A stretch of DNA of 64,000 nt from Warburgia ugandensis (taxonomy: Eukaryota > Streptophyta > Magnoliopsida > Canellales > Canellaceae): contig CP141134.1 of NCBI GenBank assembly GCA_035236585.1, forward strand, positions 21,196,414-21,260,413, in the 5' to 3' direction. This document shows positions 1 to 64,000 of the stretch, piece by piece. Both the position numbers and the translations under genes were made by a program. Position 1 is the first letter of the stretch; each line of letters begins with the position of its first letter. The notes under the pieces are model-generated. The model was given only the letters and a program-made list of their open reading frames with translations, made no database searches and was not told the DNA's origin.

Positions 1-922
1 GTTTCCATACAATTCGCTATATTTGATGAGTCATAGTTTATCATGACTTAATGAATATCATTACATTATCTTTTCATGAGGATTTAAGCATTCTAAAATT
101 TTGTCATTTCTTATGCATTTAATTAATACTAAGATCATTTTCCATTAATAGACACATTAGTATTCTGCATTTAATCATAACACTTAGTTCTTCAAGATTG
201 TTCACCATGCATGATTCTTCAAGTTATCCCTATAAATGCCTAAGTTGTCTGTCATTTGATAGTTTAATCAATATTCAAAGAGTGAGGTATCTAACTTCTC
301 CATTATCATGTGAAAAGGTAGTCATTTAACATTTTTTCTTCATGAATCCAATGCAGTTTCATATGCAAGAATAAATCAGTATACGATCATGTGAAAATCA
401 CTCATAATGCTCAAGTAATTTGACATCATAGTATGCTAACTATGGTAAAACCATTGGTTAAGGAAAAATCAACATGGAATATAATACTAATAGCAAGCCA
501 CAAGCTTGGACTAAGCATCAAAGTATAATGTTGATAAAAGATGAAGTCAGTCAATAAGGTAAAAAAGTATACTATATGTTCAAAGTTTGGTCATCACTAA
601 ATCAACATTTGATAAATCTTCGATCTAGAAAAGCTAAAAGTTTTCATGGTTTCAAAGCATAATCAATCAATTCAAAAGTGAAAATAGTTGTTTCTATGTC
701 AAATCAAACAAAAATCATAAATCAAAAAATGGATCATACGTAAGGTGAAAATCGATGAGAAAAAGCTGGTGATCTCAAATCATCTCTAATGTCCAACAGA
801 ATCTAATAGGTCTGTCAAACCAATGTGCTCAGAACAAATGAGGTCGAATGAAGGCGCATAGCCCTCAATCCTAAATGCACAAATCCATGCCCACATCACC
901 CTAGAAAACTGATTATTTCAAT

Positions 923-1150
923 CACAGTGGCATACAATTCTACCACCAGGGACCATTAGTGGCATATCATCCTACCACTAGGGGCAATCAGTGGCATATT
1001 GTCCTACCACTAGGATCCAATAGTGGCATATCATCCTACCACCAGGGACTAACAGTGGCATATCATCCTCCCACCAGGGACAAGCAGTGGCATATCATCC
1101 TACCACAAAGGACCATTAGTGGTATATCATCCTACCACTAGGAATCAATG
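923..1150. repeat. 32-bp minisatellite in the left LTR, about 7 units
   Basis: The motif GTGGCATATCATCCTACCAC recurs with an exact 32-base step (its GGCAT core lies at about 931, 963, 995, 1027, 1059, 1091 and 1123). The same minisatellite is present in the right LTR, so it is a built-in part of this LTR family rather than a later expansion. It happens to be open in one frame because 32-bp units shift the frame without hitting stops; I do not regard it as coding. Confidence 0.85.
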
Positions 1151-3181
1151 GTGTGAGCTCTAGAGAATGAGTGGCATGCCTAGCATGTTAACAACACACA
1201 GACACCTATTCTTGTATAACCCTACGGTCACCCACTAGTGACTATTGCGGCCGCTACATTTGCTCATGGATACCTACACGAACCATGACTCACTAGAGCT
1301 CATGGGGGTTACTCGACTACCTCTTAGAGCACATCTCCATGAGAAGCTACTCTTACTGCCCACCACTACCATCGCAGGGTTGGTATCAATATCATCTTAG
1401 AAGTCAGTGATAAAATGCACCTCCTAGCATAGGGTCACCTAGACCTACAACAGTACGTAGCATGCCTGCCTCCATTTCTTATTGCTGCCCTAGGCGTGCA
1501 AGCCGCTAGGACTTACATTACTCATAAAGCACCTGTTGAGAAATCTAGAACTTAAGATACTCTAAGAGTGGCTACACAAAACATTGATAAAATTCATATT
1601 CACAAGGACTTATAGCTGCTCAAGGAGTGCCTGGTTAAGCATCAACAAATCCGCATCCATCAGGACTTACGAGTATTCATAAAGTGCCCACCAAATCATA
1701 AATCATACACATCTCCAAAATCATTTCATGAAAATAAAATAGTTGTTTCAAATTTCTATGAGAAACCATTCAAATCTATTAATTTTCAATCTGTATTCCC
1801 AACAAGTTGTAAAAACATATCTTAATGAGCATTCAAAACATGCAATCTTTATTCATATATTCGATAATGCTTTATCAGTTCCCAAAAGTTTGCATCCAAT
1901 GCAATGATTCAAAAGGATAAATCTTTAAGCAATATCTTAAAAGTGCTTATCACTAAATGGAACATAATTAAACATGTGATAAAACTTTCATCAATAAAGA
2001 CACATATGCTACAACTTAAGGCTATGACCTGTAAATATCTATTATGTGTCCATGGTGTTCATAATATTCTTTCCTATTTTCAATGTGAATCATTTCATCA
2101 TTCTCGAGTCGTTAAGTTACAAGTATGACACATTCTAGCACATTTTCTCTGGTCTTCCTATAATTCAAAACCTTGTAAGCTAATTTGAAATCTTTACTTC
2201 ATTACTGATACGCTTATTAATATTTGCTATTGTTTGGTGAATTCCAAATATTATAGTAGCACGAGTAAGATCAAACCTCATTTAAGGTATTACAATGTCC
2301 ATTTGATGTAAGCATTAGTTCAAAATCAAGATAGGCAGTCCAATTACACTTTTTTCTTAATGCTATAATTTGGATAAAACAAGTGTTTTAAGTCCATTGT
2401 GCATCTATAGCCAATCCTGTATATATCATGTTCTAAGTATTATCATCGGCTAAATGTATACATACACTAAGTTCCAGTCAATGAGTATGGTTTCTATTAT
2501 CTTGTTTGGGCATTACAACTAGGGTAATGGTAACATTTTCTATTTAAATTAGTCATTCCATTTCCGATTTGACAATTCAAAAGGTATCACAAGATAACTT
2601 CTAAATTTATCACATGCTTCCCTAATTTTAGTAATTAAGGACAATACTTTGTAAATCATCATCATATTCATATGGTGTTTATCATCTACTCTTGTGTGTA
2701 CCTCGTTTAACTCAATCTGTTGATTGACAAATTTGTAGGTTTCATAATCGATCCATCAATGGATGGCTTTGATCGTGTTTCTATCTCTGATTAGTGTACT
2801 ATGAAAGTACAGATATGCTGATCTTTAGATCCAACTATGGAACTCTACAGATTAGAAAAAGATGTAGTGGCTGATCTCATAGATCTAGCAATGGATGGTC
2901 AATCAATAGTCAGATCTTAGTAAATGGGCTATGTACATCGTTGTTCTAGTGGTTTGGTAATAAATATATGGTCAGATCAGAACAAATACTTGAATCAGAT
3001 ATGAATCTATGAGCCTGTTAGCTAATATATGATTAGATAAAGATAAAGGCCTGGATATGATCATATATCAAATCATCTAGGGTGGAGGAGAAATGGTGGA
3101 GGAGATGCAAGGTTGACATGCTTATTGGGCTGCGCTGGCAGGAAGGGGGAGCAAGATTGGTGCGACTTGCCAATCAAGAGG

Positions 3182-3288
<107 letters not shown>

Positions 3289-4033
3289 CTGGCTTGCTCA
3301 AGCAGCCGGGGCCTGTCACATCAGTGGAGGGGGATTAGGAGAGAGAAGGAGAGGGGGGAAACTAGACTAGTGCAACCAATCGGTTAGGTTGGTCAGTGGA
3401 GAAGGGAGAGAGGGAAGAGGGTTTTCAAATGGTCAGTGCATGCCGGCCTATGCGCATCAACAAGTTAGGCTAGCTGCATTGATAGGAAGCCCAGGGATGG
3501 GGATTAGATTAGGGGGAAAAGGGGAAGTGCTTGGGCGTTATGGAAGAGCTATGCTTCTGCAGCTCCAACGACTTCCTCAAGACGAGGGAAAAATGAGAGA
3601 GTGGGAGCAGGAAAGATGGGGAGAGAATTTTTCTAGGGTGTCTAACTGAATAAGGGGTGGACATCGGGGTTTTCCCCTTTCTCTGGAGTTCCCCCATTTT
3701 GTCCCATTATCATTGGTTGTTGGCCCATCGTAGGGGGAGCAGCCCAATGAGTGGCACACAACCCCACGTGTGTCGCGCCCACACCCCACGTGTTGTGTCT
3801 TATTGCAACACACAAACAAACAACACTAGGGGTGCCGTTATCAATTTGGACTTCCTAAATTAGTAAAATTTTGGGAATTTTTCACCCTGATCTCTATTTA
3901 AATCAAAATTTTAAATTCTTAAGGGGGTCACTTCCTTTGAATTTAATTTCCAAACAATTTAATTTTTGTTTTTATTCTAATTAAAATATGTTATAATTAA
4001 TTTGAAATTAACTTAAAATTTGAGGTTGTTATA

Positions 4034-4045
4034 TTATTTCCTCCT
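4034..4045 (-). other. Polypurine tract of the giant-LTR element
   Basis: On the minus strand the bases next to the LTR read as a purine run containing AAGGAGGAAA, the expected second-strand priming site just before a 3' LTR. The same arrangement is seen at 20149-20160 in another element of this window. This fixes the minus orientation of the element. Confidence 0.7.
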
Positions 4046-5284
4046 TATAGAAATTTCATCCTTGAAATTGTTCCGCATCATTCCTCAGGTAATTCCAAAT
4101 GCATTTCATTCCCCAAATTTCTTCATATTATTCATCAACAACTCTAGATAGATATTCTTCTCTTCAATTTATTGATCTCAATTTTTAATTTATTATTTAA
4201 GCTAGAATTACTTCACGATTTAGCTTAGCAAGGATTTCTTTTCTTATTTCTCACTTTCTCTACATATATTAGGTTACTAATCTTTGAAATTTTTAACTCT
4301 AATTGTTTCTCACCTATATGTTAGAATCATAATTTCTTACTTTGCTTTTGTCTATTTTTTTTTTATATATGTTTCTCTTCTAGTTATCTTTGTATAAGGA
4401 TCTCAATCTAATCTTTTGACCAAGTTTCCATGCAAAACCCTACGACTTGATTTTCTTTTCTTTCAAACCCTTTTATGTCTATCTTGTTTCTCTTCAAAAT
4501 TCCCTTGAATTGCCATTTTTTTTAAAGTTCTTTTGTAGAGAGTTGGCAATTTCCAAGTTTATGCTCTTAGAAAGAACTTAACTAAAAGTCATTATTAATC
4601 CTAATGTCAATCATTTCTACATTTTATACTTAAACAGCCACCCTATCTTACTTATTCTTCTTATTTATTTTGTCCACTTCCTCTTCACAATGGTTACTCT
4701 TTGCCCCATTTCCATTCTTCTCTAACTATATTTTACTTCATGAACTTATGTGTATTCCACTAAGTGGGTCTAATTATTTAGACTTAGATTATTGTAGTAA
4801 ATCATTTATCTCCTCTACATCAACCTTATCGCATTTCATGGCTAAAATTTTTACTACTGATCTTCCATAATGCCTCAATTATTAGTAGCAAAAGTCCACT
4901 ATGTATTTAGACTAATCCTATGACTCTAAGTTGCCAAGGACTTTTTGCTACTATAACCATCTCCCCTAATCCTATGATTCCATAATGACTCAACTTAGTA
5001 TTATACTCTAGTTGTCGTACTCTCGAAAGCTCATTACTCACTATCCATGTTAGACTTGAACTCTCAAGTGATTGTCCATGAAAATGGATCTTCCATCGTA
5101 TACCAATGATTTCATTTAATGATATTAACACTTGCACTCTCACATTCTAATTGTTTCCTCCAAAATTCTTACTACTCCATAAGATACTCTCTCTCTTCTT
5201 CTAACTTTCACAAGGAATATTCTCCTTATTTCATGGCCTTTAAATAACTTTTAGCTACGAGTGGTTGTGAGTGGATTGAATCTG

Positions 5285-5297
5285 GGCTCTGATACCA
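5285..5297 (-). other. Primer-binding site, initiator tRNA-Met type
   Basis: The minus strand reads TGGTATCAGAGCC three bases inside the LTR edge. This is the standard plant complement of the 3' end of initiator methionine tRNA, used by chromoviruses and many other plant LTR elements. It shows that 5301-10666 is the 5' LTR and that the interior runs leftwards. Confidence 0.9.
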
Positions 5298-5840
5298 AAC
5301 TGTGACACCATGGTTTTCAAAATATTTTTTAAAAACTATTTCAAAATTTAGAATATCACTATTTGAAATTCATTTTGAAAAGAAAACAACGGAAGAAAAA
5401 AAATTCATTGAAAGTTTTCCTAAAAATCCTGAGTGTCATTTCTTACAAAAATCACAAGATTTAATGGTGAATGATTGTCCCATTTCTATTGAAATTTCAA
5501 CAAAGTTTCCTCAATTTGGACATATGTGCATTTGACGCATGTGTACAAAAACCTAGTAGACAATACAAATAATTTTCATCACTTTGAAAACAAATATACT
5601 GACTAATCACTTCTAAGAACCTCTAGTAACAACCATATCAAAATATATTCCATTAAATACAATCAAATCTATGACATGAAAGTAAATATACATTTGCATT
5701 GTCCACTGGATTAGAAAGCTAATCTAAGTTTGCATGGCTCACTATCTAGATACTAGAAAATATTCATCTTATGAAATTCCAAAACTCCACAGTTGCTCTC
5801 ACATTTGACATGTTCATCTTTCTATTCTAATTCTTCAAAT

Positions 5841-5871
5841 CTAAGACATTATAAAAATTACAATGTCTTAG
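5841..5871 (-). other. LTR hairpin, 10-bp stem
   Basis: CTAAGACATT and AATGTCTTAG are perfect inverted repeats separated by 11 bases. It occupies the same relative place, about 540 bases from the LTR 3' edge, as hairpins at 17470-17501 and 42825-42864 in two other gypsy LTRs, and has similar outer bases (CTTAC before the stem and AGAT after it on the sense strand). Confidence 0.75.
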
Positions 5872-6967
5872 TAAGATGTCCCTTATGTAGGTAGAATAGG
5901 TAGCTATTTTGCCATGCAGTTCATAAGTTACATAAATCAACATATTTTGAGAATATATCATACTTAAACAAACCTCATATTGTTTTTAAAGTACTCATGC
6001 CAAAACTATAAGTTCTTAAATCATACAACTATGAAATCAATTTATGCGTGCAATTCACTATAGCTAATGAATCATAGTCTATCATGTTTCAATGAATATA
6101 ATTACCTTATCTTTTCATGAGGATTTAAGCATTCTAGGCTTTTATTGTTTCGTGTATTTTTAATTGGTACTAAGATCATTTTCTATTAATAGACACACAA
6201 GTATTCTGCATTTATTCATTACACTCAGTTCTTCGACATCGTTCATAGTACATGATTATTCAAGCTATCCTTACAAATGCCTAAGTTGTTTGTCATTTGA
6301 TAGTTAAATCAATTTTCAAAGAGTGAGGTATCTAACTTCCCCATTATCATGTGAAAAGGTTATTATTTAACATCTTTTTCTTCACGAGCCCAATGTAGTT
6401 TCATATGCAAGAATAAATCAATATATGATCATGCAAAAATCACACGTAATGCTCAAGCAATCGAGCATCATAATAAGCTAACCATGGTAAAACCATTGGT
6501 TAAGGAAAAATCAACATGTAATATTACACTAATAGCAAGCCACAAGCTTGGTGTAAGCATTAAAAGACGATGTTGATAGAAGACGAAGTTAATTGATAAG
6601 GTTAAAGAGTATAATATATGCTCAAAGTTTGGTCATCAACAAGTCAACATTTGATAAATCTTTGACCTAGAAAAACCAAAAGTTGTTCATGGTTTTCAAA
6701 CCATAATCAATCAATTCATAAGTGCAAATAGTTCTTTTAGCATCAAATCAAACTAAAATCATAAATTTGAAACTCAATCCTACACATGAGGTGAAAATCT
6801 ATGAGGAAAGGCTGGTGACTCAAATCATCTATAATGTCCAAAAGAATTTGATAAGTCTATCAAAGCAGTGTACTCAAAACAAATAAGGCCAAATGAAGGC
6901 TCACATCCCTCAATCTGAAATGCACAAATCCATGTCCACATGACTGTAGAAAACTAATTGCTCCAAT

Positions 6968-7200
6968 CACAATGGTAGACAATCCTACCACTAGGGACCA
7001 TCAGTGGCATATCATCTTACCACTAAGGACCATCAGTGGCCTATCATCCTACTTCCAAAGATCATCAATGGCATACCAACCCACCACCAAGGAACAATAG
7101 TGGTATATTGTCATACCACCAAGGACCAATAGTGGCATATCATCCTACTACCAAGGACTATTAGTAGCATATCGTCCTACTACAAAGGACCAATGGTTTG
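6968..7200. repeat. 32-bp minisatellite in the right LTR, about 7 units
   Basis: Counterpart of the array at 923-1150, with the same 32-base step (6976, 7008, 7040 and onward) and the core GTGGCATATCATCCTACCAC in more varied form. Units differ more between the two LTRs than the surrounding sequence appears to. Confidence 0.8.
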
Positions 7201-8475
7201 AACTCTCGAGAATGATCGGCATGTCGAACATGTTAACAACACACAGGCACCTATGCTCATGGGGCCCTATTGTGACCCACTAGTGACTGTCATGGCCTCT
7301 ACATTTGCTTGTGGATACATGCATGAACCATGACTCACTAAACCTCATGGAGTCTACACAGCTACCTCTCATGGCACTTCCCCATGAGAAGGTACTCTTG
7401 CTACCCACTGTCTCCATTGCAGGGCTGATATTAATATCATCTCAGAGGTTAGTGGCCAACTGCACCTCCTAGCATAAGGTCTCTAGGATTTATAGTGGCA
7501 CATAGCACGCCTGCCTCCAGTTCTTACTACACCCAGGAGTGCAAGCCTCCTGGTCTTATGGTACTCGTAGAGCACCTACCAAATGATCTAAGATGTAAGA
7601 CACTCCAAGAGTGACTTCCCAAAACGTCAATGAAATTCATATTCACAAGGACTTACATCCTACTTGTGGAGTGCCTGCATAAGCATCAACAAATCCACAT
7701 CCAGTTCCTACCCAAATCATATATCACACGCACCTCCAAAACTATTTCAAAATTTTATGAGAAACCATTCAAATCTATTCATTTTCAATCCATATTCCCA
7801 ACAAGTTGTCTAAACATATCTTCATGATCATTCAAAACATACAGTCTTTATTCATATTTTAGATAATACTTTATCAGTTCCCAAAAGTATGCATCCAATG
7901 CAATGTTTATAAAAGATATATCTTTAAGCAATATCTTAAAAGTGCTTATCACTAAATGGACCATGGTTAAACTTGTGATAAAACTTTCATCAATAAAGAC
8001 ACATATGTTACAACTTAAGTTCATGCCTTATAAATATCTATTGTGGGTCCATGGTGTTTAGAATATTCTTTCCTAGTTCAAATGTGAATCTTTTCATCAT
8101 TTTTGAGTCATTAAGTTAGAAGTATGACACCTTCTAGCAAATTTGCTTACGTCTTCTAATAATTCAAAACCTTGTAAGCTAATTTGATATCTTTACTTTA
8201 TTGCTGATGTGCTTATTAATATTTCCTACTTTTTGGGGTATTCCAAATATTATAATATTAATATGCAACTCCTGATGTTTCAAGAGCATGTGTAAGATCA
8301 AACCATGTTTAAGATATTGCAATGTCCATTTGATGAAAGCCTAAGTTCAAAATCAAGATAGGTAGTATGGTTAATCATTTGTCTTAATGTAATAAATGGG
8401 ATAAAACTAGCATTTTAAGTTCATTTCACATATGCAGCCAATCTTGGTATATATCATGTTCTAAGAATTATCATT

Positions 8476-8477
<2 letters not shown>

Positions 8478-8540
<63 letters not shown>
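8478..8540. repeat. (GT)n microsatellite, about 63 bp
   Basis: Pure GT run in the right LTR. The matching place in the left LTR (about 2440-2470) has no such run, so this tract expanded after the element inserted. Confidence 0.95.
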
Positions 8541-8541
<1 letters not shown>

Positions 8542-9675
8542 CAAGTTCCAGTCAATGAGTATGGTTTGCATTCTTTTGTATGGGCATTACAACTAGGGTA
8601 ACAGTAATATTTTATATGTAAATTAATCATTGAATTTTCAATTTGATAATTTAAAAGGTGTCGTAGGATAACTTCTAAATTTCTCACATGCTTCCCTAAA
8701 TTTAGTAATTAAGGACAATACTTTGTAAATCATCATTTTCATTTAATCATTATTATAAATACATGGCAACTATTAAACTTTCAACAATAGCAATCTTAAT
8801 CCACCTACCTCATATGCCATTTCCCTTGGTTCTTGTGTGTACCTCTTTTAACTCGATCTATTAATTAACCAATTTGTAGGTTTCGTAGTCGATCCATCAA
8901 TGGACGGCTCTGATTGTATTTCTATCAGTGATTAGTGTATCAGGAAAGTAAAGATATGTTGATCTTTAGCTCAACTGTGAAACACTATAGAATAGAAAAA
9001 GATGTAGTGCATAATCTCAGAGATCTAGCATTGAGTATGAATATGTTTGCTAATATATAGTTAAATGGAGATAAAGGGCTAAATTTGATCATATATTAGA
9101 TCATCTAGTTAAATCTATAACTAGATCAAATTGGGAGCTTGTATTGATTGGAAATCTAAGCAATGAGTGGTTGGGATAGGTTTATATATGCCATTGGAGA
9201 TAGATCAATGGTTGGATCATGGCATGATTTGCAAAATCAGTCATAGGTCTGTCACTCAAAGATTGATCAAACACTAGATCTCTACGGATGGTCAAATAGG
9301 TCACATATATGATGATCTGGTCTAATCATGATTGATGGTCAAATCATCTTTGATTAGTGAACAAATAGATGGGTTTTGTTCCTCACGGTGCAAGGATCAT
9401 GACAACTGTTTCAAATCTATGAAATCCTTCCTAAATTGAGCAGAATAAGGGGTCAAAGCTTAAGGGGGTAGTAGGGCTCACCATGTCAACTTAGCCCACC
9501 AAGGAGAGTTGGGAGCTAGTAACACAAGTGAGTCATGCTGCCCTAACTTGTTAGAGGAAAAAGTAAATAAGGGGGAAATTAGGGGGTGAAGATGCAGGGT
9601 TAGTGCACCTATCGTGCTACACCAGTCAGAAGGGAGAAGGGGGAGCAGGACTAGCATGACCTGCTGGTAAGGTTG

Positions 9676-9678
<3 letters not shown>

Positions 9679-9711
<33 letters not shown>
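9679..9711. repeat. (GA)n microsatellite, about 33 bp
   Basis: Counterpart of the longer GA run at 3185-3287 in the left LTR. Confidence 0.95.
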
Positions 9712-9714
<3 letters not shown>

Positions 9715-10666
9715 GTGCAGCTGGCTCGCTCAGGTGGCTGAATCATGTTGCCCCAGTGGAGGGGGATCAGGAGAGAGAACGAGAGGGGGAAAAACCATAC
9801 TAGCACAGCCGGTTGGGCTATGCAAGTTAGAGGAGAAACAGGGAGAAAGGAGAGAAGGGGTTTTCAAGTGGTCAGTGCATGCTAGATTGTACTCACTAGT
9901 GAGACAAGCTAGCTGCATTGGTGGGAAGTCTGAGCATGGAGTTCAGATCGAAGGGAAAAGGGGGAAGGGCTATGCCATTGTCAACAACTTGAGCTCTGGT
10001 AGCTTTGGTGACTACCTCAGGCATGCCAGTGGCAACTCAAGTGACCAGTTCAAGTAATGCTCAAGACAAGGGATAAATGATAGAGAGGGAGTAGGAAAGA
10101 CAAGGAGAGAATTTTTGGTGCTAGGTGTGCTGGCTTGGGGAGAGCAAGGCAGAGAGGGAGAGGGAAGTGAGTTCTAGGCTAGGTAGCTGGGCAATGCTAA
10201 TCGGTGTCTGAGCAAATAAGGGGGTAGACACTTGGGTTTTCCCCTTTCTCTAGCGTTCCTGCCATTTTGTCCCATTCTCATTGGCTGCTGGCCCATCATA
10301 GGAAGAGAAGGCCAATGCATGGCACACGAGCCCCATGAATGTCATGTTTGTGTCCCGTGTGGCATGTGCTCCTGCAGCCTACAAACAAACAAAATTAGGG
10401 GCTTTCGTTATCAATTTGGACCCCCATAAATTAGTAAAATTGTGGGTTTTTTCACCCTAATCTACTTTTTGAAAAAAAAAAAATTAGTGTCATTGGAATG
10501 GTCTAGACATGTAGTTTCCATTTTTTATAGTTTCAAATCCAAATTTTGAGTTTTCAAGGGATCGCTTCCTTGAAATTTAATTTTCAAACAATTCCATTCC
10601 TATTTTTATTCCAATTAAAATATGTTATAATTACTTAGAAATTAACTCAAATTTGAGGTTGTCATA

Positions 10667-10951
10667 GGGTTTCACTACAAGTTCACTCAAAAACCTAATC
10701 CAAGAAGGCAAAGAAATCCTAATTAAGTTGATGAAGCATTGGCCCACAGGATCACAGCCACTCCTTCTGCCAAATTCCCTTTGCACAAAATAAAGAAAGA
10801 TGGTCAATTTGATAAGAATTAGCAAAATATGCAACAATGACATAAAAAAACCTAATATAATGAAACATAAAAGTAAGACTAGAGATAAACAATCTAAACA
10901 AAGATCCAACTACAAATTATTTACAATTCCCCAACAACAATGCCGAAAACA
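10667..10951 (-). mobile_element. Interior stub of a Tat/Athila-type element with primer-binding site
   Basis: About 285 bases between the giant-LTR element and the LTR at 10952. The bases 10925-10948 on the minus strand resemble the Asp-tRNA-type primer-binding site of plant Tat and Athila elements (consensus TGGCGCCGTTGCCGGGGA), placed directly against the LTR. The rest of the interior would continue to the left but is displaced or removed by the giant-LTR element. No protein motif was recognised. Confidence 0.55.
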
Positions 10952-13501
10952 TAGTGTAGCTTTAAAATTACTCACAAGCGCACACATCAATGTATTAATT
11001 TGCAAACAAGAGAGGTTGATCCCATGAGGAATCTCATGGTTCTGTATGTTGGATGGATCTTATTTAAATTATCTACCCTAGCCAAAAGAGATGGTTTTTA
11101 TCTTATTCTAACAAGGATAAACATGCATGAAATTAGAAACTTTCTCATTCTAAACGTGGAAGCTTTCTAAATTTAAGCAATCACCTCAAACAATACCTAA
11201 CCAAAACCTAAACATGACCAAACATGAAACTACCACTCAAATAAACATGCAAAACTAGAAAAACAAAGACAAGATGATGCATGAACCAAGGAGCCATGTT
11301 CATGAATCTTGGGATATATTTTCACATGTAATAAAAGGTGGTGAATAGGAAGCATGGTGTGCATGAGATCTAACCTAAAACAATGAATGGGAATCTAAAA
11401 AATCAAGAAACTTATATAGAGAAACATGCTTCAAGACCATGCACATGAACCATAGAGTTGTGCATGTGGTTTTTAATTGTGTGCATGTTATTCCTAATTG
11501 CAAAACAAACCTAGAATGATGCAAATAAACTATGGTAAATGGTGCATGGAATTAAGCATAAAGAATACAATTAAACAGCCATGAAAAGCAAGATTTAACT
11601 CACTTAAAACATTCATAGATAGTACACAAATATTCAAGACACACAATATGAAACAATGAAGATCTTATTGAATAGAAATTTATTATAAGTAAGGTGTGCA
11701 TCCTCCAACGGACAATTCCATCTCAAAAACAATCAAAGAAAGTACTTTCAGTCCTCTTCAATGGTATCCAACATTCAAATATCAAATAGCATGTGTGTGA
11801 CTCAAGGAACAATCAAGGAGAAAGAGAGGAAAAAGATGGAATGGAAAGCAATAGAATGATATGGAACTTAAGGATTTCAAGGACCAAAGAAGTTGATCCA
11901 AGGACTACATCTCTTAGCTGTTACTACAAGAGATTTCTAGTCCTTGAATAAGTACCAAAGTGGAATCAAACAATAATGAAAAACACTAAAATTAAAGAAA
12001 GGGCAGAACACATGAAACTAAAGAAAAAACAAGGCAATTAATGAAAGAAACAAGAAAGGAAAAAGAACATCAACCTTAACTAGAGAGAACAAAACCAAAA
12101 TCCACCATGGAAGAGGTGTGGAAGGTTTATTGCACCTAAGGAGAAATGTTGAAGACCTAAAGGAGGGAGGAAGGTGGGAGACACCACCATTTTAGGAGCT
12201 AGGCATCTCTCCCTGTCCAAGTCGTTTTCCACATGAATAGAGCTAGTAATCTTGTAGTGTTTTGCTCTTTCTCATAGTAATAAGATTCTATCCTAAGGTT
12301 AGGGGAAAGATATGATATGAATTGCAAATTAGAAAATAAATCTTATCTTTGGAAAGTAAACATCATTAGACTTTTAAGACAAAAACAAGACCATGGAACA
12401 CCATGGGAATTGACATGGAATCTTCGGATACATGAGATAGGTTTTAGAAGAGCTTTGAATGGTGGATTATCAAGGACAGAATCAGGATGAGATGGGATTT
12501 GGAAAGACGTAGAGATAGACGTTAGAAAATGGAATTAGAAGGTGCAGTTAGCTATGGGATATTGACATCTTAACGTGGGAGATCCCACCTTTTTAGTAGG
12601 TTGGCATCTCCCCCTTTGTAAAAATTATGGGATTCTAATGAATGGTGGTTAGGATGAATGAGAAATCCTAGGATAAAAAGTGGAAAGTGAGATCATGGAG
12701 AGAAGGTGGAAAGTGGAAAGTGGAAAGTGGAAGGAGGAAAGGAGATAAGGTAGGAAAGATGCCACATTTTTAGGAAGAGGCCGTCTCCCTCCTATGTATT
12801 TCATGTGGAGTTCCCACATGAGGATTGAGTGGAGTAAAATGGAAAGATAGGAAGAGATAGAGAGATGAGGAATGGACTCTTCTCCTATTGGTCCACCTTG
12901 TGTGTGATAAATTTCAAATTCCTTCTCATTATGCTCTTAATTAGAGATGGATTCAAGGTTCACATTGATGTCTCATTCCTTGGTGGCTTGAGTGGTTAAG
13001 TTACTTTGGCTTCAAAGCTTAAATGGCATGGCCTCTTAGCTTTCCTTATTAGACTAGGAAACCTCATGCCTGGCTCCAATTCTTTTACAAAGGTGGTGGA
13101 AATGCATGGCTTGTGCATGGGCTCTTTTTAATCATCTTTAATATTTCTAATTGAATCTTTTATTGCTCTAGGATGATCTTGACTCTTGATTTTGCTTTGG
13201 GCCTTCACTCGATATTTTTGCTCTTAATCTTTAATGCTCATCTCGATCAATCTTGGTTGTTGGAACATTATCTTGATTCCTGTAAAAGAGTAAAAACCCT
13301 AATCAAATCCAAGAAAAATTATGATGATTCATATGCTTTCTTTAGATTAGCTCATGAACCTGCAAAGCACAAAGTTTTGAATTATTAGGTTAGAAATGCA
13401 TGTGTTTTGAATTTATAAAAAAAACCCTAGAAATAAAACTATAATTTATAACACATGGACTACAAATTGTGTACTTTTTATATAAAATTGAGAACATATC
13501 A
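10952..13501 (-). mobile_element. LTR of a Tat/Athila-type gypsy element, 2.55 kb
   Basis: On the minus strand it starts near TGATATGTTCTCAATTTTAT, has a block about a CAAGCGCAC / TTGATCCCATGAGG pair near its 3' end, and runs into the Asp-type primer site. The LTR at 32469-35225 has the same start (TGATAAGTATTTAATTTTGT) and the same 3' box (CAAGTGCACGAATCG), so they belong to one family. It is probably the 5' LTR of the element whose interior stub lies to its left. No gene is seen inside. Confidence 0.65.
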
Positions 13502-14439
13502 TCAAGTCTCATTTAACTCATGATTTATCTCTTAATCATATTCAGTACAAGTCATTTCAACATCAGTAATCACTGGTAAAAAAAATTAATATTCCAAAAT
13601 TGGCCTCTTCCTAATCAGTGGCAATCACATTATTTGCCATCTTCACTATTCCATATCTGCCAAATTAATTTCATTTAATGTTTCCATAAAATAAAATCCT
13701 TCTTCTTTGTCCACTTAGATTAATCTCTCAACTTGATTTGTCTTAGATAATAGACACTACCTCCACACTTATGGTATAAAGATATTATGAATTGGATACT
13801 CCCAAATAATGTTGGGATCATCTAATAACAACATCAGAATCTTCAAATGTTTATATTTACATCGAACCCTTGTAATATCTCAGGAAATCCATTAAACTTA
13901 TTATTAATCTAATACTTCTATACTAGTTCTCTACTTATGAGCTCATTCACAATCAAGTATAAACTTCATGATCAAATTATCATCATAGATCAAATATTCC
14001 CATCTAAAAATATCATTGGAATATTCTAGTATTAACACTTCCATCAAATTTCTTATAATACCAATCAAATTTAGTCAATTTCACCAACTAACATGTTCAT
14101 TACTCATGTCATGATCCCCTTAACTACATAAGACTTCATTTATTGTGATTAATTTTCTGATCTCTTCTATTATACGCAAGATGTTGTTGTAGAATTGCAA
14201 TTATTTCTTACATAGTTCTAGGTAGTTCATTTGATTTTGAAATAAATTCTCCAGAATTATCAATTCAATAGATCTACCATATCTTAGAGTTATCAGTTAA
14301 AGACACCATTAGTATAGTCTTATACTCTCTCTCTCTCTCTCTTTACCCCTAGAATCATATTAATCTCATAGGATTGTATCTTCCCTTACTCCTACAAGGG
14401 TTAATAGTTTCATTGTTTCCTTGACTGCTTATGACTTCA
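13502..14439. other. AT-rich intergenic stretch, no gene seen
   Basis: About 0.94 kb of AT-rich DNA between two LTRs, with a short CT run at about 14328-14342. No homology to other parts of the window and no credible open frame were noticed. It may be interior remnant of one of the neighbouring elements. Confidence 0.5.
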
Positions 14440-15259
14440 TGATATGTCTTAATAGTTATCGTAAGTATGCAGCTTTATTCAAGTATAGAATTGGCAAATA
14501 TAGGCCGATTCTGTGAAGATTCTTAATAAATGAGAGTAAATTAAAATTAGGTTGCTTTACACTTACCTAGCCAACAAAAAAAGAACAGGAGAACTTTAAA
14601 CTAAATAACTAATCAAAGCAAACTAAATTAAGCAAGAAAATAAACTAAGCAAAGAAACTAAGTAAGACATAAAGCAAGGAAATAAAGTAATCTAACTATG
14701 AAAAGGAAAGCAACTTTTTCCACTAATGGAGATTGAATTATAGGGGTCCTTCATTGTATCACTCAATAAGGCTCCTTATGCATCCTCTTCTTGAATTCTG
14801 GCTTGGACTCCCTTTATAATCTTCTTGTTGTGTCACTCAACAAGGGCCTAAACACTTCTACTAAACCCAAAGTACACTAATCTACAACCAAGTTTTTCTC
14901 ACCTCCTCAACCCAATGAAATTCTCACCATGCTTTAGGAATTAGAAGAATCTTGACTACCATTAGAAGATATTCTTACTTTTTCTTTATTCCTAAATACC
15001 AAAGAAGAAAACAAAGTGAAAGGAAAAAAATGGAAGGCTAGAATGGTGGGAAGACTTAGGCCTGGAAGAGAAGATGGAGATAGATGGGGTGTGCGTGTGA
15101 AATAAGGATAGGTGGTGGATGTGCAATGCTAAAATAAGGAATAAGAAGACTGGAAGAAGTAGAAGATGGTAGAAATAAAGAAAGGGAAGTAGGGATGGAA
15201 GAGCTTCCTTACCTCTTGTCCATAAGATTGAACTTGATCTTGTGGGAACTTTAGTAAGG

Positions 15260-15438
<179 letters not shown>

Positions 15439-16195
15439 TTTTCCTAGATTTAGTTTTCAAGTACGAGGACAAGGTAAGAGATAAAAAAATGTCCTTGTCC
15501 TTCACATCTTATTTATAGAATTTGAGGAACACAACCCTAGGGATGGATGGTTAAGATCTAAGCCACTTAATTAGATTTGAATAAAGGGCTAGATGAAGGG
15601 GGTGTTGAATCCATATAAGGAAGTGTTGGATGGAAGCTGGAAGGGAATAAAATCAGAAAAGAAAGAAATAGGAAGAGGAAAGGGTAAGGGTAAGGGAGGA
15701 AGGAAATAAGTAGGGAAAGGAAATAAATAGAAAGGGGAAATAAATGGTAGCTTAGGATGGAGGCAAAACAGGTGGAATGGAATTAGTAAGTGGTTCCAAA
15801 GGAGGGAGGTTTCTTTTTCTAATTAGGAAGGTGGGATAGATTTTGGAAATGAGCAGGATAAGAAAGTGGAGTGGGAGAAGGAAAGTGATAAGGTAGGTAG
15901 GAAGGTAGATTTGGGTGGCTAGGAAATAAGATTGCTTAATAGGGAAGGAAGAAAGTTAGATTAGGATGATGTGTTGGCTTAGGTCAAAATTAGAAGGTGG
16001 GGGAGTCTTTTTCAAGTGGAGATAGTGGATAGGAATTAGGAAAGAATAAGATGGAAAGAGAAATAAGTAAGATAAAGGAAAGGTAAGGAATAAGTGGGAA
16101 CGAAAAGAGATGGGAACGAAATGAAAAGTAGGTGGAGAAAATCTAAGGGTTTCCAAAATTAGAAAGTGCAAGGAGGCTGTGTGTTTCTCCAATTT

Positions 16196-16197
<2 letters not shown>

Positions 16198-16227
<30 letters not shown>
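16198..16227. repeat. (GT)n microsatellite, about 30 bp
   Basis: GT run followed by a less regular GC/GT alternating stretch to about 16280, purine-pyrimidine alternating and so a possible Z-DNA former. Confidence 0.9.
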
Positions 16228-16228
<1 letters not shown>

Positions 16229-17469
16229 CGAGCGCGCTCATGTATGTGTGCACGCGCCCTTGTGTTTGTGTGTGTTGTTTTTAGAAACTGTATAATGCAT
16301 GGACCTTGGATTAAGATGGGTGGTTGCGATTTTCCTTTCCTTAAGGTTAGGGATTGAATTTTCAATGTGGGAAAGGTGGCTAGGGTTTTGATCTTTCCAT
16401 TACTTCATTCCTAGCCCTTAGATCAGGCTTTACCTTACTTGGATGGGATCTATGACGTGTAAATCTTCCTTAAGCTTCACTTTCTCTCTACTGTTGGATT
16501 GAAGTACCTTAGCATGAATGGCCTTGATTCCCTAGAGATATCTTCATGTATTACACATGGGACCAAGTGTACATGGATAAGATAGCCAATCATTGGTTAG
16601 CCTTCTTCTTTTGGTTGAGTAGGAGAGAGAAAATATGTAAAAAAGTCTTCATGTGGGTCTCGATCTTCTTTTTATTTTTGAGAAGCTTTCATTTTATATT
16701 CTCCCATTACATATGAATTGAACTTCTCTCAAAAGCTTCCTAAGGTAGTGAAATGTATGTAAGCATTCATGCATGGAGAATTGGCCACCTTTTCATTTGA
16801 GTAGGAGTTGTACTTGGGGTTTTTAACAACTCTGACTTTAATAGTGACACTAGGTATGACGACCTGGGTTTTCAAATGTAATTTTAAATACAAACTAATT
16901 TCTAATGCAGGATCGATCCAATTTGAAATAATTTTTGTAAAAATAATGTAATGCAGTAGAAAATCTTTTCTTTTAAATTCACTTTGAAAAACCCTGAGTG
17001 TCATTTTTATTTTCTCAAAAACAAGGATTCTCAGTGAAATGAGAGCTCATTTCTACTAAAAATTTAGTAGTGTTTCCTCTGTTTTTTGGACATATGACAT
17101 TTAACGCATGTCATTGCGAAGTACTTGATAAACATTTGTTGCCAATTTTAAAATACAAATGGAGACTCTGTCTCCTTTTCATACATCTAACAAAACAAAA
17201 ATAATTCACATCAACACAACACACCCAGAACCTCCACAGCACAACTTAGTCACATAATTCTTCCAAATTCCCATAATTACATACAATGCAGTCTCTTTCT
17301 CATTTCTAACAAGATAACTTCAATTCAAAGACCAATTCTTACCTGTCTTCTTCCAAAGTATCCTTTGGCGCACTCCTATCAGTATGCTGCTCCTTTTTCT
17401 TTTTCTTTTTTGGAAGCCCCTTGTTCTGAGACACTATCAAAATGCCAAATCTGCTACTATTCTCTGTAT

Positions 17470-17501
17470 CTGAGGCATTGCAAACCATAGCAATGCCTCA
17501 G
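17470..17501 (-). other. LTR hairpin, perfect 12-bp stem, 8-nt loop
   Basis: CTGAGGCATTGC pairs perfectly with GCAATGCCTCAG. On the sense strand it is preceded by CTTG and followed by ATACA, as at 42825-42864 in the solo LTR, although the stems differ in sequence. It lies about 615 bases from the LTR 3' edge. Confidence 0.8.
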
Positions 17502-17910
17502 CAAGCAATCACTTGTGTAGGTGGAACAAGACACCAGTTTTATATAAACAAAATTATGATAATTCTATCTAAATCAATTTGTCCATGCTGAATCATGCAA
17601 ACACAATTCAATTAGCATTTAACTTGAATCATTCAACATTCATCAATATCATGACTCCATGCTAAAATGGAAGAAACACCATTGCATCAGCACAAAACAC
17701 ATTCTTTGAAATGCAAAGTATGCAATCACATGTCAAACTTATAAGTCATTTACATGTTCCTGATACCAGTCTTCGCTCTTACGAGCCATTTCGCATATCA
17801 AATACCAATGCGGCATTGTGTGTTTCAAGTAGACAGCAAACAATATTATCCTCTTTGGCGCAGTGGGTTAAACCCAAAGACACACCTCAAGGCTTTGCTC
17901 CTGAGAGACC

Positions 17911-18113
17911 GGTAGCTTGTTTAGCCAGGAACCGATAACTTGTCCAGCCCTAAGGCCTGCCCACATCATAACGACTCTGTGGCTCGCCCACATCATAAGG
18001 ACCCCTCAAAACACTTCAAAATCCCCAAACAATGGGGCTCAAGGATCTGTAGCTTGTCCAGCCATGAATCGGTAGCTTGTCCAGCCTGAAGGCCCACCCA
18101 CATCATAACGACC
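17911..18113. repeat. Short irregular repeat cluster inside LTR
   Basis: GGTAGCTTGTCCAGCC-like words occur four times and CCCACATCATAA three times in about 200 bases, bounded on each side by CGCTCTTATGAGCCATTTC-like words (about 17772 and 18118). It is more GC-rich than its surroundings. Like the 32-bp minisatellite of the giant LTR it lies inside a gypsy LTR, so tandem structure in this zone may be typical of these elements. Confidence 0.65.
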
Positions 18114-19537
18114 CCTCTCGCTCTTATGAGCCATTTCACAATTTCCTGGTATCAGTCTTACATTTCTCTCACATGATTCATAATAATGTATAGTTTATGC
18201 ATAAACAGTTTATTCATGATTCACTTTCAGCGTGCACATTCATCTTATCTTTCGTATAAATAGAAAAGATTCATTTCAATGCTTGAAATTCATATACACA
18301 TGCATATATAGCAAAATCATAAAAATCTTAATTCCACCTACCTCAAATGGAGATCTTTTCAGTTCACTAACGCGAATACTTCATTCAGTTGCAGTACACA
18401 CTCCCTATCAATTACCTTTGTAACAATACAAACAAATGTTCAGTTATACAATTTTAGGACTTATCCTAACTTCCTTAATACTATTTGGCACAAGGCAAAG
18501 TGATAATGTTCATTACTGTGCAAAAGGTGTTTCATTAGCTATTAGTTGATAGCTAATTTAATGGCAAACAGTTATTGGATTTCCAATCCATGCCATTGGC
18601 CCTAGATTGGCTATTCATTACTCTTCTTAAGTGACTGCAAGTCACTATCACTGTTTAGTGGTCTTAGCCCTTGATTCCTATCCAGATCAACCCTTGGGTT
18701 AGAGCTGGTGTTATTTTTCATGCTACAGTCTTCAATATAACATATAATTATATTCCTAAATCTGACTGCTATAATGAGAATCATGAACAGTTCATGTCAC
18801 CCAATTTTTTATATAAGTTTATCCAAATTCCATACTTTATATCATATTTAAGCTAATTCAACATTCAAGAATCCATATGTAACCACTAATCATTGATCTA
18901 ACATCACAAGGTGTCTATTTAAATAGTGGCAAATCGGACGGCCGATATCATCCAATTTGTTTCACTTCAAATTCATATAATTCTAGTCATCCTATCATTT
19001 TTGAGGACAAGGAACTCATTTGTGGTGTCTTATCGTCGATCAGACATCACAAAGTTACTGTGTGAATAGTACTTGATCGGATGGCTAAGATTGTCCAATC
19101 TGTTTTTAGCCTAAATTTGAAGTTTTTTGTATGATCCGAGCTACATCATGCCCTAAATTACCTATGCTTGAGTTTTGATTTAAAAATAGACAGTTGGATT
19201 ATCCACAAAACCTAAATCTAGCATAAACAGTATAAATTTTGCAAAATACCTCAAATCACAAGTTTGGATTTGTGGATCTTACCTTCTCGACGCGTTTTCA
19301 TGTGTTTTCCACTGTTGGATGGGCTAGATTGGCTTAGATCCGTCTTCACTTTCACTTGTAGGGTTTTCGAGTTTGTCGACCACTGTCTCCCCTCATTCGA
19401 TGCTCTAGATCTTGTCGGATTCCCCAATAACCTTGGGGGTTTTGTTCGGCTTTTGATCCAAGTCGACATCATCTCCGATGATAACCTGGAACTTCGGTGA
19501 CCTACAAAACCCCGTTTTCTCTTCCACGCCTGCACAC

Positions 19538-19540
<3 letters not shown>

Positions 19541-19581
<41 letters not shown>
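19541..19581. repeat. (TC)n microsatellite in LTR
   Basis: CT run within a broader pyrimidine-rich stretch (19500-19770), about 570-600 bases from the LTR 5' end. The lysine/glutamate-rich open frame on the minus strand here is a composition artefact. Confidence 0.93.
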
Positions 19582-19584
<3 letters not shown>

Positions 19585-20148
19585 TTCTTCTTACCCCTCT
19601 CTCCTTCTCCTCTCCGACTGTTTCCCCCTCGATTCGTTCTCTCTTGCCGGTGTGACCTAGGGTTTCCCCCTTCTTCTCTCCCTCTTTCTCCCTCACACTC
19701 TCTCTCTCTCCCCTCCTCGGCGTTGTCTTCCTCTTCTTTCTTCTTCTTCTTTTTTTTTTTTTTTTTTCTTATTCGTTTCATGCAGTGAGGTCAACCTCGA
19801 GAACAAACTCAATGTCTATTTGTCATCCCACTTAGGTTGAAGGGGGTGCCGTTATCAAATTCGGCCCCTCCCTTTAATCACTTTAATGCTTTTTTTTTTT
19901 TTTTTTTCTAAAATGCCCTTCATATTCAAACCTTCATATCTCCTTCATTCAAACTCCGATTTGAGAAAAATTAGTGTCGTTGGAACCGTCTTGCGAGTAC
20001 AATCCAAACATGATGGTATCAGGGTCTAATTTGATGTATTTTAAAAGATAAATTCAATGAAACCTAAATATGCAGATTCTCCCATTTATATTCATCAAAA
20101 TAAATTTATAATCCTTTAAAATAGGATTTAAAAATTAGGATCGTTACA

Positions 20149-20160
20149 TTCTTTCCCCCT
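20149..20160 (-). other. Polypurine tract
   Basis: The minus strand reads AGGGGGAAAGAA directly before the LTR start TGTAACGATCC. This is a textbook plus-strand priming site and fixes both the LTR edge and the orientation. Confidence 0.85.
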
Positions 20161-21980
20161 TACAGGAATTTCATCCTCAAAATTCTTTTCATGTTATCTT
20201 TCAACAATTCTACAGACATCTTCATCTTATCACATTTTTCAATTCCACAATGCCGCCTGACAGGATTAATCCAAAAAGGAAGGTTCTATCGAAAAGCATC
20301 TCTGTTCTTTTATTCCATTCTGAATCTTACAACTCTTTACGTCATATAATCCTCAAAAATCACCCAATTCCAACTCCAACTCTAAACATATATGTCGCTT
20401 ATTACCATAGCCTTCCTACCATCCTTGGGCAATAAAGAGCTACTCTCATTGTGTATTCCGGTATTCGACCATTAGGAACATAAGGCAATAATAGAATGAA
20501 GATACAGTCAGTTGACATCTCAAAATAGCAAATCCACACCCAATATCATAGAGCATATCGCTCACAAAACAAGCATACTTATGCCAAATCAGCTCTGAGC
20601 ATATCAACTCATGAAGAAGACATTTCTATGCCAATCATCTTGCTTCATGTCAAAATCATCATGATAAGTTATCTATCATTCATTGATTAAAGGTGATGTC
20701 AAAAGGAGTGCAAAGGTGAAATCTCTTCTTTAGCTCCCAAAGGCTCACCTTGTAAGCATCACTCTTCATATGCCTTCTCATAAACGAAATCATGTGTAAT
20801 CTCATCCATATAAACCTTGAAGTAATTTCACAATAATAGCTACATTGATCCATCCTTCCGTAAGTGTATTGGTTCCACCAATTGGCACCATCCAGAACTC
20901 ATAACAATCATAATGAGTTCAAGAAAAAACATCTTAAAGATGTCATACTCAAAATCCTAGGCTGGTCAAAACCACACCTCAAATTAATCTCCACAAACAC
21001 CATGCACAATCCTTAGTTGATCAAATAGATTGTTAATATACGATTAAGAATATCAGTTCTCTACCGCGGTAGTATCAAACAAATGACAATTTGTGCATAG
21101 TAACAAAGATCTCTCTTCTCATGAAGAAAACTAATACACTTTACGAAGATCCTCTAGGCTTGTTAAAATCCTTATTAAAAGCTTATGTAACTGGAGCTTT
21201 GCCAGCCCCGTCGGGCCATCCCATGTAGTATTCTAAGTAAATAATACAATACCTAATGCCAAATCCACTTCAAAATCATTCTCTTGCTACAATATCATGA
21301 AAACACCTAAGGAAAGACTGCAAACTCTTACACATCATCTTTGTCCTCAGTCTGTGGCAACTAACGATCCTCCATTGTCACACAAACAAGAAATAAAACT
21401 TAGCACCCTCTGAAACATACAGCATTACTTTCAAGGTGGGATCAGCCAATCCATTCCAACGATGACATCATAATCCCCCCCATCAAATAGGATGAGATCA
21501 TCGTTCATCATCTCTCTCTTATTAGGTTCATAGGTGCCTCTTAAAAGTACTCATTAGCCCCTAGTAACTTTCCTACTGAACTCATAATACCCAATCAAAA
21601 GGAGAACACATCCAAGCATGTCTAAGCAACATGGGTCATGGATTCAAGGAAGATCATAACATGCCTACCAACAATCTGGAAAATACCCTCCACCATCTGG
21701 TTTGAAACTCGTGCTCACCATGATGTAATAACAGAAACTCATCATTACTAAGGTGGGGCCATCTCTTTCCTGATCCTAATGTCAAACTGTCTAACTTGTT
21801 GTCCTCTGGAATAGTCTTTAAAGAAATGCACTGACTCACTATAGTCAAGCTTCCAACATATTTCTGCTATAATGGCAGATATTAATACTAGTGCCTCTGT
21901 TGTGGCATCTACTAAATCTAAGATATAACTGTTCAGGTACTTGCCCCTGCAAGAAACACACCTCTTTAGCCTATAAACCC
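20149..21980 (-). mobile_element. Degraded interior of the gypsy element with protease remnant
   Basis: After the polypurine tract comes the usual gypsy tail, then about 1.8 kb of decayed sequence. At 21443-21469 the minus strand encodes DVIVGMDWL, the well-known motif of gypsy aspartic proteases. Reverse transcriptase, RNase H and integrase are not recognisable, and the protease lies far closer to the 3' LTR than in a complete element, so most of pol is gone. The element is broken in many places. Its right side passes without a clear break into the first unit of the satellite array. Confidence 0.65.
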
Positions 21981-24900
21981 ATTTTAGATACTGTTGAGCT
22001 GCCTGATACCTCTACTTTAAAGTAGACAACACTCTCTCTACATCACCCATTACACCTCAGGCAAATATGGTGATCATTACCAGTCTCCTCAAGAGCCTTC
22101 TAGATAAAGGACTCAGCAATAGAGGAACACGTCCTCTCAAATGACGATCATTAAACTCCTCATAATTACAATTTTTGTGTCTTCACTTCCACCATTTCCT
22201 TTCATGTAACTAATGAATTATTTCATGGTCATATTAGTCAAATCAATTGCAACTCTGTCAATCTCATATCCAACGAAATTGATCTTTTATAATAGCCTTC
22301 ACTATTAATAACCACAATCTCATCAATATCAACGTTGGATGTAAATCAATTATAGATACTATTGAGTTGCCGGATACCTCTACTTTAAAGTAGCTAACAC
22401 TCTCTCTACATCACCTGTTACTCCTTAGCAAATATATTGATCATTACTGGTCTTCTCAAGAGCCTTCTAGATAAAGGACTCAGCAACAGAGGAAGACGTC
22501 CTCTCAAATGACCATCACTAGACTCCTCATAATTACAATTTTTGTGTCTTCACTTCCACCATTTCCTTTCATGTAACTAATGAATTATTTCATGGTCATA
22601 TTAGTCAAATCAATTGCAACTCTGTCAATCTCATATCCAATGAAACTGATCCTTTATAATAGCCTTCATTATCAGTAACCACAATCTCATCAATATCAGT
22701 GTTGAATGCAAATAAAATATAGATACTATTGAGCTGCATGATACCCCTACTTTAAAGTAGCCAACACTCTCTCTACATCACCCGTTACTCCTCAGGCAAA
22801 TATATTGATCATTACCGGTCTTCTCAAGAGCCTTCTAGATAAAGGACTCAGCAATAGAGGAACACGTCCTCTCAAATGACCATCACTAGACTCCTCATAA
22901 TTATAATTTCTGTGTCTTCACTTCCACCATTTCCTTTCATGTAACTAATGAATTATTTCATGGTCATATAAGTCAAATCAATTGCAACTCAGTCATTCTC
23001 ATATCCAATGAAACAAATCTTTTATAATAGCCTTCATTATTAATAAACACAATCCCATCAATATCAGTGTTGAATTTAAATATATTATATCTACTATTGA
23101 GCTACCTGATACCTCTACTTTAAAGTAGCCAACACTCTCTCTACATCACCTGTTACACCTCAGGCGAATATATTAATCATTACTGGTCTTCTTAAGAGCC
23201 TTCTAGATAAATGACTCAGCAATAGAGGAAGACGTCCTCTCAAGTGACCATCATTAGACTCCTCATAATTTCAATTTTTGTGTCTTCACTTCCACCATTT
23301 CCTTTCATGTAACTAATGAATTATTTCATGGTCATATTAGTCAAATCAATTGCAACTCTGTCAATCTCATATCCAATGAAACAAATCTTTTATAATAGCC
23401 TTCATTATTAATAAACACAATCCCATCAATATCAGTGATGAATTTAAATCAATTATATATACCATTGAGCTACCTGATACCTCTACTTTAAAGTAGCCAA
23501 CACTCTCTCTACATCACCCGTTACACCTCAGGCGAATATATTAATCATTACCGGTCTTCTTAAGAGCCTTCTAGATAAATGACTCAGCAACAGAGGAACA
23601 CGTCCTCTCAAGTGACCATCATTAGACTCCTCATAATTTCAATTTTTGTGTCTTCACTTCCACCATTTCCTTTCATGTAACTAATGAATTATTTCATGGT
23701 CATATTAGTCCAATCAATTGCAACTCTGTCAATCTCATATCCAATGAAACAAATCTTTTATAATAGCCTTCATTATTAATAAACACAATCCCATCAATAT
23801 CAGTGTCGAATGTAAATTAATTATAGATACTATTGAGTTACCTGATACCTCTACTTTGAAGTAGCCAACACTCTCTCTACGTCACCCGTTACTCCTCAGG
23901 CAAATATATTGATCATTACTGGTCTTCTTAAGAGCCTTCTAGATAAAGGACTCAGCAATAGAGGAACACGTCCTCCCAAATGACCATCACTAGACTCCTC
24001 ATCATTGCAATTTTTGTGTCTTCACTTCCACCATTTCCTTTCATGTAACTAATGAATTATTTCATGGTCATATTAGTCAAATCAATTGCAACTCTGTCAA
24101 TCTTATATCCAATGAAACAAATCTTTTATAATAGCCTTCATTATTAGTAACCACAATCTCATCAATATCAGTGTTGAATGTAAATCAATTATAAATACTA
24201 TTGAGCTGCTTTAAATTAGCCAACACTCTCTCTACATCACCCGTTACTCCTCAGGCAAATATATTGATCATTACCGGTCTTCGCAAGAGCCTTCTAGATA
24301 AAGGACTCAGCAATAGAGGAACGCGTCCTCTTAAATGACCATCACTAGACTCCCCATAATTTAAATTTTTGTGTCTTCACTTCCACCATTTCCTTTCATG
24401 TAACTAATGAATTATTTCATGGTCATATTAGTCAAATCAATTGCAACTCTGTCAATCTCATATCCAACGAAACAAATCTTTTATAATAGCCTTCATTATT
24501 AGCAACCACAATCTCATCAATATCAGTGTTGAATGTAATTTAATTATAGGTACTATTGAGTTGCCTGATACCTCTACTTTGGAGTAGCCAACACTCTCTC
24601 TACATCACCCATTACTCCTCAGGCAAATATACTGATCATTATCGATCTTCGCAAGAGCCTTCTAGATAAAGGACTCAGCAATAGAGGAACACGTCCTCTC
24701 AAATGACCATCACTAGACTCCTCATAATTTAAATTTTTGTGTCTTCACTTCCGCCATTTCCTTTCATGTAACTAATGAATTATTTCATGGCCATATTAGT
24801 CAAATCAATTGCAACTCTGTCAATCTCATATCCAATGAAATTAATCTTTTACAATAGCTGCCATTATTAAAAACCACAATCTCATCAATATTAGTGTTGA

Positions 24901-27900
24901 ATGTAAATTAATTATAGAAACTCTGTCAATCTCATATCCATTGAAACTGATCTTTTATAATAGCCTTCATTATTAATAACCACAATCCCATCAATATCAG
25001 TGTTGAATTTAAATCAATTATAGATACTATTGAGCTACCTGATACCTCTACTTTAAAGTAGCCAACACTCTCTCTACATCACCCGTTACACCTCAGGCGA
25101 ATATATTAATCATTACCGATCTTCTCAAGAGCCTTCTAGATAAAGGACTCAGCAATAGAGGAACACGTCCTCTCAAATGGCCATCATTAGACTCCTCATA
25201 ATTTCAATTTTTGTGTCTTCACTTCCACCATTTCCTTTCATGTAACTAATGAATTATTTCATGGTCATATTAGTCAAATCAATTGCAACTCTGTCAATCT
25301 CATATCCAACGAAACAAATCTTTTATAATAGCCTTCATTATTAGCAACCACAATCTCATCAATATCAGTGTTGAATGTAATTTAATTATAGGTACTATTG
25401 AGTTGCCTGATACCTTTACTTTGGAGTAGCCAACACTCTCTCTACATCACCCATTACTCCTCAGGCAAATATACTGATCATTATCGATCTTCGCAAGAGC
25501 CTTCTAGATAAAGGACTCAGCAATAGAGGAACACGTCCTCTCAAATGACCATCACTAGACTCCTCATAATTTAAATTTTTGTGTCTTCACTTCCGCCATT
25601 TCCTTTCATGTAACTAATGAATTATTTCATGGCCATATTAGTCAAATCAATTGCAACTCTGTCAATCTCATATCCAATGAAATTAATCTTTTACAATAGC
25701 TGCCATTATTAAAAACCACAATCTCATCAATATCTGTGTTGAATGTAAATTAATTATAGAAACTATTCAGTTCCCTGATCCCTCTACTTTGAAGTAGCCA
25801 ACACTCTCTCTACATCACCCGTTACTCCCCAGGAAAATATATTGATCATTAGCGGTCTTCTCAAGAGCCTTTTAGATAAAGGACTCAGCAATGAAGGAAC
25901 ACGTCCTCTCAGATGACCATCACTAGACTCCTCATAATTACAATTTTTGTGTCTTCACTTCCACCATTTCCTTTCATGTAACTAATGAATTATTTCATGG
26001 TCATATTAGTCAAATCAATTGCAACTCTGTCATTCTCTTATGCAATGAAACAAATCTTTTATAATAGCCTTCATTATTAATAACCACAATCCCATCAATA
26101 TTAGTGTTGAATTTAAATCAATTATAAATACTATTGAGCTGCTTTAAATTAGCCAACACTCTCTCTACATCACCCGTTACTCCTCAGGCAAATATATTGA
26201 TCATTACCGGTCTTCGCAAGAGCCTTTTAGATAAAGGACTCAACAATAGAGGAACACGTCCTCTTAAATGACCATCACTAGACTCCCCATAATTTAAATT
26301 TTTGTGTCTTCACTTCCAACATTTCCTTTCATGTGACTACTGAATTATTTCATGGTCATATTAGTCAAATCAATTGCAACTCAGTCAATCTCATATCCAA
26401 TAAAACTGATCGTTTATAATAGCCTTCATTATTACTAACCGCAATCTCATCAATATCAGTGTTGAATGTAAATCAATTATAAATACTATTGGGCTGCCTA
26501 ATACCTCTGCTTTAAATTTGCCAACACTCTCTCTACATCACCCGTTACTCCTCAGGAAAATATATTGAACATTACCGGTCTTCTCAAGAACCTTCTAGAT
26601 AAAGGACTCAGCAATGGAGGAACACGTCCTCTCAAATGGCCATCATTAGACTCCTCATAATTTAAATTTTTGTGTCTTCACTTCCACCATTTCCTTTCAT
26701 GTAAATAATGAATTATTTCATGGTCATATTAGTCAAATCAATTGCAACTCTGTCAATCTCATATCCAATGAAATTAATCTTTTACAATAGCTGCCATTAT
26801 TAAAAACCACAATCTCATCAATATCAGTGTTGAATGTAAATTAATTATAGAAACTATTGAGTTGCCTGATCCCTCTACTTTGAGGTAGCCAACAATCTCT
26901 CTACATCACCCGTTACTCCCCAGGAAAATATATTGATCATTAGCGGTCTTCTCAAGAGCCTTTTAGATAAAGGACTCAGCAATAAAGGAACACGTCCTCT
27001 CAGATGACCATCACTAGACTCCTCATAATTACAATTTTTGTGTCTTCACTTCCACCATTTCCATTCATGTAACTAATGAATTATTTCATGGTCATATTAG
27101 TCAAATCATATGCAACTCTGTCATTCTCATATGCAATGAAACAAATCTTTTATAATAGCCTTCATTATTAATAACCACAATCCCATCAATATCAGTGTTG
27201 AATTTAAATCAATTATATATACCATTGAGCTACCTGATACCTCTACTTTAAAGTAGCCAACACTCTCTCCACATCACCCGTTACACCTCAGGCGAATATA
27301 TTAATCATTACCGGTCTTCTTAAGAGCCTTCTAGATAAATGACTCAGCAATAGAGGAACACGTCCTCTCAAGTGACCATCATTAGACTCCTCATAATTTC
27401 AATTTTTGTGTCTTCACTTCCACCATTTCCTTTCATGTAACTAATGAATTATTTCATGGTCATATTAGTCAAATCAATTGCAACTCTGTCAATCTCATAT
27501 CCAATCAAACAAATCTTTTATAATAGCCTTCATTATTAATAAACACAATCCCATCAATATCAGTGTCGAATGTAAATTAATTATAGATACTATTGAGTTA
27601 CCTAATACCTCTACTTTGAAGTAGCCAACACTCTCTCTACGTCACCCGTTACTCCTCAGGCAAATATATTGATCATTACCGGTCTTCTTAAGAGCCTTCT
27701 AGATAAAGGACTCAGCAATAGAGGAACACGTCCTCTCAAATGACCATCACTAGACTCCTCATAATTACAATTTTTGTGTCTTCACTTCCACCATTTCCTT
27801 TCATGTAACTAATGAATTATTTAATGGTCATATTAGTCAAATCAATTGCAACTCTGTCAATCTCATATCCAATGAAACAAATCTTTTATAATAGCCTTCA

Positions 27901-30900
27901 TTATTAATAAACACAATCCCATCAATATCAGTGTCGATTGTAAATTAATTATAGATACTATTGAGTTACCTGATACCTCTACTTTGAAGTAGCCAACACT
28001 CTCTCTACGTCACCCGTTACTCCTCAGGCAAATATATTGATCATTACCGGTCTTCTTAAGAGCCTTCTAGATAAAGGACTCAGCAATAGAGGAACACGTC
28101 CTCTCAAATGACCATCACTAGACTCCTCATAATTTCAATTTTTGTGTCTTCACTTCCACCATTTCCTTTCATGTAACTAATGAATTATTTCATGGTCATA
28201 TTAGTCAAATCAATTGCAATTCTGTCAATCTCATATCCAATGAAATTAATCTTTTACAAGAGCCGCCATTATTAAAAACAACAATCTCGTCGATATCAAT
28301 GTTGAATGTAAATTAATTATAGATAATATTGAGTTATCTGATACCTCTACTTTGAAGTAGCCAACACTCTCTCTGCTTCACCTGTTACTCCTCAAGCAAA
28401 TATATTGATCATTACCGGTCTTCTCAAGAGCCTTCTAGATAAAGGACTCAGCAATAGAGGAACACGTCCCCTCAAATGACCATCACTAGACTCCTCATAA
28501 TTACAATTTTTGTGTCTTCACTTCCACCATTTCCTTTCATGTAACTAATGAATTATTTCATGGTCATATTAGTCAAATCAATTGCAACTCTGTCAATCTC
28601 ATATCCAATGAAACAAATCTTTTATAATAGCCTTCATTATTAGTAACCACAATCTCATCAATATCAGTGTTGAATGTAAATCAATTATAAATACTATTGA
28701 GCTGCTTTAAATTAGCCAACACTCTCTCTACATCACCCGTTACTCCTCAGGCAAATATATTGATCATTACCGGTCTTCGCAAGAGCCTTCTAGATAAAGG
28801 ACTCAGCAATAGAGGAACAAGTCCTCTTAAATGACCATCACTAGACTCCCCATTATTTAAATTTTTGTGTCTTCACTTCCACCATTTCCTTTCATGTAAC
28901 TAATGTATTATTTCATGGTCATATTAGTCAAATCAATTGCAACTCTGTCAATCTCATATCCAACGAAACAAATCTTTTGTAATAGCCTTCATTATTAGCA
29001 ACCACAATCTCATCAATATCAGTGTTGAATGTAATTTAATTATAGATACTATTGAGTTGCCTGATACCTCTACTTTGGAGTAGCCAACACTCTCTCTACA
29101 TCACCCATTACTCCTCAGGCAAATATATTGATCATTACCGGTCTTCGCAAGAGCCTTCTAGATAAAGGACTCAGCAATAGAGGAACACATCCTCTCAAAT
29201 GGCCATCACTAGACTCCTCATAATTACAATTTTAGTGTCTTCACTTCCACCATTTCCTTTCATGTAACTAATGAATTATTTCATGGTCATATTAGTCAAA
29301 TCAATTGCAACTCTCCCATTCTCATATGCAATGAAACAAATAATAGCCTTCATTATTAATAACCACAATCCCATCAATATCAGTGTTGAATTTAAATCAA
29401 TTATAAATACAATTGAGCTACCTGATACCTCTACTTTAAAGTAGCGCACACTCTCTCTACATCACCCGTTACACGTCAGGCGAATATATTAATCATTACC
29501 AGTCTTCTCAAGAGCCTTTTAGATAAATAACTCAGCAATAGAGGAGCACGTCCTCTCGAATGACCATCATTAGACTCCTCATAATTTCAATTTTTGTGTC
29601 TTCACTTCCACCATTTCCTTTCATGTAACTAATGAATTATTTCATGGTCATATTAGTCAAATCAATTGCAACTCTGTCAATCTCATATCCAATGAAACAA
29701 ATCTTTTATAATAGCCTTCATTATTAGTAACCACAATATCATCAATATCAGTGTTGAATGTAAATCAATTATAAATACAATTGAGCTGCTTTAAATTAGC
29801 CAACACTCTCTCTGCCTCACCTGTTACTCCTCAGCAAATATATTGATCATTACTGGTCTTCTCAAGAGCCTTCTAGATAAAGGACTCAGCAACAGAGGAA
29901 CACGTCCTCTCTAATGACCATCACTAGACTCCTCATAATTACAATTTTTGTGTCTTCACTTCCACCATTTCCTTTCATGTAACTAATGAATTATTTCATC
30001 GTCATATTAGTCAAATCAATTGGAACTCTGTCAATCTCATATCCATTGAAACTGATCTTTTATAATAGCCTTCATTATTAATAACCACAATCCCATCAAT
30101 ATCAGTGTTGAATTTAAATCAATTATAGATACTATTGAGCTACCTGATACCTCTACTTTAAAGTAGCCAACACTCTCTCTACATCACCCGTTACACCTCA
30201 GGCGAATATATTAATCATTACCGATCTTCTCAAGAGCCTTCTAGATAAAGGACTCAGCAATAGAGGAACACGTCCTCTCAAATGGCCATCATTAGACTCC
30301 TCATAATTTCAATTTTTGTGTCTTCACTTCCACCATTTCCTTTCATGTAACTAATGAATTATTTCATGGTCATATTAGTCAAATCAATTGCAACTCTGTC
30401 AATCTCATATCCAATGAAATTAATCTTTTACAAGAGCCGCCATTATTAAAAACAACAATCTCATCAATATCAATGTTGAATGTAAATTAATTATAGATAA
30501 TATTGAGTTATCTGATACCTCTACTTTGAAGTAGCCAACACTCTCTCTGCTTCACCTGTTACTCCTCAAGCAAATATATTGATCATTACCGGTCTTCTCA
30601 AGAGCCTTCTAGATAAAGGACTCAGCAATAGAGGAACGCGTCCTCTTAAATGACCATCACTAGACTCCCCATAATTTAAAATTTTGTGTCTTCACTTCCA
30701 CCATTTCCTTTCATGTAACTAATGAATTATTTCATGGTCATATTAGTCAAATCAATTGCAACTCTGTCAATCTCATATCCAACGAAACAAATCTTTTATA
30801 ATAGCCTTCATTATTAGCAACCACAATCTCATCAATATCAGTGTTGAATGTAATTTAATTATAGGTACTATTGAGTTGCCTGATACCTCTACTTTGGAGT

Positions 30901-32285
30901 AGCCAACACTCTCTCTACATCACCCATTACTCCTCGTGCAAATATACTGATCATTATCGATCTTCGCAAGAGCCTTCTAGATAAAGGACTCAGCAATAGA
31001 GGAACACGTCCTCTCAAATGACCATCACTAGACTCCTCATAATTTAAATTTTTGTGTCTTCACTTCCGCCATTTCCTTTCATGTAACTAATGAATTATTT
31101 CATGGCCATATTAGTCAAATCAATTGCAACTCTGTCAATCTCATATCCAATGAAATTAATCTTTTACAATAGCTGCCATTATTAAAAACCACAATCTCAT
31201 CAATATTAGTGTTGAATGTAAATTAATTATAGAAACTCTGTCAATCTCATATCCATTGAAACTGATCTTTTATAATAGCCTTCATTATTAATAACCACAA
31301 TCCCATCAATATCAGTGTTGAATTTAAATCAATTATAGATACTATTGAGCTACCTGATACCTCTACTTTAAAGTAGCCAACACTCTCTCTACATCACCCG
31401 TTACACCTCAGGCGAATATATTAATCATTACCGATCTTCTCAAGAGCCTTCTAGATAAAGGACTCAGCAATAGAGGAACACGTCCTCTCAAATGGCCATC
31501 ATTAGACTCCTCATAATTTCAATTTTTGTGTCTTCACTTCCACCATTTCCTTTCATGTAACTAATGAATTATTTCATGGTCATATTAGTCAAATCAATTG
31601 CAACTCTGTCAATCTCATATCCAATGAAATTAATCTTTTACAAGAGCCGCCATTATTAAAAACAACAATCTCATCAATATCAATGTTGAATGTAAATTAA
31701 TTATAGATAATATTGAGTTATCTGATACCTCTACTTTGAAGTAGCCAACACTCTCTCTGCTTCACCTGTTACTCCTCAAGCAAATATATTGATCATTACC
31801 GGTCTTCTCAAGAGCCTTCTAGATAAAGGACTCAGCAATAGAGGAACACGTCCTCTCAAATGACCATCACTAGACTCCTCATAATTACAATTTTTGTGTC
31901 TTCACTTCCACCATTTCCTTTCATGTAACTAATGAATTATTTCATCGTCATATTAGTCAAATCAATTGGAACTCTGTCAATCTCATATCCATTGAAACTG
32001 ATCTTTTATAATAGCCTTCATTATTAATAACCACAATCCCATCAATATCAGTGTTGAATTTAAATCAATTATAGATACTATTGAGCTACCTGATACCTCT
32101 ACTTTAAAGTAGCCAACACTCTCTCTACATCACCCGTTACACCTCAGGCGAATATATTAATCATTACCGATCTTCTCAAGAGCCTTCTAGATAAAGGACT
32201 CAGCAATAGAGGAACACGTCCTCTCAAATGGCCATCATTAGACTCCTCATAATTTCAATTTTTGTGTCTTCACTTCCACCAATTC
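21981..32285. repeat. Satellite array, 368-bp unit, 28 units
   Basis: The anchor ACTCTCTCTA (with small variants) was located 28 times from 22031 to 32118. Most steps are exactly 367-368 bases; four are 355 (a variant lacking 13 bases), one is 361, and two are 474 (an extra 106-base part-unit). Units are AT-rich, keep a well-conserved core (GAGCCTTCTAGATAAAGGAC, then GAGGAACACGTCCTC) and a variable part. There is no open frame running through units. The left edge merges with decayed gypsy interior, and the right edge stops inside a gypsy LTR. Longer blocks are duplicated within the array. Confidence 0.95.
22012..22025. other. 14-bp perfect dyad within the satellite unit (example)
   Basis: CTACTTTAAAGTAG is its own reverse complement and recurs in many units, for example near 22384, 22748, 23115 and 25050. 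Another class has CTACTTTGAAGTAG, and the 355-bp class lacks half of the dyad. Confidence 0.8.
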
Positions 32286-32354
32286 CATGAAGAATGTATA
32301 CTTTCAAATCGAATGCATTATAATCAACTAATCAATATGGTTCAATTATTTAAA

Positions 32355-32376
32355 ATATATATATATATATATTTTA
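32355..32376. repeat. (AT)n run
   Basis: Short AT dinucleotide run in the left piece of the split LTR. Confidence 0.85.
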
Positions 32377-32468
32377 ATAAAATTGATAACATGTTCAAAA
32401 TCAAATGACAAATAGATGCTATAACTACCTACCTCTTATGGTGATTTCCTATGATTCAACAAGCTTTT

Positions 32469-35225
32469 TGTTGTTGTTTTAAATAAAACTTGCAAGTGCA
32501 CGAATCGTTTGCAATATAGTACACTAGTGAGGTAGATCTCACGAGGAGTTGAACTAATGTGATGCTAATGGTTCCTACTTTAAACTATCTAACCTAGCCA
32601 AGATAATGCGATTTTAACCTAAACTAATGGTGGAAATAAAAAAATTGCATGAAATTAGAAACTTTCTAAATTTAGAACTTTAAACACAGAAACTTTCTCA
32701 ACTAACCTAACTTGGAAATTAAACCTAAACAATGATCTAATTAAGAAATTAAAACACGTAATACTTATGAAAACAATTAAATAAGTGGTATGCATGGAAT
32801 TAAGCTAGAAAGAATGCATGAGCTAGAATGCAATTTAGGCTAACATGGAATGCCTAAAACCTAAAGGATGGAATTAAGATGTAAACTAGTAATTAATGGA
32901 ATGTAAACTAAGATCAAACTATAATTAAACAAGAAAACTATTTGAGAACAATAGCTAATCAAACACTTAAAAGAAAGCTACCAAAGTATCATGCACATGA
33001 TCCACGAAATGGTGTGCATGATTCATGAAGTAAACATAGTTTGATATCTAAATATCATGCAATCTAATCTAAGCATTAACTCAACATTCTAAATAACTAA
33101 ATCCTTGGAGAATCAAGCAAACTAGCAATAAGAAATGCTAACATCAAGCACGAATCAGTCATGATTACTATGTTGTTGAAAATTCCAATAATATGCTATT
33201 TTTAATATCCAAGTAGTTTGCACATGAAATTAAAGAACTTGAAATACCATAAAACATTCAAAACTAAATTAATTAGCTACTAGAAATAAGCAGCAATGAT
33301 AAGCCTCAAAGAACTTTATTGAATGAATGTCAAATTACATAAAAAAGAGAATGCATGAACATGTATACAATTGTTGGACTTTGCATGCTTTTTCAAGACA
33401 TGGAACTTGATTCCAATTACATATGAAACACCTCTTAAAAAAATTAAATCAAGTTCAAATAACATGTAATTATAACCAAAATAAACCCAAGAGAAGAAAA
33501 GCTAGGAAGATGGAACTATTTTAAGACAAAAACAGCCTTAAACTAAAGTTAGAACTAAGCAAAAACCACATAAAAGAGGGAGGGAAATCAAAAGATTTAA
33601 GCTACTGTTTCTCTTGGTTGTCACTACGAAAGAAATAATAACTTATATCTTAAGAGAATGGACCAAAAAAATAAGAGTATTGCAAGCTAGATTCAAGGGA
33701 AGCAAAGGCATAAAAACAAGTGCATGAAGGTAGGGAAGACAAGAACAAGAAAGCAAGGTAATAACACGAGTAAAAAAGCAAGGAATCAAAGATGAGATCT
33801 AACTTGAACTTTTAAGAAGCAAACAAGGGAATAATATCTAATGGAAGAGGCATGGAAGCATGGGGGAAATTGCTTCCATGGAGAGAAACACATTGAAGAA
33901 CAAGAGGAGGGAAGAAGGGTGGAGAATGTCTCCTTCTTAGAAGGGGCTGATCTCCCCTTCTCCAAGAGTCCTTTCACTTTTATTTCTCTCCTCTTTTTAT
34001 TTGTTTTGGGAACTTCCTAACCTAGCTCATATGTGATCCATATGTGATCCTAAGGTGGAGAGAAAAGATAGGAAATATAAGGGTTAGATGATGCATAGAC
34101 CTAGGGCTTTAAAAAGGAAACAAGGGCTGATTTTTTGTTGTCTTAAGGTGGGGAGACACCTCTTTTTTAGGGAGCGATGTCTCCCCCCTTTAAAAATCAT
34201 GAAACCCCTTGAAATTAGGAAGGTAGATGAGGTGATAAGGTAGGAAAAAGATGAGAAGAATAAAAGAAGGTGGGAAGAAAGTGGGGTGTAGGAAAGACTT
34301 AGGAAAGTGAGGTGAGATGAAGGTTTTTGATTGGTTGAGGGATTTCTTAAGGCCTTGGGATTGGTTAGGTAGCTAGGATGGAAGTTTAGGAAGGTGGAAG
34401 AGTTATGGAATGGTAGGACTCTTGAATGGAAATTCAAATTCATGGTGATCTTTGGTGGTGAGATGGAAAGTGATAAATTAGTGGGAGAAAGAGGAAAAAA
34501 CATAAAAATTGAAAGATTCTCATCCAATTGGTCCATATGCAAACTTATCCTAATAAGATTTTTCTTAATTGTCTTCAAAATATCCCTTAAATTCTCATGG
34601 ATAATCCTCTTGAATTTCATCCAATCCTACCCTTTCATTTAGCTTATCTTGATGGCTTAGATGGCTCACTTTGAAGGCTCCATTGGCTAGGCTTCTTGGC
34701 TCCATCCCTTGGCTTGAGTGGCCTGTATGGTTTGGCCTGAATTTCTTAGCTCTCCACCTTCTCTCATGGCTTATGTGGCTAAGGTAGCTTAAGTGGCTTC
34801 CATGCAAAGTTGGTGGAAGTACATGGCTTACTTTATAGGCCTACTTTGGCCATCTTTAGATCCTTTAATTGCATCCATTACTAGTCCACAAGATGATCTT
34901 AACCTCTGTTTTTATGTTAGATTGATGATTTTGAGGTTTTGACTTGATCTTTTAATCTTGATCTTCAATTTTCATCTCAATTAATCTCACACCATCTTAC
35001 CTCCTACAAAAAGTGAAAAATTGTAATTAAATCCTAGAAAAATATTATTAATAACATACTTACCTTGGAGTAGCCTTTAGACCAACAAAATAACAAACTT
35101 TTGCTTCATTAGGTAAAAACTGCACGTGTTACGAATTTTGGCCTAAAAATCCTAAATTACCCCTATAAGTTGTAACACATGGGTAACTAATTGGGTGATT
35201 TTTATACAAAATTAAATACTTATCA
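32469..35225 (-). mobile_element. Solo LTR, Tat/Athila-type, 2.76 kb, with target-site duplication
   Basis: The sequence runs TGTTGTTG...ACTTATCA and is flanked on both sides by CTTTT (32464-32468 and 35226-35230), a 5-bp target duplication. Flanking bases rejoin to a continuous older LTR. It shares its start and its CAAGTGCACG box with the LTR at 10952-13501. With no interior and an intact duplication it is a solo LTR made by LTR-LTR recombination. Open frames of 63-178 codons in it have no recognisable content. Confidence 0.85.
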
Positions 35226-37347
35226 CTTTTTGCTCAATTTTTGCCATTGGTCCAACAATGAGTCAATCCATTTGTGCCTTAATCTATTCAACACATAAAA
35301 TTTCTATTTTTTATATACTTATATACACTTAGATTTTAAATTTAATTATGATCTAATGGTTTGATCACCCTAGATCATTAAACCATTAAAATTTCTATAA
35401 TTTTATCTTAAATACATCTTTAGGTCTTATGATCTCAATTGCTTAGGCTGTCGATCTACCTTTCAAAACATGGATCAATGATTAGACATTTATCAAGTAT
35501 TAGAAACTCATATCTAAGCCATTGATTTCCAATCAACAATCCAATTTATCTAGTAGTCATCTAGTCTTACTAATCAATATAGTTACAAGCTACTTTCAAT
35601 AGTTTTTAACCATTGATCAACTATTTGCATGGTTTGATTAGTGATGAAAGGGTTGCCTTTACTATCACAAGTTAAATCTTAGTTTGTTCAACTATATGAG
35701 GGGTGTACTTTTCATATATCATGCAAAAAGTATTACAAGTTATCCTTCTAAGTATTTGAACATGATCTAACAGCCATTATTATTCAAATTCCATCTAATT
35801 ATAATAAAATAAAATTTTTAGTCTTTGATCTAAGCATCTAATAATGATTTGATGGTGCACATCTATTAGATCATTGTGGTAGGTCAAAGATCATCAAATA
35901 TGTCATCAGATTTAGATTTGGAAAGCTAAATTATTTCAGATATGGTCCACTGATCATGGATCAATACATTGATCTATTGAGCATGCAAATTGATGAATGG
36001 TCCATACATTATGTGCTTAGATGATGGTTGGATCTATTCTTGGAGTACAAATTGTTGATTACAATGTGTACAAGGCTAGATTTAACTAAAAATCAACTTT
36101 TAGAGGTTAGATTGTTCATAATTAGCTTTTGATCATCATAATCTTGCTGTTGAACTGTTAGGTTTTGTAGAACACAAATTGCAAATCTCATATTGAGATC
36201 GGGTCTAACTTTGAAAAGTTAAATGATCCCTAATAAAAAATCTAACCATTCCATCATGTAGATCAGGTTAAAAAACCCTAGAATCATGTTATTCACCTAA
36301 AATTTCAAGTCGACAAAGAAGGTGATAGGTACAATCATCGCCAGTGATGCCTTCTACTCTAAATCTTTAATTTCTTTGAGGGGAAATGCATATTTGGAGG
36401 TTACCTATAATTCTGCAGAACTTGAGGCTGTTTTGCCATCATTTGATGTAAAAAAAGTGAGATTTATCAATCAAAATGCCTCAAAAAAAAAATAAAAATC
36501 ATAATCATCATATTTTGAAATTCAATTCAATCTCTAATGAAAACTCTCTCAATCATGAAATATCTAGAGGACTTTTGATTGATTTTTGGAAGGAAAGACA
36601 ACAATAGCATCCAGTCATTAATTAAACATTGTCTTCCCCATAGTAGATGCTAAAGAATTGGACAGCCTAAGACCTCATCTAGTGTTTTGCTTGTACAGGT
36701 GCAATGGATGGTGGGGTGGAGAGAGAGAGAGAGAAGGAAGGGGCATTGCTGTATGACTACCTCAGGCAGCTCCAGCGAGGAAATTTAGACGGGAGTGTGG
36801 GAACAGAAGAGAAGGTGAGAAAGGGGAATTGTGTGGAAGCAATGGTGTAGGAGGAAAGGAGGAAGATGGGCTTTTTAATAATGGCCACAATGGCATTTCT
36901 GCTAGATAGAGCACATGGTGATGGCGTGTGCCATCGCATAGCCATCGACATTAAATGCCTATGCCACTGGTAGGGTAGAAGGAAGAAAATACGTAAAAAG
37001 ATAGGTGACAGGTTTGTTGGGGGTGTCATTATCAAGAATGGCCCCACTATTTTAGGCATTGTATGTTTTTAAAAAGTACAAGTGGGGCCTACTTATAAAA
37101 TTACCAAAATACCTTTCTAGTTTGTGATCTAGAAACTTCTTCGTTTAAACTCCAATTTCAATGTTCATAGTGCTATTGAATTCTATTTTTTAAGTATAAT
37201 CCAATTATTAAGGTTGCAATACTTGATTTGACTCTATAAAAAGCTCACTTTTTAGAATTACAAAAACTAAAAAAATCTATATTCTCATTTCTTCACAAAA
37301 TAAATAAAAAATTACACAAAATGAGTTTTAAAAATTAGGGCATTGTA

Positions 37348-38596
37348 GTTATAATCAAATGACAATGAGTATTTAACAACAATCAAAGGCTTAGAGTAAT
37401 ATCTAATGGTAGAGAAATTTTATTCATAAACATAGTTGTGTCCAATAACATGAAGTCTCACTAGTTGTAGACACTGCCCCTAGAGCAAGTCTTTGGAAGA
37501 TTTGAGTTATTAATCTTATACAATAGATAAAGTGGGCAAATTGTGAGAAATCATTGCATTTGGGTAATCTTAGAATCTTGTTTTAGGTCTTTGAAAAATT
37601 AAATAGAATTAGCTGTTCTTGATTTTTGGCCCAAAGAAACATAGGCTAAAAGCATTCAATCATGAAAGTTGATTTCTAGTCTATCTAAGTTATTCCAAAT
37701 ACGATGAATGGCTTAGATCTATAAAACATAATTACCATATTGAGAAAAGGCAGTGTCTACTCCTTAGAATGCATGCTTCTGAGCTTCTACTCCTACTATG
37801 ACTCATAAACATTTAGATGAGTACAAAGTGCATCCCACTTGTACTTCTATCAACTACTATTTCAAAAGATCCCTCCAGTAAGAGTCTACCTTCAAGAGTG
37901 TGAAATAAGTCCACGCCTCTTTTCTTGTGGAGTGTGAAACTCTCTTGTAGATCTGACAATAACAAATTAATCCATTTGGACAATCATAACTGCTTGTTTT
38001 GTGTCTTTACACATTATTAGAAATGGATAATCTTGATATTTGATTCAAGAGGAATGATGGAATAGTGTGCATCACTTGGATAATTGATCAGACCCATCCA
38101 TCTGATTTTTATGCCTCGACATCACTTGGATACTCAAAAATCAATGTTATTGAATGAATATAACAACTAAAAGAAATGTGCTTGTTACTTATTGAATATG
38201 GATTGTTCTTTAAACAAGGTTCCCCACAAACATTTGTTTAGACTCTAAGCTCATTTAATCCTTACTCTTTCTAAGGAAATAAGATTAGAAGCATTTAATG
38301 GGCATCCCTAGCTTATTTAAGTCATTCCATACATGATGAACGAATTGCATTTACCAAAAAGGGTCTCACTATACCAAAAACAAGGCGGTGTATGCTTCTT
38401 GCTTGTTTGTTGAGTATGGACTCTCACGAGGACTCACTTCATACTAAAAATATGCCTGACTAAGCAAAATATCAAGCATGCCACAATTCTAGTGGTTTGG
38501 TTGGGACTACCAAATAATCTATCCTAGTTTTATTGGAGTGATGCTAGGCTGAAGGCTTGTTCCCTAGAAGTGCCCTTCATTTTTTAATGAAGGAGC
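37348..38596. other. Intergenic, contains a degenerate direct repeat
   Basis: No gene seen. About 37640-37770 and 38270-38400 are diverged copies of one sequence about 630 bases apart: both run through words such as AGAAGCATTTAAT, AAGTCATTCCA, GATGAATGG and AGGCAGTGTCTACTCCTT. The solo LTR at 38597 interrupts this DNA. Confidence 0.5.
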
Positions 38597-41500
38597 TGTA
38601 ACACCCCCTAACTTTTGTAATGAAATTGAGAATTTCAAGGAAAAATCAGGCTGGAATATTAGGGTTAGTAAAAATGCACTTCTCATAAAAGTACAATCAA
38701 GGTATAAGACATGTATAATTGAAAACATACTCAACGAACCCTTCTAAATGACTATAAGTACGACAAATTCTAAATTTAGATGAAAAATCCTTATTTTTCT
38801 ACATTTTTATGAAAAAAAGGGTAAAATAGTAATTTTACTCATAACTGAGACCTAAGACATAAAAATTTGAAATGTACTCAGAAATACAAGTCCAAACACC
38901 ACTAAGTATGCTCAATTTTGAGTTCATGGGAATAAACCCTATTTTTCTCCATAAAGGGCAAAGTGGTCTTTTCATACTTCGTGGGGCCCACAAAGGAATC
39001 CAATGGCCAACGCACATGTAATTATGAGATAAACCACTGCCACCTACTAGTGGAGAAGGAGGTGGTAGTGGGAATCCAATGAACATTGAATAATAAAAAG
39101 AATAAAACATAATAATTACACATAATCATGAAAAACACCTTAAATACCTATAAATACTTCAGAAAAAAATTCCCAAAAAAATTCCCAAAATTCACCACGA
39201 AATTCCCTAGCCTCCCTCAAAATCTCGGCTGAAAACTCCTCCCCCTTCTCTCTCTCTCTCTCTCTCCTTCCTATTTATTTCCCTCTGTTAATGCTTCCAC
39301 AGACGCACCCAGGGGAATATTCCACCCTGGACGTGTCGTCCCTGACGAGTAGGGTTTTCACCCTACTACAGTTTTTCAATTAGCCATCCATTTTCGACCT
39401 TTCAATTTTAATCTTAAACTATTGGATCTTTTTGGAATGAGGAGATCTACAAAAGCCCTATAATTTTATGACGATCAGTGGAGTATTCACTAGCTAAATC
39501 ATCGGAAAACAATAAGCTCAGGTGACTTATATTCAAGTGTGGATTTTCTTATTTTTTGGCCAATTTTCTAGACTCTAAACACTCCAGGTAGGTGCATCTC
39601 CCTTCCAACTTTCTATTCCAGTAGTTAGGTAGTATTTTCCAACCTCCAGGAGATCTCCCCAACTGTTGATTCGTCGAAGAATAAGGATTCAAAAATAGGG
39701 TGAGATCTACTATCTTGGATGGCTCAAATGAAATCTCTAAGCAGTTGGATGGATTCCTAGGGCCCCAAAACCCCAAGAGATGAAATCTGGGCAGTTGATG
39801 ATCAAAGATGGAGGAGATCCAGCCATGGGTGATCCGACGGTCTAGATCTGGACCGTCTCGCCTATAACCAGTCACCTCCATCGACCACCTGGGATAGGTA
39901 GTAATGAGCCCAGGCTACTAGCCGTCCCACACCAGTAAACCCAGATTTGATCTGTGTCATCCAAATTTTGAAATAGATCCTTGTTTTTATAATTAAGAGC
40001 TTGATTTAGCTCTAATTTTAAATAAAAAATTTGCTATAGAATCCTTGTCATATGTATTAGCTACTGAACTCGTAATAGTAATATTTTTAATTGAATTTAA
40101 TTGTGAAAATTATTAAATCTATTCCAATAGTGTTGGATCATGATCGGGATGATCTCAAATTGGAGATCTAAACTGATGGATGGGTTCAGGAGTCTCAAAA
40201 CCTTGAAGACCATGATCATAGTATAATTTATAGGTTTCTAGATCAAGTAAATCAATAAAAACAATAAGATTAAAATTCAGCCCTTAAAATAAATTGAAAT
40301 CTTAAAATCCTATTTCTGATCTCAATTTAACTCCAAATTGAGATTGGAAAGTTGGGATAGATTCCTTGTGATGAGTAGAACCTACTAAACTTAGAAAATT
40401 TATATTTTGATGCATGTAAAATTCTGTTAATAAAGAAAAGTGTTACTAATTCTTATGATTGGTAAAATTTGGAATGATCAAACCATATAATTATGATCCA
40501 TTGATGATCTTATGACTTTAAAATATAGAATCAATGGTTATAAGTGACTGATCTATGTTTACTAAAGAGATATAGCCTTAAAAAATAGTAAGATCTATAA
40601 AAAAATGAATGGTAATCTCCTTTGATCAAGTTGTTCAAGGATGATTGGATAGTATGGATGTGTTTTGATGATGATATGAAGTTCATATCACATGGAATTA
40701 TGGACTAGATGATGATAATTTGGGATAGATCAAGATCTATGCCCTTAAATTGGATATAAGGACTTAAGATTTTCTTGATCAAGAAAGATTAGATCATTAG
40801 ATGAGATGCATCAATGATCTAATAATGAAATCATATCAACAAGATATATTAGATCTAAAGGAAAATGAAAAGATCAAGATCTAAACCCTAAAAGAGATGA
40901 AAGATGAATAATGACCATTGGATCATGATGAATAGTTAAGGCATGTTAGATTTTTATTTGAATTATTAAATTTTATTATAATTGTCCTTTATTGCTTAGT
41001 ATATTTAATTGTAAATTTATTTATTTATTTATGCTTTAATGTTTATGTTATGAAAATTACCTTGAAAATGTAATTATGAAATTAGAGTTGAAAGGACATT
41101 TATATGAAATAAATGACATGGACTTAATGATAGTATGGGCTATAGTTAGTAGGACAATATAAGAAATATCATTTCCTTGGCCCAAATTAGGAGAATAATG
41201 AAACTCCATGAATGACATTTAAATGTTCATAGATTTAATTAAAATCAATTAGAAAGAGTACTTAGGGTTAAAAAGCTTATAAGAACCTTATGAAAAGTTG
41301 AGTTAAGGTCACCCTAGTGGATGATGAACATGGTGGTTAGGGGGGTAATCTAATTGAGCCTTGCTCTTTCCCCACCTTCTGTTGACGTTCGTGAGGTCTA
41401 AACACCTCCTTACATGAGGATTGAAGTAAATACTTTGTGTTCAACCATTCACCTACTAAGCCTTAGCCAATTTGACATAAGAGGAGCTATCTAAACTTAG

Positions 41501-43304
41501 GATGGAATAAGCTATCCTCAACCAATAAAACATTAACTGGTTGAGTAATAATGATAAGAGCATAAAAGGTTAGTAAATCATCTAATTCTAATAAAAACTA
41601 TAAATAAAATAAGGAAGATCAAACAAGATCCAAGAGAGATCTTAAAGGTGCGCAAACGAAAAGAAAAGAAATATAATGTAGATTGTAGCATTTTTCTATC
41701 ATTTTACTTATAGTGCAGATTGTGAACTTAGAAGATTTGAAACCTTGATCATATATGATTCAAAGAAAATTAGGGCATCCCTTACAGGAATGCATACTTG
41801 TATAGAGGAATAACTTAATATGTATGGTTTGACAAGTGTATGAATCAAGATCATGATGAACAATAGGGAGTGAATATCACTCAAGATGTATGAATCAAGA
41901 CCTTAATAGTACTTTGAGGTAGGTGGATGTACAAGAATATATTAAGGATTCATGTGTATACATACATGATCTTTTGTCTAGAATTATAGACCTTCATGAT
42001 ATCAGTATGCTTAGTATATTAGCATAGTCATGATCCAATTAAATAAACCAACCCTATGATCCAATTCAACTATCTAATAACCTAATGAAATGAGGTGAAA
42101 GTAATGAGATGTGTAGACTAAGGAAACCCTAAGAATAGAGCAGAGAAAATATTCCAACCTTAGTTAAACAGACACATCGTCTGATATATACAATGTATTT
42201 TATATGCAAGCATGACGGCTTGTAATTTTGTTTTACAGAGTACTAGGATTGAGGATGCTATGTTAGGGAAGTTATGAGGGTTTGGCCACCTGCTTCCTGA
42301 AACTTATATGATGGATACCATGCCCAAAGAGAGGCTAAATGTCGAGGCGGGGTGATAATAGAAAGGCCGCCACTGTGACAGCCATAGTCTACCTCATGAG
42401 GACATGGATTTGTTATTTTCACAGTTGATAGGAGTGGAGGATTATACAATTATCCAGGTGCGCGGTATGAATTGAGACTATGGCATAGTAGTCCTAATGT
42501 ATTTTGCATTATGATGCACATATGATAGATATAGTGTAATGCCCTGACATAATGAGATGCCACTACATGAGTTCCTGGAAAGAAAATCCTTGTACAAGAA
42601 TTAGTTGAATATTGATCTTCTAAGTGAAAGTATAGCCAGGGGAAGGAACAAGTTTTGAGCAATTTTTACTATTTTAACTGATTTATCCTGTACTACATAA
42701 ATAACGTATATACTCTATGTAAGATAACTCACAAATAGACAACCATGATGGAATGATGACTAAGATAGGTATTCTTATATTAGTGAAGTAGTATATTTTT
42801 GTATCCCCTACCAAGCATACCTTGCTGAGATATTGTAAATATTTGAATATTTATAATATCTCAGATACATGGAAGGAGACTTAAGGAAGTAAAGCTTGAA
42901 TACTTAGAAGCTCAATAAGGTAGAAGACTTGAAAGAATAATCAAACAGGGTATTTTCCTTGAAGATATGTATTTTTATTTGAGACCATTGTATTGTATTA
43001 AGAGCTTTTAACGTAAGGTGAGGTTTGAACTTTGGATTATGTAATTTGGATAATGGTTTGTAATTATAATACAGGGGTTGTGTAAGAGTGAACTACTAGA
43101 TGATTCTTGGTATTCAATAAAATTTTATTTTATACGAAATGTCTATGTGTATTATGTATCTTGAGGTGAGACTTGGGTTTTGCTACAAACGAATTTAAAA
43201 GAAAAGAATTTTCGCTGCATTGTTTGCGAAAACATTTTACCATTAAGGGCCCTGCCTTTGAAAAATGTTTTACAAAATATGTTACAAAAACCCAGGTCGT
43301 CACA
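38597..43304 (+). mobile_element. Solo LTR of a gypsy (Del/Tekay-like) element, 4.71 kb, with target-site duplication
   Basis: Starts TGTAACACCCC and ends CCCAGGTCGTCACA, both typical of plant Del/Tekay LTRs. The 5-bp sequence GGAGC occurs immediately before (38592-38596) and after (43305-43309). No primer site, polypurine tract or pol sequence lies inside, so this is one long LTR rather than a short whole element. It reads on the plus strand, opposite to the other gypsy LTRs in the window. It holds a CT run at 39247-39266 and a hairpin at 42825-42864. Short open frames inside are unconvincing. Confidence 0.88.
42825..42864 (+). other. LTR hairpin, 10-bp stem with inner extension
   Basis: CTGAGATATT pairs with AATATCTCAG. 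Inside, TAAATAT and ATATTTA also pair, giving a long near-perfect hairpin. Flanks are CTTG before and ATACA after, as at 17470-17501. It lies about 440 bases before the LTR 3' edge. Confidence 0.8.
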
Positions 43305-43309
43305 GGAGC

Positions 43310-45880
43310 GCACATTTAAATGATTAGACCTACTCATCTAATTGCTTCAACCTTGGATTTCTCATGTATAAAAATTTAACAACGACTTCATGAGCTTATC
43401 AACCTAAAAGCCATGTGTTTTTGGACTCAAATTTGAGCCACCGATTACATAAAATTTTCTAATCGTTCATTACTTGTGATAAAACAACTACACTTTTTTA
43501 GATGCTAAATTATCCTATTTGGTTGCTGTTTGAAATACTAAATATCTAATGCTAGAATAATTAAATAAGCGGACGGTCATTCAAAGGCGAGGGCCTTCAT
43601 GAAAAAATGCCACACTTAGAAGTTCGTTACAGAGCCTTCCGCCTAGCATTATTTGTTTTATCATAAATTTTTTTGAATGGCGTCTCTTCTAGTTATATTA
43701 TCAACTTATGCATGTCGGCCAAAGTTTAGTTACCCAAATCATTTGTCTCTCGGACCACATCATAGGTAGGACATGATCGAGAAATCTCATGCTTGAGATG
43801 ATGGTAACCGTCTTAATGGTCAGGATTTTGCTATCCTCATTTTTGAACTTTTCCGCCGTCCACTTTACACCCTTAGTAGGGATAGGGTCATCATATGAAG
43901 ATGACTCTCGGTGAATAACTCATCTAAGATGTGGCTGGAAAGATGAACGGTTGATATCAACAAAACTAGATGTCTCCACATTCACATCACTAGAGGACAC
44001 TTGTGATACATCCGAAATTAAAAGGGTATTGCTCTATCGATCATCGGATGTAAGATCAAATAGAGATTATTTTTGGATATCATCGGTCATTTAGGGCGCA
44101 AATTCACCAGGGAAAAAGAAAAGATCAAAAAAGGCAATCCGGGTCCCCGACATTATTTGGCGGGACACCCCAAAGAAGCCACACGAAAGCTCATCCGAAC
44201 AAGCTAATCCAATAATTAGAGGACATTATTGTAAATCTGTCCAAAGCAAAGGGCAAATTCCAAATCCCATTGGGTCTGTACCAAATCCCAAATTGCAGAA
44301 GTTAGGGATCATTCGATCAAAATTGGTAGCGGCTAGGATAGTCAGGCGAAGACTATATATATAGGGAACAAGAAGAACTGATCCAAGATGTATATGAAAA
44401 GATGTACGGTTGGTAATCATCAAACATCACTCTCCGCAATGTACCCGAAGCTGCACGTGTACAGCCAAACACAACGTAAAGAAAGCTCATCCATACTGAA
44501 ATCACATCATTGGAAAACGTCATCGGAAATCGGAGTAAAATCGAACAGCCAATCTCAAACTGAACGCCCACAGGCCCGACGCATGGAGCTGACAGGGGAA
44601 CAGATTATCGTTAATGGAAATGAACTAATCCGAACTACTAGAATAAGGCATGGAAAATTTTATCCGTGGAGGGATACAAAATTAATTTCGGATATTTACA
44701 TTTTTTATGAAACAGATGCGTAAATTTTATTCGTAGATTATCAGATCTGAAATATACTTTTTATAGAACTAAAATGCTCTTAAATATTTGTTAAACTATA
44801 TCATTAATAAGGCCTTATTAGTTAATTTATATATGTTAATTATTTATGCTAGAAAAATAGATAAATTTTATATATTAATTGTTTAGAAAATTCTGTTTTA
44901 ATTTTCATATATGCTTGGTTATGAACTTGTGTGATAAAACTTCATTTTCATCTCCTTAAGTTTCTTCCACTATGCTCATTTCCCTTTTTGGCCTTTACAC
45001 CTCAGCCTCCACCAAACAAGAGATGGTTATATTTGTATAAAGTTACTCTTTTGTAACTACTTCGGCAGGTATATTACCATGAATTCTTTTGCTGATAGAA
45101 TTAGCTTTGCAATACAAATATGTGAGTTATTGAATATAAAGTTGATTAGAACGCAGTATCAAAAGAACTTTTACCGACCAATACCCTATCAATCTTGGGC
45201 AACTATTTATATCTGAATTTAAGTTTGGTACTGAAAATTTAGCTGCTCCGTTCTGTTCTTGGTAACTAGTCAACTTTCATGAGAAGCGCTGCCGCACGAG
45301 AGCTTTAGAAAATTAATCTAACTCAATTCTTCAAAACTAATTGAATTCGTACTGCACAGGTAGTCAACTTCAGATGCTTTAGAAAGGTATATTAGTTTAG
45401 AGATTAATTTAAAGAGTCTTCTTCTGTGAATGTTGGCCCTCATTCTTTGGTTTCTTTCTTGTGAATCTAAAGAGGCTCTGATTTGTTTTTATCAATGTTT
45501 GCTAACAAGTATAATACCAAACGGAGTCATCCTATTCCTCATAAGAGTTAGCAAAATCTAGCAATATTTATCATATGAATAATCCACTATCTAAACCAAG
45601 CCTAAACAATGGATGGAGAATAGCATAGGAATATTTGAACCATGACCCAAATTCGTGCTCGATTTGATGAAATTTAATGCAATAAATGTGGAATGATGAA
45701 ATCCGAACTATACCTGAGCCCTTGGCAAGCCCTAGTACACTCCATATTACCAGGATAAAACCCCGCTCCCCAGCTTCCCAGCCGAATTTAAAGTCGTCTC
45801 ACCAAAAAGCAACCAAAACTTCTATCAGTCAGACGATCTTAAGACGCAGGCAAAACTTGGACGTTCTTTTCTTGTTTCGA
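43310..45880. other. Intergenic stretch upstream of the gene, no gene recognised
   Basis: About 2.6 kb. The part from about 43560 to 44720 is less AT-rich and includes a TATA-like CTATATATATAGGGAAC at about 44353, preceded by text such as AGAGGACATTATTGTAAAT that recalls LTR promoters. I could not find paired ends or a target duplication, so I leave it unassigned. The 111-codon open frame at 44388-44723 matches nothing I know. The rest (44760-45680) is AT-rich spacer. Confidence 0.4.
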
Positions 45881-45887
45881 TGGAAAC

Positions 45888-45907
45888 GCCGTTAACCGTT
45901 TAACGGC
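45888..45907. promoter_or_regulatory. Inverted AACGG / CCGTT cluster upstream of the MEI2-like gene
   Basis: GCCGTTAA and TTAACGGC form an 8-bp inverted repeat around a 4-base spacer, followed by another AACGGC at 45909-45914. AACGG is the core of the mitosis-specific activator element bound by plant three-repeat MYB factors. The cluster lies about 1.5 kb before the start codon and about 150-300 bases before the CT-rich leader. Binding is inference only. Confidence 0.35.
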
Positions 45908-46059
45908 AAACGGCGTCGCCGCTTCTTGTCTCGTGTTTGTAGGAAACGAAGTCGGATGCGGTAATAGATGGATAGATTACAACTCACAAAACAGAACTCG
46001 TTCCTACCAACGCCGTTTATCCGCCTATTTTCTTCCCGAGCATTTCCCCCACACAACAC

Positions 46060-46200
46060 ACCAACAAAACCCGCAACTTCTCTCTCCTCTCCCCCCCCCT
46101 TTTTGTTCCCTCCACCCTCCTCCCTTCTCTTTTCTCCCTCCACTCCCTCTTCTCCCTTCCCCTCTCCGTCTCCTTCCTCCGAGCGAGCGAGCGAGAGAGG
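46060..46200 (+). promoter_or_regulatory. Pyrimidine-rich core promoter / leader start of the MEI2-like gene
   Basis: A C/T-rich stretch (about 46070-46180) ends in GAGCGAGCGAGCGAGAGAGG. Pyrimidine patches and GA-rich runs are common at plant transcription starts and early leaders, and base composition changes here from AT-rich spacer. I infer that transcription begins in or near this stretch; no clear TATA box is placed just upstream. Confidence 0.4.
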
Positions 46201-46575
46201 GTTAGGAATTTCCGAACCTTCTCTCACTCTCTTTCCTTCTCTGGCCGGAAAATTCTTTGTCTCCTGGCGATCCGAAAACTTATTTTTTCAACTGTGATGA
46301 ATAAAATAATATAATATTCTCGAATCCTTCTTCGTTTCCTTGCAATGCAGGAAAAAAAGGCATCGCTTTGGAGGTTCTTGCACGGCACAGATGCCTAGAT
46401 CCCTTCTTCAATTCAATTCTCTTCCTTGCCTTATGCCGTAATCCATTCCGTTTCTTCTTCCACCCTTTAAATGATATTCGCACCCCCTTCGTACTCTTTT
46501 ACTTACTATAGAAATTGCACAGAGATTGCGTCATCGTTTTCTTCCTCTGAGAGAGACACAAGCAGGCGTGATCTG

Positions 46576-47307
46576 GTGAGAGGATTTTATATCCCTCCCG
46601 CTTTGCCTTTCCTTCTTTCCGGATTTTCTTTATTGTTTTAGCCGGCCGATCGTGGTTGTTTTATGGTTTTTGAAGAATTTTGTGATATTTCGACGTATTT
46701 TGCTTGTTCGTTTGTTCGAATTTCGTGCGATTTTGTGCTGATCGTCTTTGTTTTGATCGAGGAGGTTGCTCTTTGGGTTTACTTCCTCTTGATTCGCGAT
46801 CTGTTATCTTCTCTTCAAGTTGGAGGATTCTTTTTCTTCCTTTCTGTCTCGTCTTTCTTTCTTGTTTTTCTGTTTTTAATTGACCAGGGGCTTGAATTTG
46901 TGGTTTTCTTCTTCTTCTCTATTGGTTGCCATTTTTCTTTTTCTGAGTGTGTTGTCTGTCTAAGTTTTCTTCTTTCAAGCGCTCTTCTTGATGCAGAGGG
47001 GTAAAAATTTATTTATTTTCTATGTCTATTTTAATTTTTAAGTTCTTTCCGAATTGTGTAATCGTTGCCCCAAACACGCACTTAACTGTGATTTCTTGTT
47101 TCCGATTCGCTTCTGTTTTTTTCCCTCTGGTTTTGTGCTTAGTTTCATTTGCAAATTTTGTGATCATAATTTAGCTCGCTGGAAGAAGAATCTGCTACTG
47201 TTTTCTCCATCAATCGAGATTTTTTAAGCACTTTAAGGTTATTTGATCTGATTGAATTCTGTTGGGTAACTGAATTTCCTTTATGTCATCTGGTTTATTT
47301 TTGACAG
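46576..47307 (+). other. Probable leader (5' UTR) intron of the MEI2-like gene
   Basis: A T-rich 732-base stretch begins with GTGAGA at 46576 and ends with TTTTGACAG at 47307. It sits between a CT-rich presumed first exon and the exon holding the start codon. The hydrophobic open frame in it (46663-47004) results from T-richness and is not considered a gene. The exact donor is uncertain, and a second leader intron ending at about 46350 is possible. Confidence 0.5.
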
Positions 47308-47333
47308 GGAAATCCAGAAGAGTTGCTAAGTGC

Positions 47334-47360
47334 ATGTTTCAGTTCGTGTTGCTGTGTTAA
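47334..47360 (+). promoter_or_regulatory. Upstream ORF 1, 8 codons
   Basis: ATG to TAA encoding MFQFVLLC, 64 bases before the main start and in the same exon as it under the proposed splicing. Any mature transcript using this exon would carry it. Short upstream ORFs usually lower translation of the main frame. Confidence 0.6.
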
Positions 47361-47364
47361 GGTG

Positions 47365-47385
47365 ATGAAGAAATTTTTGATGTAG
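47365..47385 (+). promoter_or_regulatory. Upstream ORF 2, 6 codons
   Basis: ATG to TAG encoding MKKFLM, starting four bases after the first upstream ORF ends and stopping 38 bases before the main ATG. Re-initiation at the main start is possible over this spacing. Confidence 0.6.
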
Positions 47386-47423
47386 AGTTCATTTCTCAGG
47401 GTTTCTAGTTTCCGGGTTTCAAG

Positions 47424-50400
47424 ATGCCATATGAAATTATGGATCAAAGAGTTTCTTCAATGGACAAACCATCAGTGGCGACATCCTTCTTCTCCGAGGA
47501 AATTCGCTTTCCCACAGAGGTATCCTTCCTGTGGTTGCATTTTAATTTCCTTCTTATTGAAATTGTTTGAATTTATGATTTGCATTTTTCCCGAATCCAT
47601 AAGTTCTGGAAAGTCTCCTGTGTTTCAAGTCAGGATATGTTTCCATCACATATTCTCTTTTAAGTTTGTGTAATTTTGTTTATTTTTTTCCTTTTCCTAT
47701 TCATTTATATGTGTGTCACTGTGATTTGTATGATTCCTCGTGCAAGATTGCAATTTGTACTCTAATTTTATTTTTTTTGTGCTGTTGTTGAAACCTTATA
47801 TTTTGTTTTGCAGAGACAGATCGGATTTTGGAAGCCCGAACATGTGCCAGGTCATCATGGTATCTTTCCTTTTCTGCCTTAATGGTTTGAGGTTTTAGTT
47901 TCCAAATGGCATGTCCATCCCGGGTTTTAGTTTCAAACTTTTTACAGATCTGTAGTGGAAAACCCCTGCAAAACATTATGTCTCTTAATGTTCATTCAGG
48001 TGAAATTTCTTACTCGCTAATATGATGGTGTGAAGTTGGCTTCTGGAATAATCTTATCGAATTCCCATGTCAAGCCTACACAATTAGTAGTTTTGTGTTT
48101 GAATTTGAATCTTTGTGCGAGATGCTCAGAACTGTTTAAATTTATTTTAACTGGAAGTCCTAGAAATTGAAGAAAAGATCAAAATTTTCTACCGTCTGGA
48201 AATCATTCTGGATTGGCTGCTTTGAATTTATTTGACATGCATTGGTCCCTTATCCTTTTCAGAACTCAATATCACTTCAAAGATACACCATCGCAATGCT
48301 TTGGTTACGTATCATTGCGAGTAAGCATGGAACAGCCTCTGAGTTATATTTGTTGTCCAGCCATTTGCATTTATTATATCTTTATTTGTGATATGTTTCT
48401 GGCTATAAAGTAATCTCCATGATAATAGGATCTGGCATACATATCTAGGATTAGAATTTGGTCTATTTTTTGCTGGCAACAGCTGTTTGCATAAATGCTC
48501 AAAAAGTGGTGAATCTTCTGGTCAGGATCCAAATACCAACTCAAAACATATATTTGGATGATCTGAAAATACTGCATAAATTTTTTAACCTTGGTTTGCA
48601 GCATGTACTCCTGGATCATTTTATAACATTAACATATTACTTTTTTACATCTTGTATCTAGTTATATTTAGTTGGCATTTGTCCCTTGCCTGACATTTTA
48701 ATTGTACATTACATCAGCTCCTGTGTTTTTGTCTTTAGTAGTATTTCCGCACATTGTGTGAAATACAAAAGAATTAATGACGTTAACAATTATATAGCTC
48801 AATTGGGTATGCAGAAACCAGTTTGCTGTTGTTTGCCCCCACTTTTTGTCTTTTAGGACCTTGTTTGATTTGCATTGTCATTTGAATATTGTCACTGTCA
48901 AAACAATGGAATTTTCTTTTCTTCTTTTGGGGCCTCAGAGGTGGTGTGGAAACTCATCTAAGATTAACATTTTAGCCCCCAGACACCTTTTTGTCCTCTT
49001 TCTAGATATAATGTTTCTGAACAAAACATTACAAGTTTCTGTGAGTTTTCCTTCCTGGTGAAAGTGTTAAAGAATTCATTTAACCAGCTGGTTGCATGAT
49101 GTTTTGTGTAAGGTAATTTCACAGTGAAAGTTTTTGATCTCTGGTGTGTCCATCCACTGGAAGATATCATCTTCATGGATGTGGCTGAACTGGGAGGAAA
49201 GGAGATGCCATCACTTTGTTCCAGGCTGGGTGCTTGTTGTTAAATATGACATAAGCAAAAATAAGATGCAGAAAATGTAAAGGTTTTTCTTTGTAAGTGG
49301 ATAACCGAAAACTGAGCAACTGAGCATTCAAACAACTTAGACTTTCTGGAAAGTCTTATGTGCATAATTACCTATTGTTTGGGGCGATCCAGTAAATTTC
49401 ATTGCATGGAACTGACGAAAAATTAGCCTGCGTTAACAGCATACCTGTTTTTTTCTGGAGAAAACAAGAGAGCTAGGACTGTGTAAAGCTGGGAGAAAGA
49501 ACGGACTGGAATAGTCTTGTCCAAGCTATTATCTGCCTTTTCTCTCAACTAGTTGAACTTTTTCTTGGTTTAATAGGCAATTCTTAAAATATTTAGATAC
49601 CCTGAAGCAGAATTAGTCATCCTTATGACTTCATTGTTTCTTTAGTCAGTTTCTTCCTATTGAACTGCTTATGTTCAATGTACTCAATAAGAATTTCTGT
49701 TAGAAAGTTAGATAACTGGTTTATCTTCGTCACTTTACATATGGAATTCCAGATCTTCTGTAGTTGTTCTTGCATATAAGATGGTTTCTATACATTTAAA
49801 GTGAAGAAAGGTTTTATGGCCTTAAATGGTGTCCAATTATAAGGTTTCTCTTAATCTGATGGAGACTATAATTTTAAGATGTCAAAATTTTCCTTACCTG
49901 CAACCTTATCCTCATTAAGATGCCTTGCTGGCTGATTGTCTAGATTTTTTAGCTTCTTGTTATCTTCTGGATTTCATCTGGTCCAGGATGATTACTTCAC
50001 TTTGTGTTTTATTGGGCTAATATGAACTTATTCTCAATTTATATTCAGGACTGGGAATTGAGGGTGTTGCATTGTCTGGCAGTAAGTCGGATTCATCTCC
50101 ATTAGAAAATCTTCACCGAGTGGGATCACTTTCCTTGGACTTATCAGAAATCACTCAGAAAGCGAAGGTTAACCATGAGACTCACATGGTGGATTCTGAA
50201 AGAACATCCAGCCTGTCCATGAACTCTTGGAAAGTTATGGATCAGGATTCAGCAGCACGCTCGAATCTGTATTTGCAGACAAGATCTCTACTTGAAGCAA
50301 ACAGGGTCAATTTCAGTGGGCCCCAATATGAGAGCAGTCTCTTCTCAAGTTCATTGTCAGAAATATTTACCAAGAAGGGTGGGTCATACTTTTCTTTACA

Positions 50401-53400
50401 GTATTCACCTTAATTTAGTTAGTGATTTTTTGTACTCTGCCATGTCAAAGACCTGAAGAGTTAATAGCTGCAGATTATCAGTCAGCTAGTGGATCTATTA
50501 ATAGTTTCTTTTCCTTTAAGTACTGTTGTATAGTGTCCACAATAACAATTTGCTGAGATTTGCTAAAATTGCAAGAAAAGAAAATCGTGTTTTACAATTT
50601 GACATGTTTGGACAACCTGAAGGTGATTTTTTAAAATGCTAGAAAGTCATAATTTCTCCATTAAATCATGATTTTCAAGAGGGCTAATCTCTTTCTCTTT
50701 CTCTCTCACTGGAAATATGAGGAGTGGAAGAAGAAATGATACAAAGACTGATTTACCTCATTATTCTTTAAATAGAAAAATTTTGTGACGACTTTTTTGT
50801 CAATAGGAGAAAAAGTTTTGAGTAAAACACATCTCCTTGAATTTGTACTTGTGCTGAAAAGTGAGAGTTAAAAAAGCTAAAAAACATCATTCACTCAAGA
50901 CAAGATATTATGTAAGTGCATTTTTGTCAACACAAAAACCCCTTTTTGGATTTTGTACTTCTGTAGATGGTAAATGACCAAACTTTGTCCCAAACTAAAT
51001 AAAATCATGATTTATTAAATACAGATTTTATTTTATGTTGTTGGGATATTTGATTTTCATTTGTCACAATTTCACAAAATTTTGCATCCAAATGAATGGC
51101 TTAATTTGTGCAGTGCAATAATCCTGCAGATCTATTAACTTTTTGCCTGGATTATTGACGGTGCAGTGAGATTATCATCATCAAATGATGTTCCATCTGT
51201 ACAGTCTGTCAATACTGTTGCCACCCACCATGAAGATGAGCCATTTGAATCCCTTGAAGAACTTGAGGCTCAAACTATTGGGAACCTCCTTCCTGATGAT
51301 GATGATCTACTTTCTGGAGTCATTGATGAACTCGAGTACATTGCCCGACCAAATAATGGGGATGATACAGAAGATTTTGATCTTTTTAGCAGCATGGGAG
51401 GGATGGAACTTGAAGGTGACGATGGTTTAACTTGCTTTGGGGGTGGTAAATGTAGCCAGCAGGGAGGATCAAATATTCTCTTTGCTGGAGAGCACCCTTT
51501 TGGTGAACACCCTTCTAGAACACTTTTCGTGAGAAATATTAATAGTAATGTTGAAGATGCTGATTTAAGGGTTCTTTTTGAGGTATTCATTATATTTTGT
51601 TTGTCACTAATGGAAATGATTTGATTTATGTCTTATCAAATGTTGCCATTTGGGTATAAAATATATCTTGTCAACTGATGAGTTTCTGAAGTCTTGACAT
51701 GTGTCTGTCTGTTCAGCAATATGGAGATATCCGTACACTTTATACGGCCTGCAAACATCGTGGTTTTGTTATGATTTCTTACTATGATATCAGGGCAGCA
51801 CGTAATGCAATGAGAGCACTTCAAAACAAGCCATTGAGACGGAGGAAGCTTGATATTCATTTTTCAATTCCAAAGGTATGCATCTCTCTGGTTCATCTCT
51901 ACCCAGTTTCGGGTGTTCAAGTCTTGTGTAGGTTTGAAGGAAGTTTCACATGGTCAGTTGGTGATCTAATGTGGATGATGTTTTTTGTTTCCATTTGTTG
52001 GTTCTAGGGGCTACTAATTATTGAAATTAATCTACTTTCATATTATTGTAGAACTTGCTTATATGTCTTATTCTTTGTTAAAGTGAAAGAAATCTTCTTT
52101 TCCAGCAGATTGAATCATGTCCTTTTTGCCTCGGTAGTAAAATTTCATGTTAACTTGGCAAAGCACTTTTTTCTTCTTTTCAAGCCCAGTGCATGAAGCT
52201 CCTGCTCATGCAGGGTTTGGGGAAAGGCCGGACCACAATGGTCTATACTTTGCAGCCTTACCTTGCATTTTAAAAGAGGCTGTTTCCACACTTCTCTTTG
52301 CCAAATACCATATTTATGTGGAAAATATTAGATTGAAATATGTCCACAAAGACATCATCACTGCTTCACTTCTCAAGGATGTTATCTTAGTTTAGTTGCA
52401 GGTACAACATTTACATAATCCTGTCATCCATTTCATATGCTATGGATTGCTTTATATAAAATTTGTACATACATGTATGGTTACTGCTGAGAAAGTTCTC
52501 AGGGATGAATGGTTTGAATGTGGATTGTTTTCTTCTAGGATAATCCCTCAGAGAAAGACATTAACCAGGGTACACTTGTTGTATTCAATCTTGATTCTTC
52601 TGTTTCAAATGATGAGCTTCGCCAGATTTTTGGTGTTTATGGAGAGATTAAAGAGGTGAGCTGCCTTACATTCTAGGGTTACAATCTCGTTTCAAAATTT
52701 TGCTGTATGTTGCCGACCCTTATTTTTGATGTACAGATTCGTGAAACTCCACACAAACGCCATCATAAATTCATTGAGTTCCATGATGTTAGAGCTGCTG
52801 AAGCAGCTCTTCGTGCCTTGAACAGGAGCGATATTGCAGGGAAACGGATCAAGCTTGAGCCTAGCCGCCCTGGGGGTGCAAGACGGTGGTATTTTCAACT
52901 CCAAACATGCTTACTTGCTTTGTCTTTTCTTCCAGCAATGCTGTTGGCTTAAGTAATTTTCTTTTAATTTGTCCAGTTTATGTATTTACTTATTTCAGTC
53001 TTGGATCATCCTTTTCACTGTTTCTGTTGCTTGAACTTTTGAGCTCTTACAAACTCAAGGTTTTAACATTTTAACTTCTTACTAAACATCATGATGCCCT
53101 TGTGACTGCTTAGCATCTATCAGGGATATGCAAAAGTGGGAAACTAGTAGTATGATTCCATTTAGTGAGAGTTGTAGATGCCTTTGAAATATCATTTTTG
53201 TCAGAGCTTTGAGTCAGGTTTTATGTCTGATTGACTGCCTCAAACACTAATAATGGTGGCATAATTATTCATTTTTGAGGGGCATCATTCCTAACTGCCA
53301 AGAAATTGAGGAGTTTGGATCATTGTGAGATGGCTGGTATGAACATTTTGGGTCTCTATATAACATACACCATGGTGTATGTGATGAGAGATGGGTTCCT

Positions 53401-56400
53401 CTTTTGTTTTTCTTTTGTGGGAGGGACAATGGCCTTGTGTATCCCTCACTAGTTGAAACTTGGCTATATCATTGGTTCCCTCTGGATATGCAGAAGAGAT
53501 GCATCCCTTTCTCAGCTAAAACTGGTCCCAATATGATAAAATGAGGCTCTTTAACCAAGTCTCAAAACAAATCTCCCTCTTAGCCTGCCATGTGTCTTAT
53601 TTGACCACAGTAAATGGTTACTGCATGTAACTGCTCCGAGGGAGTTAACCAGAGTGGAATCTCTCAGAGGGAGTTAACCAGAGTGGGTGATTAAATGGGA
53701 CACATGGCAGGATGAGTGGGATACTCACTTTGAGGCTTGGTTAAAGAGCCTCAGTTTATCACTTCCCTAGATATGGATGTGAGTCAAATCATTTGAGTGA
53801 TTGGTACTAATGGGGTTGCCCTGCTGGTCACCCTGTTCTTCCATTGTTTAATGTACTATATGCACATCAATTATCAAAGCTGACATTGTAATTCTTTGTG
53901 TGTGTAGTATTATACCTGATAGTAACATTCTAGGAATTGATTAAACATACATGACGCTTATAAAAAAATAAATTTCTGTTTCAAAAACTCTGGTAACTTA
54001 TCATAGATGTGATAGGCAGTGGAAAGCAGCTATCGATGCACACCAAAATTGTTGTATTTGCTTCATTTAGATGCAGAGATTGGGATTTCATATGGTTCAT
54101 TTATGCTTCTTCTGGTGTTGGTATTTTTCAGTACTACAATAATATTAAGCATCGTTTATAGATTTCCTCATTCTACTCAAATTGGACCGAGGCTTTGACT
54201 TGTCTGTCTCAATTAATTTGGAGTACATTTCTTGAAAAATGTGTGATATGTATTTTAGCCCTTTGCCTTCTGCAACTGGAGATCCATTTCTACAGAAACA
54301 TCTGGAGCTTTAGTTTCTTGTCTGTTACAATTTTTCCTCCTTTATATTTCTACTTTAGGCCATTGTGGCCGGCCCCTTCCCCGGACCATGCATAGGTGGG
54401 AGCTTCGTGCACCGGGGCTGCCCCTTTATATTTCTATAGAAACTATTTTCCTATGTACGGTCAATCTCTGACAGTGCCATTGTTTACCAGTGTGATACAA
54501 CAATTTTCTCCAGAGTTGGAGCAGGAAGAAGACAGTGGATGCCAGCAACAGGGAAGTCCGCCTAACAGCTCGCCTTCAGGGTCTTTAGGTATGATGCTTT
54601 TGCTGAAAATACTTGCTAATAGCAACTACAGTTATGTTATTAATTTCTTAAAGTATCACATGGGGCTTTTTCAGGTTCAGCCCCCCATGTGCCAAATACA
54701 TCTGGTTGCCTTGAGAATGTAGCAATTCAGGGTCTACATTCTGCAATAAGATCACCTATAAGCCCATTCATTGAACATGCATTTCATGGAATCTCCTCTA
54801 GCTTGCCTCGTAGTTTGTCCTCTCCAGTCAGAGTTGCATCTGTGGGCTCTAGCAATCAATCTGGACTTGTTGAGCCCAGTCACTCACTGGGTCAGATAAA
54901 ATTTGGTTTTCAGTCCATGGCAAGCTTTCAACCTCATTCGGTTCCAGAGTATCATGATGGCTTAACAAATGGTATTTCTTATGACTCCCCTGGCACCATA
55001 TCAGGCATGGCAGCAAGCATAAATTCCAGAACATCTGAAGGAATTGATAACAGGCACATGCACAGACGAGTAGGTTCGGGTGGGCTTAACAGTCACTCAT
55101 TTGAGCTTAATGAAGGTGGTAAGTTCAGAAAAATGCTTGTAAGTTTATCTCTGTTCTGTCAATCAGGAGTAGCTCCTTTGAATCATATAATTTCTGCTAA
55201 TCATGAACTTGCTAGTCTGAAAGTTAATGTCCTGAGTTGAGCTGGCACAGCCAGATCAAAAGAAACGTGCTAGTTGGTTCTGGTTGATTTTGGTTTAGAG
55301 GAGAATTGCTATATTCTTCTTTCTAGCTGCTTGCTTTGTTTTGCTTACGTTACCTCTTTTTTGCAGTGTTTGGGGCATCAGGAAATGGATGTTGCCCTCT
55401 TCACGGCCAGCATTATGTGTGGGGTAATTCCAACTCTTATCACCCTCCTCCACAAGGCCCCCTGATGTGGACCAACTCACCATCATTTGTAAATGGAGTT
55501 CATGCCCATCCCCCGCATCAAATGCATGGTCTTCCTAGAGCTCCATCTCATATGATGAATACAATGTTACCGTTACACCACCACCATGTGGGTTCTGCTC
55601 CCACTGTCAATCCCTCTCTCTGGGACAGGCGACATGCTTATGTGGGAGACTCTGCTGAGTCATCTGCTTTCCACCCAGGTTCTCTTGGAAGTATGGGTTT
55701 TTCTGGTAGCTCCACACTGCATCCCCTGGAACTTGGTTCTCATAACATCTTTCCTCATGTTGGTGGAAACTGTATGGACTCATCAATTTCCTCCCCTAAT
55801 GTCGGAATGCCTTCCCCACAGCAAAGATGCCACATGTTTCCGAGTAGAAACCATTTGATTCCTATGGCTACTTCTTTTGATGCCCCGGGTGAGAAGGTTA
55901 GGAGCCGGAGAAGTGATGCTACTAATCAGGCTGACAACAAGAAACAGTACGAACTTGATATTGACCGCATATTACATGGGGAAGATACCAGAACTACTCT
56001 CATGATAAAAAACATCCCTAACAAGTATGTAACTTTATCTTGCGCTCCATCATTTACCATGCTCCTTCATTTTTAGTTATGGTTACTCACTAACTTGATC
56101 TTAGCTCTGCTGTTGATAGAAGACATCGTCTGTGGATAATTTTACTTATGTTTTTTCTCTTGGTGTTTGGTTGATTTTTGCTAAAGGTACACTTCCAAGA
56201 TGCTCTTGGCTGCAATTGACGAGCACCATCGAGGAACATATGATTTCATTTATTTGCCAATTGATTTTAAGGTGTATCAGTCGAAATTCAGTTTTGGCCT
56301 ATGTTGTAGTTTTTCTGTTTCTTTGTTATCAATGTAGTTGACTCAGATTTTGCCTTTTCTTGTAGAACAAATGCAATGTGGGTTATGCCTTTATCAATAT

Positions 56401-57154
56401 GATTGATTCTATGCAGATTGTTTCGTTCTTTCAGGTTTGTTATTCAATGTGTGCTGTCATCTATTAATTATTAAATTGTCTCCATGTTCAAATTTTGAAA
56501 GCTACACTGTTATTGTTTAATTATAAAATTGTGTGCGTTCCCTCAGTTTTCAAAAGCTAAACAAAATGGTACAATTTCTGCAGGCATTTAATGGTAAGAA
56601 ATGGGAGAAGTTTAACAGCGAAAAGGTGGCATCACTTGCATATGCACGCATCCAAGGGAAAGCTGCTCTCATTGCTCATTTCCAGAATTCAAGCTTGATG
56701 AACGAGGATAAACGTTGCCGTCCTATTCTTTTCCATTCTGATGGCCCAAATGCAGGAGATCAGGTAATCATCACATGGTACTAAAAGTTTTGGTGTTTTA
56801 ATCCATAGATTTAGAATGACTTTATGTGCAAATTATCTTTGCTTCAGTTATGAATGGTTCTTGTTATTCCTTATTGGTGGTTTTATACTTTGTATTCATT
56901 TACCTGAGGTAGTATCCAATTTTATTCCTTTCGTTTGCTTTCTTCAACTGTCTTAAATTAGAATTCTTATCCTGTCTTCTTCATTTTTGCAGGAGCCCTT
57001 CCCATTGGGTGTCAATATCCGGTCTCGCCCTGGCAAATCCCGAACCAGCAGCAATGAGGAGAACCACCAAGGAAGCCCACCAACCTCTGGCAATGGGGAG
57101 GAATCTTCTAACGGAACAGAATCTTCATCCGGTTCTGGCAAGGATTCGGAGTGA
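47424..57154 (+). CDS. MEI2-like RNA-binding protein, 14 coding exons, 1,002 aa
   Basis: Coding exons: 47424-47519, 47814-47859, 50049-50378, 51167-51582, 51717-51875, 52539-52655, 52737-52885, 54491-54588, 54675-55118, 55367-56024, 56187-56271, 56366-56434, 56584-56763, 56993-57154. All introns are GT-AG and phases join without a stop (3,009 nt). The start MPYEIMDQR and FFSEEIRFPTERQIGFWKP resemble N-termini of plant MEI2-like (AML/OML) proteins. RRM1 is about residues 274-349 (RNP2 LFVRNI, RNP1 RGFVMISY). RRM2 is about 360-432 (LVVFNL, HHKFIEFH). The MEI2-type C-terminal RRM3 is about 826-945 (LMIKNIPNK, VGYAFINM). An acidic stretch (about 190-245) precedes RRM1 and a His/Pro/Ser-rich linker lies between RRM2 and RRM3. 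In this family the C-terminal RRM binds RNA, and members act in meiosis and in meristem or organ growth. Which subclade (AML1-5) it belongs to is not settled here. The exon reading is by eye without transcripts. Confidence 0.95.
52186..52291 (-). mobile_element. 5'-truncated Au SINE, antisense in intron 5
   Basis: The plus strand carries AGCCCAGTGCATGAAGCTCC, GGGGAAAGGCCGGACCACAA, CGCAGCCTTACC-like and GAGGCTGTTTCCA words in the order expected for the reverse complement of the Au SINE body. The tRNA-related head, with polymerase III boxes, is absent beyond 52291. Imperfect CTTCTTTTC / CTTCTCTTT words at the ends may be the target duplication. It lies between the exons encoding RRM1 and RRM2. 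Confidence 0.8.
53534..53761. mobile_element. MITE with about 78-bp terminal inverted repeats, in intron 7
   Basis: Left arm (53534-53612) and right arm (about 53684-53761) are inverted copies beginning TGATAAA and sharing TGAGGCTCTTTAACCAAG and CTGCCATGTGTC, roughly three quarters identical overall. The 228-bp element has no coding capacity. The centre holds a 20-base direct repeat, GAGGGAGTTAACCAGAGTGG, at 53638 and 53667. No clean target duplication was found; long arms suggest a Mutator-like or similar family, but this is unsettled. Confidence 0.75.
54353..54422 (+). mobile_element. Au SINE 3' fragment with 14-bp target-site duplication, in intron 7
   Basis: About 70 bases containing GGCCGGCCCCTTCCCCGGAC, GGGAGCTTCGTGCACCGGGG and CTGCC, the well-known 3' part of Au SINEs. 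CCTTTATATTTCTA occurs directly before (54339-54352) and after (54423-54436), showing a LINE-style insertion truncated at the 5' end. It ends 54 bases upstream of the next exon (54491), so the acceptor and its pyrimidine tract follow the duplicated target. Confidence 0.9.
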
Positions 57155-57427
57155 CCAAGTAACTTTTTCCGGGCACTAGTAACCTTACTACCAAAACAAG
57201 TAACACAAGTGCATCTCAACAGTTCTATATATTTTTTTCCTGTAAATTCTGGTCACTATATATTGAGGGAAGGGGGCTGACGGATTCCTTGGGTTGCTTC
57301 CGAGACGCTTTTTCATTTTGAAACCAAGCATATAACTGAGCTAGCTACTTACTGAGTTGTAATAGAGGCATATGAAGTAATAGGCGAAAACGGAGGGAGA
57401 GCTTCGAGATTTTGGATGGTCGAGGGA

Positions 57428-57433
57428 AATAAA
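57428..57433 (+). terminator. Polyadenylation signal AATAAA of the MEI2-like gene
   Basis: AATAAA 274 bases after the stop codon, preceded by U-rich and TGTAAA-type words near 57240. Plant 3' ends are usually heterogeneous, so other sites up to about 57670 (ATTAAA) are possible. Confidence 0.5.
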
Positions 57434-57439
57434 TGTACA

Positions 57440-59285
57440 GGAGTTTGTGAGCGAGGACTTTTTCACTGCGGTTAGAAAAGGCTTCTTTTTGCTGTTGTTG
57501 TTTTCTTTCTTTCCTCTTCTGCCTCTATTTTTGGGTTTGGAGCCCATTTGGGCTTTTGTGTTTTTCGGATATTATTGACAAAACTGGATGCTTTCTATCT
57601 CTTGTCAATTCTTGACGCGTCGTTGTATGCTGCATTGAAAGAGTAGATAATTGGTCATCTGCTAATTAAAGGTTGCATTTTCTCCTTAGTGTTATTTACT
57701 ATTCTGTTGTCTGTGACTGATCCTGTTTATATTCTGATATCTGGCATGACATCTAAGCAATCTATTTAATTTGAGGCACCCCACGTTTACATAAGAGGAC
57801 TCTATATGATCTTGTACTTTACCTGTTTCCTCCGTCTTGGGTATCTAGGCTCTTGGATGATTCTGCTAGCATTTTAGAAGGAAAATGCTTCGGGAATGCT
57901 TTTTGACGATACAACCTTGTTAGGCCTCACTTTATATGATTTGATCCAGTTATCATGTTCAGTGTACCTTAATGGTTATGAGTTTTTTAGGTAGCTTAAA
58001 TAAGGCAAGCGGAACAAGATATTTCAGGTCATCCACAGGCAGTACCTAGCTACAAGGTATTCCTTTCTGCGTCCTGTTCGCCTTCCCAGAAGAACCCATA
58101 TAAACGAAACAGTGTTTAGAGGACAGAGGACGGATTCACCAATTGGGGAAGGTGTCCTATCGTTTTGAAAGGTTTGGGCAAAAACGAAGCCAGAATGGTA
58201 GCTTTGCCAACATCAACAATTAGAAGGGTGCCCGAAAAAAATCTTGCGGAAAAAAGATAGTGGAATGGCACTTTTGTAAATATCTGAAAAAGGATAATTG
58301 AAGCGGGATACTACTAAAACGGAAGTGCATTAGAGAGAGAAAGTCGCGATGGAATGTGGCAATTTTGCGGCGATCGAGAAAATGACATTTATTTGAGGAT
58401 AACAATTTGCTGTTCTGTTGGCACCCTGTCTCTAAGTGGCATTCCTGCACGTGTTACTTACTAGTTTTGAAAATATTGATGTCTTGTTAGGGACATTTTC
58501 TTGAGTAAGAAGCAAATATATTTTGGAAAACTACAAACACGTGGCAAATTCAAGAATTTAAGTTAGTGATTCTTCTAATAACTATAAGAGTCACGCTCTT
58601 AGGCAAGCAAAGAAGTCATACTTTACTTTTTCCTAGATGTTGCCCTCTTTTGAAAGATCTAGACCAATTATCTTACTAAAAATGCATTAGATTGGATGGA
58701 TATTAAAGTTTAAGACCATTGGATGCTTATAATCTAAGTTGTAGGTGCTGAAAATTAGAGCCAATGATATTTTAAACGTTTTTCAAAGGTAAAGAAATAA
58801 GTGGCCAAGACCATCCAAATGAAGTACTTTTTCATGGGTATATCTATCTTGGGGATGCCCAATAAGATGAATAGTTTATATTTTTTGAAAGAGTTCAACA
58901 TTGATGAAACATGGAATGTCGACTTCTTAGTATGCCCACTAGTGTTAACTCTTACCAGGACTCTAACCATAAATATATTAATACATCTTAAGAAAAAAAA
59001 TTTATTTGAATATAATAAGATAGTGAAATAACATTCACATATATGTACAATTTTCACAAAATTTCAAAATCACCAACAATTTAAGGATAATAGAAAAATC
59101 AAATAATGTTGCTTTTACAAGTTAAAACTAGGGAAACTTCGTAATATAGTGAAATTTATAAACAATTTTGTATGATTTTTTTTCTAGTGAAATTTATTCA
59201 TATAAAAGGTCTATACATAATTTAAAACTTTTTAAAAATTTGTGTGGGCTCTTAAGAACCCACATCCATACAGATGCATTTGTCC
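57440..59285. other. Downstream spacer, no gene recognised
   Basis: Includes the rest of the 3' flank. A slightly less AT-rich part at about 58000-58460 looks like degraded repeat text but matches nothing else in the window. A 22-base near-palindrome (TGTGGGCTCTT...ACCCACA) lies at 59243-59264. Open frames here are short and featureless. Confidence 0.45.
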
Positions 59286-59288
59286 ATG

Positions 59289-59440
59289 GATTAACTGAGG
59301 CTCTTTTACTAGGTCTCACAGTGAGGCTCCCACTTAGGCCACCTATAATCTGGTTAACTACCAATGTTCGGTAAAATGCACTAACCACTTACTCAGGTTA
59401 AATAAGACACATGCCTTCTTGAGAGGGAGCCTCAACTCTA
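59289..59440. mobile_element. Possible diverged relative of the intronic MITE
   Basis: The left side reads GATTAACTGAGGCTCTTTTA and CAGTGAGGCTCCCACTTAGG, parallel to the MITE arm at 53534. The right side has AAATAAGACACATGCC and GGGAGCCTCA, the inverse of that arm's CATGTGTCTTATTT and TGAGGCTC. The arms are shorter and more diverged, so the assignment is tentative. Confidence 0.4.
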
Positions 59441-60555
59441 AATGTCAATGTATTTGGATACTTATAGACTGTTTTTATGTCCATTTGAATTGCAGTCATT
59501 AATTCTTTTAAGTTTTCTCAATGACCAAAAACAAGGCTTTAGAATCATCCAAATGCATTGAGATTTGGTATCCTACATATTGAAGCCATTTTGAACAAGA
59601 TAAATGGCACAGATCTTTTGAAAGAAGTCACTCTCCATCGCAAAATGAAGCATCAACTTCTTTGAATGTATCAGTGTGCCAACTATTACCAGAACTCTTT
59701 AAATTTACACCAAGAAGCTTTTCTGCAAAAAGCCAACCTTTGTGGTTAAAATTTGGTAGGAACAATCATTGTCACCTGAATTTTATTATAGAAAAAGATG
59801 ATAAAAACCCTTATATTTGTTTTTATTTTTCTTTATTTTTAATGGACTCGATAGTCGCTGCATACCATTTTCTGTGCCTCGTTTGTGGTTCTTTCATCTT
59901 ATCTTAGTGTTTGCTTTTGTTTCATAAAAATTGAAGTTCTATTAACAACATCTATTTCCCTTTTTCCTTTTTATTTCAGTCTTTCACCATGGATAAGACC
60001 AAAGTAAAGAGAGATAGAGGTTTAAGGAATAAATGGCAGATGATTAATTTTGTCAAATTGGCATGCCTTTATTAGGATTTTTTATATACCAACACATTAG
60101 TCAAGTTCGAAGTCACTTGATCTAATCTAGGTTAGCTTGATCTTGATTTAACCAGAGACTACTTGATTTGACCAGATATTGGGTCCAAAATCTTGTTTTT
60201 ACCCTATCTCGTTTGAGCTTGCCTAATTTAAGTACAAAAAGGGCAATTTTGACTTGGGCTAAGATTCGAACCATGTTTGACTATAATTTGATATAAATAT
60301 TAAAATATTAAAATAATCTACATTCATGCCCAATTCTTATGCAACCTATGACGGCATAAAGTAATAGCCTCCAACAAGATGATGTTTTTGAGCCCATCTT
60401 GAATGCCATGAAACATGTTCATGGCCATCCATGCAGGTCATCAAGCATATTTGTGGGATGTCCTTGTATAACATTTGGTGTTCCTCTTTGCTTACAATGG
60501 AACTTGCTAATAGGCCTACCATGCATAATATGAACCCTATTGATAGGCCTCTCAT
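59441..60555. other. AT-rich intergenic stretch, no gene seen
   Basis: No domain, RNA gene or repeat was recognised. About 60060-60300 has CT/GA-poor, A/T-rich text with several short words (ACTTGATTTGA, TTGACTTGG) repeated loosely. Confidence 0.45.
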
Positions 60556-61145
60556 AACTTTAATTTGAAATGAGTGTGGATAGATTTTAGAGTTCACCAT
60601 TTAAATAGCTTTTTATATGAAAATATATATGGTTAACTTCTAGGCTTTACCATGTCAATAGCTTCTCAATTGACAATGACTATGGATGCTTCCAAGTCCC
60701 ACTATTCCAATAGTTTCTTATTTGAAATGTCTGTGCATAGCTTTTGGGCCTTGCATGTAAATGACTTTCATTTTAAAATGAGTATGGATAGCTTCTAGGG
60801 CCCACCATATAGATAATTTCTCATTTGAAATGTGTGTGGGACTATGTGTAACTTCTGGGGCCTACCGTGTAAGTAACTTTTTATTTGAAAATGTGTGTAA
60901 ATAGCTTCTTATTTGTAAATAGCCTTTCTTATTTGAAATGCATGGGAATAGCTTCTAGGGACCACCATGTAATAACTTCTTACTGGAAATAGGTGGAGAT
61001 AACTTCTAGAGCCCACCATGTAAATAATTTCTTATTGGAAAATGAGAGTGGATATCTTCTAGGGCCTATTACATAAATAGCATGTTTGTTGAAAATGGGA
61101 GCGAATATCAATTTTTATTTGTTTGAAATAGGTATGAATATCAAT
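60556..61145. repeat. Degenerate minisatellite, about 52-bp unit, about 10 units
   Basis: Words of the form GGATAGCTTCTAGGGCCCAC, ACCATGTAAATAAC and TTCTTATTTGAAATG recur in that order. The CTTCTAGGGCC core falls at about 60635, 60688, 60738, 60790, 60851, 60953, 61000 and 61054, with steps of about 47-61 bases and one of about 102. Units are diverged, so the array is old. Confidence 0.75.
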
Positions 61146-61404
61146 TTCTGATGCCCAACCCCCATTTTCTCAAACTCTTGCATAATCAAGTTTAAAATAA
61201 TTCTCCACTTGTTTTTCTCCAAGTTAAAAATAACATTCAATTTCCATTAGTAATAGATTTAAATATGAAAATCAACCTAACCTGAGTTAGAATCCACTAA
61301 CAATAAGTTAGGCTGAGTTTTCATAAGCTCTTGCTAGTTTAGGTATGACTAATAATAATTTTGAAAGATCTAAGACAACAAACAGTATGACTAACAATAA
61401 TTTA
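61146..61404. other. Short AT-rich spacer
   Basis: No gene seen. Two related words, TATGACTAATAATAATTT and TATGACTAACAATAATTT, lie about 40 bases apart at 61345 and 61386. Confidence 0.4.
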
Positions 61405-63321
61405 TGTGATTTTAATTATACTACAGATGCACAAGTCTATTGTAGAATAGACTGGAAAAAACGGGTCAATCTCATAGAGACTCCTTGTTAAACGCCGTTC
61501 AATTAAACTTAGATTATCCTGCTTTAACCTAACCAATGATTAAGGAAAGCAATAACTCTAAGCACTAAAGTAAAGAAAATATACTAAAGCAAGGAAATAA
61601 AACAAGTAAAGTAAAGCAAATTAACTAATAACTTGAATAAAAATTAATTTCATTAATGTACAATGGAAACGCGTACAAGAAAGAACAAAGTAAAGTAAAT
61701 AATACTTCTTGTTCCTGGCTTGAACATTCACTGTAGGGATTTCTTGTTGTGTCACTCAACAAGGGCTTGTACACATCAATCCAACCCAAAGTACACTAGA
61801 TTACACCCAAGCAAGCATCATTCATACAACTCCTTTTACTTATTTAGGCACACGACTTGTAGGTGACAAGCAAAGAGAGAAGTCTCCCCTAACATACCAC
61901 TCACTCAAAATAGCATTAACCATACCACTTTTAGTATTTAGGAAGGAGAGTGTCCTTGGGTTCCATAGAAAGTGACACAAGGTTTTTTCCCTTTCCAAAC
62001 TGTTCCCAAAATCCTAAGAAAAAAGAAAGATGGAAGGAAAAGAAGAAAGGTGAGTGTTGGTAAGGGTGCTGTGTGTGCACCTGTAGTTTTAAGGAAGAGG
62101 GGTGAAAGGGTGAATGCAAAAGCAAGGAAGCAGGGGGGAAACGTAACACACACAAGATTGGAGAAGCATGCAAGGGAGAGTGCAGTGCATGTAAAAGTAG
62201 AAAGGAAAGGGGTGCGCTTAAGTGAAAGGTGAATGTGTGGAAGTGAAAGATGGAAGAAGGTGTGCAAGAGAGATGCGAGTAAGGGATGACATGCAAGGAA
62301 GAATGCATGAAAGAGATGGAAGTGCAAGAGAGATGCACGCAAAGGAAAAAAAGCATGCAAATGAGGGGGACGAGAAGGATGCATGTAGGTGTAAGATTGA
62401 GCAAGCATGAAAGAGAAATAATGGTGGGTGATGTGTGTAAATTTAAGTGGGAAAATGAGAAGGGGGATAAGAGATAGGATGGGAGAAGGGTCCACCCAAA
62501 GAGGGGTGCGCACCACATCTTGAAGAGGAGTTAGAGAGAGGAGCACATCAAAGACAGGTGCTTATCACTCCTACTCTCCTATATCAGTCCTCACTTAACA
62601 AGAAGAAAGAAAAGGAATGTAAGAGAGAGGGATGAAGGGGGTGGTAGGTTGAGACTCTTACCTCTTCTCCAAGGGTTAGACATGTAGCTCTAAGGGAGAG
62701 ATTTGAGAGTGATCTCTCTTGCTCTATTTTTCTAGATTTTAGCTTTAATGTTCTAGGAAAAAGTAAGAGATCCATTCTCCTTCTTTCTTTCTTATTTCTC
62801 TCCTATGAAACCGTGAAATCAAGGGGGTTACACCACCTCCCATGGAAAAATGGTGTTCTCCTTAGTGTGGTTCCCTCTTGTGATTAAGTAGGACAAAGAC
62901 TGAGTGAAAAAGGCCTTCATGTGGGCCACAGTCCTTGACTTGTTTTGTTTCATAAAATGATCATATATATATATATATATATATTTATATCTATTGTATG
63001 TGATTTGAGCTTTCCTTAGAAGCATCCTAAGGTGGTGGTTTACTTGTATGCATGCATGGGAAGTTCTTACTATAACTTTGATAACAATACCCTCGTATCA
63101 TTCTAATCCTATAGACTTCTTGGTTGGCATGCGAGCCCTTGACATTGCTTAGAAAATAGTCTTGCTCTTTTTGGGTTTTTGAATGCTAAAAATAACACCT
63201 TTTAGTTGTACCCTAATCTTGGAAAATGTAAAATAAAATCTAATTAGGGATATTTAAATAAATTTTAGGGTTAGAAATTGCTAATATAGAGGTATCACAT
63301 GTCATATTTCTAAATTTATCA
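61405..63321 (-). mobile_element. Solo-like LTR, Tat/Athila-type layout, about 1.9 kb
   Basis: On the minus strand it starts near TGATAAATTTAG and ends near TAATTAAAATCACA. Near its 3' end is the box ATGCACAAGTC followed by GGGTCAATCTCATAGAG, which corresponds to the CAAGTGCACG / GATCTCACGAGG pair at 32495-32540. It is collinear with 14440-16854. No primer site or polypurine tract adjoins it and no convincing 5-bp duplication was found, so the edges are approximate. Long open frames at 61931-62546 in both minus frames reflect purine-rich composition and are not counted as genes. An AT run lies at 62963-62983. Confidence 0.5.
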
Positions 63322-64000
63322 AATACTCCTAGACTTACATTTTGCAAGTACTCGAGCAGAAGTATAAAATAGAAAATGAGAAATCTAAAAAAATCCTAAC
63401 CACTTTTATAGTTGCTGCCATCTACATTTAGCATATGCATAAAACCTTTAAACCCCTAAGTTATCCTAGGGTATGACTTGTAGTCTTGTAATGGTTTCCA
63501 CAAATGACACCCACAACCATTTAATAACTTTTATGAAAGTCCTTCATTTATCTCAAAGAATTTTCTTTTATTCAGCTTTCATTGAACTTCTAACTTTAGC
63601 ATGCTAATAAAAATGAATAAAATTTTAAGATCTGAACTATATACTAATGATATTATAGTACTTTATCAAACCTTAGAGTGTAAGTGTGTGAATATAACCA
63701 ATATATACATAATTATCACTCTCCAAGCAAATTATAATCTAAATTACCATCCAAAAGTATGCATTGACTTCAAATCTCACAAGATATTCTAGCCACTTAG
63801 AAAGAAGTCACTTAGAAGTGGGTATAAATCTCATCAATATGTAAGCTAAGTAATGTTCATCAAAGCCAAATTCTCACATATTTCATATAGAGAACAATAA
63901 GTTTGAAAAAATCTAATAAGGTCTCATGGAAAGAATATCAACTATTAAGGAATGTTATACTATATCAACTTCTTATTCATTCATAACCACAGCCAAGTCA
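63322..64000. other. AT-rich end of window, no gene seen
   Basis: No recognisable gene, RNA or repeat; the 63-codon open frame at 63601-63792 is in AT-rich text without similarity. Confidence 0.45.

Follow-up and report, generated by a model that had tools for sequence, protein, structure and literature searches.

Results

Organization of the tandem array

We analyzed a 64,000-nucleotide stretch of the Warburgia ugandensis genome, hereafter the window (C9:21196414-21260413 in a 1.12-Gb assembly of 14 contigs). It contains a tandem array on the minus strand, occupying window positions 21987-32286 and consisting, when cut at the duplication joint, of 28 head-to-tail units of ≈368 bp each. Unit 1 (21987..22354) is still attached to the left flank of the retroelement described below, and units 2 to 28 (22355..32286) follow head to tail, the last being shortened to 213 bp. 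The preliminary description of the locus reported a very regular repeat of ≈368 bp over 10.3 kb, and we confirm this. An anchor sequence recurs 28 times with three or fewer mismatches (26 times exactly), and 19 of the 27 steps between anchors measure 368 bp, the others being 355 (three), 474 (two), 367, 361, and 354 bp (one each). The 355-, 361-, and 474-bp steps had been given as variants; all three are present, and 354 and 367 complete the list. Tandem Repeats Finder independently calls the array, its longest call spanning 21974-31237 (score 7651) and other calls covering the remainder. Self-match of the array at an offset of 368 is 73%, as opposed to at most 29.5% in 20 dinucleotide-block shuffles and 27.5 to 28.7% in seven stretches of 10.3 kb taken from elsewhere in the window, so we rejected chance periodicity.

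The 28 units share a mean pairwise identity of 92.6%, in agreement with the moderate divergence first reported, and their alignment contains 74 informative and 69 singleton variable columns. The 474-bp step combines a 368-bp unit with a partial duplication of 106 bp and is found in units u08 and u25, and the 355-bp step reflects one common 13-bp deletion in u07, u12, and u19. This deletion also occurs in u22, alongside a 1-bp deletion common to u22 and u02. We rejected a coding repeat: over the 28 units and 54 dispersed copies of the unit (described below), the longest stop-free run averages 46 amino acids on the plus strand and 43 on the minus strand, and a Pfam scan of four pieces of the unit, one taken from the array and the other three from dispersed copies, returned no match. 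Strand skew was likewise discarded as an array-specific property; it is −0.355 in the array and on average −0.361 in the 54 dispersed units, and because these have a like skew, that of the array is inherited.

Copying within the array

Several stretches of the array are nearly identical to stretches elsewhere in it. A 1055-bp block at 24255..25309 recurs at 30570-31624 with 4 mismatches (offset 6315), each copy carrying one 474-bp variant, and a 614-bp block at 30024..30637 recurs at 31234-31847 with none (offset 1210). Further blocks of 528 bp (1 mismatch) and 481 bp (2 mismatches) lie at offsets of 842 and 1946, respectively. The edges of these blocks are out of step with the unit edges, and variants move with the copied blocks, as seen in the 474-bp form present in both 1055-bp copies and in the 13-bp deletion present in four units. 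Some segments of the array, namely the 614-bp and 1055-bp blocks, were thus copied rather recently. Adjacent units do not resemble each other more closely than expected under a random order (92.43 versus 92.55% identity; 63.5% of 10,000 permutations equal or exceed the observed value). The continuing homogenization proposed earlier is thus supported in part: rather recent block copies are present, but steady homogenization from neighbor to neighbor is not seen, and these data argue for occasional block copying over steady homogenization of neighboring units.

Genome-wide distribution of the unit

We searched the whole assembly with a 35-base pattern spanning the unit-to-unit joint, allowing up to three mismatches. 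All 22 matches fell inside the array (21 of its 27 joints and the left edge), and a reversed control pattern gave none. A second 35-base pattern, from a conserved part of the unit and with the same tolerance, gave at least 93 matches, of which 27 lie in the array and at least 66 outside it, spread over 13 of the 14 contigs; counts from pattern searches are lower bounds. The dispersed matches are not clustered, the closest two being ≈4.3 kb apart. Neither pattern revealed a second array in the 1.12-Gb assembly, with the proviso that the joint pattern missed 6 of the 27 joints of the array itself, so that a diverged array elsewhere could escape it, and that arrays of the unit family with another joint are detectable only via the unit pattern, at 3 mismatches in 35. 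A separate DNA search returned 80 matches from the best 39 of 1171 candidates. The array itself was not among them, and because the search is thus blind to arrays, we set it aside for this question.

We fetched 58 entries containing the unit, representing 57 distinct places and some but not all of the at least 66 dispersed matches. Every one of the 58 contains a single unit, in one piece in 52 and in two colinear pieces in 6; three span less than 300 bp of it. None contains a tandem or short array. In one entry, L003, a (CT)n microsatellite (1336-1403) lies inside the unit near position 46, and in L039, L049, L057, L064, and L071 the unit is likewise split near this position.

The segment is single in each fetched relative, where it lies in the same element context, and the tandem joint is found only at the array. 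Similar units standing head to tail, one hallmark of a satellite, are present at the locus; long arrays at several loci or a very high copy number were not found with these patterns, which located one array. The preliminary description had suggested a lineage-specific satellite, perhaps centromeric or subtelomeric, and had named a single local array as the outcome that would speak for a private duplication instead. Within the reach of the patterns used, a single local array is what we find, along with single units elsewhere. With no second array found by either pattern and a unit that is an internal retrotransposon segment, the satellite proposal is unsupported.

The host element and its dispersed relatives

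To the left of the array, on the same strand, lie an internal region that is noncoding or decayed (20149..21986) and, beyond it, a 3′ long terminal repeat (LTR) of ≈3.3 kb at about 16855..20148. Window positions 16857-20149 align with both long repeats of a relative, C5a (e.g., from C5a position 7725). The inner edge of the window LTR reads GTTACA and its outer edge is degenerate (TATGACGACC).

Among the 3-kb and 10-kb loci that we fetched, most are colinear with the window from ≈20848 to 22351-22363, a stretch that runs from the left flank through unit 1. The whole of 20149..21986 is colinear only with the closest copies, L013 and L014, and the flank match is shorter or interrupted in L003, L004, L005, L007, and L018. 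In eight loci inspected by eye, the sequence preceding the unit is the flank of unit 1 in six, the exceptions being L003, which has a (CT)n stretch there, and L007, which has a different sequence; the sequence following the unit is absent from the array in all eight.

Seven relatives were extended further, and in six of these the segment is flanked by two long direct repeats, with pieces 77.6 to 93.7% alike; no such pair was found in the seventh. C5a shows the full LTR length of ≈3.3 kb and C14a nearly all of it, and in the clearest relatives the edges read TG..ACGACC and GTTACA. Paired LTRs are thus present in the relatives, and the window element retains one only, the left (3′) one.

The motif TGGTATCAGAGC, which we take to be a primer site fitting initiator tRNA-Met, occurs exactly in 7 of 34 loci, each time on one and the same strand with respect to the window. 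Five loci (L005, L006, L013, L020, and L021) have it 3 to 5 bp before the right LTR, and because of this position the right repeat is the 5′ LTR. In L003 the motif is 1.4 kb away from the unit, and no LTR match accompanies it. In L018 (3670-3681 in window orientation) it lies 3′ of the unit, the reverse of the arrangement in the other copies, and judged by this L018 is a rearranged or nested copy. A primer site next to the 5′ LTR is present among the relatives; in the window element it is absent along with the 5′ end.

A 35-amino acid stop-free piece encoded on the minus strand at 21434..21538 matches the Ty3/gypsy-type aspartic protease family RVP_2 (PF08284; E = 6.8e-5, 23.1 bits, cutoff 20.3), and the corresponding piece of C5a matches the same family above its cutoff (E = 7.2e-7). 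A third piece (E = 3e-16) belongs to the far end of stretch C5b, outside the host element. None of eight other pieces had a Pfam match above cutoff (an unrelated family scored best, with E = 0.063), and among the pieces scanned the protease remnant is the sole gag/pol domain match. In C5a, the protease remnant and the 3′ LTR are ≈1.3 kb apart, too small a space for reverse transcriptase and integrase. Because the family has a protease remnant and no space for these two enzymes, we consider it non-autonomous and Ty3/gypsy-derived. The unit sits on the 5′ side of the protease, at the putative gag position. Each dispersed copy has a single unit, situated inside this non-autonomous LTR-retrotransposon family, whose LTRs reach ≈3.3 kb.

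The right breakpoint and the surroundings of the array

The array ends at 32286..32287, a breakpoint beyond which the element was not found to continue within the window. Neither its 1.4-kb 5′ internal part nor its 5′ LTR was found from 32286 to the end of the window, the only LTR-like match to the right of the array being a 57-bp piece at 43167-43222. We considered whether a nested insertion had shifted the 5′ end rightward; within the window, the 1.4-kb internal part is absent to the right of the array. The first ≈170 bp after the array are covered by no other place among the best 40 of 4320 candidates. A different dispersed repeat starts at ≈32469 (window 32469-33200; likewise from the best 40 of 4320 candidates scored).

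Elsewhere in the window, direct repeats at ≈10-2449 and 6051-8477 are 80% alike, with further matching pieces extending to 3908 and 10480, and together (10-10480) they probably form a second, related LTR element. Both copies contain a 32-bp minisatellite (925-1142 and 6982-7192), and positions 5259-5542 resemble the edge of the right LTR of the host family with its primer-site region. A diverged tandem repeat with a period of ≈53 bp occupies 60563-61066. Exons resembling a gene for a MEI2-like RNA-binding protein lie at 51139-57179, ≈19 kb from the array. They include an RRM_2 match at 56527-56781 (E = 3.9e-17) and, upstream of it, two RRM_1 matches, of which one exceeds the cutoff (E = 3e-5) and the other falls slightly short of it (E = 8.8e-4); two other pieces of this gene gave no Pfam match.

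Common descent of the units and the duplication joint

We placed the 28 units together with 54 dispersed copies in a FastTree phylogeny, with the root set on a distant copy. Dropped from the 58 entries were L041, L049, and L073, which have less than 300 bp of the unit, and L022, a sequence identical to L002 and from one and the same place; L009-L012 and L023-L034 formed no part of the comparison. The 28 units form one clade with no outsider, which rests on a support of 0.955 and on few diagnostic columns, three in the alignment setting almost every unit apart from almost every dispersed copy. The units are on average 92.6% identical to one another and the dispersed copies 89.0%, with a mean of 88.4% between the two groups. 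On this phylogenetic evidence, the 28 units descend from one shared ancestor.

At the joint, the left flank (..TTTTA/GATAC) and the right edge of the segment (..ATTATA/ATCAA) are combined into ..ATTATA/GATAC. The sequence common to both sides amounts to 2 bp (TA) at most.

Discussion

Origin of the array

We consider it very probable that the array arose by tandem amplification, private to this locus, of a 368-bp segment from inside a single decayed, non-autonomous Ty3/gypsy-derived LTR retrotransposon. How the copies in the array were made we infer rather than observe. Amplification would have begun with a tandem duplication by illegitimate joining at no more than 2 bp (TA) of shared sequence, and the array may then have grown in place via unequal exchange or break-induced copying between sister chromatids, partly through duplication of blocks that span at most about three units. 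The regular spacing is explained by the length of the first duplication, which set it. Loss or rearrangement would have taken away the 5′ end of the element.

A different order of events, in which a genomic satellite family (centromeric, subtelomeric, or dispersed) existed beforehand and retrotransposons captured single units of it, would account for the satellite-like length and regularity of the unit. Yet neither pattern located a further array, the dispersed units lie in the same element context, and the array units form one clade apart from the 54 dispersed copies, so that we regard this order as extremely improbable. An assembly artefact, entire or partial, is also very improbable. Near-identical blocks such as the exact 614-bp pair are of a type that assemblers can duplicate, but most units differ by several per cent and are distinguished by the 74 informative and 69 singleton columns.

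Two further explanations concern how the amplification took place. The array could have formed during reverse transcription, by template switching or slippage, and been inserted as part of the element. It is embedded in the sequence of the element and keeps the register of the left flank, and PMC7004042 reports that an origin of this kind was hypothesized for the tandem 3′UTR repeats of Ogre elements. Against it, no other insertion with the joint was found and none of the 58 fetched entries has a short array; moreover, the 5′ end is lost at the locus, so the whole inserted unit is not visible there. We hold this origin to be unlikely, while leaving it some weight. If a circle had been excised, amplified by a rolling-circle mechanism, and returned to the same element through homology, many units would have arisen at once, along with blocks longer than the unit. 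The 7.4% mean divergence between units and the lack of closer likeness between neighbors speak against a recent single burst, however, and reinsertion at the source is required; we therefore think this route decidedly unlikely. Private amplification in place, from one duplication, is the reading we adopt.

Significance

No host function of the array is indicated. One may speculate, with rather little confidence, that the locus is a satellite at birth, that is, a single-copy segment without earlier subrepeats that was amplified in place, ≈19 kb from the MEI2-like gene, is still length-variable between individuals, and perhaps influences local chromatin. The locus offers a single-locus example of a tandem array started from a transposon segment that is unrepeated in the fetched relatives; its source element, its exact joint, and its dispersed single copies can all be compared. 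It also cautions that regular spacing within a window is no proof of a satellite family. For the Warburgia ugandensis genome, its use would be mainly as a candidate length-variable marker.

Comparison with known systems

Large retrotransposon derivatives (LARDs) have long LTRs and a short internal region without space for reverse transcriptase and integrase. The host family is like them in its long LTRs and short internal region and differs in that it still keeps a protease remnant.

According to PMC7004042, nine Lathyrus satellites originate from Ogre elements, in which they are represented by short tandem arrays downstream of gag-pol. The array is like this system of Ogre (Tat) elements in Lathyrus sativus in being rooted in a Ty3/gypsy-type LTR element whose sequence was expanded to form a longer array. 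The Ogre repeats, as set out there, stand downstream of gag-pol, before the 3′ LTR, whereas the segment here is 5′ of the protease remnant; and in those accounts short arrays occur in many element copies, whereas here the segment is single in all 58 fetched entries (57 places) and amplified at one locus.

More generally, according to the review PMC12628747, satellites can form by tandemization of LTR, gag, or pol segments, with Macas 2009 and Sharma 2013 cited on satellites from LTR-element segments. The array is like the satellites treated there in that a subsegment of an LTR element turned into a tandem unit, and differs from them in that its spread was detected at one locus only. It looks like a small private case of a known process, the rise of satellites from retrotransposon segments: it is not of the Ogre type, but in its working it resembles documented retrotransposon-derived satellites.
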